NCBI RefSeq assembly: GCF_019320115.1
Contig: NC_089584.1
Span: 51,643,633-51,707,632, forward strand
Direction of reading: 5' to 3'
Length of the DNA stretch: 64,000 nucleotides
Source of the DNA: Miscanthus floridulus
Lineage: Eukaryota > Streptophyta > Magnoliopsida > Poales > Poaceae
Every line of letters begins with the position of its first letter. Within the stretch, counting starts at the first letter, position 1. The notes below the pieces were generated by a model. The model was given only the letters and a program-made list of their open reading frames with translations. It searched no databases and was not told the DNA's origin. Shown here in pieces: positions 1 to 64,000 of this stretch. The translations under genes were made by a program, and so were the position numbers.

Positions 1-566
1 AGTGAATCTAGCCCCTATCGCTTGAAGATTGATGGTAGGGTAATGAGACTGGACCACCGCCAGGGTGTGCGTCATGACAGAGACATTGACGTCATGGTTG
101 AAGCCTTTGAAGTTCTCCCATGCTGCCTTGCACCTGTCAATGATGGCGTCTGGATGTGGTGGCCTATCGTCGGGCTAAGGAGTCACCTCCATGTCGGTAC
201 AGTCGAGCATAGGCCTGACTCAGACCACCACGGTGTCAAGTTTCCCCCTTTGGGTTCTAGCCTCTAGCTCTAGCATGTCAAACTATGCCTTGTTTCTTTG
301 ACGGTATTCTGCTGGCACCAAAAGGATCCATCAAACGAAGAAATCACTTTAGCAAAAACACTGACCATGAACTACTCACCTTTTAGCTCATCAGCTAGTT
401 TCTCCACTTGCCCAGACGCCTTCTCCTTCTCCTCTTGGAGTTGACCGATGACTTAGCATAACTAGCCGAGCTTCGCATCTTGCTCTACAAACATGATGAT
501 CATTAGCAAACATCAAGACTGTTCGGCAATGAAGAACAAATTCACCGATCCGCAGTACCTTTCTTC
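1..566 (-). pseudogene. Antisense gene of Tat element D, C-terminal coiled-coil part
   Basis: Read on the minus strand, this is the distal part of the antisense gene of the outer Tat-type element, whose N-terminal part lies at 53185-54700. A short exon at about 490-385 encodes a lysine/glutamate-rich coiled coil (QLQEEKEKASGQVEKLADEL). A GT donor (GTGAGTAG) follows that exon. Its acceptor side reads TTTGTAG, and the preceding exon ends AAAG before GTACTG near 557. These splice-like borders suggest a spliced antisense gene. At least two in-frame stops interrupt the coiled coil, so this copy is dead. The reading frame beyond the first exon is unclear to me. The segment is cut off by the window edge on one side and by the solo LTR on the other. 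Confidence 0.55.
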
Positions 567-3500
567 TGTATCACCCTAGGTGTTTGGCTTCTACTAATTG
601 CATGTCATTTCATAAACATGTGCATTATCCATGTCATCATGCTATTATCATTGAAACATACGTATGCAACATTTTAAATTGTATGTGTTTCATGCTTGAT
701 TGCTTAGAGTGGTAGTAGTGCAACTTGGGAATGCAACATGAAACTCTCATACCTTGAAACATGGCAACATGGTAGTAATGTGGCAATTATAAAATGACAA
801 CAAGGTCTTGAAACATGTGAGACATGTCATTGCAACATATGAATGAATTGCTTGTTTTACTTTCTTTATCACATGTGATCATTAGAAGTGGTATAACAAT
901 TTTGTAAAATGGTTGATCATGGTCTATTACACCTTAACTACACTTAGGTTACTTGTTTGGACATTGTTCATATAGATCAAAATGACCAAAATGCCCTTGA
1001 TTGCATGTTTGACTTGAGTTGACTCGAGGAGTGTCATAGTTTGACTATTTAAAAAGTCCAACTTGGAAGCTTTGCATGGCTGTACACTCTTTACAAAAGT
1101 TGTAGCTAATTTATCAAGGAACAAAAGTTGTTTTATGACCAACTCATGAAAATGGCTAGAACATGCTCAAACATGGCCCACAAGTCAGAAATACATGCTG
1201 TTTTCAACACTTAGAAAAATATCCTAAGTCATGGTGCATTTCAGTGAGATCAGGCCAACTTGGGCTTCATATAACTTCTGATCCAGGTCGAATGAGTTGT
1301 TGATTTCTAAATCAAAGATGTAGTCCTACCATACATCTACATTTTTCATGAACACCATTTTTGCAAAGGGGCATTGGATTAGCCGTAATAAGGTGTTGAA
1401 GTCGCGCTGTCAGGCTCGGAATGGAACACTGAATCGACGCTACAGTGATCAAATTTCAGATTTCAGCCGACGCGTGGGGGACACTCGTCGCCGGCTTGCT
1501 GTCACGCTGGCCACGCGCCGTGCGCCTCCTGGCATCGCAGACGCGCCTTGAAGCCACCCGCGCGTCTGTCCGACGCACTCACCGTCCCATTTCACATTTT
1601 CTCGCCCTCCACCGCACGCCGCGTCGAGAGCTAAGCCGCCCGCCATTGCCGACCGAGCATCGCAGCCGCCGTGCGTGCACGCCACCGTGAAAACGCGTTG
1701 CCCCATCCGCCTGCAGCCTCGCCGTGACCTCCTCCACCTCCTCTACCTCTCAGCCGGGTCAATCGAGCCTCGGTAAGGGCGTATTCGCCGTTCTTCCCCA
1801 CCGCAGCCATGGTGGAAGTTCGCCGGAGTTGGCGCTCCATGTGGCCAGTTGTCTTCGTGCCCTTTCCACCCATCCTCTGGCTCGCGCTAGGTCCTAGGAA
1901 CACCGCTGAAGCTTGCAGTGTCAACCGTTAGGGCAGCAGCGCCATAGCCTCGCCGGTGCCGGACGTGCCGCGGTCGTGCGCCGCCGTGCTCGTCGCCACC
2001 CCCTCTAGCCACTACAATCGTTGCAATAGATGGGTCCTCTAGATGCGCATGTGTGTGGGGAACACGACGGTGCCGTCGAGTTCGCCGGAGAAGCCACCGG
2101 CGGCGAACTAAGCCACCGGCCGTCGCTCCTCCCCTGTTTCCTTCGCTGACGAGCGGGCCCCGTTCGTTAGTCTCTGACGCGGAGGCGGGAGTCCAGCTTG
2201 GGCCGCACCGTAGTCTTGGGCCGCGCCTGTGCGAGTCTTGGGCCGCCGTTCCTTGGGCTGGCCCGACAGTAGCTGAGTGTTGTTTTCCTATTTTGTTTTA
2301 TTTATTTATTTCACAGATTTATGTACATCTTGAAAAATATGTAGCTCCTAGTATATAGATCCAAATGCTGTGGTTCTAATTTTGTTAAGTTCCTGGTCAT
2401 GTCTAGTATTTAATAAAAATATTATATGAGCACATGTTTTAGAAAAATTGGATGAATTAAATAGGAGTTTGAAATGTGTTTTTAGAAGCATGCAAACTTG
2501 TTCGAATTTTATCTTGAGTTTCTGTGGTCCAAAAATTATGAAATTTTGTGGGTCCTCTATTTTGGTTTAGTAGAGTCTCTGGTTAAATTTTCAGAGCTAG
2601 TGCATGTGTAGTTTTTAAGTTGTAGAATTTCCTTTTATTAATGGGTGGATCTTGTGTGAATTTTCATAATTTTTCTATAGATCCAGTAAAGGTAAAATTT
2701 GGTGGGTACTATTCTTATGCTAGAATGATGCTAGGAAAAATGTGAAATCTGTTGCTTGACACTTTTCATTAGGATTTCTTAATTATGCCATTTTAAGCCA
2801 GTATGCCTTATCATTTTTGTGTAGACTGTTATACTTACTCAATGGCTTTGAAATTTTTATGGTAGCCTATGTGAAGCATGAGATAGCTACTGTAATTTTT
2901 ATAGATTTTTCTGAACAGTTTTACTATATATTGCTTTAATCACCTAATTAACTAGATAAATTAGAAAGGAGTATTAAATAATTTATTTAGAAGTTGACAC
3001 TATACTTTCTGATGTTTATTAGGTATGCAAAACAAGTTGGTAAACTTGGTTTGATCAAAGTATGCTTTTGCACAATCATTAAATAATTAAGTTAGTAACC
3101 CCGTCATTCTGGACAGATTCTAGGTTTGCTGGAAATTGATTTAGTTAACATAAGAATCATACTTTGATGTTTACAAATGTTTTGTAGAGAATTTCATAAG
3201 CTTTCCAGAATGTCCTCATGCAAGTCATTTGGAGTTGTAGAACTTTAGTTGTGATTTAATTAAGGGACTACTTATATGCATATGAAACTTAAATGTTAAA
3301 TTATGTATACCTTTATTATTTCTAAGTTGTGGTAATGTTCCTAGGTGTTAGGCCTTTAACTGAAGATGAGCATCTTTACCTTAGGTTATGCAAGTTAGGT
3401 AAGTTGATCTTGTCTTTAAGTTAAGTAGATACATGCTTAAAGTGATTTGAATAGAGCCAACTACTCGGTAAACGAGTGTCCAGTGATACTTTCGTAAACA

Positions 3501-5238
3501 CTCACTGTGATTCATTCATCATGAGCATCATGTCATTCCTTATGCATCCATGATATTTATATTTTGCATCGGCATGCAATAGGTGTACCGGAAGGAGTAA
3601 CCCTGCTGGAATTTGAGGAACTGAGCGAGCAGCAGCAGCCGACACCAGAGATTCAGGAGGAGCAGCCTTCAGGAGAAGTGCCAGACGAGGTCGCCGTTGA
3701 GTGCCCGGATCACCGTCCTTGCAACTTTGTGAAAGGCAAGCCCCGGAGCATATTAAGCCTCCTAATTTCTGAAATGCAGTACAGTATTATTGTTACATAT
3801 ATATATATTGTTGCATTAAGTTTAGGTGTTGGATGCAAACACTTGCTGCATTGGTTGCCCAATTCCTTGTCCAGATATTGTTACCCTAAATTGCATGTAG
3901 CTCAGGCTTGAGTAGTGCTTATCCCTGCTTAAATGCGGTAGAAGTCAGGTGATTTCCTGTCACCTGCGAGATATAGGAATATACATGTGGCACGGTTGGC
4001 TATATTTGCTATCGTGGAAAAGAACCAGTCTTAATTTGAAATGAAGACCAGATGGAGGCTTGCCGGTTTGCAGTGACTCCGTCTGCGTCGCTTAAGGACT
4101 GATTCTTGGAGCCTTTCCTGTTCATGTTGAACGCATGCCTCTCTCTTAGTTGGCCGGGTCTGGAGACCAACCGCGAAGCCGAGTAGCTCAACTCAGGCCG
4201 GGAGTCGATAAGTATAAAGTACGCCTCGGAAGGGAGCCGTAGGCGTGAGTCCAAGGGCAGGTGATTTAAAAGTCCTGATCGTCCTGGCAGAAGGGTAATC
4301 CCTGAGAGCGCTGGCGCTGATCGAACCCGCGAATTTGGTTCCTGAGTTGTACCAAAGGTAACCCACGGCTACCCTTGCTAAGTATGCCAGGGTGAGAGTT
4401 AGGAATACCCCCTCAGCTGAGTTGTAATTCGATTCGAATCGCCGTCTCTCTCGGTTAGTGAGAACTTGACGGGCTTATCTCCAATGTAGATACACTTAAT
4501 AACATAATGGTTCGGCAATGATGATATGATGATGACAGCCTTATTATACCTGCTATGGTTAATACTGTTTGCTCCTAATAAGTGAGTGCTCTAGTACAGG
4601 TGCTAATCTAGTGGACAGGTAAATAATGATAAGCTTGATGCTAAGTTTAAATTGGTTACCATAATCTTAAGCTCTTTTCTGCAACTGTGTCAAGCTAGCC
4701 CACCTGAAAAGCCTTGCATGATCCTTGGTGTCTTTATTTCTGTTTTTGTCGAGTAAGTCTAGCTGAGTACCTTCTCGTACTCAGGGTTTATCTCCCACCT
4801 GTTGCAGATGACCAGTTCTACTTTGGTTGCTGCAAGTACTGCCTTCTCCCAGCTGGGGATGAAGACTAGACCATTGGGCGCGGTCTCTACTAGTTCTCGT
4901 ACCTGATAATGCTTTTGTGGGACATGACTCAGACTTGGCAATGTATTTGAAAACCTTGATGTTTTGTACTAAACTATGTTGCTTCCGCACACTCAAACTT
5001 GGTTTGTAATATTCTAATTCAACTCTGATGGATGTAATCCGAATGCTACTTGTGAAATGTTGTAACAGATGATGTGTTGTGTTGAATCATTACGATCTTG
5101 GTTTGTATGTCGAGAGTTGGTTGAAATCCTTCGTGATTTCTGGACTACCGGGATTATGGGAGCTTAAGTATAGGAATTTGATCGCTTCGGTGATTGTTTT
5201 TGTACTTACGTTCTTATGATTTGGTCGGTTCTGTTACA
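567..5238 (+). mobile_element. Solo LTR S, Tekay-type Ty3/gypsy (4,672 bp)
   Basis: The segment begins TGTATCACCCTAGG and ends GGTTCTGTTACA, matching the start and end layout of the LTRs of elements A and B (TGTAACACCTCGGG ... GGTTCCGCGACA). It is flanked by an exact 5-bp TSD, TCTTC at 562-566 and 5239-5243. No PBS, gag or pol is present, so it is a solo LTR left by LTR-LTR recombination. It resembles the A/B LTRs throughout but is clearly diverged, so it is a different family or subfamily. The layout is AT-rich (567-1400), a GC-rich island (about 1440-2280), an AT-rich intron-like stretch (2290-3580), then the split small ORF at 3583-4869. Confidence 0.85.
3583..4869 (+). CDS. LTR-embedded two-exon small ORF, putative CX2H-CX2C zinc-finger-like protein (solo LTR copy)
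   Basis: Exon a is 3583-3735, preceded by an AG acceptor. It encodes an acidic segment with TLLEFEE and ends in CPDHRPCNFVK. Exon b is 4808-4869, preceded by TTGCAG. It encodes DDQFYFGCCKYCLLPAGDED and stops at TAG 4867-4869. The proposed intron 3736-4807 (1,072 nt) has a GC-AG border, G|GCAAGC ... TTGCAG. Joining the exons keeps the frame (phase 1) and gives CX2H-X15-CX2C. The copies in elements A and B have the same exon b length (62 nt), phase and spacing at diverged nucleotide sequence. No ATG is visible in exon a, so the start probably lies in an upstream exon I could not place. Function is unknown; zinc binding is inferred. Confidence 0.55.
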
Positions 5239-5243
5239 TCTTC

Positions 5244-6233
5244 TGCTTGAAGATTCATTTCAGCTACTCAGAGGTATGCCCTAGCTGCTCGGAGATGCTT
5301 CTCAGCTACTCGGAGGTGTGCTCTAGCTACTCGAAGATGGCTTTCAACTGCTCGGATAAGGCACCCTTTTGGTACTCCAGGTCCTTCATGTTTGATTTAG
5401 CAAGATCCCTTTCGCGCTGGGCCCTCTAGACGTTCTTTTCCATCAGCTTCACTGCCTCCTTTAGCTTCTTGTTCTCCTCAGTGAGGGGCTCCATCCTTTT
5501 GATCAACTGCTGCCATTGTATGGTAGTTCGCGCAATGCCCTGCAAAGCACCAAGATTATAAAGGGCCATTTTCTCCAATGCCAAAGACGACACCACTAAC
5601 GCAATACAAACCTCAATTTGCTTCCTAGCTATGGAAAGGGTGGATAAAAGCCTCTTCACCTCCCTAGTGGTGTCCTCTTCTTCCACGACTATGACTTTGT
5701 CCCCCACTTATGGAGGATGTGGACGACTTGAGGTCATGAATCTTCACTCTCAATCTCCTCGACCTCATCCTCTTCCTCCAAAGCTAGTGGTGCTCCCTAG
5801 GGCTCGATGGCCGCACAGAGCGACCAACCATGTCAAGCAGCATCTCCAGGCACATTGCTTGCTCCTCCGACGCTGCTGGCCTCTATGCCTCAGACTCTGG
5901 CATGGCGTTGGTAGCTCCCGAACCTACCATTATTCTTGGCATCTTCGTCGACTCACCCGCCATCGTTGCCAACTGCTCCCTACCTTCACCTTCATCAGCA
6001 GCGGTGGCCAACTCCTCTGTAGGCCGATGAGTGCTTAGGGACTTTGGGACATCGTCCGTCTGCAATGTCTCCACCCTAGGACCAGCCCCTAGCTTCTCGC
6101 CAGTCTGGCCTGAAGGATTCAGGTCCCCCATGCGCCTCGGTCTACATCACAATAGCTTATCGGTCACCACAACTATAAAAATCAGAAAGCTATTGATCAT
6201 AAGGCAAAGATACTTACACATCAGCTTCCTAGT
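5244..6233 (-). pseudogene. Antisense gene of Tat element D, middle part with heptad repeats
   Basis: This is the minus-strand continuation of the antisense gene between the solo LTR and element R. Readable pieces are an acidic, low-complexity segment (about 6131-5883) and a coiled-coil segment (about 5707-5426). The latter continues through RAQRERDLAKSN and DLEYQKGALSEQ into five 21-bp (seven-codon) repeats at 5261-5365. Several in-frame TAG codons occur. Element R is inserted at its right edge (TSD CTAGT, 6229-6233 and 53180-53184). The gene is non-functional as it stands. Assignment to the same gene as 53185-54700 rests on continuity across R and on the shared Tat antisense-gene layout. 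Confidence 0.55.
5261..5365 (-). repeat. Five 21-bp tandem repeats encoding coiled-coil heptads
   Basis: Units start at 5261, 5282, 5303, 5324 and 5345, exactly 21 bp apart. On the minus strand each unit begins Glu-(Gln or TAG)-Leu. The period equals one coiled-coil heptad. Three units carry TAG where the other two carry CAG. Confidence 0.85.
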
Positions 6234-6354
6234 TGTCAGGGACCTAATACAAGGGTACCCCAAAAGATGGAACCAATAACCACCGAACGTTAAAAACTTC
6301 TGGACGCATAAGAGCGCCATTTCATCCCTTGTTCGAATGACAGGAGTTTGGTTC

Positions 6355-6680
6355 CGCCTCGCCCAATGCCTTTTGAGATAGCTCTGCCTTGCCCGAGGGC
6401 TCAGGGTTAGTCTCCATCTCACCCAACACCTTTGGGGTGGGCTCGGTCTCACCCAAGGGCCGAGGGATAGACTCCATCTCGCCCGACACCTTTGAGGTGG
6501 CTCTACCTCGCCCGAGGGCTCAGGGCTAGTCTTTGTCTCGCCTGATGCCTTTAGGGCAGGCTCAGTCTTGCCCGAGGGCTGAGGGATAGATTTAGCCTTG
6601 CTCGACCCCAAAGGGGTAGGGTCGGTCTCGCCCAAGAGATAGGGATTGGTCTCCGTTTCGCCCGATGGCAAGGAACAAGC
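6355..6680 (+). repeat. Degenerate ~60-bp tandem repeats in the R LTR
   Basis: The block containing CCCAACACCTTT / CCCGACACCTTT / CCTGATGCCTTT recurs at about 6421, 6481 and 6541, with flanking GCCCGAGGGCTCAGGG-like segments. The same array is present in the 3' LTR at about 51808-52130, so it was part of the LTR at insertion. Confidence 0.75.
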
Positions 6681-7406
6681 CTCACCCTACTCCATATCTA
6701 AAGACTGGATTCATCTTGCCTGACAACTTCTCCTTGTTCCCTCAAGATGATAGGTACAGGGCAAGACAGGACGTTCGGGTCAACCATGGCTCCAAGGACC
6801 ATACCCTGCGCCCTGGCAGGAAAAGTACTGCTAGGGAATGATGGGACAGGTGCTTTAGACCCTTCCGGGCACCACAGAGCCCGAAAGGTTTTATAGGTGC
6901 GTGCTCCTTGCCCTGTAGAGTTGTAGGCGCCGCCTTTAGCCCTGCGACATGGAACTCGATGAAGATATACGACAACCGCTACGCTCCAGAAGAGGATTTG
7001 CTATCTCCACGAACGACGGATATTTCGTCACCACACTATGGACCCGAGGGAGCGGCGCCCGCTTCCCGACCCCTCAGGTCCGCTAAGTCAGAAGGCCTTG
7101 ACCACGGCGTTACTCTAGACCCCAACCCCTCATCCCTCCGACGAAGACTCACAGGAACCAGAAGGCGTGCGGAGCAAGGCTAAGAGAGGCTAATAAGTCA
7201 AAACCACTATACTATAGCCCATACCCTACGTAGGGCAGCATTCTATAATCAACCTGACATTCTACAGAGACATCGACAGTATTGTAGGCACTTATCTTCC
7301 TTTGCACTCATCAGGGCGAAGAACCAGGCTAGGTAGACGTGAGCAACAAGACTAAGTAGAGTACGCATCCTAAAGCCCTCACCCTTGTAAAGCTAGCCCC
7401 TTCATC

Positions 7407-7413
7407 TATAAAA
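7407..7413 (+). promoter_or_regulatory. TATA box of R 5' LTR
   Basis: TATAAAA followed by GGGGATGC lies about 315 bp before the LTR end. The identical motif is at 52860-52866 in the 3' LTR. This is the expected position for the LTR promoter. Confidence 0.6.
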
Positions 7414-7729
7414 GGGGATGCACTTCTCCCATCAAAGGGATAGACTTTGGACCAAACAAGACAACACACACACACATAGTCAAGCTGCTACGAAGCTCTT
7501 GACCTCCTTTCAACCCTTCCGTCAGAGACTTGGGACTAGTCCCTCTCTCGATCGTTTATACCCCCTACTACAAACTGTTCATGGTGCTAATAACACGAGC
7601 AACAACAAACTGGACGTAGGGACATTCGGCCCGAACTAGTATAAATCTTGTGTCCTTTAGCGCACCATCCGAGCCTAATGTGCATTACTATAAATTTACT
7701 TGCCGGTGCTTGTACGAAACACCGATAGT

Positions 7730-7747
7730 TGGCACGCCAGGTAGGGG
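7730..7747 (+). other. Primer-binding site of element R
   Basis: TGGCACGCCAGGTAGGGG begins two bases after the 5' LTR end, the usual place for a tRNA-primed PBS starting TGG. It resembles the TGGCGCGCCAGGTAGGGG type typical of grass Tat elements, with one base changed. Confidence 0.75.
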
Positions 7748-8341
7748 TGCTTGCGAGTTCCAAATCAGGCCTCGAATGGCCACCCACGCAATCATCTAGG
7801 CCCTGGGCGCACACGTGCATTTCAGCGACCTAGATTTCATCATCACACTAGGAGGAGAGCTGGCGCTGACACACACAGCCGCCCCGTCTCTCCTTCCATC
7901 GACCTCAGCCATCTTAGGCTTGAGGGCCCATTGGGCAACTCCCTTGGACCCCAGTCATCAAGGGAGGCCTCGAACAACATCACCATGTGTCCGAAAGGTC
8001 CCATATGAAGCACCCCGACAATGTTTCTGTTCGGTCTCTGCAACACTGCGGCGACCGCTGGCCACCTTCTGGCACTACGTGTGGTTCAGTCACCCACGGA
8101 CATCGAGTTCGTGGGGGCGATTGAGCATGATACGGAGACCCTCTATGGGCTCCTCAACAAGGAGCCAGGATCATTCTCTAGCTTGGATTCCAGTAGGGGG
8201 AGCCACCACCCTTCCTAGGAATGCTTCATGGCACAGACCCCCGAGGATCACATCGAAAGTGCCTCTAGGGAAGAGGTCACCCCTACAAACAACCCTGATG
8301 GCTAATCCGGGGAAGAGACAGCAGCCCCATCTCGCCTAAGG
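7748..8341 (+). other. Leader region of element R
   Basis: This is the sequence between the PBS and the recognisable gag start. ORF pieces here are short and broken. Nothing with a clear family signature was seen, although the start of gag may lie upstream in a decayed frame. Confidence 0.4.
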
Positions 8342-9970
8342 ATGGAGCAGCTGAGGGCCCGTCAGCAAGAGATCGATGAGGTCGGGCAAGGGCTCATCTG
8401 GGAGTACGCGGACATCAATCGCAAGATTGAACGCCGCAAAGACGGGGGGCGCGTGCGCGCCGCGGCCCGTACCATACATCAAAGGATCCTCACCGACGAT
8501 GGGACCCTTCCTCACTTTGCCCGAGCTAGCCAGAACATCGCCGCAGCAACTGCCTTGCTGCATGGCCTTCCGGAGGCTGCGACGTTCGAGGATCGCCGCA
8601 TCCATCGAGAAATTCGCACGTTGCTCAAGCGTGCGGCGGCGTAGCAGGCGGAAAGTTCATTGTCCCGACGACGCGAACCCGACACCAGCCAGCGCACGCC
8701 CTTAGTGCGTCCCACAAAGGACATGTCCATACACCAAACGCCGCTAGGCGGTAGGCTACCCTCCGCCGTCCCAGTGCATCAACGCCTTGGCCATGGTCGC
8801 GACATATGTAGCATCATCGATGCTCGGAGATGCGCCCACGGCGACGATGGAGAAGCAGCACGCCACGGCTACCATCCCCGACGTGGCGGACGCTACGATA
8901 GCAACGAGGACTGAAGCCCGAGCCCCGGTCTACCAGGTCCTCAGGCCTTCAGTCGGCACATCCTCAACGCCGTGTTCCACCAAGGTATCGACCGCCTACC
9001 AACATCCCTAAATATTCTGGTGAAACAAATCTCAGGCTTTGGCTCAAAGACTATCGGCTTGCATGTTAGGCCGGTGGTGCGAGTGATGACGATTTCATTA
9101 TTCGCAATCTCCCGCTATTCTTGGCCGATTCGGCGCGAGCATGGCTGGAACACCTACCGTCCAATGCCATCTAGAGTTGGGCGGATCTGACAGAGATCTT
9201 CGTGGGCAACTTCTAGGGCACATACAAACACCCTGGAAACCCATGGGACCTCAAGAACTACCGTCAGAAGGCCGATGAAACCCTTCATGGGTACATCCGG
9301 TGCTTCTCTCGGTAGTGCAACGAGCTCCCTAACGTCGCCGACGCTGACGTAATAGGAGCCTTTCTGTCCGGGACAACCTGCGAATCCCTAGTCCACAAGC
9401 TAGGACGTAGGGGCCCACGGACTACCAAGGAACTACTAGACATCACCACCAGTCATGCCTCCAGAGAGGAGGTGGTCGGAGCCATCTTTGATCGCTCCGA
9501 TAGAAAGACGAGGCGGGATGAGGACGCCGGCGAAGGCGCCTCCAACCGTCCCGCCAAAAGGAAAAATAAGAAGCAACGGCGCGACAACTCACTCGTGGCC
9601 GCTGCCGACCATAAAGGTGGGCAGAAGCCCACGGAGGGCACTCCAAACCACTTCGAGAAAATGCTTGAGAGGCCATGCCCAAACCACGCCTTCCCGGCCA
9701 AGCATCTATACAAGGATTGCGGCCTCATGCGCAAATACTTGGCCGGGGGCCTTAACAAAGGGGAGCAGGGGAAGGAACCTGTTCCCACCACAGATGACGC
9801 AGAGGAGAAGGACGACGCCTTCCCAATGCCGACCGGTGCCCTCATGATCTTCGGAGGATCAACGGCCTACGACTCCAAGCGCCGCCAGAAGGTCACGCGC
9901 CGCGAGGTCTACACGGCCGGGCCGATCACACCTGCCTTCCTCCGATGGTCAGAATCCGCCATAACCTTCG
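8342..9970 (+). pseudogene. gag of element R (Tat lineage), decayed
   Basis: The reading begins MEQLRARQQEIDEVGQGLIWEY, a segment resembling Tat gag. It continues in another frame from about 9007 with a capsid-like region (LWLKDYRL, FIIRNLPLFLADSARAWLEHL, ELLDITTSHASREEVVGAIF). A CPNHAFPAKHLYKDC segment at about 9676-9720 is the atypical zinc-knuckle-like motif of this family. Stops occur at 8642-8644 and 8912-8914, plus others (for example in CACQAGG and WADLTEIFVGNF). A frame change lies between about 8915 and 9006. Gag would form the particle. This copy cannot encode it. The gag-protease boundary is approximate. Confidence 0.7.
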
Positions 9971-12900
9971 ACCGGACTGACCATCCAGATGTCATCCCAC
10001 ACCCGGGAAGGTACCTGCTTGTCGTCGATCTAATTGTCGGTCCAAAGCAGCTCACAAAAGTACTGATGGACGGAGGCAGCGGCCTCAACATCATGTACGC
10101 CAAGACGCTCGATGAGATGGGCGTCGACCGAATGAACCTCCATCCCATCTGAGTGCCTTTCCATGGCGTCGTGCCTAGTAGGCAAGCCGTGCCACTAGGG
10201 CAGATCGATCTGCCCGTCACTTTCGGGGATCGGTCCAATTACCGGACTGAGACCCTCACCTTCGACGTAGTGGGGTTCCTAGGGAGTTTCCACGCCATCC
10301 TGGGACGACCATGCTACGCGAAGTTCATGGCTGTTCCCAATTATACATACCTTAAGCTGAAGATGCTGGGCCCTCATGGGGTCATCACCATCGGCACCTC
10401 CTTCCAGCGCACTTACGAGTGCGAGGTCGAATGCTGCGGACACGCATCCGTAGTCATCGCCTCTGAAGAGCTCACCACCCTCAGGGAGAAGGTCGTCAAA
10501 GAGGCACCCGACGCGAAGAAATCAACTAGGTCATTCGAATCAGCAGAAGGCTCCAGGGAGGTCCTCTTAGACCCTAGCAGCTCTGAGGGCAAAAAAGTCT
10601 GTATCAGGACCATGCTCTCCCCCGAATAGGAAAGCACGCTCGTCGACTTCCTCCACGACAACAAAGACATCTTTGCGTGGAAACCCTCGGATATGCTGGG
10701 CATCCCGAGGGAGGTCGCCGAGCATACTCTCCAGATCCTCCCGGGCTCCATGCCGGTGAAGAAATGCCTGCGTCGCTTCGACGAGGAGAAATGCAGGGCC
10801 ATCGGCGAGGAGATAGCCAAACTGCTGGCCACAGGATTCATTAAGGAAGTATACCACCTAGAGTGGTTAGCAAATCTCGTTCTTGTGCGAAAAAGAGCGG
10901 GAAATGGAGAATGTGTGTCGATTATACCGGCCTCAACAAAGCGTGTCCAAAGGATCCATTTCCTTTGCCACGAATAGACCAAATAGTCAATTCCACCTCA
11001 GGGTGTGAAACCCTCTGCTTCCTTGATGCATACTCTGGCTACCATCAAATCGCGATGAAAGAGTCTGACCAGCTCGCGACATCTTTTATCACCCTCTTCG
11101 GATCGTTTTGCTACATTTTAGTGCCGTTCGGTCTAAGGAATGTTAGGGCAACGTACCAGTGCTATATGCTCAATTACTTCAGAGACCTCATCGAGCGAAC
11201 CATTGAGGCCTATGTCAATGACATCGTAGTCAAATCCAAATGAGCTGACCACCTTATCGCCGACCTTGAGCAAACCTTTGCAAAACTCCAGGCAAACGGC
11301 ATCAAACTCAATCCCGAAAAATATGTTTTTGGGGTCCCAAGGGGCATGCTGCTCGGCTTCATCGTCTCCCAGCATGGCATTGAAGCCAACCCAGAGAAAA
11401 TATCAGCCATCACAAGGATGGGCCCGATCCAAAACATAAAGGGGGTTTAGCAGATCACACCCTGTGACAGTGGTTAGCTCCTCGGCAAACGAGGACTCCC
11501 CCTTTATCGACTCCTAAAGAAATATGACCGCTTTGAGTGGACAGCCGAGGCTCAGGAGGCGCTTGACATGGTTAAGCAATTTTTAACTAAACCTCCGGTC
11601 ATAGTGCCTCCATGCAATGGAGAATCCCTCCTACTGTATATATCAGCCACCACCTAAGTGGTTAGCTCCGCCTTAGTAGTAGAGCGAGAGGAAGAGGGGC
11701 ACGCCTTCAAGGTGTAGTGCCCTGTATATTTCATCAGCGAGGTGTTATCTAACTCCAAAACCCGCTACTCCCAAATCCAGAAACTCCTCTACACCATCCT
11801 CATCACCAAACGGAAGCTACGCCACTACTTCGAGTCACACCCTATGACAGTAGTGACGTCGTTCCCCCTCGGTGAGGTCGTCCATAGCCATGACGCTACA
11901 AGAAGAACCACAAAGTGGGCACTCGAGCTGATGGATTAGGGCATTTCTTATACCCCTTGAACAGCGATCAAATCTCAGGTACTGGCTGACTTCATCGTGG
12001 AGTGGACCGAGGTTTAGATGCCACCAGCAGCCGTCGATCAAGAGTACTAGACAATATACTTCGACGGATCGCTGATGAAGAAGGGTGCCGAGGCAGGACT
12101 AGTTTTTGTATCTCCCCTCAGGGTCCACATGAGGTACATGGTTCAGCTCCATTTCCCCTCATCAAACAATACTACAGAATACGAAGCGCTCGTCAATGGC
12201 CTACGAATTGCCATTGAGCTAGGCATCCGACGCCTCGACATCAGGGGTGACTCTCAGCTGGTCGTCAACTAAGTCATGAAAGAGTCATGCTGCCACGACG
12301 CCAAGATGGAGGCATACTATTAAGAAGTCCAATGGCTGGAGGACAAATTCGATGGTCTCGAACTCAATCACATCCCAAGGCGCCCCAATGAAGTAGCTGA
12401 CACACTTGCAAAAGCAGCGTCCGGTCGAGAGCCAGTCCCGATAGACGTCTTTGCCAATGATCAACACAAACCCTCGGTATGCTATGCAGGGTTGGAATGA
12501 GCCAACGATGGCCCATCTAGTCCAACCCTAGGGGCCGATCCGCCAACTGCTCCGCCCAACCCCGAGGTCATGGAGCTTGAAGAGGACCCAGTAGTGGAGT
12601 TCGACCCTCCCGATGACTAGAGAACGCTTTACCTCGACTACCTCCTCCACGACATACTACCAGCAAATAAGACGAAAGCCTGATGGCTCGCACGACACAC
12701 CAAGTCCTTTATTCTTGTAGAGGGCGAACTCTACAAACAGAGTCACATCAGGATTCTACAACTCTGTATCCCTGGCGAATAGGGAAAACTCCTGCTGGGC
12801 GACATCCATGGTGGAGTCTGCGGTCATCATGCCGCACTAAGAGCCTTGGTTGGGAATGCATTCCGACAAGGTTTCTACTAGCCCACCACAGTAGCCGATG

Positions 12901-13853
12901 CCGAGCAAATTGTACGCACCTACGAAGGGTGCCAGTACTACGCTCGGCAAACACACCTCCTGGCCCAGCCTCTCCAGATGATTCCCATCACGTGGCCCTT
13001 CGTGGTCTAGGGGCTCGACCTAGTTGGGCCACTCAAAAAGGTGCTTGGGGGCTTCACCCACCTGCTTGTCACCATAGATAAGTTTACAAAATGGATTGAA
13101 GCTCGACCAATATCCACGATCAAATTCGAGCAAGCTGTGCTGTTCTTCCTCGACATCATCCATCGCTTTGGAGTACCGAACTCCATCATCATAGACAACG
13201 GCAAGTAGTTCACCGGCAGGAAATTTGTTCGATTCTGTGATGAACAACACATCCGAATCGATTGGGCAGCCGTCGCACACCCCCGGACGAACGGGTAGGT
13301 CGAGCGCACAAACAGCATGCTCCTTCAAGGCCTCAAACCTAGAATTTTCAACCGGTTGAACAAGTTTAGCGCGCGCTGGCTCGCTGAGCTCCTGGCCGTG
13401 CTCTGGAGCCTAAGGACAACTCCTAGCTGGGCCACTAGCTACACACCTTTCTTCATGGTCTATGGTTCTGAGGCCGTTCTTACAACGGACCTTGACTATG
13501 GAGCGCCAAGAATCAGAGCATACGACGAATAGGGGGCCGAGGCATCCCACCAAGATGCCATGGACCAGCTAGAAGAAGCCCGCGACATCGCCCTCCTCCG
13601 TTTGGCTAAGTACTAGTAGGCGTTGCGACGGTACCATAGCCAACGGGTGCGGGGTTGAGCCTTCAACGTCGGAGACCTCATCCTCCATCTTGTGCAAAGC
13701 AACAAGGACTGCCACAAACTCTCCCCACCCTAGGAAGGGCCCTACGTCATCGCGGAAGTACTTCACCTAGGCGCCTACTGGTTGAAAACCATCAACGGCG
13801 AGGTCTTCACCAACGCCTGGAACATTGAGCAGCTACGTCATTTTTATCCTTAA
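9971..13853 (+). pseudogene. pol of element R: protease, RT, RNase H, second RNase H, integrase (Tat lineage), decayed
   Basis: The aspartic protease motif is MDGGSGLNIMYAKTL (about 10066). RT follows, with CVDYTGLNKACPKDPFPLPRID, FLDAYSGYHQI and YVNDIVVKSK (metal-binding DD changed to ND). A retroviral-type RNase H remnant lies at about 11600-11940. A second, archaeal-like RNase H is at about 12055-12475 (YFDGS with Asp at 12063, NTTEYEAL, GDSQLVVN). Integrase follows with Asp at 13017, Asp at 13194 and Glu at 13302, giving D-X35-E. No chromodomain is seen; the product ends LRHFYP at TAA 13851. A one-base loss in an A-run near 10890 shifts frame. About twenty stop codons are present, mostly TAG. 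Confidence 0.85.
12055..12475 (+). pseudogene. Second (archaeal-like) RNase H domain of element R
   Basis: This domain lies between the first RNase H and integrase. It shows FDGS, TEYEAL and GDSQLV, the Asp/Glu/Asp catalytic signatures of the additional RNase H domain described for Tat-lineage Ty3/gypsy elements. Stops at 12271-12273 (TAA) and 12321-12323 (TAA) break it. Its presence is the main reason for placing R in the Tat lineage. Confidence 0.75.
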
Positions 13854-14350
13854 AATAAGCATACACTCTTCCTTATCAGTTTTTGTCATAACAAAACCCC
13901 AATCTATGACATGAGTAATACATGTATTATGCTTACACTTGCAAAAAACTTCCTGCGTTATATTTGCAAACATTCGCTAAGTTGTCCATTCTTCTCATAA
14001 ATAAGTCCTAAGGGCTAAGATTTTGGGAACAAATTCTGAATACAACTAGTAGGACTACGGGAGACCCATGCCCCAGCGGCTACAACCTCTTTGCTCACCA
14101 GCTCAAATCAGAATTGGTTCACCCACGTTCTTAGTTTCTTACAAATTACACCGTGAGAAGGGTCGAAGGACACTAAAACCGTTTCTACAAAAAGAGAGAA
14201 AGTTATGAAACTACTTGCCATAGGCAAAAGATGAAGATTTGTTCATTTTTTGCACAAATTTGCCACTTACAAAGAGATTTCATTACAAAAAGGACTAATA
14301 TACTTGTAAATTCAGGACTGTTTACTCGGGGGCTTCCCCCACAAAATTAT

Positions 14351-14839
14351 TCAATTACAGTCTCTGCTTAGCTTTACTACAAGTACTACTGCGGTCGCCG
14401 CGCCACGCTCTCCATCGGCGACGCCCGGGGCGTGTACACAGGCCCGCTCGTCTACTGCAGTCGCCACGCCACGCTCTCCATCGGCGACGCTCGGGGCGTG
14501 TACATGGGCTAGCTCATCTACTGTGGTCACCGCGCCACGCTCTCCATCTGCAACGCCTCCGCCGGGGCATCCGAGGACTACACCATCGTCGTCAGCCACA
14601 ACCCCAACAGTGACGCCTCCACCAGGGCGTCCAGGGACTATGCCATCATCACCAGCCACCACCCTAACAACGGCGTAAAGGCAGGAAACGCCTCCCGCTG
14701 AAGGAGGAGCACAGCGAACGACGGCGCAGTCGACGACGTACGGCGCCCACCGGTGTCTCTTCTCCTTCGGCAGCAGCGACTCCTCGGCAAGGGCAGCATG
14801 CACCATCTCATCTATGCTGGATAACCTCTGGCTCAACAT
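14351..14839 (-). CDS. Minus-strand ORF with 22-residue repeats in R spacer (unrecognised)
   Basis: An open frame from ATG 14839 to a stop at 14351 (about 162 aa) starts MLSQRLSSIDEMVHAALAEE. It continues through an alpha-helical, charged segment and WAPYVVDCAVV, then into repeats of the type GVADGERGAATAVDERACVHAP. Codons 1-60 look like a real protein start; the C-terminal half is repeat-derived. Upstream on the minus strand, near 15011, is CTTTAAATAGGGAGGGGG, which could be a TATA-like promoter. If real, it would be a second antisense unit of element R, separate from the coiled-coil antisense gene. I do not recognise a domain and cannot exclude a chance ORF. Confidence 0.35.
   Translation of the reverse strand: MLSQRLSSIDEMVHAALAEESLLPKEKRHRWAPYVVDCAVVRCAPPSAGGVSCLYAVVRVVAGDDGIVPGRPGGGVTVGVVADDDGVVLGCPGGGVADGERGAVTTVDELAHVHAPSVADGERGVATAVDERACVHAPGVADGERGAATAVVLVVKLSRDCN
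14391..14588. repeat. Three 66-bp tandem repeats
   Basis: The unit beginning GCGGTCGCCGCGCCACGCTC starts at 14391, 14457 and 14523, exactly 66 bp (22 codons) apart, with a few substitutions. The period preserves the minus-strand frame. Confidence 0.85.
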
Positions 14840-16476
14840 CACGCTCCAGATTCATGAGCGAATTTGTGAGTTTTCTCTCTCTCTGGCATTACTCTTCCTC
14901 ACTCAGGAACCACCGCGACGCACGGACGCATTCGGCAGAAAGGAAGAAGAAGGAGAGATAGCGGCTCAGAGGCAGAAGAGGAGGTGGGATGAGAACTCCC
15001 CTCCCCCTCCCTATTTAAAGAGGAGGCGCTGTAGCTAAGGAAAGGCGAAAGGTTGGATGAAAAACCCTCTCTCTTCCCCTCTTTAAATACAGAATCAATG
15101 CTGATTGATACCTGAGGGGATGCGCCAGAACTGACGGGACATGCCCCGGTCAATGAGGCATCCCCCCTGGTCAAACTGAACATTGCCTGGGTATGGCCCG
15201 CCACTGACCCGCTCCGAACGCGGCAATTAAGGCGCCCACATAGGCAGACAACCCTTCGCCTCCCCATGCAGGACCACGGGATGATCCGACGATAGGACCT
15301 TTCGGATCTCCTAGGCCAGCCATTTAGCCCAGAAGAGACGACGAACGAACGTCCAAAGAAAGATAAGCATCTCTGCCTTCTTACTTTACGCGTTAAAATT
15401 CATTCTCGAGCTTCCGACCCTGTCAAACGGCGAAGACATGAACATCACTCGGGGGCTGCCAAGGATGTCTACCAATCTAGACATCCTCCTCACCCGACCC
15501 CCTCCGTACGCTTGAAACTAAGGACGCAAAATACGGGCATAAAACTTTGAGTAAAACTGGATGAACTAGTAGACCCTACGCCTCGGTAGCTATGATGTTT
15601 CTATTCGCTAGAAAAATCATGCTCAACGCCTCTCGTGTCTCCAGCTTTGATGTCTACCTTCTCAAGAAGGGTTCAGAGGGGTCCACCTATAGAATCTCCC
15701 CCAAAGGAGAAGCTATCAGGTTGCCCAAGTTAATTAAATGGCTCGGACCGCCACCGAGATACGAAAAACAAAGAATAGTGATTCTTATGCAGGTTACTCC
15801 AACCTCATCACGAACATCAGGGTCCGAACCCCGCACGGACACACCTGGTAGGAGCTTTTCGTCACTCATACCACCAAGGTAACGTTACCGACCCTGCCTT
15901 AATTTCGATTATATTATACATATGCAAAACATCCCAACGCTTTGTGTCGCATCATGAAACAGTCGTCGCCTCATTCGATATAGGCGACCATAGGCTGAGG
16001 TTCGAAGGATGGCCTGCGAAGGGCTCAAGGCCGCCTCATGCCAAATAGAGCCAGGGAGAAATAACTGAGACAAGCCCCAGTGGCCCTGCTTGACCCCGCT
16101 CAGAAGCGGATAGGGACGTCTCAACCTTTTCTCGTTCGATTCTAACCCCGTGCCAAACCCATAGAATCTCCATCGAGGAGAGGCCATCGGGCCACTTGAG
16201 CCTATCGAACGGCTTGGGCATCTACCGGGAGGCGGGTTAAGAAGTTATGGAGTGCCACCAGAGGGCTCTGCCGACCCCATCAGCAAATGATGGACCCGGA
16301 TTCCACACAAATGTACCTATTAGTGAGCTCATTGAGCGTGATACTCGAGCCATCGAGGCAAGTGTCATTTACTCAGCCCCTCTGATTGCGAAAATCGAGG
16401 ATGAGGTAACATGCAAATTACGGCCGACCCCTATTAGACCCTAACAAGGCCCGAGGGCTCGAGCCAATCAATATAG

Positions 16477-19400
16477 TGTAACACCTCGGGTGTTAGCCTT
16501 GCATAACTTGACTTGCATAACATGAGCATGAGCATCAAGCATTTATAAATCATCATTTACAATTGAAACATTTGATCGAAACATATGAAACATTGCTTGT
16601 TATCTCGTGTTTCTTAGAACATATGCATATGATCATGTACAAATGAATGCAAGTGGGTAGTGCTAGTCACTAAAACACCTTAGCTATACTTAGGTTAATA
16701 AAAGGAACCTTGTTCATGAAGGCCACATTTCATGACCAAGCACTTAAGTGATATTCCATGTGATTACTTTCAATAGCTCTATGTGTGACTACTACATGAA
16801 ATGCTTAAATAACCTTGCAAATTGCTCAAACATGCTTAGGATATCATTAGGAACAACTTTGGTATTTAGTGCTAGGGCTAGTTTGGTCTTTAAGCCATGC
16901 CTTGATGTGTTTCCTCTTTTAAATGTGACATGTTTGACTAAAGTTGAACTAGGTGTTAGAGACCTTGCATGGAGGAGTTCACTAAAGCAAAGTTGGAGTG
17001 TTTGACCTAAGGAACAACTTTTATTTTTGGGTCATTGCATGATTCAGCTCCTAACATGTGTGGAATTGGATCACAAAAATTAGAAAAAATCAAACTTCAA
17101 CACTTAACAAATTTGTTCTAAGTCTTTTTTTTCGAAGGCAGTTGACAGGCTTCACTTTGGACTGAATTTTCTCCCTAGATGTTGTGAATTAGAGCTTGAT
17201 CTTTGAACAAGAGTTGTAGCTGGTACCTTGGGCTACAAAACTCATGTAGGGCATTTGCACGAAGGAGCCACGGTTTTGCAGTAATATCGACTTGAAAATG
17301 TGTTGTCAGGCTGCTCCTATCGAGTCTGAACCGACTGAATCGGTGGATTCAGTGGCCAACCGTCCACAGGCGCTGGCCGTCGCGTGGTGGCCGGTGATGG
17401 CCGCGCGCACCATCTGGAGGCCGTACGCCAGCACAGGGCCCAATCATCAGGCATTGACGGCCAGCAAGCCACCAGCGACGTGCTTAAGTCACCAACAAGC
17501 TGGCCGTTCACTCTCACTCGCCTCCCCATGCTCCTCTGCTCAGTGTGCTCGCCATCGCCATCGCAGCCACTCCGCCGAGCTCACCGGCGCTCACCGTCGT
17601 TCCATTCACCAATCAGTCGCGCCCGTAGCTCCGTCTCCACCTTCCCCACCGTTTCCACCTTGCAACGCCCCCATCTGTGCCCTAGGTGAGCCGTGTTTAG
17701 CTTTGCGCCATCGCGGGAACACCCTCGCCGGAGTGTCGCCATGGCCGCTGCAGTGGCCGTGCTTCTCCGGAGCAGCTCCCGCCGTCTAGGTTGCTTAGTC
17801 ACAGTCGTAGGGTTGCCGTAGTTCCGTAGAGCACATCGCTTGGCTTCGCCGTGGCCTCCACTGGCGTAGCGCCGTAGGCCAGCACCACTGCTCCGCCATG
17901 GGCGCCGCCGCCGTCGTTGGCACCGACGAGCAGTCCCACCAAGTAGATGGTTGTGTGCGCAATGTCGAGTAGAACACCTGGTGATGATGTCACCGCCGGC
18001 AAGCTCGCCACCGTCGAGCTCTGGCCGCGCCCGCAGCGTACAGCGCCGCCACTCTGCTTCGGTGTCGATGACATGTGGGGTCCCCTGACCAGCGGGTCCC
18101 ACCTGTCAGCGACAGCAGTAGTGAAGGCTAACTCATTTTGAATCCAGTTTTTGATGTGTTTTGTTATTTTTGTATCTTTAGTTTGGTAGCTCCTAAAATT
18201 GTGAAATAAATATGATTGTGTTGCTTAGGAAGTGTAGTATTGAAGAAAAATATGTTCTTGGGTTCAACAGTAGAAATTTTTGGGGATTTAAATTAGGAAT
18301 TGAAATGTGCTTTTGAATGCATTCAAATTTGTTTATTTTATATCTAGAGTTCCTGTGCTCCAAAAATTATGAAATTTTTGTGGTAGGCTATTCTTGTCAT
18401 ACATGAGCTTGGGTAAAAATTTGAGGACCAGTGCATGGGTAGATCTATAGTTATAGATTTTTCTTTTATAAATAGTTAATCCTTGCATGAATTTTTATAA
18501 ATTAATTATGAGTCCAAAATTCATGAAATTTGTTGGAGGTGATACTAGTACCATATGGATGTTAAGAAAAATAAGAAATCTGTTGCTTGACACTTTTCAA
18601 TAGGATTTTCCATTTATGCTATTTCAAGCCTTGCTTCCTTATTATTTTTGTATAGAATGTTCTACTTAGTAAAATAACATGAAATTTTTATAGTAGTCCT
18701 TTGATAGCATTAGTAAGACTCTGTAAAATTTTGAGAATTTATTAAGCACATTTGATATATATTTATTATTTAACCTAGATATCTAAATAAAATAATAAAG
18801 GCAATTTAATAAATAGTTTGGGCTTCACCATTATATCATCTTAACTGTATTTGGTATGCTGAAACTGTTGGTAGGTTCTAGGTTGTCAAATTTTGAATAA
18901 TTACCTGAAGTAGAAGTGTTATTACTTTATATTGCATGTTAAGTAGTTTCTGGACTGATTCTAGAGTGTAATGAGTTACATGTTGAAACAAGTGTAGACT
19001 GTAAAAATGGTTAATAACAAAGTTGTAGAGAATTTGATAAGCTTTCCAGAAAGTCCAGGATCACTGTTTTTGAATTTATAGAACTCCAGTTATAGGTGAA
19101 ACAAGTAGCTGCTGGTTATGGTGTAGTCGATGCATTGTAGAAATAGTTAAGTAGTAATCGAGAAGAGATATGCACCTACTCAAACAACGCGATGCACTTG
19201 TTAACTTTATGCATTCGTAATACTCATACCATACTCATGCATCTAGGATCGGAGGAAGAGATCACGTTGCTGGAATTCGAAGAAACAGAGGAAGGGAACC
19301 CGCAGGAGAATCCGCAAGCCCCCGCTCCCGAAGGCGTGGAGCAGAACCCTGAAGAGCTTCCGGAGTGCCCTGACCACCGCCCTACTTCCTTTCTACGAGG

Positions 19401-20896
19401 CAAACCCTAGAGCATTATAAGTCTCCCAGTAATTTACAAATGTTTACTTACGTATTTATGATTGATGCATTAGGTTATAAGAGTTGAATGAAACCACTTG
19501 ATGCATGTACATTCCTTGTCCAGATATTAAACCTTTAACCGGTATAGGTCCAGGATCGAATATATGCTTAGCCATGCTTAGACCGGTAGAAGTCGGGTGA
19601 TGTCCTATCACCTGCGAGAGATAGGTGGATACCGGAGCACGGTTGGCTATATCTGCTATCGTGGAACAGAACCATGTGGTAAAAGTAAATTGAGACCGGA
19701 CGGGAGGTCAATAGGGAAGCAACAAGGCATGGAGGTCTTGGGTGTGGACTTATCCCCGTCTATGTCGATTAAGGACTGTACCGTTATTGGCGCTTCTGAC
19801 AAGATTGAATGCATGCCTCTCACTTAGCTGGCCGGATAACTCGTTCCGACCACGAAGCCGAGTAATTCAACTCAGGCCGGGAACCATTCTGTTGTGCGCT
19901 CCTTCCGGGGAATGATCAGACTAAGCCCAAGGGCAGGCTTGGCCTGAGCATCCTGGCATCTGGTGTTCCAGATTGTGCGGCGCGGTACGGACCCACGAAA
20001 TGTGTACCTGAGTTGTACCAAAGGTGACCTAAGACTATCGTGGCTGATAGATCTGGGTTTGTGTTAGGAATAAATTCCCAGCTGGTTGAAATCGATTTGA
20101 ATCGCCGTCTCTCCCGGATAGTGAGAAACTTGGCTAGTCCCAACATCGTAATAACCATATTATGAAACATGATGGTTCAAATGAATATGGAATTACAATA
20201 CCTGCTATGGTTACTATTGTATGATTCTAAATAATATACCACATGTTTGGCATAGGATAGTTGCTAATCTAGAAATGGATAGTTATAATTAACTTGATAA
20301 AAGAATCACAATTGTACAACGGTTAATTGCCTTTTTCGCAAAATATTGTCAAGTTACGTCCACTTATACAGCCTTGCATAATCCTTGGAGTCATTTTATT
20401 TCTGGTTCATGACGGGTAAGTCTAGCTGAGTACATTCTTGTACTCAGGGTTTATTTTCCCATTGTTGCAGATGGCACTGTGTATCATGGTTATTGCAAGA
20501 GTTGCTTCTATCCCGCTGTGGATGAGGAGTAAGCCTTGGGCAGGCTTCTTTAGTAATTCCTATCTTTGCTTTTGTGGACCGTGATCTGGCTTGGCACTGT
20601 ATCAAACTATGTTGGAAACTTTATCTTCGAACTTATTTGCTTCCGCTTTGTTTACCAAACTCAGTTTGTAATAACTTTTTATTCGTACTCTGATGATGAA
20701 AAGTATCTGCGAACTTTATGTAATATGTGGCATGTATGTTGAATCCTGTACGATCTTGGTTGTTGTAAATCGTTTATCGAGACCCGTCGTGGTACTCGAC
20801 GGACTACCGGGTTTATATGAGTTCAAGTATGACAGTGCGACCGCTTGCGGATTGCCATTATACTTGTATTCTTATAAATTGGTCGGTTCCGCGACA
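16477..20896 (+). repeat. 5' LTR of element A (4,420 bp)
   Basis: It starts TGTAACACCTCGGG and ends TTCCGCGACA. An AT-rich 5' part (16477-17280) is followed by a GC-rich island (17290-18130), an AT-rich intron-like stretch (18140-19240) and a split small ORF (19247-20532). The length is unusual for an LTR and the layout looks like that of a gene. Confidence 0.95.
19247..20532 (+). CDS. LTR-embedded two-exon small ORF, putative CX2H-CX2C protein (A 5' LTR copy)
   Basis: Exon a (19247-19399) follows an AG acceptor. It encodes SEEEITLLEFEETEEG, a Pro/Glu/Asn-rich linker and ECPDHRPTSFLR. Exon b (20471-20532) follows ATTGTTGCAG, encodes DGTVYHGYCKSCFYPAVDEE and ends at TAA 20530. The proposed intron 19400-20470 has borders G|GCAAAC ... 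GCAG, a GC-AG type; the 3' LTR copy retains the better consensus GCAAGC. Splicing is in phase 1 and joins CPDH to CKSC as CX2H-X15-CX2C. An ATG at 19237 is in frame but lies before the acceptor, so it would be used only without upstream splicing. Function is unknown. Confidence 0.55.
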
Positions 20897-20898
20897 GC

Positions 20899-20910
20899 TG
20901 GTATCAGAGC
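20899..20910 (+). other. Primer-binding site of element A
   Basis: TGGTATCAGAGC, complementary to the 3' end of initiator tRNA-Met, lies two bases after the LTR end. It is the standard plant LTR-retrotransposon PBS. Confidence 0.92.
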
Positions 20911-21664
20911 AAGATTCAACGTTAATTGTCACAAGTGTATTTAAAAACAAAAGTTTTTGTTTTCCAAAAACCCTTCTCTAGCAACTATTAGTTATATAAT
21001 AGGTATTTGAAATCTAAAGTGTGCCAATGATCACTTTCCTTATGCCCAAATTAAGGACTATTAGGTGGCTATTTAAGTACTAACATGGGGGTTTTTACTT
21101 CGTCGTCCATACGGCGTGCTATGGTATGGATGCCATTCACTTGAGTGGTAATGTATGGATCAAATGCCTCTACGCCAAGGTAAGATGAGTGTATGACCGC
21201 AAGATGTGAGCGTGCGGTCGGGAAGAGTTAGCTTTGGTACGGCTATGTATGCATGCTTGCATGTGTACATGGTACGTATTTAATTGTGGGTTAAATTATT
21301 GTTGGGTAGATTGATACGGAAGTATATGTATGGGGATACATATATGAAAGTATTTACAATTACATTCTGCATATTTCATTATGGGTTTAGGGCTGAAATG
21401 AAATTTTATGCAGGTACACTAACAACGAAACGTGTAGTTCGACTAGTTATGATCTATATGAGAGAACGTATGTATGCCACCGTGTCTACCGTTAGAAACA
21501 AATTTTTTCCTAAGTTTGTAAGGACGTACGGAACGAGCATGCATCATGTTAAATTACCATTCACAAAACTACATGGTTCCTCCCCTTATAAAATTCTCAC
21601 TCGGTTATGTAACTCTTATCTATTATGGCATTGTCTCACAAAAGGGTGCATGTTGATGGTGCAG
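20911..21664 (+). other. Leader of element A between PBS and H3-tail ORF
   Basis: This stretch has no convincing coding potential. An ORF extends upstream from the H3-like ATG to 21284 only by chance; in element B the equivalent frame is closed just upstream. It ends GGTGCAG directly before the ATG, which could be a 3' splice site. Confidence 0.6.
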
Positions 21665-22588
21665 ATGGCACGCACCAAGCAGACTGCTCGCAAGTCCACC
21701 GGAGGTAGAGCTCCTAGCCGTCAGCTTGCTCCACGTACCCGTCAACGTCACACGTTCCTTGGAGAGTTTGGGATGCCTACCCTCTTGTGGAGAGTGCTCA
21801 GCTATGTAGGTTATCCCGATGGAATGGAACCCCGCTACTTTTGGGCAAATGAGCGGTTGGGAGAAGGTCTCTTAGTTACTATGGAGGCCATTGTCCGTCC
21901 CCAAGGTGACGATTCTGAGTGGACAGGTTGGTGTTATGAGTCGACTGGCAGGACTGTTGAAGAAGCAGCTGGCAGGGCAGCCTTTGGGATCCTGAGGGAT
22001 ATCATGGATCGTTTTCCTCAGGAGCTGGCAGCCGCTATGGTTGGAGTCTTTCCAAGAGGTAATCCCTCCACTGACTCATGGCAGCAGGTAAGAGGAAGAC
22101 CCTTGGAAATTGGTGCAGCAGAAGGGCAGAACAGCGATAACCCTGCAATGAGCGCCATGTTCGCAATGATGAGAGTGTTAGACGGAGTCGAGGGTAGCCT
22201 CAGATGTGTGTCTGGTGCTCTTGGTCATGCCCGCGAGGACCGACGTCAGCTTCAGAGGGAGCACGATGTTGAGGTTGAGAGGCTCACCGAAGAGATGACT
22301 CGGTTAACTCACCAACGGAATGCAGCCTGGTCCAGGGAAGATGTCCTAAGAGCTCGATAGTTTGAGCTAGAACAGTAGCTGGCCAATGCGGAGGAATACA
22401 ATGATAATCTGCATGAAGAGGTTCACCTACTGCACAATCAGCTCCACCCTTATGTACCACCTGGAGCCGCAGAAATGGATCTAGAAGGGTACGAGGAAGA
22501 AGAAGAAGTAGCACATGAAGAAGAAGTAGAACCTGGGGAAGGAGATGATTCTGCGTCTGACCTCGATAGTGATCATGATGAGGATTAG
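21665..22588 (+). pseudogene. Extra ORF with histone H3 N-terminal tail mimic (element A)
   Basis: From ATG 21665, directly after GTGCAG, residues 1-13 after Met are ARTKQTARKSTGG, identical to histone H3. The next residues are RAPSRQLAPRTRQR. By H3 numbering, K4, K9 and S10 are kept, while K14, K18, K23 and K27 are Arg. There is no histone fold. Residues 28-165 form an unrecognised domain (FLGEFGMPTLLWRVLSYVGY, GRAAFGILRDIMDRFPQEL). A coiled coil follows (about 165-258), then an acidic tail (EEEEEVAHEEE, DLDSDHDED). The ORF spans 307 codons with two premature TAGs at 22358 and 22376, both CAG in element B. The frame is otherwise open. The H3-like nucleotides follow host H3 codon choice, suggesting capture of a host 5' coding segment. 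The role is unknown. Confidence 0.85.
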
Positions 22589-22939
22589 ATCGCTTAGCGT
22601 GTAGTGGGAAGACTAATGTATTACCTTTATTTATGTAATGGACCTGTAGTTCCAAGTTGGCATTAGTAACCAAACTATCATGTAATGTTAATCGCACGTT
22701 TGGGTAAACGTTAATGCAATTCCAGTTCCTTGTCGGTAATCACGCTTTAAATTGCATGCGTTATGAGCACGATAAGTGGTCAAATTGGCGATGTCATGTT
22801 GCGAGAATAAATTATTATGCCTCTGTTTTTATTGTGTTTTTGAGAATTTTCTCCAGTAATTTTAGTTTGGCATGAGTACCTAATTCATCTGTAATCTCTT
22901 GGCATCGACCAATAATCGCTTATTGTTGCAACTTCGCAG
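22589..22939 (+). other. Spacer between H3-tail ORF and gag (element A)
   Basis: This is AT-rich and non-coding. It ends CTTATTGTTGCAACTTCGCAG immediately before the gag ATG, a plausible 3' splice site with a pyrimidine-rich approach. Confidence 0.6.
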
Positions 22940-23989
22940 ATGACGTGCACCCGTGCTGGAGCTAGCAGCAGCCAGGATGGCAACCATGATGACTTGCCAC
23001 CCCCACCACCACCGTCTGCTCAGGAATTCTTTACCCAGTTCCTAGGGAGCCAAAGGACAATGGAGGAAGCTTTGCACCTCATCGCGCAAAACACTGCTCG
23101 TGGCCAACCACAGCAACCAGGGGCTGAGCCAAATCAGCACAGTTCATTCAAGGAGTTTCTGGACACGAAGCCTCCGATCTTTAAGGTGGCTGAGGAACCA
23201 CTGCAGGCCGACGAGTGGCTTAATACCATCGAGCAGAAATTTCGCCTGCTAAGGGTCACAGAGCACCTGAAAGCTGAATATGCTTCTCATCAGCTGCAAG
23301 GACCAGCAGGAATCTGGTGGACACACTTCCTGTCGTCTCTGCCTACTGATGCGAGAGTGACCTGGGATCAATTCAAGCTGGCTTTTAGGGGACACCATAT
23401 TCCCCCGGGCCTGATGCGCATGAAAGCAGCAGAATTTATGAGGCTCACTCAGGGAACCAAGTCACTCACAGAATATATGCACGCATTCAACAACTTGTTA
23501 AGATATGCTCCAAGTTTCGTGGATACTGAAGAGAAAAAGATTGAGAGTTTCAAGCGAGGTCTGGGTACCAAATTAATGAAGACTATGGCAAATTCTCGAT
23601 GTGCCACGTACAATGAGTTTATTAGTGATGCCTTGACCCAAGAAAACCACAACAACATGCATGCAGTTGCTAAGGGTCGCAAGAGGGCATATGAGGCCGG
23701 TGCATCCGGATCTTTCTAGTCAAAAGCGCCTATCGCAGCTAGGCCACCATTCTGTCCACCTGCATCCAAGTTCAGGCCTCCACCATCGAAAGCTCAGAAT
23801 AATAGGCCACAGAAACCGTTTCGTAAGGCGTTCACTATTGCCTTACCAAAAGGAAATGGCAATCAGGACAGCTCCACCGGATTCAAAAGTAATCAACCTT
23901 GTTTCAACTGCAACCAACTAGGTCATTGGTCCAAGGAGTGCCCCCACCCCAAGAGGAATAGTAACTCAAATCAGAACAATCAGAGGCAG
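22940..23989 (+). pseudogene. gag of element A
   Basis: Starts ATG 22940 (MTCTRAGASSSQDGN) directly after CGCAG. A proline run (LPPPPPPSAQEFF) is followed by the capsid region (FKVAEEPLQADEWLNTIEQK, WWTHFLSSLP, EFMRLTQGTKSLTEYM, YAPSFVDTEEKKIESFKRGL). A CCHC zinc knuckle [14 protein letters not shown] lies at residues 321-334 (from 23900). It is in the same frame as protease and pol, with no stop at the junction, so one Gag-Pol polyprotein is expected. A TAG at 23717-23719 interrupts it where element B has CAG. It would form the virus-like particle and bind RNA. The gag-protease boundary is approximate. Confidence 0.9.
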
Positions 23990-26900
23990 GTGAATGCCAG
24001 GGCACGTCAGGGACAAGTGCATTATACCGCTGTGGAGGAAGTGCCCGCCGGAGAAGTTGTCACGGCTGGTATGTTTCTTGTCAACAAGCATCCTGCTGTT
24101 GTTTTATTTGATTCGGGAGCTTCTCATTCATTTATGAGTCAAGCATTTGCATCTAGACATGATCAAGAAATAATAGAAGTAAGTAAAGGGGGTTTTAACA
24201 TAAGTTCAGCAGGGGGTACTGTTACTACCAAAAAGATAGTCAAAAACGTACTCATCTTGATACAAGGGAGAGAGTACACAACAGATTTGATAATATTGCT
24301 GGGGTTGTCGATAAGTGTAATCTTAGGCATGAATTGGATGAAGGATCATGGTGTTCTTATTGACACTAGCACCCGTACTATTATGTTGAGAGAACCCACG
24401 GGAGGGAATGCTTTTCTAGTTCCACTCTCCCATGATTTCCAACCCCAACATTTAGCCTGTGCTATCCAAACCACCACCATATGTGATATTCCAGTGGTTT
24501 GCGAGTTTCCGGATGTATTTCCAGAGGAATTACCAGGTCTACCACCGGATAGGGACGTGGAATTTAAGATTGAATTAGTGCCAGGTACCGCACCCATATC
24601 CAGAAGGCCCTATAGAATGCCACCCAATGAGTTAGCAGAACTCAAGGTTCAATTGCAAGATCTATTGGACAAAGGTCTTATCCAACCTAGCTCATCTCCA
24701 TGGGGATGTCCAGCATTGTTTGTGAAAAAGAAGGATAAGTCACTAAGAATGTGTGTAGATTACAGACCACTCAATGCTGTGACCATCAAGAACAAATACC
24801 CATTGCCCCGCATTGACATCTTGTTCGATCAACTAGCGAAGGCAAAGGTATTCTCCAAAATTGACTTGAGATCAGGGTACCATCAAATAAAGATCAGACC
24901 AGAGGATATACCTAAAACCGCTTTCTCTACTAGGTACGGCTTATACGAGTATTTGGTTATGTCTTTCGGACTAACAAATGCCCTAGCCTATTTTATGTAC
25001 CTAATGAACTTGGTATTCATGCCCGAACTTGATAAGTTCGTGGTCGTGTTTATCGATGACATATTGATTTATTCAGAAAATGAGTCAGATCATGAAGAGC
25101 ATCTGAGGATTGTCCTATCCAGACTGAGGGAGCATAAGCTATATGCCAAGTTTAGCAAATGTGAATTTTAGATGAGCAAAGTGCCTTTCTTAGGTCACAT
25201 TTTATCCAGATATGGAATCTCAGTAGACCCATCAAAAGTACAAGAGGTCATGGAGTGGAAAGCCCCAACTTCGGTTCATGAAGTTCGGAGTTTTCTAGGG
25301 TTAGCAGGATACTATCGTCGGTTTATTCTAGATTTCTCAAAAATAGCTAAGCCTATGACCAGACTACTTCAGAAGGATGAGAAATACAAATGGACACCAG
25401 AATGTGAAACCGCTTTTCACACCCTTAGAACTTTGTTGACTACAGCACCAGTGCTAGCACAACCAGACATTGAAAAGCCTTTTGATGTATTTTGTGATGC
25501 ATCAGGGATAGGTTTGGGATGTGTACTTATGCAAGAAGGGAGAGTAATTGCATATGCCTCTCGGCAATTGAGGAAACATGAAGTCAACTATCCTACACAT
25601 GATTTGGAACTGGTAGCCGTGGTCCATGCATTAAAGATATGGAGACATTACTTGTTGGGCAATGTATGTCATATCTATACTGACCACAAAAGCCTCAAGT
25701 ATATCTTTACCCAACCAGAACTGAACATGAGACAACATAGATGGTTGGAATTGATTAAGGATTACAATTTGGAAGTGCATTACCATCCGGGTAAAGCAAA
25801 TGTAGTAGCTGATGCACTTAGTCGGAAGTCCCATTGCAACACTATGGAAGCACTATTGGAAGATGGATTCAACTTGCTACATCCTGCCGTACTCCACAAT
25901 ATCACAATCAGTTGTTCGCTTGAGGGCAGAATCATAGAGCTACAACAGACAGATGTAGGAATAAGTCACATCAAGAGAAAAATGCTAGAGCAAGAAACCA
26001 AACATTTTAGATTGGACGAAAGAGGTGTATTATGGTTTGAGGACCGACTAGTGGTGCCAAAAGACCGTGAGCTAAGGAATCAAATCTTAGAAGAAGCTCA
26101 CTCGTCCAAATTGTCTATCCACCCGGGTAGTAATAAGATGTATCAAGATTTGAAAACCCGTTTTTGGTGGACTAAGATGAAGAAAGAGATCATAGCCTAT
26201 GTTGCAAGGTGTGATAACTGCAGTAGGGTAAAAGCCGTCCATATGAAAACCACTGGATTACTTCAGCCACTGCCTATTCTAGGATGGAAATGGGAAGAGA
26301 TCAGTATGGACTTTATTACAGGCCTTCCAACAACGCCATAAGGTCATGATTCAATCTAGGTCATTGTCGATCATCTTACCAAGTCAGCACACTTCATACC
26401 TGTGAACATGAGGTATATAGTTGGGAAATACGCTGAGATATACGTATCCCAGATCGTGAAGTTGCATGGAGTACCCAGGACCATAATCTCGGATAAAGGA
26501 CCGCAGTTCATAGCTCATTTCTGGGAACACTTACACCAAGCTTTGGGAACCAAGCTAATCAGGAGTTCAGCTTATCATCCGCAAACTTCAGGGCAGACAG
26601 AGAGAGTAAACCAAATCCTAGAAGATTTACTTAGAGCTTGTGTTATATCTTCAAAAGGGTCATGGGAGAAATGGTTACCTTTAGCTGAATTCTCCTATAA
26701 CAACAGTTATCAAGCGAGTATCAAAATGGCTCCATTTGAAGCCTTGTATGGCAGAAAGTGTAGAACTCCATTGAATTGGATTGAGCCCGGTGAAAGGAGA
26801 TATTTTGGAATTGATTTTGTCAATGAAGCCGAAGAACAAGTACGTATCATTCAACAACACATGAAGGCAGCTCAATCAAGACAGAAGAGTTATGCCGATA

Positions 26901-27352
26901 GAAGAAGAAGACCACTAACTTTTGAAGTAGGTGACTATGTGTACTTGAGAGTATCACCCATGAAAGGTGTGAAAAGATTTGGGATGAAAAAGAAACTTTC
27001 ACCAAGATATGTAGGGCCATACAAAATTTTGGAACGAAAAGGAAATGTTGCATATAAGCTACAACTACCACCAGAGAGGAGTGCAATCTTTGATGTGTTC
27101 CATGTTTCTCAGCTAAAGAAATGTCTTCGAGTACCGGAAGAAGCTATTGCACCCACCAACGTGCGACTTCAATCGGATTTGACTTATGAGGAAAAGCCAA
27201 TTCGAGTATTAGAAGTGATGGAGAGAGTGACAAGGAGTAAGATAATTAAGTTCTATAAGGTGGTGTGGAACAATCATAGTGAACAAGATGCTACATAGGA
27301 AAGAGAAGATTATCTGCAAGAAGTTTATCCCGCCTTTTTCCAAGAATGGTAG
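23990..27352 (+). pseudogene. pol of element A: protease, RT, RNase H, integrase, chromodomain
   Basis: Same frame as gag. Protease [10 protein letters not shown] is at 24110. RT carries [15 protein letters not shown] and FIDDILIYS (DD at 25055-25060). RNase H starts [12 protein letters not shown] (about 25486) and includes YTDHKSLKY. Integrase has an N-terminal zinc motif ([10 protein letters not shown]..., CDNCSRV), Asp 26309, Asp 26492 and Glu 26600 (D-X35-E). The GPY/F-type segment (KLSPRYVGPYKIL) precedes a C-terminal chromodomain (about 27185-27343). Stops at 25169 (TAG), 26339 (TAA), 26357 (TAG) and 27296 (TAG) stand where B has TGG, CAA, TGG and TGG. The natural stop is TAG 27350. There is no frameshift. 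The copy could move only with proteins from another element. Confidence 0.92.
27185..27349 (+). pseudogene. Chromodomain at the C-terminus of integrase (element A)
   Basis: TYEEKPIRVLEVMERVTRSK, IIKFYKVVWNNHSEQDAT, then a TAG at 27296 in place of Trp and EREDYLQEVYP. This fits the chromovirus chromodomain pattern (P-x-x-IL/VLE, Y-K-V-W-x-x-H, T-W-E-x-E). Such domains can bind methylated H3 and guide integration. The stop removes the last aromatic and acidic part in this copy. Confidence 0.8.
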
Positions 27353-27380
27353 GTCTTGCAAATCTCGGGACGAGATTTTT

Positions 27381-27394
27381 ATAAGGGGGAGGGG
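27381..27394 (+). other. Polypurine tract of element A
   Basis: ATAAGGGGGAGGGG directly precedes the 3' LTR start (CTGTAACACC), the plus-strand priming site. Confidence 0.9.
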
Positions 27395-27395
27395 C

Positions 27396-30300
27396 TGTAA
27401 CACCTCGGGTGTTAGCCTTGCATAACTTGACTTGCATAACATGAGCATGAGCATCAAGCATTCATAAATCATCATTTATAATTGAAACATTTGATCGAAA
27501 CATATGAAACATTGCTTGTTATCTCGTGTTTCTTAGAACATATGCATATGATCATGTACAAATGAATGCAAGTGGGTAGTGCTAGTCACTAAAACACCTT
27601 AGCTATACTTAGGTTAATAAAAGGAACCTTGTTCATGAAGGCCACATTTCATGACCAAGCACTTAAGTGATATTCCATGTGATTACTTTCAATAGCTCTA
27701 TGTGTGACTACTACATGAAATGCTTAAATAACCTTGCAAATTGCTCAAACATGCTTAGGATATCATTAGGAACAACTTTGGTATTTATTGCTAGGGCTAG
27801 TTTGGTCTTTAAGCCATGCCTTGATGTGTTTCCTCTTTTAAATGTGACATGTTTGACTAAAGTTGAACTAGGTGTTAGAGACCTTGCATGGAGGAGTTCA
27901 CTAAAGCAAAGTTGGAGTGTTTGACCTAAGGAACAACTTTTATTTTTGGGTCATTGCATGATTCAGCTCCTAACATGTGTGGAATTGGATCACAAAAATC
28001 AGAAAAAATCAAACTTCAACACTTAACAAATTTGTTCTAAGTCTTTTTTTTGAAGGCAGTTGACAGGCTTCACTTTGGACTAAATTTTCTCCCTAGCTGT
28101 TGTGAATTAGAGCTTGATCTTTGAACAAGAGTTGTAGCTGGTACCTTGGGCTACAAAACTCATGTAGGGCATTTGCACGAAAGAGCCACGGTTTTGCAGT
28201 AATATCGACTTGAAAATGCGTTGTCAGGCTGCTCCTATCGAGTTTGAACTGACTGAATCGGTGGATTCAGTGGCCGACCGTCCACAGGCGCTGGCCGCCG
28301 CGTGGTGGCCGGTGATGGCTGCGCGCACCATCTGGAGGCCGTACGCCAGCACAGGGCCCAATCGTCAGGCATTGACGGCCAGCAAGCCACCAGCGACGCG
28401 CTTAAGTCACCAACAAGCTGGCCGTTCACTCTCACTCGCCTCCCCGTGCTCCTCTGCTCAGTGTGCTCGCCATCGCCATCGCAGCCACTCCGCCGAGCTC
28501 ACCGGCGCTCACCGTCGTTCCATTCACCAATCAGTCGCGCCCGTAGCTCCGTCTCCACCTTCCCCACCGTTTCCACCTTGCAACGCCCCCATCTATGCCC
28601 TAGGTGAGCCGTGTTTAGCTTTGTGCCATCGCGGGAACACCCTCGCCGGAGTGCCGCCATGGCCGCTGCAGTGGTCGTGCTTCTCCGGAGCAGCTCCCGC
28701 CGTCTAGGTTGCTTAGTCACAGTCGCAGGGTTGCCGTAGTTCCGTAGAGCACATCGCTTGGCTTCGCCGTGGCCTCCACCGGCGTAGCGCCGTAGGCCAG
28801 CACCACTGCTCCGCCATGGGCGCCGCCGCCGTCGCTGGCACCGACGAGCAGTCCCACCAAGTAGATGGTTGTGTGCGCAATGTCGAGTAGAACACCTGGT
28901 GATGATGTCACCGCCGGCAAGCTCGCCGCCGTCGAGCTCTGGCCGCGCCCGCAGCGTACAGCGCCGCCACTCTGCTTCGGTGTCGATGACATGTGGGGTC
29001 CCCTGACCAGCGGGTCCCACCTGTCAGCGACAGCAGTAGTGAAGGCTAACTCATTTTGAATCCAGTTTTTGATGTGTTTTGTTATTTTTGTATCTTTAGT
29101 TTGGTAGCTCCTAAAATTGTGAAATAAATATGATTGTGTTGCTTAGGAAGTGTAGTATTTAAGAAAAATATGTTCTTGGGTTCAACAGTAGAAATTTTTG
29201 GGGATTTAAATTAGGAATTGAAATGTGCTTTTGAATGCATTCAAATTTGTTTATTTTATATCTAGAGTTCCTGTGCTCCAAAAATTATGAAATTTTTGTG
29301 GTAGGCTATTCTTGTCATACATGAGCTTGGGTAAAAATTTGAGGACCAGTGCATGGGTAGATCTATAGTTATAGATTTTTCTTTTATAAATAGTTAATCC
29401 TTGCATGAATTTTTATAAATTAATTATGAGTCCAAAATTCATGAAATTTGTTGGAGGTGATACTAGTACCATATGGATGTTAAGAAAAATAAGAAATCTA
29501 TTGCTTGACACTTTTCAATAGGATTTTCCATTTATGCTATTTCAAGCCTTGCTTCCTTATTATTTTTGTATAGAATGTTCTACTTAGTAAAATAACATGA
29601 AATTTTTATAGTAGTCCTTTGATAGCATTAGTAAGACTCTGTAAAATTTTGAGAATTTATTAAGCACATTTGATATATATTTATTATTTAACCTAGATAT
29701 CTAAATAAAATAATAAAGGCAATTTAATAAATAGTTTGGGCTTCACCATTATATCATCTTAACTGTATTTGGTATGCTGAAACTGTTGGTAGGTTCTAGG
29801 TTGTCAAATTTTGAATAATTACCTGAAGTAGAAGTGTTATTACTTTATATTGCATGTTAAGTAGTTTCTGGACTGATTCTAGAGTGTAATGAGTTACATG
29901 TTGAAACAAGTGTAGACTGTAAAAATGGTTAATAACAAAGTTGTAGAGAATTTGATAAGCTTTCCAGAAAGTCCAGGATCACTGTTTTTGAATTTATAGA
30001 ACTCCAGTTATAGGTGAAACAAGTAGCTGCTGGTTATGGTGTAGTCGATGCATTGTAGAAATAGTTAAGTAGTAATCGAGAAGAGATATGCACCTACTCA
30101 AACAACGCGATGCACTTGTTAACTTTATGCATTCGTAATACTCATACCATACTCATGCATCTAGGATCAGAGGAAGAGATCACGTTGCTGGAATTCGAAG
30201 AAACAGAGGAAGGGAACCCGCAGGAGAATCCGCAAGCCCCCGCTCCCGAAGGCGTGGAGCAGAACCCTGAAGAGCTTCCGGAGTGCCCTGACCACCGCCC

Positions 30301-31814
30301 TACTTCCTTTCTGCGAGGCAAGCCCCAGAGCATTATAAGTCTCCCAGTAATTTACAAATGTTTACTTACGTATTTATGATTGATGCATTAGGTTATAAGA
30401 GTTGAATGAAACCACTTGATGCATGTACATTCCTTGTCCAGATATTAAACCTTTAACCGGTATAGGTCCAGGATCGAATATATGCTTAGCCATGCTTAGA
30501 CCGGTAGAAGTCGGGTGATGTCCTGTCACCTGCGAGAGATAGGTGGATACCGGAGCACGGTTGGCTATATCTGCTATCGTGGAACAGAACCATGTGGTAA
30601 AAGTAAATTGAGACCGGACGGGAGGTCGATAGGGAAGCAACAAGGCATGGAGGTCTTGGGTGTGGACTTATCCCCGTCTATGTCGATTAAGGACCGTACC
30701 GTTGTTGGCGCTTCTGACAAGATTGAACGCATGCCTCTCACTTAGCTGGCCGGATAACTCGTTCCGACCGCAAAGCCAAGTAATTCAACTCAGGCCGGGA
30801 ACCGTTCTGTTGTGCGCTCCTTCCGGGGAACGATCAGACTGAGCCCAAGGGCAGGCTTGGCCTGAGCATCCTGGCATCTGGTGTTCCAGATTGTGTGGCG
30901 CGGTACGGACCCGTGAAATGTGTACCTAAGTTGTACCAAAGGTGACCTAAGACTATCGTGGCTGATAGATCTGGGTTTGTGTTAGGAATAAATTCCCAGC
31001 TGGTTGAAATCGATTCGAATCGCCGTCTCTCCCGAATAGTGAGAAACTTGGCTAGTCCCAACATCGTAGTAACCATATTATGAAACATGATGGTTCAAAT
31101 GAATATGGAATTACAATACCTGCTATGGTTACTATTGTATGATTCTAAATAATATACCACATGTTTGGCATAGGATAGTTGCTAATCTAGAAATGGATAG
31201 TTATAATTAACTTGATAAAAGAATCACAATTGTACAACGGTTAATTGCCTTTTTTGCAAAATGTTGTCAAGTTACGTCCACTTATACAGCCTTGCATAAT
31301 CCTTGGAGTCATTTTATTTCTGGTTCATGACGGGTAAGTCTAGCTGAGTACCTTCTTGTACTCAGGGTTTATTTTCCCATTGTTGCAGATGGCACTGTGT
31401 ATCATGGTTATTGCAAGAGTTGCTTCTATCCCGCTGTGGATGAGGAGTAAGCCTTGGGTAGGCTTCTTTAGTAATTCCTATCTTTGCTTTTGTGGACCAT
31501 GATCTGGCTTGGCACTGTATCAAACTATGTTGGAAACTTTATCTTCGAACTTATTTGCTTCCGCTTTGTTTACCAAACTCAGTTTGTAATAACTTTTTAT
31601 TCGTACTCTGATGATGAAAAGTATCTGCGAACTTTATGTAATATGTGGCATGTATGTTGAATCCTGTATGATCTTGGTTGTTGTAAATCGTTTATCGAGA
31701 CCCGTTGTGGTACTCGACGGACTACCGGGTTTATATGAGTTCAAGTATGATAGTGTGACCGCTTGCGGATTGCCATTATACTTGTATTCTTATAAATTGG
31801 TCGGTTCCACGACA
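27396..31814 (+). repeat. 3' LTR of element A (4,419 bp)
   Basis: It matches the 5' LTR with about 59 differences by eye, nearly all transitions, plus a one-base deletion near 28051. It ends TTCCACGACA, followed by TSD TATAG. Confidence 0.95.
30165..31450 (+). CDS. LTR-embedded two-exon small ORF (A 3' LTR copy)
   Basis: Exon a is 30165-30317 and exon b is 31389-31450 (stop TAA 31448). Both are open. The donor reads GAG|GCAAGC, the better GC-AG consensus than in the 5' LTR copy. The encoded residues equal those of the 5' LTR copy in the parts compared, including CPDHRPTSFLR and DGTVYHGYCKSC. As part of a 3' LTR it is also the template for the next-generation 5' LTR. Confidence 0.55.
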
Positions 31815-31819
31815 TATAG

Positions 31820-32223
31820 GGACATAGGTTCGAAGGCCCTACCTTGCTGAGCCCATAGAGTCCCCAGTTGGGGATTTCTGTTGGAAGACAGGGCGGGGAA
31901 TATTGCAATGCCATCCAAGGACTTCATCGACCCTGTCACCAAAACCATAGTTCCGATCTCTAGTAACCCCTGACCCCAGCAAATGCAAGGGATTGGACCT
32001 TACTCAGGGGCTGGTTAAGGTATGGCTACCTCCCTTCTTTCTTTCGAAACAATCTCCTCGCATCAAGACCAGCGGTAAGATTCGGGGGAACAGATTGGTA
32101 AGATCGCAAAAAATCAAACAAAATGAAATTATGACGCAAAATCATGAAACTGCGTCTAGACTCAAAAATACCGACACTTGTCCACATATTACATATAAGT
32201 TGTTCTCAAAATTATTTGACTAA
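31820..32223 (+). other. Spacer of element R, right of insertion A
   Basis: This continues 16476 after removal of element A and one TSD copy. It is non-coding, runs up to the stop codon of R's antisense gene, and shows no other signal. Confidence 0.6.
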
Positions 32224-33057
32224 CTACTCCCGCAGAGGGAGAACCATCTCTTTCAGATGATCCGCCAGGTTTTTCGCAAGGGGAGCAACCATCTTCTCCA
32301 TTGCCTCCAGCTCATCATCCTCATAGGTGGATGGGAAACCTTCACTCATCACCTTCAGGTTGATTTCCTTCTCGTAATGGGCATGGGCAATGGTGAAGGC
32401 CTAGGTGATCCTGGTGTGAAAAGTACTCTCCTCAAGCTGGCCCACCCGAGCCGTGATACCTGTGGCATGAGCTATGAGCGGGCTGGTCTCCACTGGCTCC
32501 ACCACCTTTAGGGCATCAAGGACCACCCCGACTGTAGCTTGCAGAAGATCGTGCTCATCACTCTCAACCTGAAGGGCCCTTCATGCATGGGCAACCTCTT
32601 TTTCCAGCTTGGCGGAGATGTTTTTGCCGCTCAACCTTCGGCTCACCGCGTCACCGAGATCCACCTGGAGAGAGCGGACCACCTTGACGTCCTCGTCCAC
32701 CTTCTGCTGAAGGGCCATGGCCCTACTCTTGGCCTTCTACCAGAGGACCCGTTCCATCTCCATCTCCTTCAGGACCTCGCCAGCCTTCTCATTAGCCGTG
32801 GCATTCCTCTGCAGTAGCTCATCTTGCTCCTTTTGGAACCTGGCGATCTCCTCCCCATGTAGCTTGGACCTCGCCGACAAATCCTCAAACATCTTGTGGG
32901 CCTCCTCCACGTCTTGACGTACCTGGGCCTCTCGCTCCTGGGTGGCAGCAAGCTGTGTGGCCATGTCTGCTCGCAGCCAGGCCTCCTCAGAGAGGCGATC
33001 CCACTCCGCCTTTTGCTCGTGGAGGAATCGGGATTTATTCTGGCTACGAGCAACAAG
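32224..33057 (-). pseudogene. Antisense gene of element R, C-terminal coiled-coil exon(s)
   Basis: On the minus strand, from the B insertion point, the frame reads VARSQNKSRFLHEQKAEWDRLSEE and continues as a long coiled coil rich in Glu, Lys, Leu and Ala (EREAQVRQDVEEAHKMFEDL, EIARFQKEQDELLQRNATA). It ends near KNLADHLKEMVLPLRE at stop 32224-32226. In-frame TAGs interrupt it (for example after MERVLW). The upstream part lies at 48576-51123. Element B landed a few bases inside the exon that begins just after a TTCAG acceptor. The protein is probably structural, with unknown function. Antisense coiled-coil ORFs are recurrent in Tat elements. Confidence 0.65.
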
Positions 33058-36000
33058 TGTCGCAGAACCAACCAATTTATAAGAGTACAAGTACAATGGC
33101 AGCCCGCAAGCAGTCGCACTGTCATACTTGAACCCATATAAACCTGGTAGTCCGTCGAGTACCACGACGGGTCTTGATAAACGATTTACAACAACCAAGA
33201 TCGTACATGATTCAACATACATGCCACATATTATATAAAGTTCACAGATACTTTTCATCATTAGAGTACAAATAAAAGTTATTACAAACCGAGTTTGATA
33301 AATAAAGCGGAAGCAATCAAGTTCGAAAATAAAGTTTCCAACATAGTTTGATACAGTGCCAAGTAGGATCACGGTCCACAAAAGCAAAGATAGGGATTAA
33401 TAAAGAAGCCTGCCCAAGGCTCACTCCTCATCCACGGTGGGATAGAAGCAACTCTTGCAATAACCATGATACACAGTTCCATCTACAACAATGGGAAATA
33501 AAACCCTGAGTACGAGAAGGTACTCAGCTAGACTTACCCATCATAAACCAAAAATAAAATGAATCCAAGGATTATGCAAGGCTGTATAAGTGGGGATATC
33601 TTGACAACATTTTGCATAAAGGCAATTGACTTAGTTGTACAATTAGGATTCCTTTATCAATTAATTATGACTATCCATCTCTAGATTAGCAACTATCCTG
33701 TGCCAAACATGTGGTATATCATTTAAAAGCATACAATAGTAACCATAGCAGGTATTGTACTTCCATATTCATCCGAACCATCATGTTCCATAACACAGTT
33801 ACTACGATGTTGGGACTAGCCAAGTTTCTCACTATCTGGGAGAGACGGTGATTCGAATCGATTTCAACCAGCTAGGAATTTATTCCTAACACAAACCTAG
33901 GCATACCGCGTGAAGGCAGCCTTAGGTCACCTTTGGTATAACTCAGGTCCACATTTCGCGGGTCCATACCGCGCCGCACAATCTAGGACACTAGATGCCA
34001 GGACGTTCTAGTCTAGCCTGCCCTTGGGCTCAGTCTGATCGTCCCCCAGAAGGAGCACACAACAGAATGGGTCCTGGCCTGAGTTGAATTACTCAGCTTC
34101 ACAGTCGAAATGAATTATCCGGCCAGCTAAGTGAGAGGCATGTGTTCAATCTTGTCAGAAGCGCCAACAACGGTACGGTCCTTAATCGACATAGACGGGG
34201 ATAGATCCACACCCAAGACCTCCATGTCTCGTTGCTTCTCTATCGACATCCCGCCCGGTCTCGATTTTCTTTTACCCCATGGTTCTGTTCCACGATAGAA
34301 AATATAGCCAACCGTGCTCCGGTATCCACCTATATCTCGCAGGTGATAGGACATCACCCGACTTCTACCGGTCTAAGCATGGCTAAGCATATATTCGATC
34401 CTGGACCTATACTGGTTAAAGGTGTAATATCTGGACAAGGAATTTATATGCATCAAGTGGTTCCATTCAACTCTTATAACCTAATGCATCAATCATAAAT
34501 ACTCAAGTAATCATTTGTAAAATACAGGGAGACTTAGAATGCTCCGGGGCTTGCCTCGTAGAAAGGAAGTGGGGCGGTGGTCAGGACACTCTAGAAGCTC
34601 TTTAGGATTCTACTCCAAGCCTTCGGGAGCTGCGACTTGAGGATGCTCCTGCTGGTCCCCTTCCTCTGCTTCTTTGAAGTCTAGCAACGTTATCTCTTCC
34701 TCCGATCCTAGATGCATGAATTTGGCATAAGGTATTGCGAATGCATACATGCGTACAAGTATAGCATGATGACACATGATGAATGCATTCATATAAGTAT
34801 TCGTAATAGCATGGTGTTAACAAGTGCATCATGTTTATTGAGTACGTGCATATCTCTTCTCGATTATTTAATTAACTACTTCCACAATGCATCTACTATA
34901 TCACAAAACAACAGCTACTTGTTTCACTCATAACTGGAGTTCTATTAATCCAAATGTAGTGATCCTGGACTTTCTGGAAAGCTTATCAAATTATCTACAA
35001 CTTTGTTATTAACCATTTTTACAGCAAACATCATCCCTATTAGGCAACTTATCAAACTACAGAATCTGTCCGAAACCCTTCCAATTTGCATTACAAAGTA
35101 ACAATACTTCTACTTCATGTAATCATTCAAAGTTTGACAACACAAAGTCTACCAACAGTTTAAGTATACCAAATACACTCAAGAAAACCTAATGGTGAAG
35201 CCCAAACTATTTCTTTATATGCCTTTATTATTTTATTTAGATACCTAGGTTAAATAATAAATATATATCAAATGTGCATCATAAATTCTTAAAAATTTAC
35301 AGCGCCTTACTAATGTTATCAAAGGACTACTGTAAAAGTTTCATGCCATTTTATTCAACAAAACATTCTATACAAAAAAGACAAAGTATAAAGGCTTAAA
35401 ATAACATAAATAGAAAACCCTAGTGAAAAGTGTCAAGCAACAGATTTCCTATTTTTCTTAGCATCCTTAGGGTACTAGGATTACCCCCAACAAATTTCAT
35501 GAATTTTGGATTCATAAATAATTTATAAAAAAATTTATACCAGGATTCACTATTTATAAAAGAAAAATCTATAACTACAAATCTACACATGCACTGATCC
35601 TCAAATTTTCACCAGAGCTCATATATGTTAAGAATTGCTTACCACAAAAATTTCATAATTTTTGGAGCACAAGAACTCTAGATATAAAATAAACAAGTTT
35701 GCATGCATTCAAAAACACATTTCAAATCTCCATTTAAATCTCCCAAAATTTCTACTATAAATGTCAAGAATATATTTTTCTTAAATACTACACTTCCTAA
35801 GGAACACTACCAAATTTATTGCATAATTTTTGAAGCTACCAAACTGGAGATCTAAAAATTACAAAACACACTCAAATCTGAATTCAAAATGAACTAGCTT
35901 TCAAATACAGAGTCAATGACCGGTGGGACCCACTGACAGAGGACCCACATGTCATCGAGACAAGAACAGAGCAGGCGGCGCTACTTTACTGGTGCGGCCA

Positions 36001-37561
36001 GAGCTCGCCGACGGTGAACTTGCCGGCGGTGACATCGTCACACGATGATCTACTCGACCTCGCGCACACAATGCACTACTTGGTGGGACCTCTCGTCACA
36101 GCTAGAGACTACGACGGCGTCAATGGCGGGGCGGAGGTGCGGGTCGATGGTGAGACGCCGGTGGAAGCTACGGTGACACAGTCAAACGCTACGCTGAGCA
36201 TCACAGAGCTACGACGAACCTAGCTAGCGCTCTAGCGTAGCCTGGGGTGGTTTGGTTAGGTGGGACAATGGCGACAGAGGTGGCGGCGGAGCTCCGACGA
36301 GGCTGTGTGCGGGGCTGGAGCTTACCGAGCTCAATCAGTGGGCACGGGCTGGCGTAGGGAGTCGCTGGGATGACGATGGTGCTGTTGCGGTGATGGAGAA
36401 GCGGCTAGGCGCAGCTTGTGCCATCAACGACGATGGCGGCGCTATGGTGCTGAGGTTGCTGCTACTGCGGGTGCTGTGAACGGCGAAGGAGAGCCAGGAA
36501 ATGCAAAATGGAGGCATGGCTGAGTGCGGGCGGGTGCGGGAGAGGTAATGCCGTGCTCAGGCGCGTCGTGGCCTGCACGATCAGGGCAACGGCGACATGT
36601 GGCCATCGTGACGTCCACGCGGTGGCTCCATCCTGGCGATGGCCAGCCACTGAACCAGCGTTCAGTTCGTTCAGTTAACCCCAAAGTCAAGCCTGACAGC
36701 GAGTTTACACGGTGAATTATCTGCTAAACCAAAGCTCCAAAGTGCAAACGATCTACACGACTTGTGTAGTCCTATGTACTAGCTACAACTTTTGTTAAGG
36801 GAGCCTGCTCTAATTCACAACCAACATTGAGTAATGTCATCCCCAATGTCAGCCTGTCAGTCTGTCAATGAACAATGACTTAGAAAAATTCGTAAGTGTT
36901 GAAATGTTGATTTTTCTGATTTTTGTGATCCCAATTCAAACATGTTAGGAGCTGAATCATTCAATGACCCAAAAATAAAAGTTGTTCCTTATAGCAAATA
37001 CTACAACTTTGCTTTAGTGACCACCTCCATGCAAGGTCTCTAACACCTAGTTCAAATTTGGTCAAACATGTCACATTTAAATGATGATACACTTCAAAGC
37101 ATGGCTTAATGACCTAATTACCCTTAACCATGAATATCAAAGTTGTTCATAATGATACTCTAAACATGTTTAGGCTAATTGCAAGGTCATACAATCATTT
37201 CATGTATTAGTCACTCATAGAGCTATTTAATGTAATCACATGAAACATGACTTAAGGGCTTGATCATGGGAAGTGACATTCATGAACCATGTTCCATTTG
37301 CTAACCTATGTATTGCCAATATATTTTTGTGACTCAAATCAACCATCTACATGTATCCACTCATGATCATATGCATAGACACATGGAGTCATGAAATAAT
37401 GAGAAAAGTTGCATATGTTCAAAAAAACATGCGATAACAAGCAAATGTTGCAGATGTTTCAATCCAATGTTTCAATTGTAATTGCTTGTTTATGAATGCT
37501 TGATGATCATGCTCATGTTATGCAAGTCAAGTTATGGAAGGCTAACACCCGAGGTGTTACA
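33058..37561 (-). repeat. 3' LTR of element B (4,504 bp)
   Basis: On the minus strand it starts TGTAACACCTCGGG (37561) and ends GGTTCTGCGACA (33058). It has the same internal layout as the A LTR: a GC-rich island at about 35930-36710 and the split small ORF at 33421-34708. Confidence 0.93.
33421..34708 (-). pseudogene. LTR-embedded two-exon small ORF (B 3' LTR copy, one TAG)
   Basis: Exon a runs from about 34708 to 34555 (in-frame ATG at 34717 just before the acceptor). Exon b is 33482-33421 (62 nt, stop TGA). The donor reads GAG|GCAAGC and the acceptor TTGTTGTAG. Exon a carries a TAG in place of CAG shortly before the CPDH segment, so this copy is broken, but the zinc-ligand-like residues CPDH and CKSC remain. 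Intron 33483-34554 is 1,072 nt. Confidence 0.5.
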
Positions 37562-37562
37562 G

Positions 37563-37576
37563 CCCCTCCCCCTTAT
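37563..37576 (-). other. Polypurine tract of element B
   Basis: On the minus strand TATAAGGGGGAGGGGC lies directly before the 3' LTR start, equivalent to the PPT of element A. Confidence 0.88.
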
Positions 37577-37604
37577 AAAAATCTCGTCCCGAGATTTGCA
37601 AGAC

Positions 37605-40600
37605 CTACCATTCTTGGAAAAAGGTGGGATAAACTTCTCGTAGATAATCTTCTCTTTCCCATGTAGCATCTTGTTCACTATGATTGTTCCACACCACCTT
37701 ATAGAACTTAATAATCTTACTCTAGGTTACTCTTTCCAACTCTTCTAACACTCGAATTGGCTTTTCTTCATAGGTCAAATCCGATTGAAGCTGCACGTTG
37801 GTGGGTGCAATAGCTTCTTCAGGTACTCGAAGACATTTCTTCAACTGAGAAACATGGAAGACATCAAATATTGCACTCATCTCTGGTGGAAGTTGTAACT
37901 TATATGCAACATTTCCTTTCCATTCCAAAATCTTGTATGGCCCTACATATCTTGGTGAAAGCTTCTTTTTCATCCCAAATCTCTTCACACCTTTCATGGG
38001 CGATACTTTCAAGTATACATAGTCACTCACTTCAAAAGTCAGTGGTCTTCTTCTTCTATCAGCATAACTCTTTTGTTTTGATTGAGCTGCCTTCATATGT
38101 TGTTGGATGATACGTACTTGCTCTTCGGCTTCATTGACAAAGTCAATACCAAAGTATCTTCTTTCACCGAGCTCAATCCAGTTCAATGGAGTTCTACATT
38201 TTCTGCCATACAATGCTTCAAATGGAGCCATCTTGATACTCGCTTGATAACTGTTGTTATAGGAGAACTCAGCTAAAGGTAACCATTTCTCCCATGAAAC
38301 TTTTGAAGATATAACACAAGCTCTAAGCAAATCTTCTAGGATTTGGTTCACTCGCTCCGTCTGTCCTGAAGTTTGCGGATGGTATGCCGAACTTCTGATT
38401 AGCTTAGTTCCTAAAGCCTGGTGTAAGTGCTCCTAGAAACGAGCTATGAACTATGGTCCTCAATCTGAGATTATAGTCCTAGGTACTCCATGCAGTCTCA
38501 TGATCTGGGAAACATATATCTCAGCGTATTTCCCAACTATATACCTTGTGTTCACGGGTATAAAGTGTGCTGACTTGGTGAGACGATCAACAATAACCCA
38601 TATTGAATCATGACCTTGTGGTGTCATTGGAAGGCCTGTGATAAAGTCCATGCTGATTTCCTCCCATTTCCAACCTGGAATAGGCAATGGCTGAAGTAAT
38701 CCGACAGATTTCATATGGACAGCTTTTACTCTACTGCAGTTATCACACCTAGCAACATAGGCTGTGATCTCTTTCTTCATCTTAGTCCACCAAAAATGGG
38801 TTTTCAAATCTTGATACATCTTACTACTACCCAGATGGATAGACAATTTGGACAAGTGAGCTTCATCTAAAATTTGATTTCTCAGCTCACGGTCTTTTGG
38901 TACCACAAGTCGGTCCTCAAACCATAATACACCTCTTTCTTCCAATCTAAAATGCTTGGTTTCTTGCTCTTGCATTTTTCTCTTGATGTGACTTATTCCT
39001 ACATCTGTCTGCTGTAGCTCTATGATTTTGCTCTCAAGTGAATAACTGATCATGATATTGTGTAATACAGCAGGATGCAACAAATTGAATCCATCTTCCA
39101 GCAATGCTTCTGTAGTGTTGTAATGAGACTTTCGACTGAGTGCACCTGCTACTACATTAGCTTTACCCGGATGGTAATGTACATCTAAATTGTAGTCCTT
39201 AATTAACTCTAACCATCTTCTTTGTCTCATGTTCAGCTCTGGTTGGGTAAAGATATACTTGAGACTTTTGTGGTTAGTATATATATGACATACATTGCCT
39301 AGCAAATAATGTCTTCATATCTTTAATGCATGAATAACTGCTGCAAGTTCTAAATCATGTGTAGGGTAGTTGACTTCATGCTTTCTCAATTGCCAAGAAG
39401 CATATGCAATTACTCTTCCTTCTTGCATAAGCACACATCCCAAACCTATTCCCGATGCATCACAAAATACATCGAAAGGCTTTTCAATGTCTGGTTGTGC
39501 TAGCACAGGTGCTGTAGTCAACAAAGTTCTAAGGGTGTGAAAAGCTGCTTCACATTCTGGTGTCCATTTGTACTTCTCATCTTTTTGAAGTAGTCTAGAA
39601 TAGGCTTAGCTATCTTTGAGAAATCTAGAATGAACCGACGATAATATCTTGCTAACCCTAGAAAACTCCGAACTTCATGAACCAAAGTTGGGGCTTTCCA
39701 ATCCATGACCTCTTGTACTTTTGATGGGTCTACAGAGATTCCATCTCTTGATAAGATGTGACCTAAGAAAGGTACTTTGCTCAACCAAAATTCACACTTG
39801 CTAAATTTCACATATAGCTTATGCTCCCTCAATCTAGATAAAACAATCCTCAGATGCTCTTCATGATCTGACTCATTTTCTGAATAAATCAATATATCAT
39901 CGATAAACACGACCACGAACTTGTCAAATTCGGGTATGAATACCGAGTTCATAAGGTACATGAAGTAGGCTAGAGCATTTGTTAGTCCGAAAGACATAAC
40001 CAAATACTCGTATAAGCCGTACCTAGTAGAGAAAGCAGTTTTAGGTATATCCTTCGGTCTGATCTTTATCTGATGGTAGCCTGATCTCAAGTCAATTTTG
40101 GAGAATACCTTTGCCTTCGCTAGCTGATCGAACAAGATGTCGATGTGAGGCAACAGATATTTGTTCTTGATGGTCACAACATTGAGTGGTCTGTAATCTA
40201 CACACATTCTCAGTGACTTGTCCTTCTTTTTCACAAACAAGGCTGGACATCCCCATGGAGATGAGCTCAGTTGGATAAGACCCTTGTCCAATAGATCTTG
40301 CAATTGAACCTTAAGTTCCGCTAACTCATTGGGTGACATTCTATAGGTCCTTCTTGATATGGGTGCTGTACCTGACACTAACTCAATCTTAAATTCCACA
40401 TCCCTATCTAGTGGTAGACCTAGTAATTCTTCTGGAAATACATCCGGAAACTCACAAACTACTGGGATATCACAAAGTGTGGTGGTTTGGATAGCACAAG
40501 CTAAATGTTGGAGTTCAAAATTGCAGGAGAGTGGTACTAGAAAAGCATTCCCTCCTATGGGTTCCCTCAACATAATAGTACGGGTGCTAGTGTCAATAAG

Positions 40601-41089
40601 AACACCATGATCCTTCATCCAATTCATGCCTAATATTACACTTATCGATAACCTAGGCAATATTATCAAATCTGTTGTGTACTCCCTCCCTTGTATAGAG
40701 ATGAGCACATTTTTTACTATCTTTTTGGTAGAAATAGTACCCCCTGCTGAACTTATATTATAACCCCCTTTGCTTACTTCAATTATTTCTTGATCATATC
40801 TAGATGCAAATGCTTGACTCATAAATGAATGAGAAGCTCCCGAATCAAATAAAACAACAGCGGGATGCTTGTTGACGAGAAACATACCAGTCGTGACAAC
40901 TTCTCCAGTGGGCACTTCCTCAACAGTGGTATAATGCACGTATCCCAGACGTGCCCTTGTGTGCGCCTGCCTCTAATTGTTCTGATTTGGGTTGCCATTC
41001 TTCTTGGGGTGGGGGCATTCCTTGGCCCAATGACCCATTTGGTTGTAGTTGAAACATGGCTGATTATTCCTAGGTCCTATGGAGCTTCC
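37605..41089 (-). pseudogene. pol of element B: protease, RT, RNase H, integrase, chromodomain
   Basis: This is the minus-strand counterpart of A's pol. The protease [10 protein letters not shown] and RT ([24 protein letters not shown]) are in one open piece (40939-39518). A frameshift near 39597 follows AKPI where A reads AKPM, and RNase H resumes at 39524-39315. RNase H end and integrase zinc finger run 39305-38460, and the integrase core end and GPY/F region 38351-37722. A TAG replaces an Arg codon near 37722. The chromodomain tail extends to the stop at 37605-37607 and keeps the Trp (TGG) that is TAG in A. RNase H and integrase also carry stops near 39306 and 38459. Non-functional. Confidence 0.88.
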
Positions 41090-42016
41090 CTAACTGCCAG
41101 TCCCTTTTGGTAAGGCAATAGTGAACGCCTTACGGAATGGTTTCTGTGGTCTGTTATTTTGAGCTTTAGGTGGTGGAGGCCTAAACTTGGGTGTAGGTGG
41201 ATAGAATTGTGGCCTAGCTGTGGTAGGCGCTTTTGACTGTGAAGATCCTGAGGCACCTGCCTCATATGCCCTCTTGCGACCCTTAGCAATGGCATGCATG
41301 TTATTGTGGTTTTCTTGGGTCAAAGCATCACAAATAAACTCATTGTACGTGGCACACCTAGAATTGGCCATGGTCTTCATCAGTTTGGTAACCAGACCCT
41401 GCTTGAAACTCTCTATCTTTTTCTCTTCAGTATCCACAAAACCTGGAGCATATCTGGACAGGTTGTTGAATGCGTGCATATATTCTATGAGAGTCTTTGT
41501 TCCTTGAGTGAGCCTCATAAATTCAGCCGCTTTCATGCGCATTAGGCCTAGGGGAATATGATGTCCCCTAAAAGCTAGCTTGAACTGTTCCTAGGTCACT
41601 CGCGCATTAGCAGGTAGAGACGACAAGAAATGTGTCCACCAGATCCCTGCTGGTCCTTGCAGCTGATGAGAAGCATACTCAGCTTTCAGATGCTCTGTGA
41701 CCCTCAGCAGACGAAATTTCAACTCAATGGTGTTGAGCCACTCGTCAGCCTGCAGTGGTTCCTCAGCCACCTTGAAGATTGGAGGCTTCATATCCAGAAA
41801 TTCCTTGAATGTACTATGCTAATTTGGCTCAGCCCCTAGTTGATGTGGGTGGCCACGAGCGGTGTTTTGCGCGATGAGGCGCAGAGCTTCTTCCATTGTC
41901 CTTTGGCTCCCCAAGAGCTAGGTAAAGAACTCCTGAGTGGATGGTGGCAGTGGTGGTGGTAAGTCATCATTATTGCCATCCTAGCTGCCACCAGCTCTAG
42001 CACGGGTGCGCGTCAT
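41090..42016 (-). pseudogene. gag of element B
   Basis: ATG at 42016 (MTRTRARAGGS) directly after a CGCAG, as in element A. The capsid region (FKVAEEPLQADEWLNTIELK, WWTHFLSSLP, EFMRLTQGTKTLIEYM) is readable. TAG codons interrupt it near 41990, 41919, 41820 and 41590, at places where A has CAG or TGG. The zinc knuckle lies at about 41020-41065, just beyond this piece (F-N-Y-N instead of C-F-N-C, so the first ligands are lost). Same role as gag of element A. Confidence 0.82.
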
Positions 42017-42387
42017 CTGCGAAGTTGCAACAATAAGCGATTATTGGTTGATGTCAAGAGATTGCAGATGAATCATAATCATGCCAAACTGAAATTACTA
42101 GAGAAAATTCTCAAATTCACAATAAAAACAGAGGTATAATAATTCATTCTCGCAACATGACATCCCCAATTTGACCACTTATCGCGCTCATAACGCATGC
42201 AAATTTAAATCGTGATCACCAACAAAGGACTAGAATTGCATTGATGTTTAACCAAACGTGCGATAGTCGTGCGATTAACAATATTACATGATAGTCGGAT
42301 TACCAATACCAAATTCGAACTACAGGTCCATTACATGAATAAAGGTGATACATTAAGTACTTATACTAAGTACTACGTGATCTAATC
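42017..42387 (-). other. Spacer between H3-tail ORF and gag (element B)
   Basis: This is AT-rich and non-coding, equivalent to 22589-22939 of element A. It ends with CTTCGCAG before the gag ATG on the minus strand. Confidence 0.6.
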
Positions 42388-43296
42388 CTAGTCATGATCA
42401 CTATCGAGGTCAAAGATAGGATCATCTCCTTCCTCAGGCTCCTCATCATCATCTTCTTCCATATCTAGACCATCCTCTTGATCCATCTCTGCGGCTCTAG
42501 GCGGAACATAAGGGTGGAGTTGGTTATTTAGCTGATGAACCTCCTCATGTAGGTTGTTGTTGTACTCTTCCACATTGGCCAGCTGCTGCTCCAGCTCAAA
42601 CTGTCGAGCTCTCAGAACATCTTCTGTGGACCAGGCTACATTCCTCTGGTGAGTTAACTGAGCCATCTCTGCATTGAGCCTCTCAATCTCGGCGTCGTGC
42701 TCCCTCTGAAGCTGACGTCGGTCCTCGCGGGCATGACCAAGAGCACTAGACACACGTCTTAGGCTACCTTCTACTCCATCTAACACCTTCATCACAGCGA
42801 ACATGGCGCTCATGGTAGGGTTATCACTGTTCTACCCTTCTGCTGCACCAATCTCTAAGGATCTTCCTCTTGCCTACTGCCATGAGTCAGTGGAGGGGTT
42901 GCCCCTTGGAAAGACTCCAACCAAAGTAGCTGCTAGCTCCTGAGGAAAGCGATCCATGATATCCCTCAGTATCCCAAAGGCTGCCCTATCAACTACTTCT
43001 TCAGCAGTCCTGCTAGTTGACTCATAACACCAACCTGTCCACTCAGAACCGTCACCTCGGGGATGAACAACGGCCTCCATAGTAACCAAGAGACCCTCCC
43101 CCAACTACTCATTCGCCCAGAAGTAGCGGGGCTCCATTCCATCAGGATAGACTACATAGCTGAGCACTCTCCACAAGAGTGTAGGCATCCCAAACTCTCC
43201 AAGAAACGTGTGACGTTGACGGGTACATGGAGCAAGCTGATGGCGGGGAGCTCTGCCTCCGGTGGACTTGCGAGCGGTCTGCTTTGTGCGTGCCAT
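42388..43296 (-). pseudogene. Extra ORF with histone H3 N-terminal tail mimic (element B)
   Basis: On the minus strand, ATG 43296 directly follows GTGCAG. Residues 1-13 after Met are ARTKQTARKSTGG, as in H3 and element A, followed by RAPRHQLAPCTRQR. K4 and K9 are kept; K14 is Arg, K18 His and K23 Cys. The same unrecognised domain (FLGEFGMPTLLWRVLSYVVY), coiled coil and acidic tail (MEEDDDEEPEEGDD, DLDSDHD) follow. The length is 302 codons, and all length differences from A are multiples of three. Three TAGs lie at codons 64, 141 and 155, where A has CGG, CAG and CAG. The two premature TAGs of A are CAG here, so the lesions do not overlap and the ancestor was open. Confidence 0.85.
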
Positions 43297-44052
43297 CTGC
43301 ACCATTAACATGTACCACTTGGTGAGAAACTAGGCCATAATGGAGAAGAGTTACATATCCGAGTAAGAAATTTATAAGGGGAGGAACAATTTAATTATGT
43401 GAATGGTAATTATCATGATGCATGCTCATTCCGTACGTCCTCACAAACTTAGGAAAAATTTGTTTCTAATGGTAGATATGGTGGCATACATACGTTCTCT
43501 CATGTATAACGTAACTAGTCGAGCTATATGTTTCATTGTTAGTGTACCTGCATAAGAGTTCATTTCAGCCCTAAACCCATAATGAAATATGCAGAATGTA
43601 ATTGTAAATGCTTCCATATATGTATACCCATACATATACTTCCGTATCAATCTACCCAACAATAATTTAAACCCACAATTAAATATGTACCATATACACA
43701 TGCAAGCATGCATACATAGCCGTACCAAAACTATCTCTCCCCGACCGCACACTCACATCTTGCGGTCATGTCACTTATCATCTTACCTTGGCGTAGAGGC
43801 AGTTGGTCCATACATTACCATTCAAGTGAATGACATCCATACATAGCAAGCCGTATGGACGACGAAGTAAAAACCCCCATGTTAGTACTTAAATAGCCAC
43901 CTAATAGTCCTTAATTTGGGCATAAGGAAAGTGATCATTGGCACACTTTAGATTTCAAATACCTATTATATAACTATTAGTTGCTAGAGAAGGGTTTTTG
44001 GAAACAAAAACTTTTGTTTTAAATACACATGTGACAATTAACGTTGAATCTT
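43297..44052 (-). other. Leader of element B between PBS and H3-tail ORF
   Basis: This is non-coding and similar to 20911-21664 of element A. The frame upstream of the H3-like ATG closes after a few codons here, supporting the conserved ATG as the true start. Confidence 0.6.
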
Positions 44053-44064
44053 GCTCTGATGCCA
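44053..44064 (-). other. Primer-binding site of element B
   Basis: On the minus strand TGGCATCAGAGC, two bases inside the 5' LTR end. It differs from the initiator tRNA-Met PBS of element A by one base (T to C at position 4). Confidence 0.85.
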
Positions 44065-44066
44065 GC

Positions 44067-47000
44067 TGTCGCAGAACTGACCAATTTATAAGAGTACAAG
44101 TACAATGGCAGCCCGCAAGCGGTCGCACTGTCATACTTGAACACATATAAACCTGGTAGTCCATCGAGTACCACGACGGGTCTTGATAAACGATTTACAA
44201 CAACCAAGATCGTACATGATTCAACATACATGCCACATATTACATAAAGTTCACAGATACTTTTCATCATCAGAGTATGAATAAAAGTTATTACAAACCG
44301 AGTTTGATAGATAAAGCGGAAGCAATCAAGTTCGAAAATAAAGTTTTCAACATAGTTTGATACAGTGCCAAGTAGGATCACGGTCCACAAAAGCAAAGAC
44401 AGGGATTAATAAAGAAGCCTGCCCAAGGCTCACTCCTCATCCACGGCGGGATAGAAGCAACTCTTGCAATAACCATGATACACAGTGCCATCTGCAACAA
44501 TGGGAAATAAAACCCTGAGTACGAGAAGGTACTCAGCTAGACTTACCCATCATAAACCAAAAATAAAATGAAACCAAGGATTATGCAAGGCTGTATAAGT
44601 GGGGATATCTTGACAACATTTTGCATAAAGGCAATTGACTTAGTTGTACAATTAGGATTCCTTTATCAATTAATTATGACTATCCATCTCTAGATTAGCA
44701 ACTATCCTATGCCAAACATGTGGTATATCATTTAAAAATATACAATAGTAACCATAGCAGGTATTGTACTTCCATATTCATCCGAACCATCATGTTCCAT
44801 AACACAATTACTACGATGTTGGGACTAGCCAAGTTTCTCACTATCCGGGAGAGACGGCGATTCGAATCGATTTCAACCAGCTGGGAATTTATTCCTAACA
44901 CAAACCCAGGCATACCGCACGAAGGCAGCCTTAGGTCACCTTTGGTACAACTTAGGTCCACATTTCGTGGGTCCGTACCGCACCGCACAATCTGGGACAC
45001 TAGATGCCAGGACGTTTAGGTCTAGCCTACCCTTGGGCTCAGTCTGATCGTCCCCTGGAAGGAGTGCACAACAGAATGGGTCCTGGCTTGAGTTGAATTA
45101 CTTGGCTTTATGGTCGGAACGAGTTATCCGGCCAGCTAAGTGAGAGGCATGCGTTCAATCTTGTCAGAAGCGCCAACAACAGTATGGTCCTTAATCGACA
45201 TAGACGGGGATAGATCCACACCCAAGACCTCCATGTCTCATTGCTTCTCTATCGACATCCTGCCTGGTCTCAATTTTCTTTTACCCCATGGTTCTGTTCC
45301 ACGATGGCAAATATAGCCAACCGTGCTCCGGTATCCACCTGTATCTCGTAGGTGACAAGACATCACCCGACTTCTACCAGTCTAAGCGTGGCTAAGCATA
45401 TATTTGATCCTAGACCTATATCGGTTAAAGGTGTAATATCTGGACAAGGAATTTATATGCATCAAGTGGTTCCATTCAACTCTTATAACCTAATGCATCA
45501 ATCATAAATACTCAAGTAGTCATTTGTAAAATACGGGGAGACTTAGAATGCTCTGGGGCTTGCCTCGTAGAAAGGAAGTGGGGCGGTGGTCAGGATACTC
45601 TGGAAGCTCTTCAGGATTCTGCTCCATGCCTTCAAGAGCTGCGACTTGAGGATGCTCCTGCTGGTCCCCTTCCTCTGCTTCTTTGAAGTCCAGCAACATT
45701 ATCTCTTCCTCCGATCCTAGATGCATGAATATGGCATAAGGTATTGCGAATGCATACATGCGTACAAGTATAGCATGATGACACATGATGAATGCATTCA
45801 TTTAAGTATTCGTAACAGCATGGTGTTAACAAGTGCATCATGTTTATTGAGTAGGTGCATATCTCTTCTCGATTATTTAATTAACTACTTCCACAATGCA
45901 TCTACTATATCACAAAACAGCAGCTACTTGTTTCATTCATAACTGGAGTTCTATTAATCCAAATGCAGTGATCCTGGACTTTCTGGAAAGCTTATCAAAT
46001 TATCTATAACTTTTTTATTAACCATTTTTACAGCAAACATCATCCCTATTAGGCAACTTATCAAACTACCGAATCTGTCCGAAACCCTTCCAATTTGCAT
46101 TACAAAGTAACAATACTTCTACTTCATGTAATCATTCAAAGTTTGACAACACAAATTCTACCAACAGTTTAAGCATACCAAATACACTCAAGAAAACCTA
46201 ATGGTGAAGCCCAAACTATTTCTTTATATGCCTTTATTATTTTATTTAGATACCTAGGTTAAATAATAAATATATATCAAATGTGCATCATAAATTCTTA
46301 AAAATTTACAACGCCTTACTAATGTTATCAAAGGACTACTGTAAAAGTTTCATGCCATTTTATTCAACAAAACATTCTATACAAAAAAGACAAAGCATAA
46401 AGGCTTAAAATAACATAAATAGAAAACCCTAGTGAAAAGTGTCAAGCAACAGATTTTCTATTTTTCTTAGCATCCTTAGGGTACTAGGATTACCCCCAAC
46501 AAATTTCATGAATTTTGGATTCATAAATAATTTATAAAAAATTCATACCAGGATTCACTATTTATAAAAGAAAAATCTATAACTACAAATCTACACATGC
46601 ACTGATCCTCAAATTTTCACCAGAGCTCATATATGTTAAGAATAGCTTACCACAAAAATTTCATAATTTTTAGAGCACAGAAACTCTAGATATAAAATAA
46701 ACAAGTTTGCATGCATTCAAAAACACATTTCAAATCACCATTTAAGTCTCCCAAAATTTCTACTATAAATGTCAAGAATATATTTTTCTTAAATACTACA
46801 CTTCCTAAGGAACACTACCAAATTTATTGCACAATTTTTGAAGCTACCAAACTAGAGATCTAAAAATTACAAAACACACTCAAATCTGAATTCAAAATGA
46901 ACTAGCTTTCAAATACAGAGTCGCTGACCGGTGGGACCCGCTGACAAAGGACCCCACATGTCATCGAGACAAGAACAGAGCAGGCGGTGCTACTTTACTG

Positions 47001-48570
47001 GCGCGGCCAGAGCTTGCCGACGGCGAACTTGCCGGCGGTGACATCATCACACGATGATCTAGTCGACCTCGCGCACACAATGCACTACTTGGTGGGACCT
47101 CTCGTCGGAGCTAGAGACTACGGTGGCGTCAATGGTGGGGCAGAGGTGCGGGTCGACGGTGAGACACCGGTGGAAGCTACGGCGACTCAGTCAAACGCTA
47201 TGCCGAGCATCACAGAGCTACGATGAACCTAGCTAGTGCTCTAGCATAGCCTGGGGTGGTCTGGTTAGGTGGGACCACGGCGACAGAGGTGGCAGCGGAG
47301 CTCCGGCGAGGCTGTGTGCGGGGCTGGAGCTTACCGAGCTCAATCAGTGGGCACGGGCTGGCGCAGGGAGTCACTAGGATGGCGGTGGTGCTGTTGCGGT
47401 GATGGAGAAGCGGCTAGGCGCGGCTTGTGCCGTCAACGACAACGGCGGCGCTGCGGTGCCGAGGTTGCAGCTACTGTGGGTGCTGTGAATGGTGAAGGAG
47501 AGCCGGCAAATGCGAAATGGAGGCGTGGCTGAGTGCGGGCGGGTGCGAGAGAGGTAATGTCGTGCTCAGGCGCGTCATGGCATGTGCGGTCAGGGCAACG
47601 GCGATGCATGGCCATCACGACATCCATGCGGTGGCTCCATCCTGGCGACGGTCGGCCACTGAACTGACGTTCAGTTCATTCAGTTAACCCCGAAGTCAAG
47701 CCTAACAGCGAGTTTACATGGTGAATTATCTGCTAAACCAAAGCTCCAAAGTGCAAACGATCTACACGACTTGTGTAGTCCTATGTACCAGCTACAACTT
47801 TTGTTAAGGGAGCCTGCTCTAATTCACAACCAACACTGAGTAATGTCATCCCCAATGTCGGCCTGTCAGTCTGTCAATGAACAACGACTTAGAAAAATTC
47901 ATAAGTGTTGAAATGTTGATTTTTCTGATTTTTGTGATCCCAATTCAAACATGTTAGGAGCTGAATCATTCAATGACCCAAAAATAAAAGTTGTTCCTTA
48001 TAGCAAATACTACAACTTTGCTTTAGTGTCCACCTCCATGCAAGGTCTCTAACACCTAGTTCAAATTTGGTCAAACATGTCACATTTAAATGATGATACA
48101 CTTCAAAGCATGGCTTAATGACCTAATTACCCTTAACCATGAATATCAAAGTTGTTCATAATGATACTCTAAACATGTTTAGGCTAATTGCAAGGTCATA
48201 CAATCATTTCATGTATTAGTCACTCATAGAGCTATTTAATGTAATCACATGAAACATGACTTAAGGGCTTGATCATAGGAAGTGATATTCATGAACCATG
48301 TTCCATTTGCTAACCTATGTATTGCCAATATATTTTTGTGACTCAAATCAACCATCTACATGTATCCACTCATGATCATATGCATAGACACATGGAGTCA
48401 TGAAATAATGAGAAAAGTTGCATATGTTCAAAGAAACATGCGATAACAAGCAAATGTTGCAGATGTTTCAATCCAATGTTTCAATTGTAATTGATTGTTT
48501 ATGAATGCTTGATGATCATGCTCAAGTTATGCAAGTCAAGTTATGCAAGGCTAACACCCGAGGTGTTACA
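44067..48570 (-). repeat. 5' LTR of element B (4,504 bp)
   Basis: On the minus strand it starts TGTAACACCTCGGG (48570) and ends TTCTGCGACA (44067). It is the same length as the 3' LTR. The GC-rich island is at about 46920-47700 and the split small ORF at 44430-45717. Confidence 0.93.
44430..45717 (-). pseudogene. LTR-embedded two-exon small ORF (B 5' LTR copy, Cys to Tyr)
   Basis: Exon a runs from about 45717 to 45564 and exon b from 44491 to 44430 (stop TGA). Both exons are open. The donor reads GAG|GCAAGC. The first Cys of the CPDH motif is Tyr (EYPDHRPTSFLR), so one predicted zinc ligand is lost. The other LTR of element B keeps that Cys but has a TAG upstream, so each LTR has its own lesion. 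Confidence 0.5.
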
Positions 48571-48575
48571 GCAAG

Positions 48576-51123
48576 AACCTGAAGAGGAAGAAGACTGGTA
48601 TCAAAAATGCGAAAACACAAAAACATGTGAAGAAAGAAGAAAATCAAGCGAATACCTGGGTAGTAGGAACAACGATTTCACGCAGGTCTCCTCTAGCCTG
48701 GTCTAGGGCCTCCAGCATGGTCGAAATTCTAATGTCAAGCCCCTCCCGCTCCATGCTCTCGGAATGATCATCGAGCGAGAAAAGAGCCGACGTTGGGTCC
48801 TAAGCGGCCATCCACTGAAGCGGTGGCTCCCCCCGCGTGGGGGAGCGGCTTCCTCCCGACAAAGGGGCCGGGAGCGGCTCCCTCCTGACCCTATGCAGCA
48901 CCACCGCCATGCTCGAGGACCCTCCGACAAGACCCTCCTCCATCTAGGCCACTTCGAGCGCCACGGGCGGATCCACCTGGGCCTCCGGTGGCACAGATTG
49001 CACTACGCCCTCGAGCGCCACCATGGCCGCGCCCGGCTAATCCTGGCTTGGCACGGTCATGACCACCTCCACCGGCGATATGTGGCCCTTGGCCGACTGT
49101 ACCACGTCCACCATGGAGGAAGCTACCTGCTCGGTAACCTCTGCGGGCGTGGGCACCACCACAGACGCCGACGGGTTGGCCAACGTAGATCCAATGTCGG
49201 CACCACTCCTGCCTGAAATAGGGGTGACGCCAGGCGACGCCATCTGTCCCACTTGAATGGCGAGACTCTTCTTGGGCGCCAGCCCTAGGGGGTGACCTGT
49301 CCATAACAACCTACACAAAGGTAATAGCCATTAGATCAAAATAGAAATGGAAAAAGGATGAAAACAGGGGAATCAATAGCTCACATTGACGTCCTCGGCC
49401 GGCGGAAGCATTTTGGGGACAGATCCCCAGATCCCTGCCTCGACTCATCTGGGCAGGACCGTTTCGAGCCTACCCCTTGCTCCGGGGTAGGGGGGCTCAC
49501 CTCGTGGGGCACGGCACCAGAGCCACTCCCCTCCATCGTCTCATGGGGTGCGGCACCAGAGCCACCCCCCTCCACCATCACCATGGGGTCGGCAGCGGCA
49601 GGCCTGCCTTCCCCCATCCACCGATCCTTGGCCGGCATGCCGTGCGAAGCGGCAGACTCTCTAGCCTCCACCGACTCACTTCCCTCCATGTGGAACGGGA
49701 AGGGTCCCTACACGGATGGGTGGGCACTTGTGAGCGTGTCCTCATCCTCTAGGACACCCCAATCCACATCGATGACTACCTCACCGTCGTCATCATCATC
49801 ACTGCTCACGTCTTCTCCCCGATCCCGTGCTTCCTACTTCAGTCGTTTCGCCTTCTTCATCTGCTCTCTTGCTTTCTTGTCCCGCTCGGCCATGAGTCAA
49901 TTCGCCGCCACAGCCTTGTCCTTGGGCAGCGGAACCGGACTATCCTTGAAGACTAGCCCCCTCGGCTAGTTCCAACATCATGAAGGCAAGTATCAAAAAA
50001 TAGAGATTCAGAAAAAAGAAAAGAGCACGAGAGAAGAAGGCTTACGAATTCAAAGAACCTAGGCTCTAGCCGCATTGGGGGATGTCCGGGCACCGAATAC
50101 ACAATGTCGAGGATGCTGCCTGTGGAATCCTTCGTTGGCTCCGTCGCCTCCTTAATACGATGCGCCACTTCCGAGAAAGGGAGCGCCTCGTCAACGAGCA
50201 CCGTCCCCTCGAATGACATCTCGGGCATCATCCGATGTAGGGGAAGCACGTGTGCCATCAGCGGCGCCACCCTCCTCGCATGATAGGCGCCGATAATCCC
50301 TGTCCCCTTTACGCCCCGTTCCTTCAGGGCTTGGAGGGCGGAAAGAAGGTCGGAGAGGTGTTTCTTGTCTTTGTACTGGACGCCCCAAGCCCACAACTCC
50401 GAAGCCTTTTCAATAAGGCACCCGGTATACCTCGGTAGGGTGGCACTCACATCATCCCTGACATAAAACCACTACGAATGCCATCCCTTGTTGGAGGTCG
50501 CTAGACGCATGGACGGGTAACCCTTCGACCGGTTATGGCATAGATGAACGCTGGCACATCCCATCGGCACGCTCACATCCTTCCCCCCAACCTTCCTCTT
50601 TGACAAACTAACGGTAAAGAAATACCACCACAGATCGAAGTGGGGATCGATCCCTAGGAAACCCTCACACAGGGCAACAAACGCCGCCATATGCTGAACC
50701 CCATTGGGAGTTAGATGCTGCAGCTCCACCTCATAATAATCCAGTAGCCCCCGAAGAAATCTATGTGTGGGTACCGTGAATCCCCGCTCATGGAAGATGG
50801 CAAAGGAGACGACATACCCTTCGGGCGGCACCGGCTCACCCTCGTCGCCAGGTAGCAGCCACTCCTGGATGGTGGACAGTGGGTGGAGAAGGACATGGCG
50901 GACGAGGCCCTCCAAACGTCGTGAGGTGATGCTAGATCTGCCCCACAACTCCATTAAAGCAATTGGGGAGAAGGGTAGGCACAAGCTTGATGGCGGCTGC
51001 AACACAAACGCAAGCCGGTCGACGGTGGCGATGCGGGCGCAGGAGGCTGGGGCGATTGGCGGCAAATGTTTTAGAACGCAAAGGCAGGGAAGCGAAATAC
51101 AGAACCTTGGGGGTGAACCCCAT
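48576..51123 (-). pseudogene. Antisense gene of element R, N-terminal part with 'putative gypsy type transposon' domain
   Basis: On the minus strand, the start is at 51065 (MPPIAPASCARIATVDRL) or at ATG 51123 in another frame. Text such as MELWGRSSITSRRLEGLV, EWLLPGDEGEPVPPEGY, VVSFAIFHERGFTVPTHRFL, LTPNGVQHMAAFVALCEGFL and GIDPHFDLWWYFF matches the plant domain Pfam calls Transposase_28 (putative gypsy type transposon). Exon 1 (51065-50046, 340 codons) has one TAG at 50472-50474. A GT donor follows (minus strand, 50045). Further exons down to about 48640 are Pro/Ser/Gly/Glu-rich. The last intron starts GTATTCGC (about 48653) and ends TTCAG at the B junction. The coiled-coil end is at 32224-33057. 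Its function is unknown. Confidence 0.7.
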
Positions 51124-51125
51124 GG

Positions 51126-51132
51126 TTTTATA
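51126..51132 (-). promoter_or_regulatory. Candidate TATA box of R's antisense gene
   Basis: On the minus strand CCCCTATAAAACCATGGGG lies just before the ATG at 51123 and 60 bp before the 51065 start. It suggests the antisense gene has its own promoter between the 3' LTR and the coding region, although it is very close to ATG 51123. Confidence 0.4.
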
Positions 51133-51670
51133 GGGGCGACGGACGCGAGAAGGGCAACCCTTCGCCTTGATCTCCGGGCCTACCATGCGCACCACCACAT
51201 CACGTCGCAGGACACGCGCCCACAGTCCCTATCCTCTCACCCCAAAAATCACGGTGGACAGTTCGCCTTCCCCAGGCGAATCCAGACTCTCTACCCACCT
51301 AGGAAATGCAAGCCACGAAGACCTTTTTTCTCTTTGGCCCACCTAGGGCCCAGAAGCTCGGCGGCTGGCCCAACTGAGGAAGGGTCCATGAATGAACCGA
51401 AATCAAGGGCGCAAGCACCAGTTAGGTTAGCCCTGAATGAGTTCCCCACGAACAAGATGCCATGATCCCCTCAGAAAAGCATCTAGTTGACAAAAAACTA
51501 AGTCATTCAGCCTTACCCGCGAAGGGACCAATACAACCCACGGGCGACTCTACTCGAATCACCCAGGGGCTTGGGGGCTACACCCATTGGGTGCGCTCGC
51601 GCGCACCCTTCGGCAAAGTAACTTCAACGAAATAAAAAACACCCTCCAGGTGGTTCTACTCGAATCACCT

Positions 51671-51687
51671 AGAGGCTCAGGGGCTAC
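51671..51687 (+). other. Polypurine-type tract before R 3' LTR
   Basis: AGAGGCTCAGGGGCTAC directly precedes the 3' LTR. The G-rich GGGGCTAC ending is typical of grass Tat elements. A related GGGGGCTACACCC tract lies at about 51574. Confidence 0.65.
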
Positions 51688-53179
51688 TATCGGGGACCTA
51701 ATACCAGGGTACCCTAGAAGGTGGAACCAATAACCACCGAATGTTAAAAACTTCTAGACGCATAAGAGCGCCGTTTCATCCCTTGTTCAAATGACAGGAG
51801 TTTGGTTCCGCCTCGCCCGATGCCTTTTGAGATAGCTCTGCCTCGCCCGAGGGCTCAGGGTTAGTCTCTGTCTCGCCTGATGCCTTTGGGGCGGGCTCGG
51901 TCTCGCCCGAGGGCTGAGGGATAGACTCCGTCTCGCTCGACGCCTTTGAGGTGGCTCTGCCTTGCCCGAGGGCTCAGGGCTAGTCTCCGTCTTGCCCGAT
52001 GCCTTTAGGGCAGGCTCAGTCTTGCCCGAAGGCTAAGGGATAGATTCCGCCTTGCCCGACCCCAGAGGGGCAGGGTCGGTCTCGCCCAAGAGATAGGGAT
52101 TGGTCTCCGTTTTGCCCGACGGCAAGGAACGAGCCTCACCCTGCTCCATATCTAAAGACTGGATTCATCTTGCCTAACAACTTCTCCCCGTTCCCTCAAG
52201 ATGATAGGTACAGGGCAAGACAGGACGGTCGGGTCAACCATGGCTCCAAGGACCATACCCTGCGCCCTGGCAAGAAAAGTACTACCAGGGAATGACGGGA
52301 CGGGTGCTTTAGACCCTTCCGGGTGCCGCAGAGCCCGAAAGGTTTTACAGGTGCATGCTCCTCGCCTTGTAGAGTTGTAGGCGCCGCCTTTAGCCCTGCG
52401 ACATGGAACCCAACGAAGATATACGACAACCGCTATGCTCTAGAAGAGGATTTGCTATCTCCACGAACGACGGATATTCCGTCACCACGCTATGGACCCG
52501 AGGGAGCAGCGCCCGCTTTCCGACTCCTTAGGTCTACCAAGTCAGAAGGCCTTGACCACGGCGTTACTTCGGACCCAACCCCTTGTCCCTCCAACGAAGA
52601 CTCACAGGAACCAGAAGGCATGCGGATCAAGGCTAGGAGAGGCTAATAAGTCAAAACCACTATACTACAACCCATACCCTGCGCAGGGCAGCATTCTGTA
52701 ATCAACCTGACATTCTATAGAGACATCGACAGTATTGTAGGCGCTTATCTTCCTTTGCACTCATCAGGGCGAAGAACCAGGCCAGGTAGACATGAGCAAC
52801 AAGACTAAGTAGAGTACGCATCCTAAAGCCCTCACCCTTGTAAAGCCAGCTCCTTCATCTATAAAAGGGGATGCGCTTCTCCCATCAAAGGGATGAACTT
52901 TGGACCAAACAAGACAACCCACACACACACAGTCAAGCTTCTACGAAGCTCTTGACCTCCTTTCAACCCTTTCGTCAGAGACTTGGGACCAGTCCCTCTC
53001 TCGATCGTTTGTACCCCCTACTACAACTGTTCACAGTGCTAATAACATGAGCAGCAACAAACTGGACGTAGGGACATTTGGCCTTAACCAGTATAAATCT
53101 TGTGTCCTTTAGCGCACCATTCAAGCCTAACGCGCATTACTATAAATTTACTTGTCGGTGCTTGTATGAAACACCGACA
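51688..53179 (+). repeat. 3' LTR of element R
   Basis: It is 1,492 bp, starting TATCGGGGACC (TG mutated to TA) and ending AACACCGACA, followed by TSD CTAGT. It has the same tandem repeats and TATA box (52860-52866) as the 5' LTR. Confidence 0.88.
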
Positions 53180-53184
53180 CTAGT

Positions 53185-54700
53185 AGACAGTTCTGAACCG
53201 ACGCTGCCTCCCCAAGCATCTAGGCACTGCTCTAGGGTCAACCCATGTGTCCTAGGCTAGGGGTCTTGTGGCTCCCGCCATTGGCATCTTTTCCGCCTGC
53301 TGCTCGGGGACTCCTTCCCCTCCCTCCGATTGCACCTCCACGCGCATGTTGCACGACGATGCCTTAGTGCTTGGAGGGGGAGCTACTGGAGCCTTGTCGT
53401 CATCCGACCACTTGGACACCGCCGCACTCTATGTCCGAACAGTCTGACTGCCACCAAGTGAGATGCTGTCTGGCTTGTGGGGAGCTACGTCCATCGTTCT
53501 CCTCTTTTTTTGGGCTAGCTCATCTATCGCCGCCCTTTTCCCTCAAACTTTCTCTGATATGAAGGGGGGACTCTCCTTCCGACCAGCACCTTCGCCTTTA
53601 GATTTAGACGAGGCACTAATGGCACTTTCCTCTGGTTGAGTGGTCGATCTGGTGTCCACTACCTTCGGCCAATCGCTCCTCGGCATGCCTAAGAAGTATG
53701 CCACCCATTCCTACAAATGGATCTTTCCATAAGCAAATCAGTCCACTACTCGGCACCAGCATAGGATAAAAAGCACCAAGAATAACAGTTGAGAATTTTA
53801 CCTAAGGAGGTAGGTTCATGCAGTTGAAGGCTTTTGGCTGCCTTGGCACGCTGTATAGAACATTTGGAGCAAAAAGATCAGCGGCCTGGTGTAGCACAGC
53901 CTCCCTCATTAGTCTCTCCATCCTCTCCCAGGTGTTGTCAGTGTCTCCCTTGAAGCTAAAGCCCAGATGAGCCCTCTCCTTGCAGGGCTAGACACGACGC
54001 ACTATGAAGCTCACCACCACCACCACTCCGTTCATCTTCATGCCCCATATTAGCTCGAGGAGCTCCTTCACCTGCTCCATATTAGCACTAGTTGGTTTCT
54101 CCAACCAGCTCCTCGGTTCTCTAGAATCTAGTCGACATCACATCTGACGACAAGATGACTCTGCTTCATGTAGAACCACTTGGCATTCCACCCCTTCAGC
54201 GATGTATTTAGTGGCATAGTAATGTATTCACCCACCATGCCATTGTGGAGCTATAGATACACACCGCTGGCCACTTTGGAACCACCCCCTCCTTTCTTCT
54301 TCAGCCAGAAAATGTGTCAGAAGAGACTAAAGTGGGGAAGAATGCCAAGATAGGCCTCGCAGAAGTGGATGAACACAGAAATGTGCAAGATGGTGTTTGG
54401 ATGCAGATTACACAAGCTGACTCTCCAATACTCTAGCAGATCCTACAAGAAAGGTTGTACCAGAAGTCCTAATCCATGCTAGAAATAATCTTTGAAGACA
54501 ACCACCTCGTCAGTATGCGGCATCAGATAGGGCTCACCGTCGGTCGGACGCCATCCGACGGTGACACGGTTAGGAAGAACACTAGCCTCCACCATCTCAT
54601 TGAGCTTTGTCTCCCCCATGAGTGACAGCACCCATTCCTTATCACAACTCGCCCCGGCGGTCACCTTCTTCGGGTTACCACCTCCCCTCTTTAGCGCCAT
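53185..54700 (-). pseudogene. Antisense gene of Tat element D, N-terminal part (Transposase_28-like)
   Basis: On the minus strand, ATG 54700 starts MALKRGGGNPKKVTAGASCD. Readable text includes WVLSLMGETKLNEMVEA, GWRPTDGEPYLMPHTDEVVV and VFIHFCEAYLGILPHFSLF. Those segments correspond in layout to the GDEGEPVPPEGYVVSF and FVALCEGFLGIDPHFDLW segments of R's antisense gene, so this is the same protein family but a divergent subfamily. TAG stops follow DYF, VQPFL and SLF. The C-terminal part lies at 5244-6233 and 1-566, beyond the R and S insertions. Function is unknown and the gene is broken. Confidence 0.65.
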
Positions 54701-55776
54701 CCTTTGGATTTGGATCAGAACTGGTTCCTTTACAAAAGCTTTCTAGCCCTAGTGGCAGAGCGCGTGTGAATGTGAATCGGGGAGCATGAGGACAAGGAGG
54801 AAGATGAAGTGGCGGAGTGGTAAAGGTGGGAGTGCGGATGCGATAGTGTGGTTATAAAGAAACTGTACCCACTTTTTGCATTCAAGGGTTTTTAGGAAAC
54901 CACACCATTCTGATTTATGCCCTTCCAAATTCCCCAAAGCGGCATGGTGAGCCATTATCTGGGCCTCTGCACAATTGTGGCCCATGTCGCCCATTCTTTC
55001 GATGCAACTTGGTACTACACGCTGAATATTCGCCAACTTCTCCACAATACCATCAAGGCTCAGTAATTTCTACTATACAGCCATTACTCTAGCTTTTTAT
55101 CCATGATTTGAGTAATCGACACTTCTTGGTTTATCCGAGATTTCCACTTATGGCTAGGGGACTATGTCATCATTATGACTCGGTTTCTCACCATACTAGG
55201 GACTTCTTCTGGTTACTATTGTTTCTGACCCTGGCACCACGTGACCACATCACCTACTGTCAGGCTCGAGGACTAAGTGGGCACACTTCACCTTATGGTG
55301 AATGTGCGCTTTTCATTTTAGGGCTCAGCCCAGGGACTGGTTGCCTGTTCGGCTGGTCTTTTGCCTTTCTTCTACTTTCTAACCCTGGCACCATGTGACC
55401 ACGTCACCTACTGCTAGGCTTGGGGAATAAGTGGGCACACTTCACCTTGCGGTGACTGTGTTTTCTTTAATCTGGAAGACTCCGTGCCTCCTGAAGTTGA
55501 AGAAGATTATCTCCCTTTCTCGTGGTTGGACTCTAAGTGGGCACACTTGGTCCACTATGAGGAAATTTTTGATTTTGAACTTGAGCTCCTTACATCCTTC
55601 TGACAAGCCTTAAGCTCGTGCTCAGCTAGACAATTATGTTGGTCGGCTATGGTCCACAACTGCTCGGCTCATTAGGGTGGTTGGACTAAGAGTCTGAGTG
55701 CTTGGCTTTGTTCACACCTACTCAGACAAGCTCAATATGGCGTTGCACATCGAATACAAGGCGCTCGAGGACTAGC
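54701..55776 (+). other. Region between antisense gene and 3' LTR of element D
   Basis: This is non-coding. It contains repeated blocks around CCTGGCACCA..GTGACCAC..CACCTACTG and AAGTGGGCACACTTCACCTT at about 55231-55310, 55385-55465 and (partial) 55530-55565, spaced about 154 bp. It ends GCTCGAGGACTAGC, a PPT-like tract before the LTR. Confidence 0.5.
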
Positions 55777-56250
55777 TATAGGGGGTATGACCCTAGATAC
55801 CCATGGCAGACTACATGGGCTATGCTCCCAGGGGCGGTACAACCCATAAGATGAATACCTATGGTGCATGGCACTGCTCGGCGTGTACCACAAGACATCA
55901 AGGGCAATATCCTAAAGATACTATGAGATCTGTTAGGATACGTTCGATCCCATGATTTCTGTAATCTGCTATTTCTATCCGGTTATCTCCTAGATCTAAC
56001 CAACTTGTAACCATGCTCCCCAGACTATATAAGGTGGGCAGGGAACCCCTCAAAACAAATGCAATATCATACGATAGCCAATACAAACCAACAGAACATA
56101 GGAGTAGGGTATTATGTCATGCTGATGGCCTAAACCTATCAAACTCTTGTGTCTCTGTTGCCTTCTTGTTCTTGATTATGCACACCTCTACTGATCAATC
56201 TACCTTTGTGGGATACCCCTCAAAGGACTGCTGAGCATCTTTTGTTGACA
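55777..56250 (+). repeat. 3' LTR of Tat element D (474 bp)
   Basis: It starts TATAGGGGGTATGACCCTAGATACCC after the PPT-like tract GGACTAGC and ends TTTGTTGACA. The start dinucleotide TG appears mutated to TA. A TATA-like ACTATATAAGG lies at 56022. The partner 5' LTR is outside the window, so the TSD cannot be checked and the ends are approximate. Confidence 0.6.
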
Positions 56251-56623
56251 ATCAATGTTTGACCGATCAACGGTCAATGTGGACCGGGCCTAACTAGGCT
56301 TGGTGGGCCAGGTCATGGCTAGCCCAAGCATGTGTCAGCCGCTCAGCTAGCCATGTGGCGGGCTTGGGTTCCCAATGGGCTTTGGCTCCTAGAGCCAGCG
56401 CATGGTGGACTCATAGCAGGTGCACCATGGACCATAGGCTGGTTCACGATGGACTACGTCTATGCGGCACCTACGCGCGTAGCTCACGGTGCACCAAGTG
56501 CATGCAGGGGCAAAAATGGGAGAGAGCGTCAAGATTCCCCCTTTGATAGGTGCTTGACATGAGTCCATAGAGGGCTCGCTGGTGATGAAGTCGCATGGCA
56601 TAGCAGGGCTCCTACGTCCTCTC
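56251..56623. other. Unassigned sequence between elements D and E
   Basis: There is no ORF of recognisable family and no LTR or terminal inverted repeat. It may be unique genomic sequence or another decayed repeat. Confidence 0.5.
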
Positions 56624-58603
56624 TGAAAACTCTAGTTTGGTTTTGGTGAATTGATGAAACCCTAAGTGCTAACCTAGTTTATCAAAGTGATCATGAGATA
56701 GGTAGCACATTCCAAGTAATGGAGCAAGTGGTGAAGATCATGATGATGGTGTGACCATGGTGATGATCAAGTGCTTGGACTTGGAAAAGAAGAGAAAAAC
56801 AAAAAGCTCAAGGCAAAGGTGAAACTTGATAGGAGCTTTTTGGTTTGGTGATCGAGACACTTAGCAAGTGTGATCACATTTAGGATAGATAGCCGTACAA
56901 CTAAGAGGGGTGAAACTCATATCGAAATACGGTTATCAAAGTGCCACTAGATGCTCTAACTCATTTCATATGCATTTAGATTCTAGTGAGTGCTAACACC
57001 CTTGAAAATGTTTGTGAAAATATGCTAACACACGTGCATAAGGTGATACACTTGGTGGTTGGCACATTTGAGCAAGGGTGGAGAAGTTGGTGAAATGGAG
57101 GAGTTGATTTTCACTAAAAATCAGTGACTGGACGCAGGTGGCGTTGTGACCAGACTTGGAGTGTCAGCGTCCGATCAAGTTTGGCGCGCTTGGGCTATGA
57201 CTTGGGCAGTGACCAGACACTGGGTCAACCTATGACCTAACTCACTGAGGGTGCGTCCAGTCAGTGGTGACATATGGTGATGCAAGCGCTGAGCTGAGGC
57301 AGTGAGGACCTGACATGTTGGCACATCCGGTCGTGGTGCACCTGACATGTCCGGTCATAGTTTTGCCACTCAGGGAGCTCTCTGGAAGTGACTTGACGCC
57401 ATGGAGCTGAAGGGATTGGCGTGTCTAGTTGCAGTTTGGTGGAGCGCGAGCTTGTGCTAATCTGACATAGGTCTGGCACATCTTATCTATTGATCGATGC
57501 ATCTGGTCCCTCTTTAACTGCATGGGCGCTGGCTGCTAGCCATTGGCGATCAATGGCTTAGGTTTAAATGCATGACATGTGGCAGCGGATCAGCAACCGG
57601 ACGATGAAGGTGGTGCATCCGATCACTTTGACCGGCGCATCCGGTCGCCCCAAGAAGGCTGCAGTGAGGACCCTAATGGCTCTATTCGTGGGACTCTCTA
57701 TTTAAGCCCCATGGCCGGCTCAAGCTCGCTCTCTTGGCCATTTGCATTGACATAGCAACCATGTGAGCTTAGCCAAATCCCTCCCACTCATCTCCATCAT
57801 TGATTCATCATCTTTGTGAGATTGAGAGTGAATCTAAGTGCATTGCTTGAGTGATTGCATCCAAAGGCACTTGGTGTTTGTGTTTCGCTGTGGGATTCGC
57901 TTGTTACTCTTGGTGGATGCTGCCACCTAGATGGCTTGGAGCAGTGAGGATCATTGAGCGGAGGTTGGTGACTGTCTTCGGCTTCGATCATGGTGATTGT
58001 GAGGGGTTCTTGACCTTTCCTCGGCAGAGATCCAAAAGGTACTCTATTGGATTTCTTGTGGCTTGTGTGATCCTTATCTTGTGTTGGTTGTGCGGCACCC
58101 TATTAAGGGTTTGGCGTGTGATGCCAATCCACACGTGAACCTTTAAGTGAGTGAATCACCATAATGAGGACTAGCTTGCCGGCAAGCAAGTGAACCTCGG
58201 TAAAAATCTTGTGTCATTTTGTCCCGAGGATTTCTTGATTGATTGTGATTGATTGGCTCTATCCTTGACACGATGGTATAATTATCACATCCTCTCTCTT
58301 GCATTTACATTTCTAGTGTTGCTTCGCTCTTTAGTGCAGTTAGTCTTGAGAGCAAGCATGTGTTGGGTCTAGTGGTTAGTGAGGCTCTTTAGTTAGTCTT
58401 TGAGAGCTCACTAACTTAGTATAGTGACATAGCCTTCATGTGCTTAGAGATCATAGTAACTAGAATAGTGGTAGGTGGCTTGCATTTTTAGTAGGCTAGC
58501 GCAACACTCGCTTCGCCATTTATTTGTCTAACATCTTTACTAAGTATTGTTGTAGAAATTTTCAATAGGCTATTCACCCCTCTCTAGCCATTAGGACCTT
58601 TCA
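56624..58603 (+). repeat. 5' LTR of element E (1,980 bp)
   Basis: It starts TGAAAACTCTAGTTTGG and ends ATTAGGACCTTTCA, close to the TGAAAG..CTTTCA ends of SIRE-type LTRs. It contains clustered degenerate GACCGGACGC/GTCCGGTC-type motifs (about 57110-57660) and TATTTAA at 57699. Confidence 0.75.
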
Positions 58604-58605
58604 AG

Positions 58606-58617
58606 TGGTATCGAAGC
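58606..58617 (+). other. Primer-binding site of element E
   Basis: TGGTATCGAAGC, two bases after the LTR end. It corresponds to the initiator tRNA-Met PBS TGGTATCAGAGC with AG changed to GA at positions 8-9. Confidence 0.7.
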
Positions 58618-58660
58618 CGTGGTCACCGTGATTTTAGGCTTAACAACATTCGGTGTCAAA

Positions 58661-60126
58661 ATGGCTCAAATCAACAACATCAAGAAGCCACCTCAATTTG
58701 ATGGCTCAAATTATCCTTATTGGAAGGTTAAGATGATAACATACATTAAGTCAATCAATAGGATGGTGTGGAAGGTGGTGATGACCAAGATTGAGATTGC
58801 CAATGAGGAGGCTCCCACCACCACCGAACAAGTGCTACTCCAAAAACAATGATATTGCTCTTAGTGCCATTCATGATGTTTTGGATAAGAGAACATTTGA
58901 GCAAATCAAGAACATTGAGAGGGCTCATGAGGCATGGAAGAAGTTGGAGGAATCATTTGAGGGTACTCAAGACATGAAGGGTGCAAAGGCATATATTCTC
59001 AAGGAGAAGTTTGCAAGCTTCAAGATGGAGGATGAGAGTGTGCTGGAGATGTTCCATTGGCTTCAAGTACTTATCAATGATCTCAAAGCACTTGGAGAAG
59101 AGATGAAGGACAAGGACTTCTCCCACAAGTTCTTGAGATGTTTGCCATCAAGATTTGGCACATTGGTCACTATTTTAGTGAGGAGTGGTTTGGACACTAT
59201 GACACCAAACCAAGTGTTCGGAGATGTGATGACCAATGACACCTATAGAGATGATGATGAAAAAGAAGAAAAGAAGGAGAAGAAACATGACAGGAAGGAG
59301 TGTGGTATTCAAGGCCATGTCATCCAAGGGCAAGGCAAAGCAAGAATCATCAAGTAAAGATGAAGACTTGAGCTTTGATGAGATAGATGATGAGAAGATG
59401 GCTCTCTTTGTCAAGAGATTTGGTAAGTTCATGGTGAAGAAGGGCTACCATGCTAGAAGGAAGAAGTCTTCATCCAAGAACAAGAAAGAGTCAAGAAGGT
59501 GCTTCAAGTGTGGAAGCAAGGGTCATCTTGTTGCTCAATGCCCATACAGTAGCGATAATGATGATGATGACAAGAAGAGCAAGAAGAAGGACAAGAAGGA
59601 GAAGAAGGAGAAGGACAAGATGACCTTCAAAAAGAAGAAGAAGGGTGGTTCATATGTGGTCACTTGGGATAGTGATGCTTCCTCAAGTGATGATGATGAT
59701 AGTGATGATGACAAGACCACCAAGAAGAAGGCTCTTGCAAGCATTGCTATCAACAAGAATCCTTCTCTCTTCGACACTCTATCATACTTCATGGATAAGG
59801 CCACTAATGTACAAACTTGTGATGATGGATGTGATGAGGAACATGATAATGAAAATGAAAGTGAAAGTGATGATGATGAACCAACTAAAGATGAACTACT
59901 TGACATGTTAAATGATGCTAAGGAGCATTTTGACATTAAGAGAAGGGAATGCAAAGACTTGCGAAAGGAACTAAAAGCCCTTAAGCAAGCCTTTGATGAG
60001 CTCAATGCATCTCATGAGAGGCTAGAGGAAGCCCATAAGAAGCTTGGCAAGGCTCACAAGAAGCTTGAGAAAGCTCATTCCTCTTTACTTGATGAGCAAA
60101 GTGTGAAAGAGCATGTTGCAACATGA
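58661..60126 (+). pseudogene. gag of element E (copia, SIRE-like)
   Basis: ATG 58661 starts MAQINNIKKPPQFDGSNYPY. The capsid region (AHEAWKKLEESFEGTQDMKG, DFSHKFLRCLPSRFGTLVTI) is in a second frame from about 58850. A third frame from about 59300 carries KAMSSKGKAKQESSSKDEDL, a CCHC knuckle CFKCGSKGHLVAQC (59500-59541) and Lys- and Asp-rich stretches (KKSKKKDKKEKKEKDK, DSDASSSDDDDSDDD). A coiled coil (KELKALKQAFDELNASHERL, EEAHKKLGKAHKKLEKA) follows, then KEHVAT and a stop. Two frameshifts make it non-functional. The typical SIRE gag arrangement is otherwise intact. Confidence 0.8.
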
Positions 60127-60641
60127 CTTGGTATTGTAGCAACCGCCTCTATTGTCACCCATTGAAAGAGAAGACACCATATGAGCTCTTGAATGGTAGA
60201 GAGCCCAACATAGCATATTTTTGGGTCTTTGGTTGCAAATGCTATATCTTGAAGAAAGGCACTAGATTGAGCAAATTTAACAAGAAATGTGATGAAGGAT
60301 TCTTGCTTGGATACTCTACTACATGCAAAGCATATAGAGTTTGTAATTTGGCAAGTGGTACTCTTGAGGAAGTTTATGATGTGGAATTTGATGAAACCAA
60401 GGGTTCCCAAGATGAGAATGAGAATCTTGAAGATGTTAGAGGCATTCAACTTTCAAATGCTATGAAGAACATGAATGTTGGTGAATTGAGGCCTAGGCAA
60501 GTGAATGATGATGAAGATGATCAAGTGCAAGTGCTCTCTAACTCAAATGTGCAAGTTGACACTAATCAAGCGAGTGCAAGTGGCTCTCATGACAATGTGC
60601 AAGATCAAGTGGCTAGTACATCATCTCAATCCAATGAGTAA
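60127..60641 (+). pseudogene. Integrase C-terminal remnant of element E
   Basis: After the gag stop the text goes straight to NRLYCHPLKEKTPYELLNGR, FWVFGCKCYILKKGTRLSKF, GFLLGYSTTCKAYRVCN and LEEVYDVEFDETKGS. This is the region after the catalytic core of copia integrase. Protease, the HHCC finger and the DDE core are absent, so an internal deletion of roughly 1-2 kb is inferred at about 60122-60130. The frame stays open to TAA at 60639. Confidence 0.8.
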
Positions 60642-61318
60642 GAAAGTGCAAGCAATCAAGTTCCAATACTCTAACTAATTCATATTGTAAGAGATCATCC
60701 ATTGCACACTATAATTGAAGATATTTCTATAGGTGTGCAAACTAGATCAAGATTGGCTTCATTTTGTGAGCATTTCTTATTTGTGTCATCTACTGAACCA
60801 AAGAAGATAGATAAAGCATTGAAGGATGTTGATTGGGTGAATGTTATGCATGAAGAATTAAACAACTTCACAAGAAATCAAGTATGAGAGTTAGTGGAAC
60901 GACCAAAGAACCATAATGTGATTATAACAAATGGGTCTTTAGAAACAAGCAAGATCAAGATGGGATAGTAGTAAGGAAAAAAGCAAGATTGGTAGTAGAA
61001 GGTTACACTCAAGTTGAAGGTCTTGACTTTGGAGAAACATATGCCCCGGTTGCTAGATTGGAAGCAATTAGAATCTTGCTAGCCTATGCTTGTGTAAACA
61101 ACATCAAGCTCTATCTAATGGATGTCAAGAGTGCATTTCTCAATGGCTACATCAATGAAGAAGTATATGTTGAGCAACCTCCCAGTTTTGAAGATGACAA
61201 GAAGCCCGACCATGTGTACAAGTTGAAAAAAGCATTGTATGGTTTGATGCAAGCACCTAGAGCATGGTATGAGAGATTGAGGGACTTCCTACTCACTATG
61301 GGATTCATTATGGGCAAG
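60642..61318 (+). pseudogene. RT fragment of element E (copia)
   Basis: VQTRSRLASFCEHFLFVSST and KALKDVDWVNVMHEELNNF are followed by a broken stretch with several stops. Then VEGYTQVEGLDFGETYAPVA, RLEAIRILLAYA, MDVKSAFLNGYINEEVYVEQ and LKKALYGLMQAPRAWYERL appear, the copia RT core. It ends MGFIMGK at the element F insertion (61319). The YVDD box would lie beyond the insertion, outside this window. Confidence 0.85.
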
Positions 61319-62770
61319 TGAAGGGATCAAGATGCCCAAGAGGAGGTGAATTGGGATAATTCTAAATTTCTTTGCAATAATTAAGTCCTACGGTTAGCCC
61401 AATTAACCCCTTGTGCCTAGAAAGTGTTTCTATTGATCTACCGCACAAAAGTTTAGCAACCTATGTCCCAATCCTACTCTAGCATGGCAATTCTATGAAT
61501 GTAAATGACAAGAATTGAATTGCTCAAAGTAAATGCTTAAAGTAAAGAGAGAAGGAGGAATGCGGTGATGTTTTGCCGAGGTATCGGAGAGTCGCCACTC
61601 TCCACTAGTCCTCGTTGGAGTACCTGCGCAAGGGTGTAGCTCCCCCTTGATCCATGCAAGGATCAAGTGCTTTCTATGGGTTGATTCTTTGACACTCCGT
61701 CGTGGTGAATCACCCACAACCCCTCACAACTTGAGTTGGGTCATCCACAAGCTCCGCCGGATGATCACCAAGCTCTCAATCACCACCAAGCGCTCTAGGT
61801 GATGGCAATCACCAAGAGTAACAAGCATGAACTCTCACTTGACCACGACAAGCATAATGAGAAGGGTGGATGCACACTTTGCTACTCTTGCTTTCACTAA
61901 TGAGGGTTCTCTTTGGGATTCTCAAATCTCAATCACCTCACTAGGACCTTGCTCTTCTTGGCACTCTCAAAGGTGTTTCTCAGCTGTTGGAATGAGCAAA
62001 AGTACCCCCTCACACGAATGGAGGAAGTATTTATAACCTTGGTTGAAAAATGAACCGTTATGTGCCTCTGCGGGGTGACCGGACGCTTCGGTCATGTTGA
62101 CCGGATGCTTCGGTCAGTTCTCCCTGAACTCTAGTGTTTTAGTTGTGACCGAACGCGTCCGCTCATGATTTTCCCTCTCTGGAACCTTACTAGAGTCGAC
62201 CGGACGCTGGCACCCAGCGTCCGGTCACTCACCTCTCAGTGTCTAGTTGTGTCCAAACGATTTCACCTTGATCAAATGAACTGACTAAACTCTGCGCCAG
62301 CATCTGGTCACTCCAAAACCAACGTCCAGTCAGCATTTGACCCTCCATTCACTTCCAACTCTCGATCATACATGAATGAAGTTTGCTCCAATGGATCTAA
62401 GGGATTTTTAGGAGCTACCTAATGCTAGATTTAGCAAGTGTGCACCACACCTAACTCACTAGACTCACCTAGGTCAAGCTACCCATCCATACCCCTCTTA
62501 ATAGTACGGCCAAAGGAAAAACAAAGTCCTAAACTACTCTAAGTGTCTCCTCAACACCAAACGACACTTCGAACTACTCTATCCTTAACCTTATGATCCA
62601 TCCATAGAAAACCAAAATGATTTCCATCATAGGGGCATGACCACTATGATAGCCCAATCGATCTCAATTACTGTGACCTAGCTTAATTGCCTCTGCAAAA
62701 CACACGTTAGTCACAGTAATTAGTATTGTCATTAATCACCGAAACCCAACTAGGGGCCTAGATGCTTTCA
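61319..62770 (-). repeat. 3' LTR of element F (1,452 bp)
   Basis: On the minus strand it starts TGAAAGCATCTAGGCCCC (62770) and ends GATCCCTTCA (61319). It contains clustered GACCGGACGCT/AGCGTCCGGTC motifs (about 62075-62330) and a minus-strand TATAAATA at 62028-62035. It is a different family from the LTR of E. Confidence 0.75.
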
Positions 62771-62784
62771 ATCTCCCCCTTTTT
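62771..62784 (-). other. Polypurine tract of element F
   Basis: On the minus strand AAAAAGGGGGAGAT lies directly before the LTR start TGAAAGC. Confidence 0.8.
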
Positions 62785-63229
62785 GGTGATTGATGACAAT
62801 ACCACCTCAAGTATGTGAAAGAGATGAGGTTTTCAACATGCTTGGTTCATATAAGCTTTTGTCATTAAGAACAAAAGTGGTAGGCAAGCTTATATGACCC
62901 AGCCAACATGATGTACCCAAAAGATATGAAATAAGCATGAGTACAAGTAATAAAGCTCATTTGCATCGGAGTAAAACATGGAAGCAAAGCAAAAGAGCAT
63001 AACACAAGTGATATGACATATAAATATTTCAATGTAGAGAGCACACATGTCACATATCACATAATTATCACGATCACATATATATCAATATCACATAAAT
63101 ATAGTTGGATGCATGAAAGTAATCACACATATAAAAAACCAAATGTAATAGATTAGCTATAAGTAAATAGATAGACTCCCCATAAATGTATTGCTCCCCC
63201 TAAGACTATCATACTCGATCCCTCTCCCC
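62785..63229 (-). other. Non-coding region between PPT and extra ORF of element F
   Basis: This is AT-rich with short CACATATATATCA-like repeats. No coding signal was seen. Confidence 0.5.
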
Positions 63230-64000
63230 CTATGGCGTCAAACACCAAAACTTAAGGGTCGGTCGGCGGGCTACAGCAGACGAGTCGGGCGCTAAGGTGC
63301 TAGGAGCGAGCTAGAACTATGTGCCATCATCATCTAATCCTAAGCTCTAAGCAGTCTGACCCTCTATAGCTAGAAGTGATGCTAAAGCGGTCTAGGTCAG
63401 ATCAGGGACAGGTGTGGCCTAAGACTCTACAGGTATGACTGTAGTAGGCGGCTCTGATGATGCAACTAAAGAAGGGAGCGTCTTTGTAGTCCCGGTAATA
63501 GGTGCAACTATGGAAGGACCTGGGACATGTAGCTCTGGCAGAGTAGGCTACCCTGTCAACTCACTAAATGAAGCACCAAGGCTCCTAGAAACTAGGGTGA
63601 GCACTGACGAACTCTGAGGTAGAGTAAAGCCCATATGAAGAGGAGTGAACTGTGGGGCTAGCACTAGCAAAGCAAACCACTGGGACACCTACTCTGTAGG
63701 TGAAGGAAACTATGGTGATGGCGGTCCCTAACTCTGAAGCCCACTGGGCTATAAAGCTAGAGTCATAGAAGTGGTGGCAGGCTGACTAAGCTGGGGTGAA
63801 GGCTATGGCGGTGGAGCCCCAATAGCTATCACAACATGCTGCATAAACCCAAGTAGCTGCTGCTACATGAGAAGCTATTGCTAATGCATGGCCTGCTGCT
63901 GCTGCTGCTGGATTGCCTGCTACTGTCACTAGAACTCATCCTGCCGAGTCTAAAACTGTGCAAATGTAGCAGCGGTCTCCTGAGCCTGGTGAGCCTGATC
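63230..64000 (-). pseudogene. Gln/Pro/Ser-rich extra ORF downstream of pol in element F
   Basis: On the minus strand one frame reads AHQAQETAATFAQF, a CAG-rich run (AIQQQQQQAMH, plus strand (CTG)n at about 63893-63911), PSPQLSQPATTSMTLAL and LGASFSELTG, interrupted by many TAG codons, mostly at CAG positions. This is consistent with the envelope-like/extra ORF region that SIRE/Maximus elements carry between pol and the 3' LTR, but I see no transmembrane segment here. The frame assignment is approximate and the start is outside the window. Confidence 0.4.

Follow-up and report, generated by a model that had tools for sequence, protein, structure and literature searches.

A retrotransposon protein encoded at positions 21,665–22,588 (+) of the window (the whole stretch of 64,000 nucleotides analysed here), and termed ORF0 after its place in the element, begins with the N-terminal tail of histone H3 in nearly unchanged form. 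Comparison of sequences indicates that this fusion is real, widespread among the relatives of the protein and under selection, and that the tail is joined to a domain of predicted dsRBD fold. In chromatin, the H3 tail carries the marks by which cells silence transposable elements, and examples of histone mimicry have been described in viruses and in certain host proteins. The H3-like tail makes ORF0 a candidate decoy or adapter directed at the silencing machinery. The reading tentatively preferred here, to which a little less than an even chance is given, is that ORF0 represents an H3K9-type histone mimic engaging the H3K9-methylation machinery of the host, putatively to blunt silencing.

The H3-like N-terminus and its host element

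The program translation of the ORF begins with MARTKQTARKSTGGRAPSRQLAPRTRQRHTF, and this start, read as MARTKQTARKSTGGRAPSRQLAPRTRQRHTFLGEFGMPTLLWRVL, equals histone H3 exactly over its first 14 residues, that is, Met and the 13 residues after it. Beyond them, RAPSRQLA stands in the ORF for KAPRKQLA in H3, and the resemblance extends to approximately residue 22, so that the tail occupies 21,665–21,730 (+), as delimited by the translation, the PDB matches and an alignment of tails. Both the 13 residues and the RAPSRQLA segment had been described in the initial annotation, and are borne out by the translation and by phmmer. When residues 1–231 were compared with PDB sequences (E up to 10), phmmer matched 141 distinct sequences, the best 60 of which are H3 chains or H3 peptides, with a best E of 1.7e-5 over residues 1–24. 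These matches, together with a naive chance of approximately 1.6e-12 for a 13-residue match in 64 kb, rule out a chance resemblance. CENH3 is likewise ruled out as the source, since residues 5–21 track canonical H3. Pfam returns no histone family for residues 1–231, and the protein is thus not an H3 by its fold; the annotated claim that the rest is not a histone agrees with this result and with the dsRBD fold predicted for the body.

Within a Ty3/gypsy, Tekay-like chromovirus whose LTRs measure 4.4 kb, ORF0 sits downstream of the primer-binding site and upstream of gag; the window holds two copies of this element. Copy A, on the forward strand, is flanked by the target-site duplication TATAG (16,472–16,476, with its counterpart at 31,815–31,819), and its 5′ LTR (16,477–20,896) is 98.7% identical over 4420 columns to its 3′ LTR (27,396–31,814). 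The primer-binding site TGGTATCAGAGC (20,899–20,910), presumably of the initiator-tRNA type, lies just downstream of the 5′ LTR. ORF0 is followed on the same strand by gag (22,940–23,719; PF03732, E 1.4e-20), the protease and reverse transcriptase (23,990–25,171; PF08284 and PF00078), RNase H and the integrase zinc-binding domain (25,172–26,341; PF17917 and PF17921), the later part of the integrase (26,402–27,298; PF24626 and a weak rve match), and a chromodomain-like C-terminus with the Tekay motif RVTRSK (27,185–27,331), which is interrupted by a stop. This order of gag, protease, reverse transcriptase, RNase H and integrase, between LTRs with a target-site duplication, agrees with a Tekay chromovirus. 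RVTRSK also conforms to the consensus (K/R)-X-(L/T)-R-X-(K/R) that PMC3350952 gives for Tekay chromodomains, a motif that holds a stop in copy B. The second Tekay motif, EEXTWEXE, reads QDATWERE in copy B (6/8), and in copy A is broken by a stop at the Trp.

Copy B lies on the reverse strand, with its 5′ LTR at 44,067–48,572 and its 3′ LTR at 33,058–37,563 (95.7% identical by LTR comparison). Residues 1–231 of its ORF0 (42,604–43,296, starting at 43,296) are 86% identical to those of copy A, and the tail is in frame, with three stops within the first 231 codons. Neither ORF0 of the window is intact, as that of copy A is interrupted by in-frame stops at codons 232 and 238 (22,358–22,360 and 22,376–22,378).

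The ORF occupies the position of the "ORF0" of the Retrosat2/RIRE3 family, the likeness resting on layout and on the published description. Like the element studied here, Retrosat2, RIRE3, RIRE8, Sorsat2 and ZMsat2 are Gypsy elements of grasses whose LTRs exceed 3 kb and which carry an additional sense ORF ahead of gag-pol, and their ORF0 is described as fast-evolving, with no function assigned (PMC3485330). Homologs bearing ORF0 have been reported from Oryza, maize, sorghum and Brachypodium; the dicots studied yielded no ORF0-bearing homolog (PMC3485330), a distribution from which a grass host is deduced for the window. Unlike what is proposed here, hydrolase-like and other functions have been ascribed to that ORF0 from older modelling, and the word "histone" is absent from the available text of the same paper (PMC3485330). 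Candidate ORF0 relatives in the viral_contigs and genome_contigs collections were pattern matches, none of which was confirmed by tblastn.

Other repeats surround the two copies. The segments 2378–3059 and 3699–5231 are older LTR-like fragments that share 66–70% identity with the LTRs of both copies and represent remains of a related family. Tandem arrays of a related 60-base unit occur at 6372–6590 and 51,807–52,121, within two 1.5-kb stretches that are 92% identical. An ORF at 50,472–51,065 (−) has a Transposase_28 match in Pfam (E 2e-22), a family described as "putative gypsy type transposon". Pieces of copia type occur at 58,791–60,641 (+), where gag matches PF14223 (E 6e-27) and a retroviral SH3-like domain matches PF25597 (E 4.7e-19).

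Conservation and history of the tail

Residues 1–231 matched 74 database proteins, a search biased toward tailed proteins because the query included the tail. A profile of the bodies alone, with the tails left out, scored against the 7996 candidates sharing most words, gave 446 matches, of which the best 120 of the 446 are listed. Altogether, 165 relatives were retrieved, and the N-terminus is visible in 21 of them: 20 with at least 12 residues ahead of the body motif, and P0074, whose body is broken. The H3 tail is in frame in 14 of these 21; three others start within the tail or just past it (P0077, P0100 and P0162), one carries it out of frame (P0070), and three hold a different, short N-terminus (P0073, P0121 and P0124). 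Six of the visible N-termini were newly added by the body-only profile: P0136 is tailed, P0121 and P0124 are tail-less, and three are partial. Since the tail is in frame in 14 of the 21 relatives, a private accident of the two window copies is ruled out, and it is found in both copies as well as in relatives of subfamilies whose bodies are approximately 50–70% identical. Among the tailed relatives, P0030 (326 residues) is open through to its acidic end, and its tail differs from H3 by Arg at T3 and K4, Leu at Q5 and His at R8.

Sixteen tails, the 14 from the database and the two from the window, were compared in H3 numbering. R2, T6, K9, P16 and L20 are present in all 16; A1, T3, A7, S10, T11, G13 and A21 in 15; K4, G12, A15 and Q19 in 14; R8 and R17 in 13; and Q5 in 10. 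By contrast with K4 and K9, which are retained in 30 of 32 cells, K14, K18, K23 and K27 are retained in one of 64 (K14 in 1/16 tails, the other three in 0/16), the cells not being independent, because seven of the 16 tails share the copy-A type of tail and linker. These seven, which belong to the same subfamily as the window copies, are the two window copies, P0005, P0007, P0019, P0067 and P0074. The retention of K4 and K9 and the loss of the other lysines, read initially from the window sequence, hold in the family, with K9 kept more strictly (16/16) than K4 (14/16). The lost lysines are often Arg or His; their replacement by Arg at all four positions, as first annotated, is true of copy A but not of copy B, where K18 is His and K23 is Cys. 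P0136 has Asp at A1 and Ala at S10, and it retains more H3 residues further on (K14 and T22), which suggests that the captured piece reached approximately residue 28.

The mean pairwise identity among five subfamily representatives is 0.75 for the tail, 0.30 for the linker and 0.59 for the body. A higher conservation of the tail than of the body is not significant by invariant columns (10/21 vs. 33/95, p 0.19). Between copies A and B, codons 1–17 show four synonymous and no nonsynonymous changes (P 0.005), and codons 1–22 four synonymous and two nonsynonymous (P 0.04), while dN/dS amounts to 0.18 for ORF0, to 0.11 for gag and, in two segments of pol, to 0.14 and 0.10. These changes include mutations that followed insertion, and the constraint in the live lineage was therefore probably stronger. 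The initial annotation had named three outcomes that would count against the tail, of which confinement to the two window copies is contradicted by the tailed relatives, and a tail dN/dS near 1 by a value of 0.15 over codons 1–22 (copy A vs. copy B, just six changes); as to stops or shifts in the tails of other members, one of 21 (P0070) is shifted out of frame there, and three of 21 have a different N-terminus in its place. ORF0 exhibits one feature of an H3K9 mimic, namely an H3-like sequence around a methylatable lysine that is kept by selection; a mimic would also be modified by H3 methyltransferases and bound by H3 readers.

Such selection makes it extremely improbable that the tail is a relic, or that it is retained at the nucleotide level (for packaging or splicing) and not as protein, since codons 1–17 lack nonsynonymous changes and the tail persists across divergent subfamilies, even if few tails were sampled, neither window copy is still functional and an acceptor-like site adjoins the tail.

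Regarding the origin of the tail, the protein pattern makes capture from an H3 gene likely. A midpoint-rooted tree was built from 59 bodies out of 62 selected, leaving out P0065, P0071 and P0072, which are tailed and have a broken body frame. In one clade, all visible starts are tailed or partial; in its long-branched sister clade, they are tail-less except for P0067, in which the tail and the beginning of the body are of the copy-A type and the remaining body is that of the sister clade. P0067 may be a product of recombination between families or an assembly chimera. Gain of the tail in one clade and its loss in the other are indistinguishable from the tree. The start context MLMVQ-MA is common to both clades (P0067, P0074 and P0121), with MLLVQ in P0124.

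Predicted fold and choice of start

The body, first annotated as an unrecognised domain, turns out to have a predicted dsRBD fold (alpha-beta-beta-beta-alpha) over residues 33–121 (21,761–22,027, +), according to a structure model and its comparison with known folds. In the same model, the tail is disordered and a long helix spans residues 160–230, in agreement with the coiled coil noticed at the outset (residues 160–231, 22,142–22,357, +). The acidic C-terminus, also pointed out then, is present in the translation and in intact relatives (22,475–22,585, +, start approximate), and lies beyond the stops in copy A.

DRB7.2 and DCL4, two proteins of plant silencing, provide the nearest folds, in a tie with RNase III. 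The dsRBDs of DRB7.2 and DCL4 (PDB 8igd and 9k9p) share 14–17% identity with the ORF0 domain, and no sequence method connects them with it. Pfam finds no dsRBD in the ORF0 proteins, nor any other family above its cut-off; a PDB profile search of the body gives a single row (E 8.2), which falls on the coiled coil; the model yields no row with E up to 0.001 against PDB structures (best 1.3e-3); and five such rows against the viral structure library reveal nothing past the shared fold. A second model, built with seven rows from the tail-less clade and seven from the tailed one, gives the dsRBD fold as well but is not independent proof of it, because its rows span both clades.

Canonical dsRBDs contact RNA through lysines at the start of helix 2 (KKxAK). 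Across the 59 aligned bodies, the lysine pair is present in none, and neither is the third Lys/Arg (0/59), leaving a canonical RNA-binding dsRBD unsupported. The dsRBD-fold domain of ORF0 is probably protein-binding.

The start codons of ORF0 and gag both come directly after an acceptor-like AG (GTGCAG/ATG and CTTCGCAG/ATG, respectively), in contexts that are identical in copy B; the gag-side AG ends at 22,939 in copy A. A putative leader intron would extend over 21,180–21,664 (+), from a donor-like CCAAG/GTAAGA at 21,180 to the GTGCAG ending at 21,664. According to a rough donor matrix, the donor at 21,180 scores alike in copies A and B, and an equally strong one exists at 22,088 in copy A only. 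One donor and two acceptors, placing the start codon of either ORF0 or gag at the head of the next exon, make a splice switch possible. There are 123 ATGs between LTR position 300 and ORF0, and in-frame ATGs lie just upstream of the tail (MLMVQ). The exposure of the N-terminus depends on the putative splice or on start choice because these in-frame ATGs adjoin it; a spliced start followed by removal of Met would expose the H3-like N-terminus. Mimicry of the K9 type, however, would not require a free N-terminus, since the mimics in G9a and LIG1 are internal (PMC9768651, PMC8594673).

Proposed histone mimicry and alternative readings

In the proposed mechanism, ORF0 of an ancestral element would have gained, at its start, the first 21–28 codons from an H3 gene. 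Conservation indicates that the K9 site and its surroundings were thereafter kept by protein-level selection, while the other tail lysines were lost. The H3K9 writers and readers of plants include SUVH4/KYP, CMT2/CMT3 and HP1-like readers. The flexible tail would be methylated at K9 by SUVH-type enzymes of the host, and assembly through the coiled coil would display many tails in a multivalent form, which would compete for H3K9 writers and readers. The dsRBD-fold domain, devoid of the RNA-contact lysines, would dock on another protein, for which a DRB or dicer is plausible, and the net outcome would be weaker silencing during expression of the element.

The pattern of conservation points to the K9 side of the tail, as K9 (16) is stricter than A1 (15), K4 (14) and Q5 (10); K9 is inferred to be the working residue because the other three vary and it does not. 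The loss of K14, K18 and K23 fits the avoidance of acetylation or ubiquitylation, under several of the readings considered here. On the other hand, the change of R8 in three of the 16 tails and the Ala at S10 in P0136 would weaken the ARKS site, and the sister clade manages without a tail.

The same conservation would also fit a tether instead of a decoy, a rather unlikely alternative in which host heterochromatin proteins would read the methylated tail and carry ORF0, with the RNA or integration complex of the element, to heterochromatin. Such a tether would make up for the chromodomain of the element, which bears the Tekay motif and belongs to a group without a full methyl-lysine cage. Group II chromodomains are described as lacking Y24, and usually Y48, of that cage (PMC3350952), with no known binding partner according to the available text of PMC3350952 and PMC12786077. 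However, the association of ORF0 with gag, RNA or integrase is putative, fusions of group II chromodomains alone target heterochromatin, as cited in PMC12786077, and Retrosat2 has been characterised as dispersed (PMC3485330).

A more elaborate form of the preferred H3K9 mimicry is unlikely. Here, ORF0 would be a two-headed silencing antagonist hitting both arms of plant transposon silencing at once: one head, a multivalent H3K9 tail mimic purged of other modifiable lysines, would absorb writers and readers, and the other, a degenerate dsRBD, would dock on plant DRB or dicer proteins. ORF0 and gag would be switched by alternative splice acceptors located exactly at both start codons.

It is improbable that the tail serves as a decoy for proteins reading an unmodified H3 N-terminus, such as the plant VIM proteins (UHRF1-type). 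A bound tail without K14, K18 and K23 would not be ubiquitylatable and would therefore block the maintenance of CG methylation. This idea would account for the invariant R2 and for the loss of those lysines, and UHRF1 is known to ubiquitylate both H3 and the H3 mimic PAF15 (PMC8594673). However, it requires a free N-terminus, itself putative, and agrees poorly with the Asp at A1 in P0136 and with the variation of T3, K4 and Q5 next to a constant K9.

A generic basic arm that takes part in nuclear import or binds nucleic acid, independently of any readout of H3 marks, has a slim chance of being correct. Residues 1–28 contain nine K/R and no D/E, and the frequent Arg or His at the lost lysines would preserve that character, but T6, S10, T11, G13, P16, Q19, L20 and A21 are kept in 14–16 of the 16 tails. 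Uncharged H3 residues are therefore retained beyond what a plain basic arm requires, and the linker, equally basic, is variable.

Several known systems resemble the proposed H3K9 mimicry by ORF0 in part. The tail of influenza NS1 is a pathogen histone mimic; like ORF0, NS1 is a parasite protein with an H3-like tail, although its motif is short and C-terminal, whereas here it is long, N-terminal and carried by a plant transposable element. G9a/GLP, LIG1, ATF7IP and PAF15 are non-histone proteins in which an H3-like segment undergoes methylation or ubiquitylation and is recognised by chromatin proteins (PMC9768651, PMC8594673); these are host proteins, unlike the retrotransposon ORF described here, with its exact 14-residue H3 start at the N-terminus. 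VANC of the VANDAL transposons is also an accessory protein encoded by a plant transposable element, with the anti-silencing role that is proposed here for ORF0, but it binds DNA motifs and acts on DNA methylation, and its abstract makes no mention of histone mimicry (PMC5735166). Similarly, the AlkB-type demethylase ORF of orchid Ty3/gypsy elements is an additional host-like ORF aimed at host regulation, but an RNA-acting enzyme rather than a histone mimic (PMC12786077).

Elements of this type and ORFs of this class have been described before, and no description of the H3 mimicry or of the fold was found. Among the matches listed from the open-access literature, none describes an H3 tail in ORF0, and the one paper listed for the H3 N-terminal sequence together with retrotransposons concerns histone marks at a mouse element. 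In their available text, two reviews of additional ORFs and captured genes contain neither "histone" nor "ORF0" (PMC7264820, PMC13317346), and PMC12786077 contains neither "ORF0" nor "histone mimic".

If the proposal is true, a long copy of the H3 tail, kept by selection, would place a plant selfish element inside the conflict between transposable elements and their hosts over H3K9 methylation. H3-tail mimicry would give ORF0, an accessory ORF reported with no assigned function, a concrete function that is testable with peptides, and would bear on how elements whose chromodomains fall short of a full methyl-lysine cage cope with heterochromatin. Moreover, the naturally occurring retention of some lysines and loss of others would represent a ready-made experiment on which H3 residues are relevant to silencing in plants.
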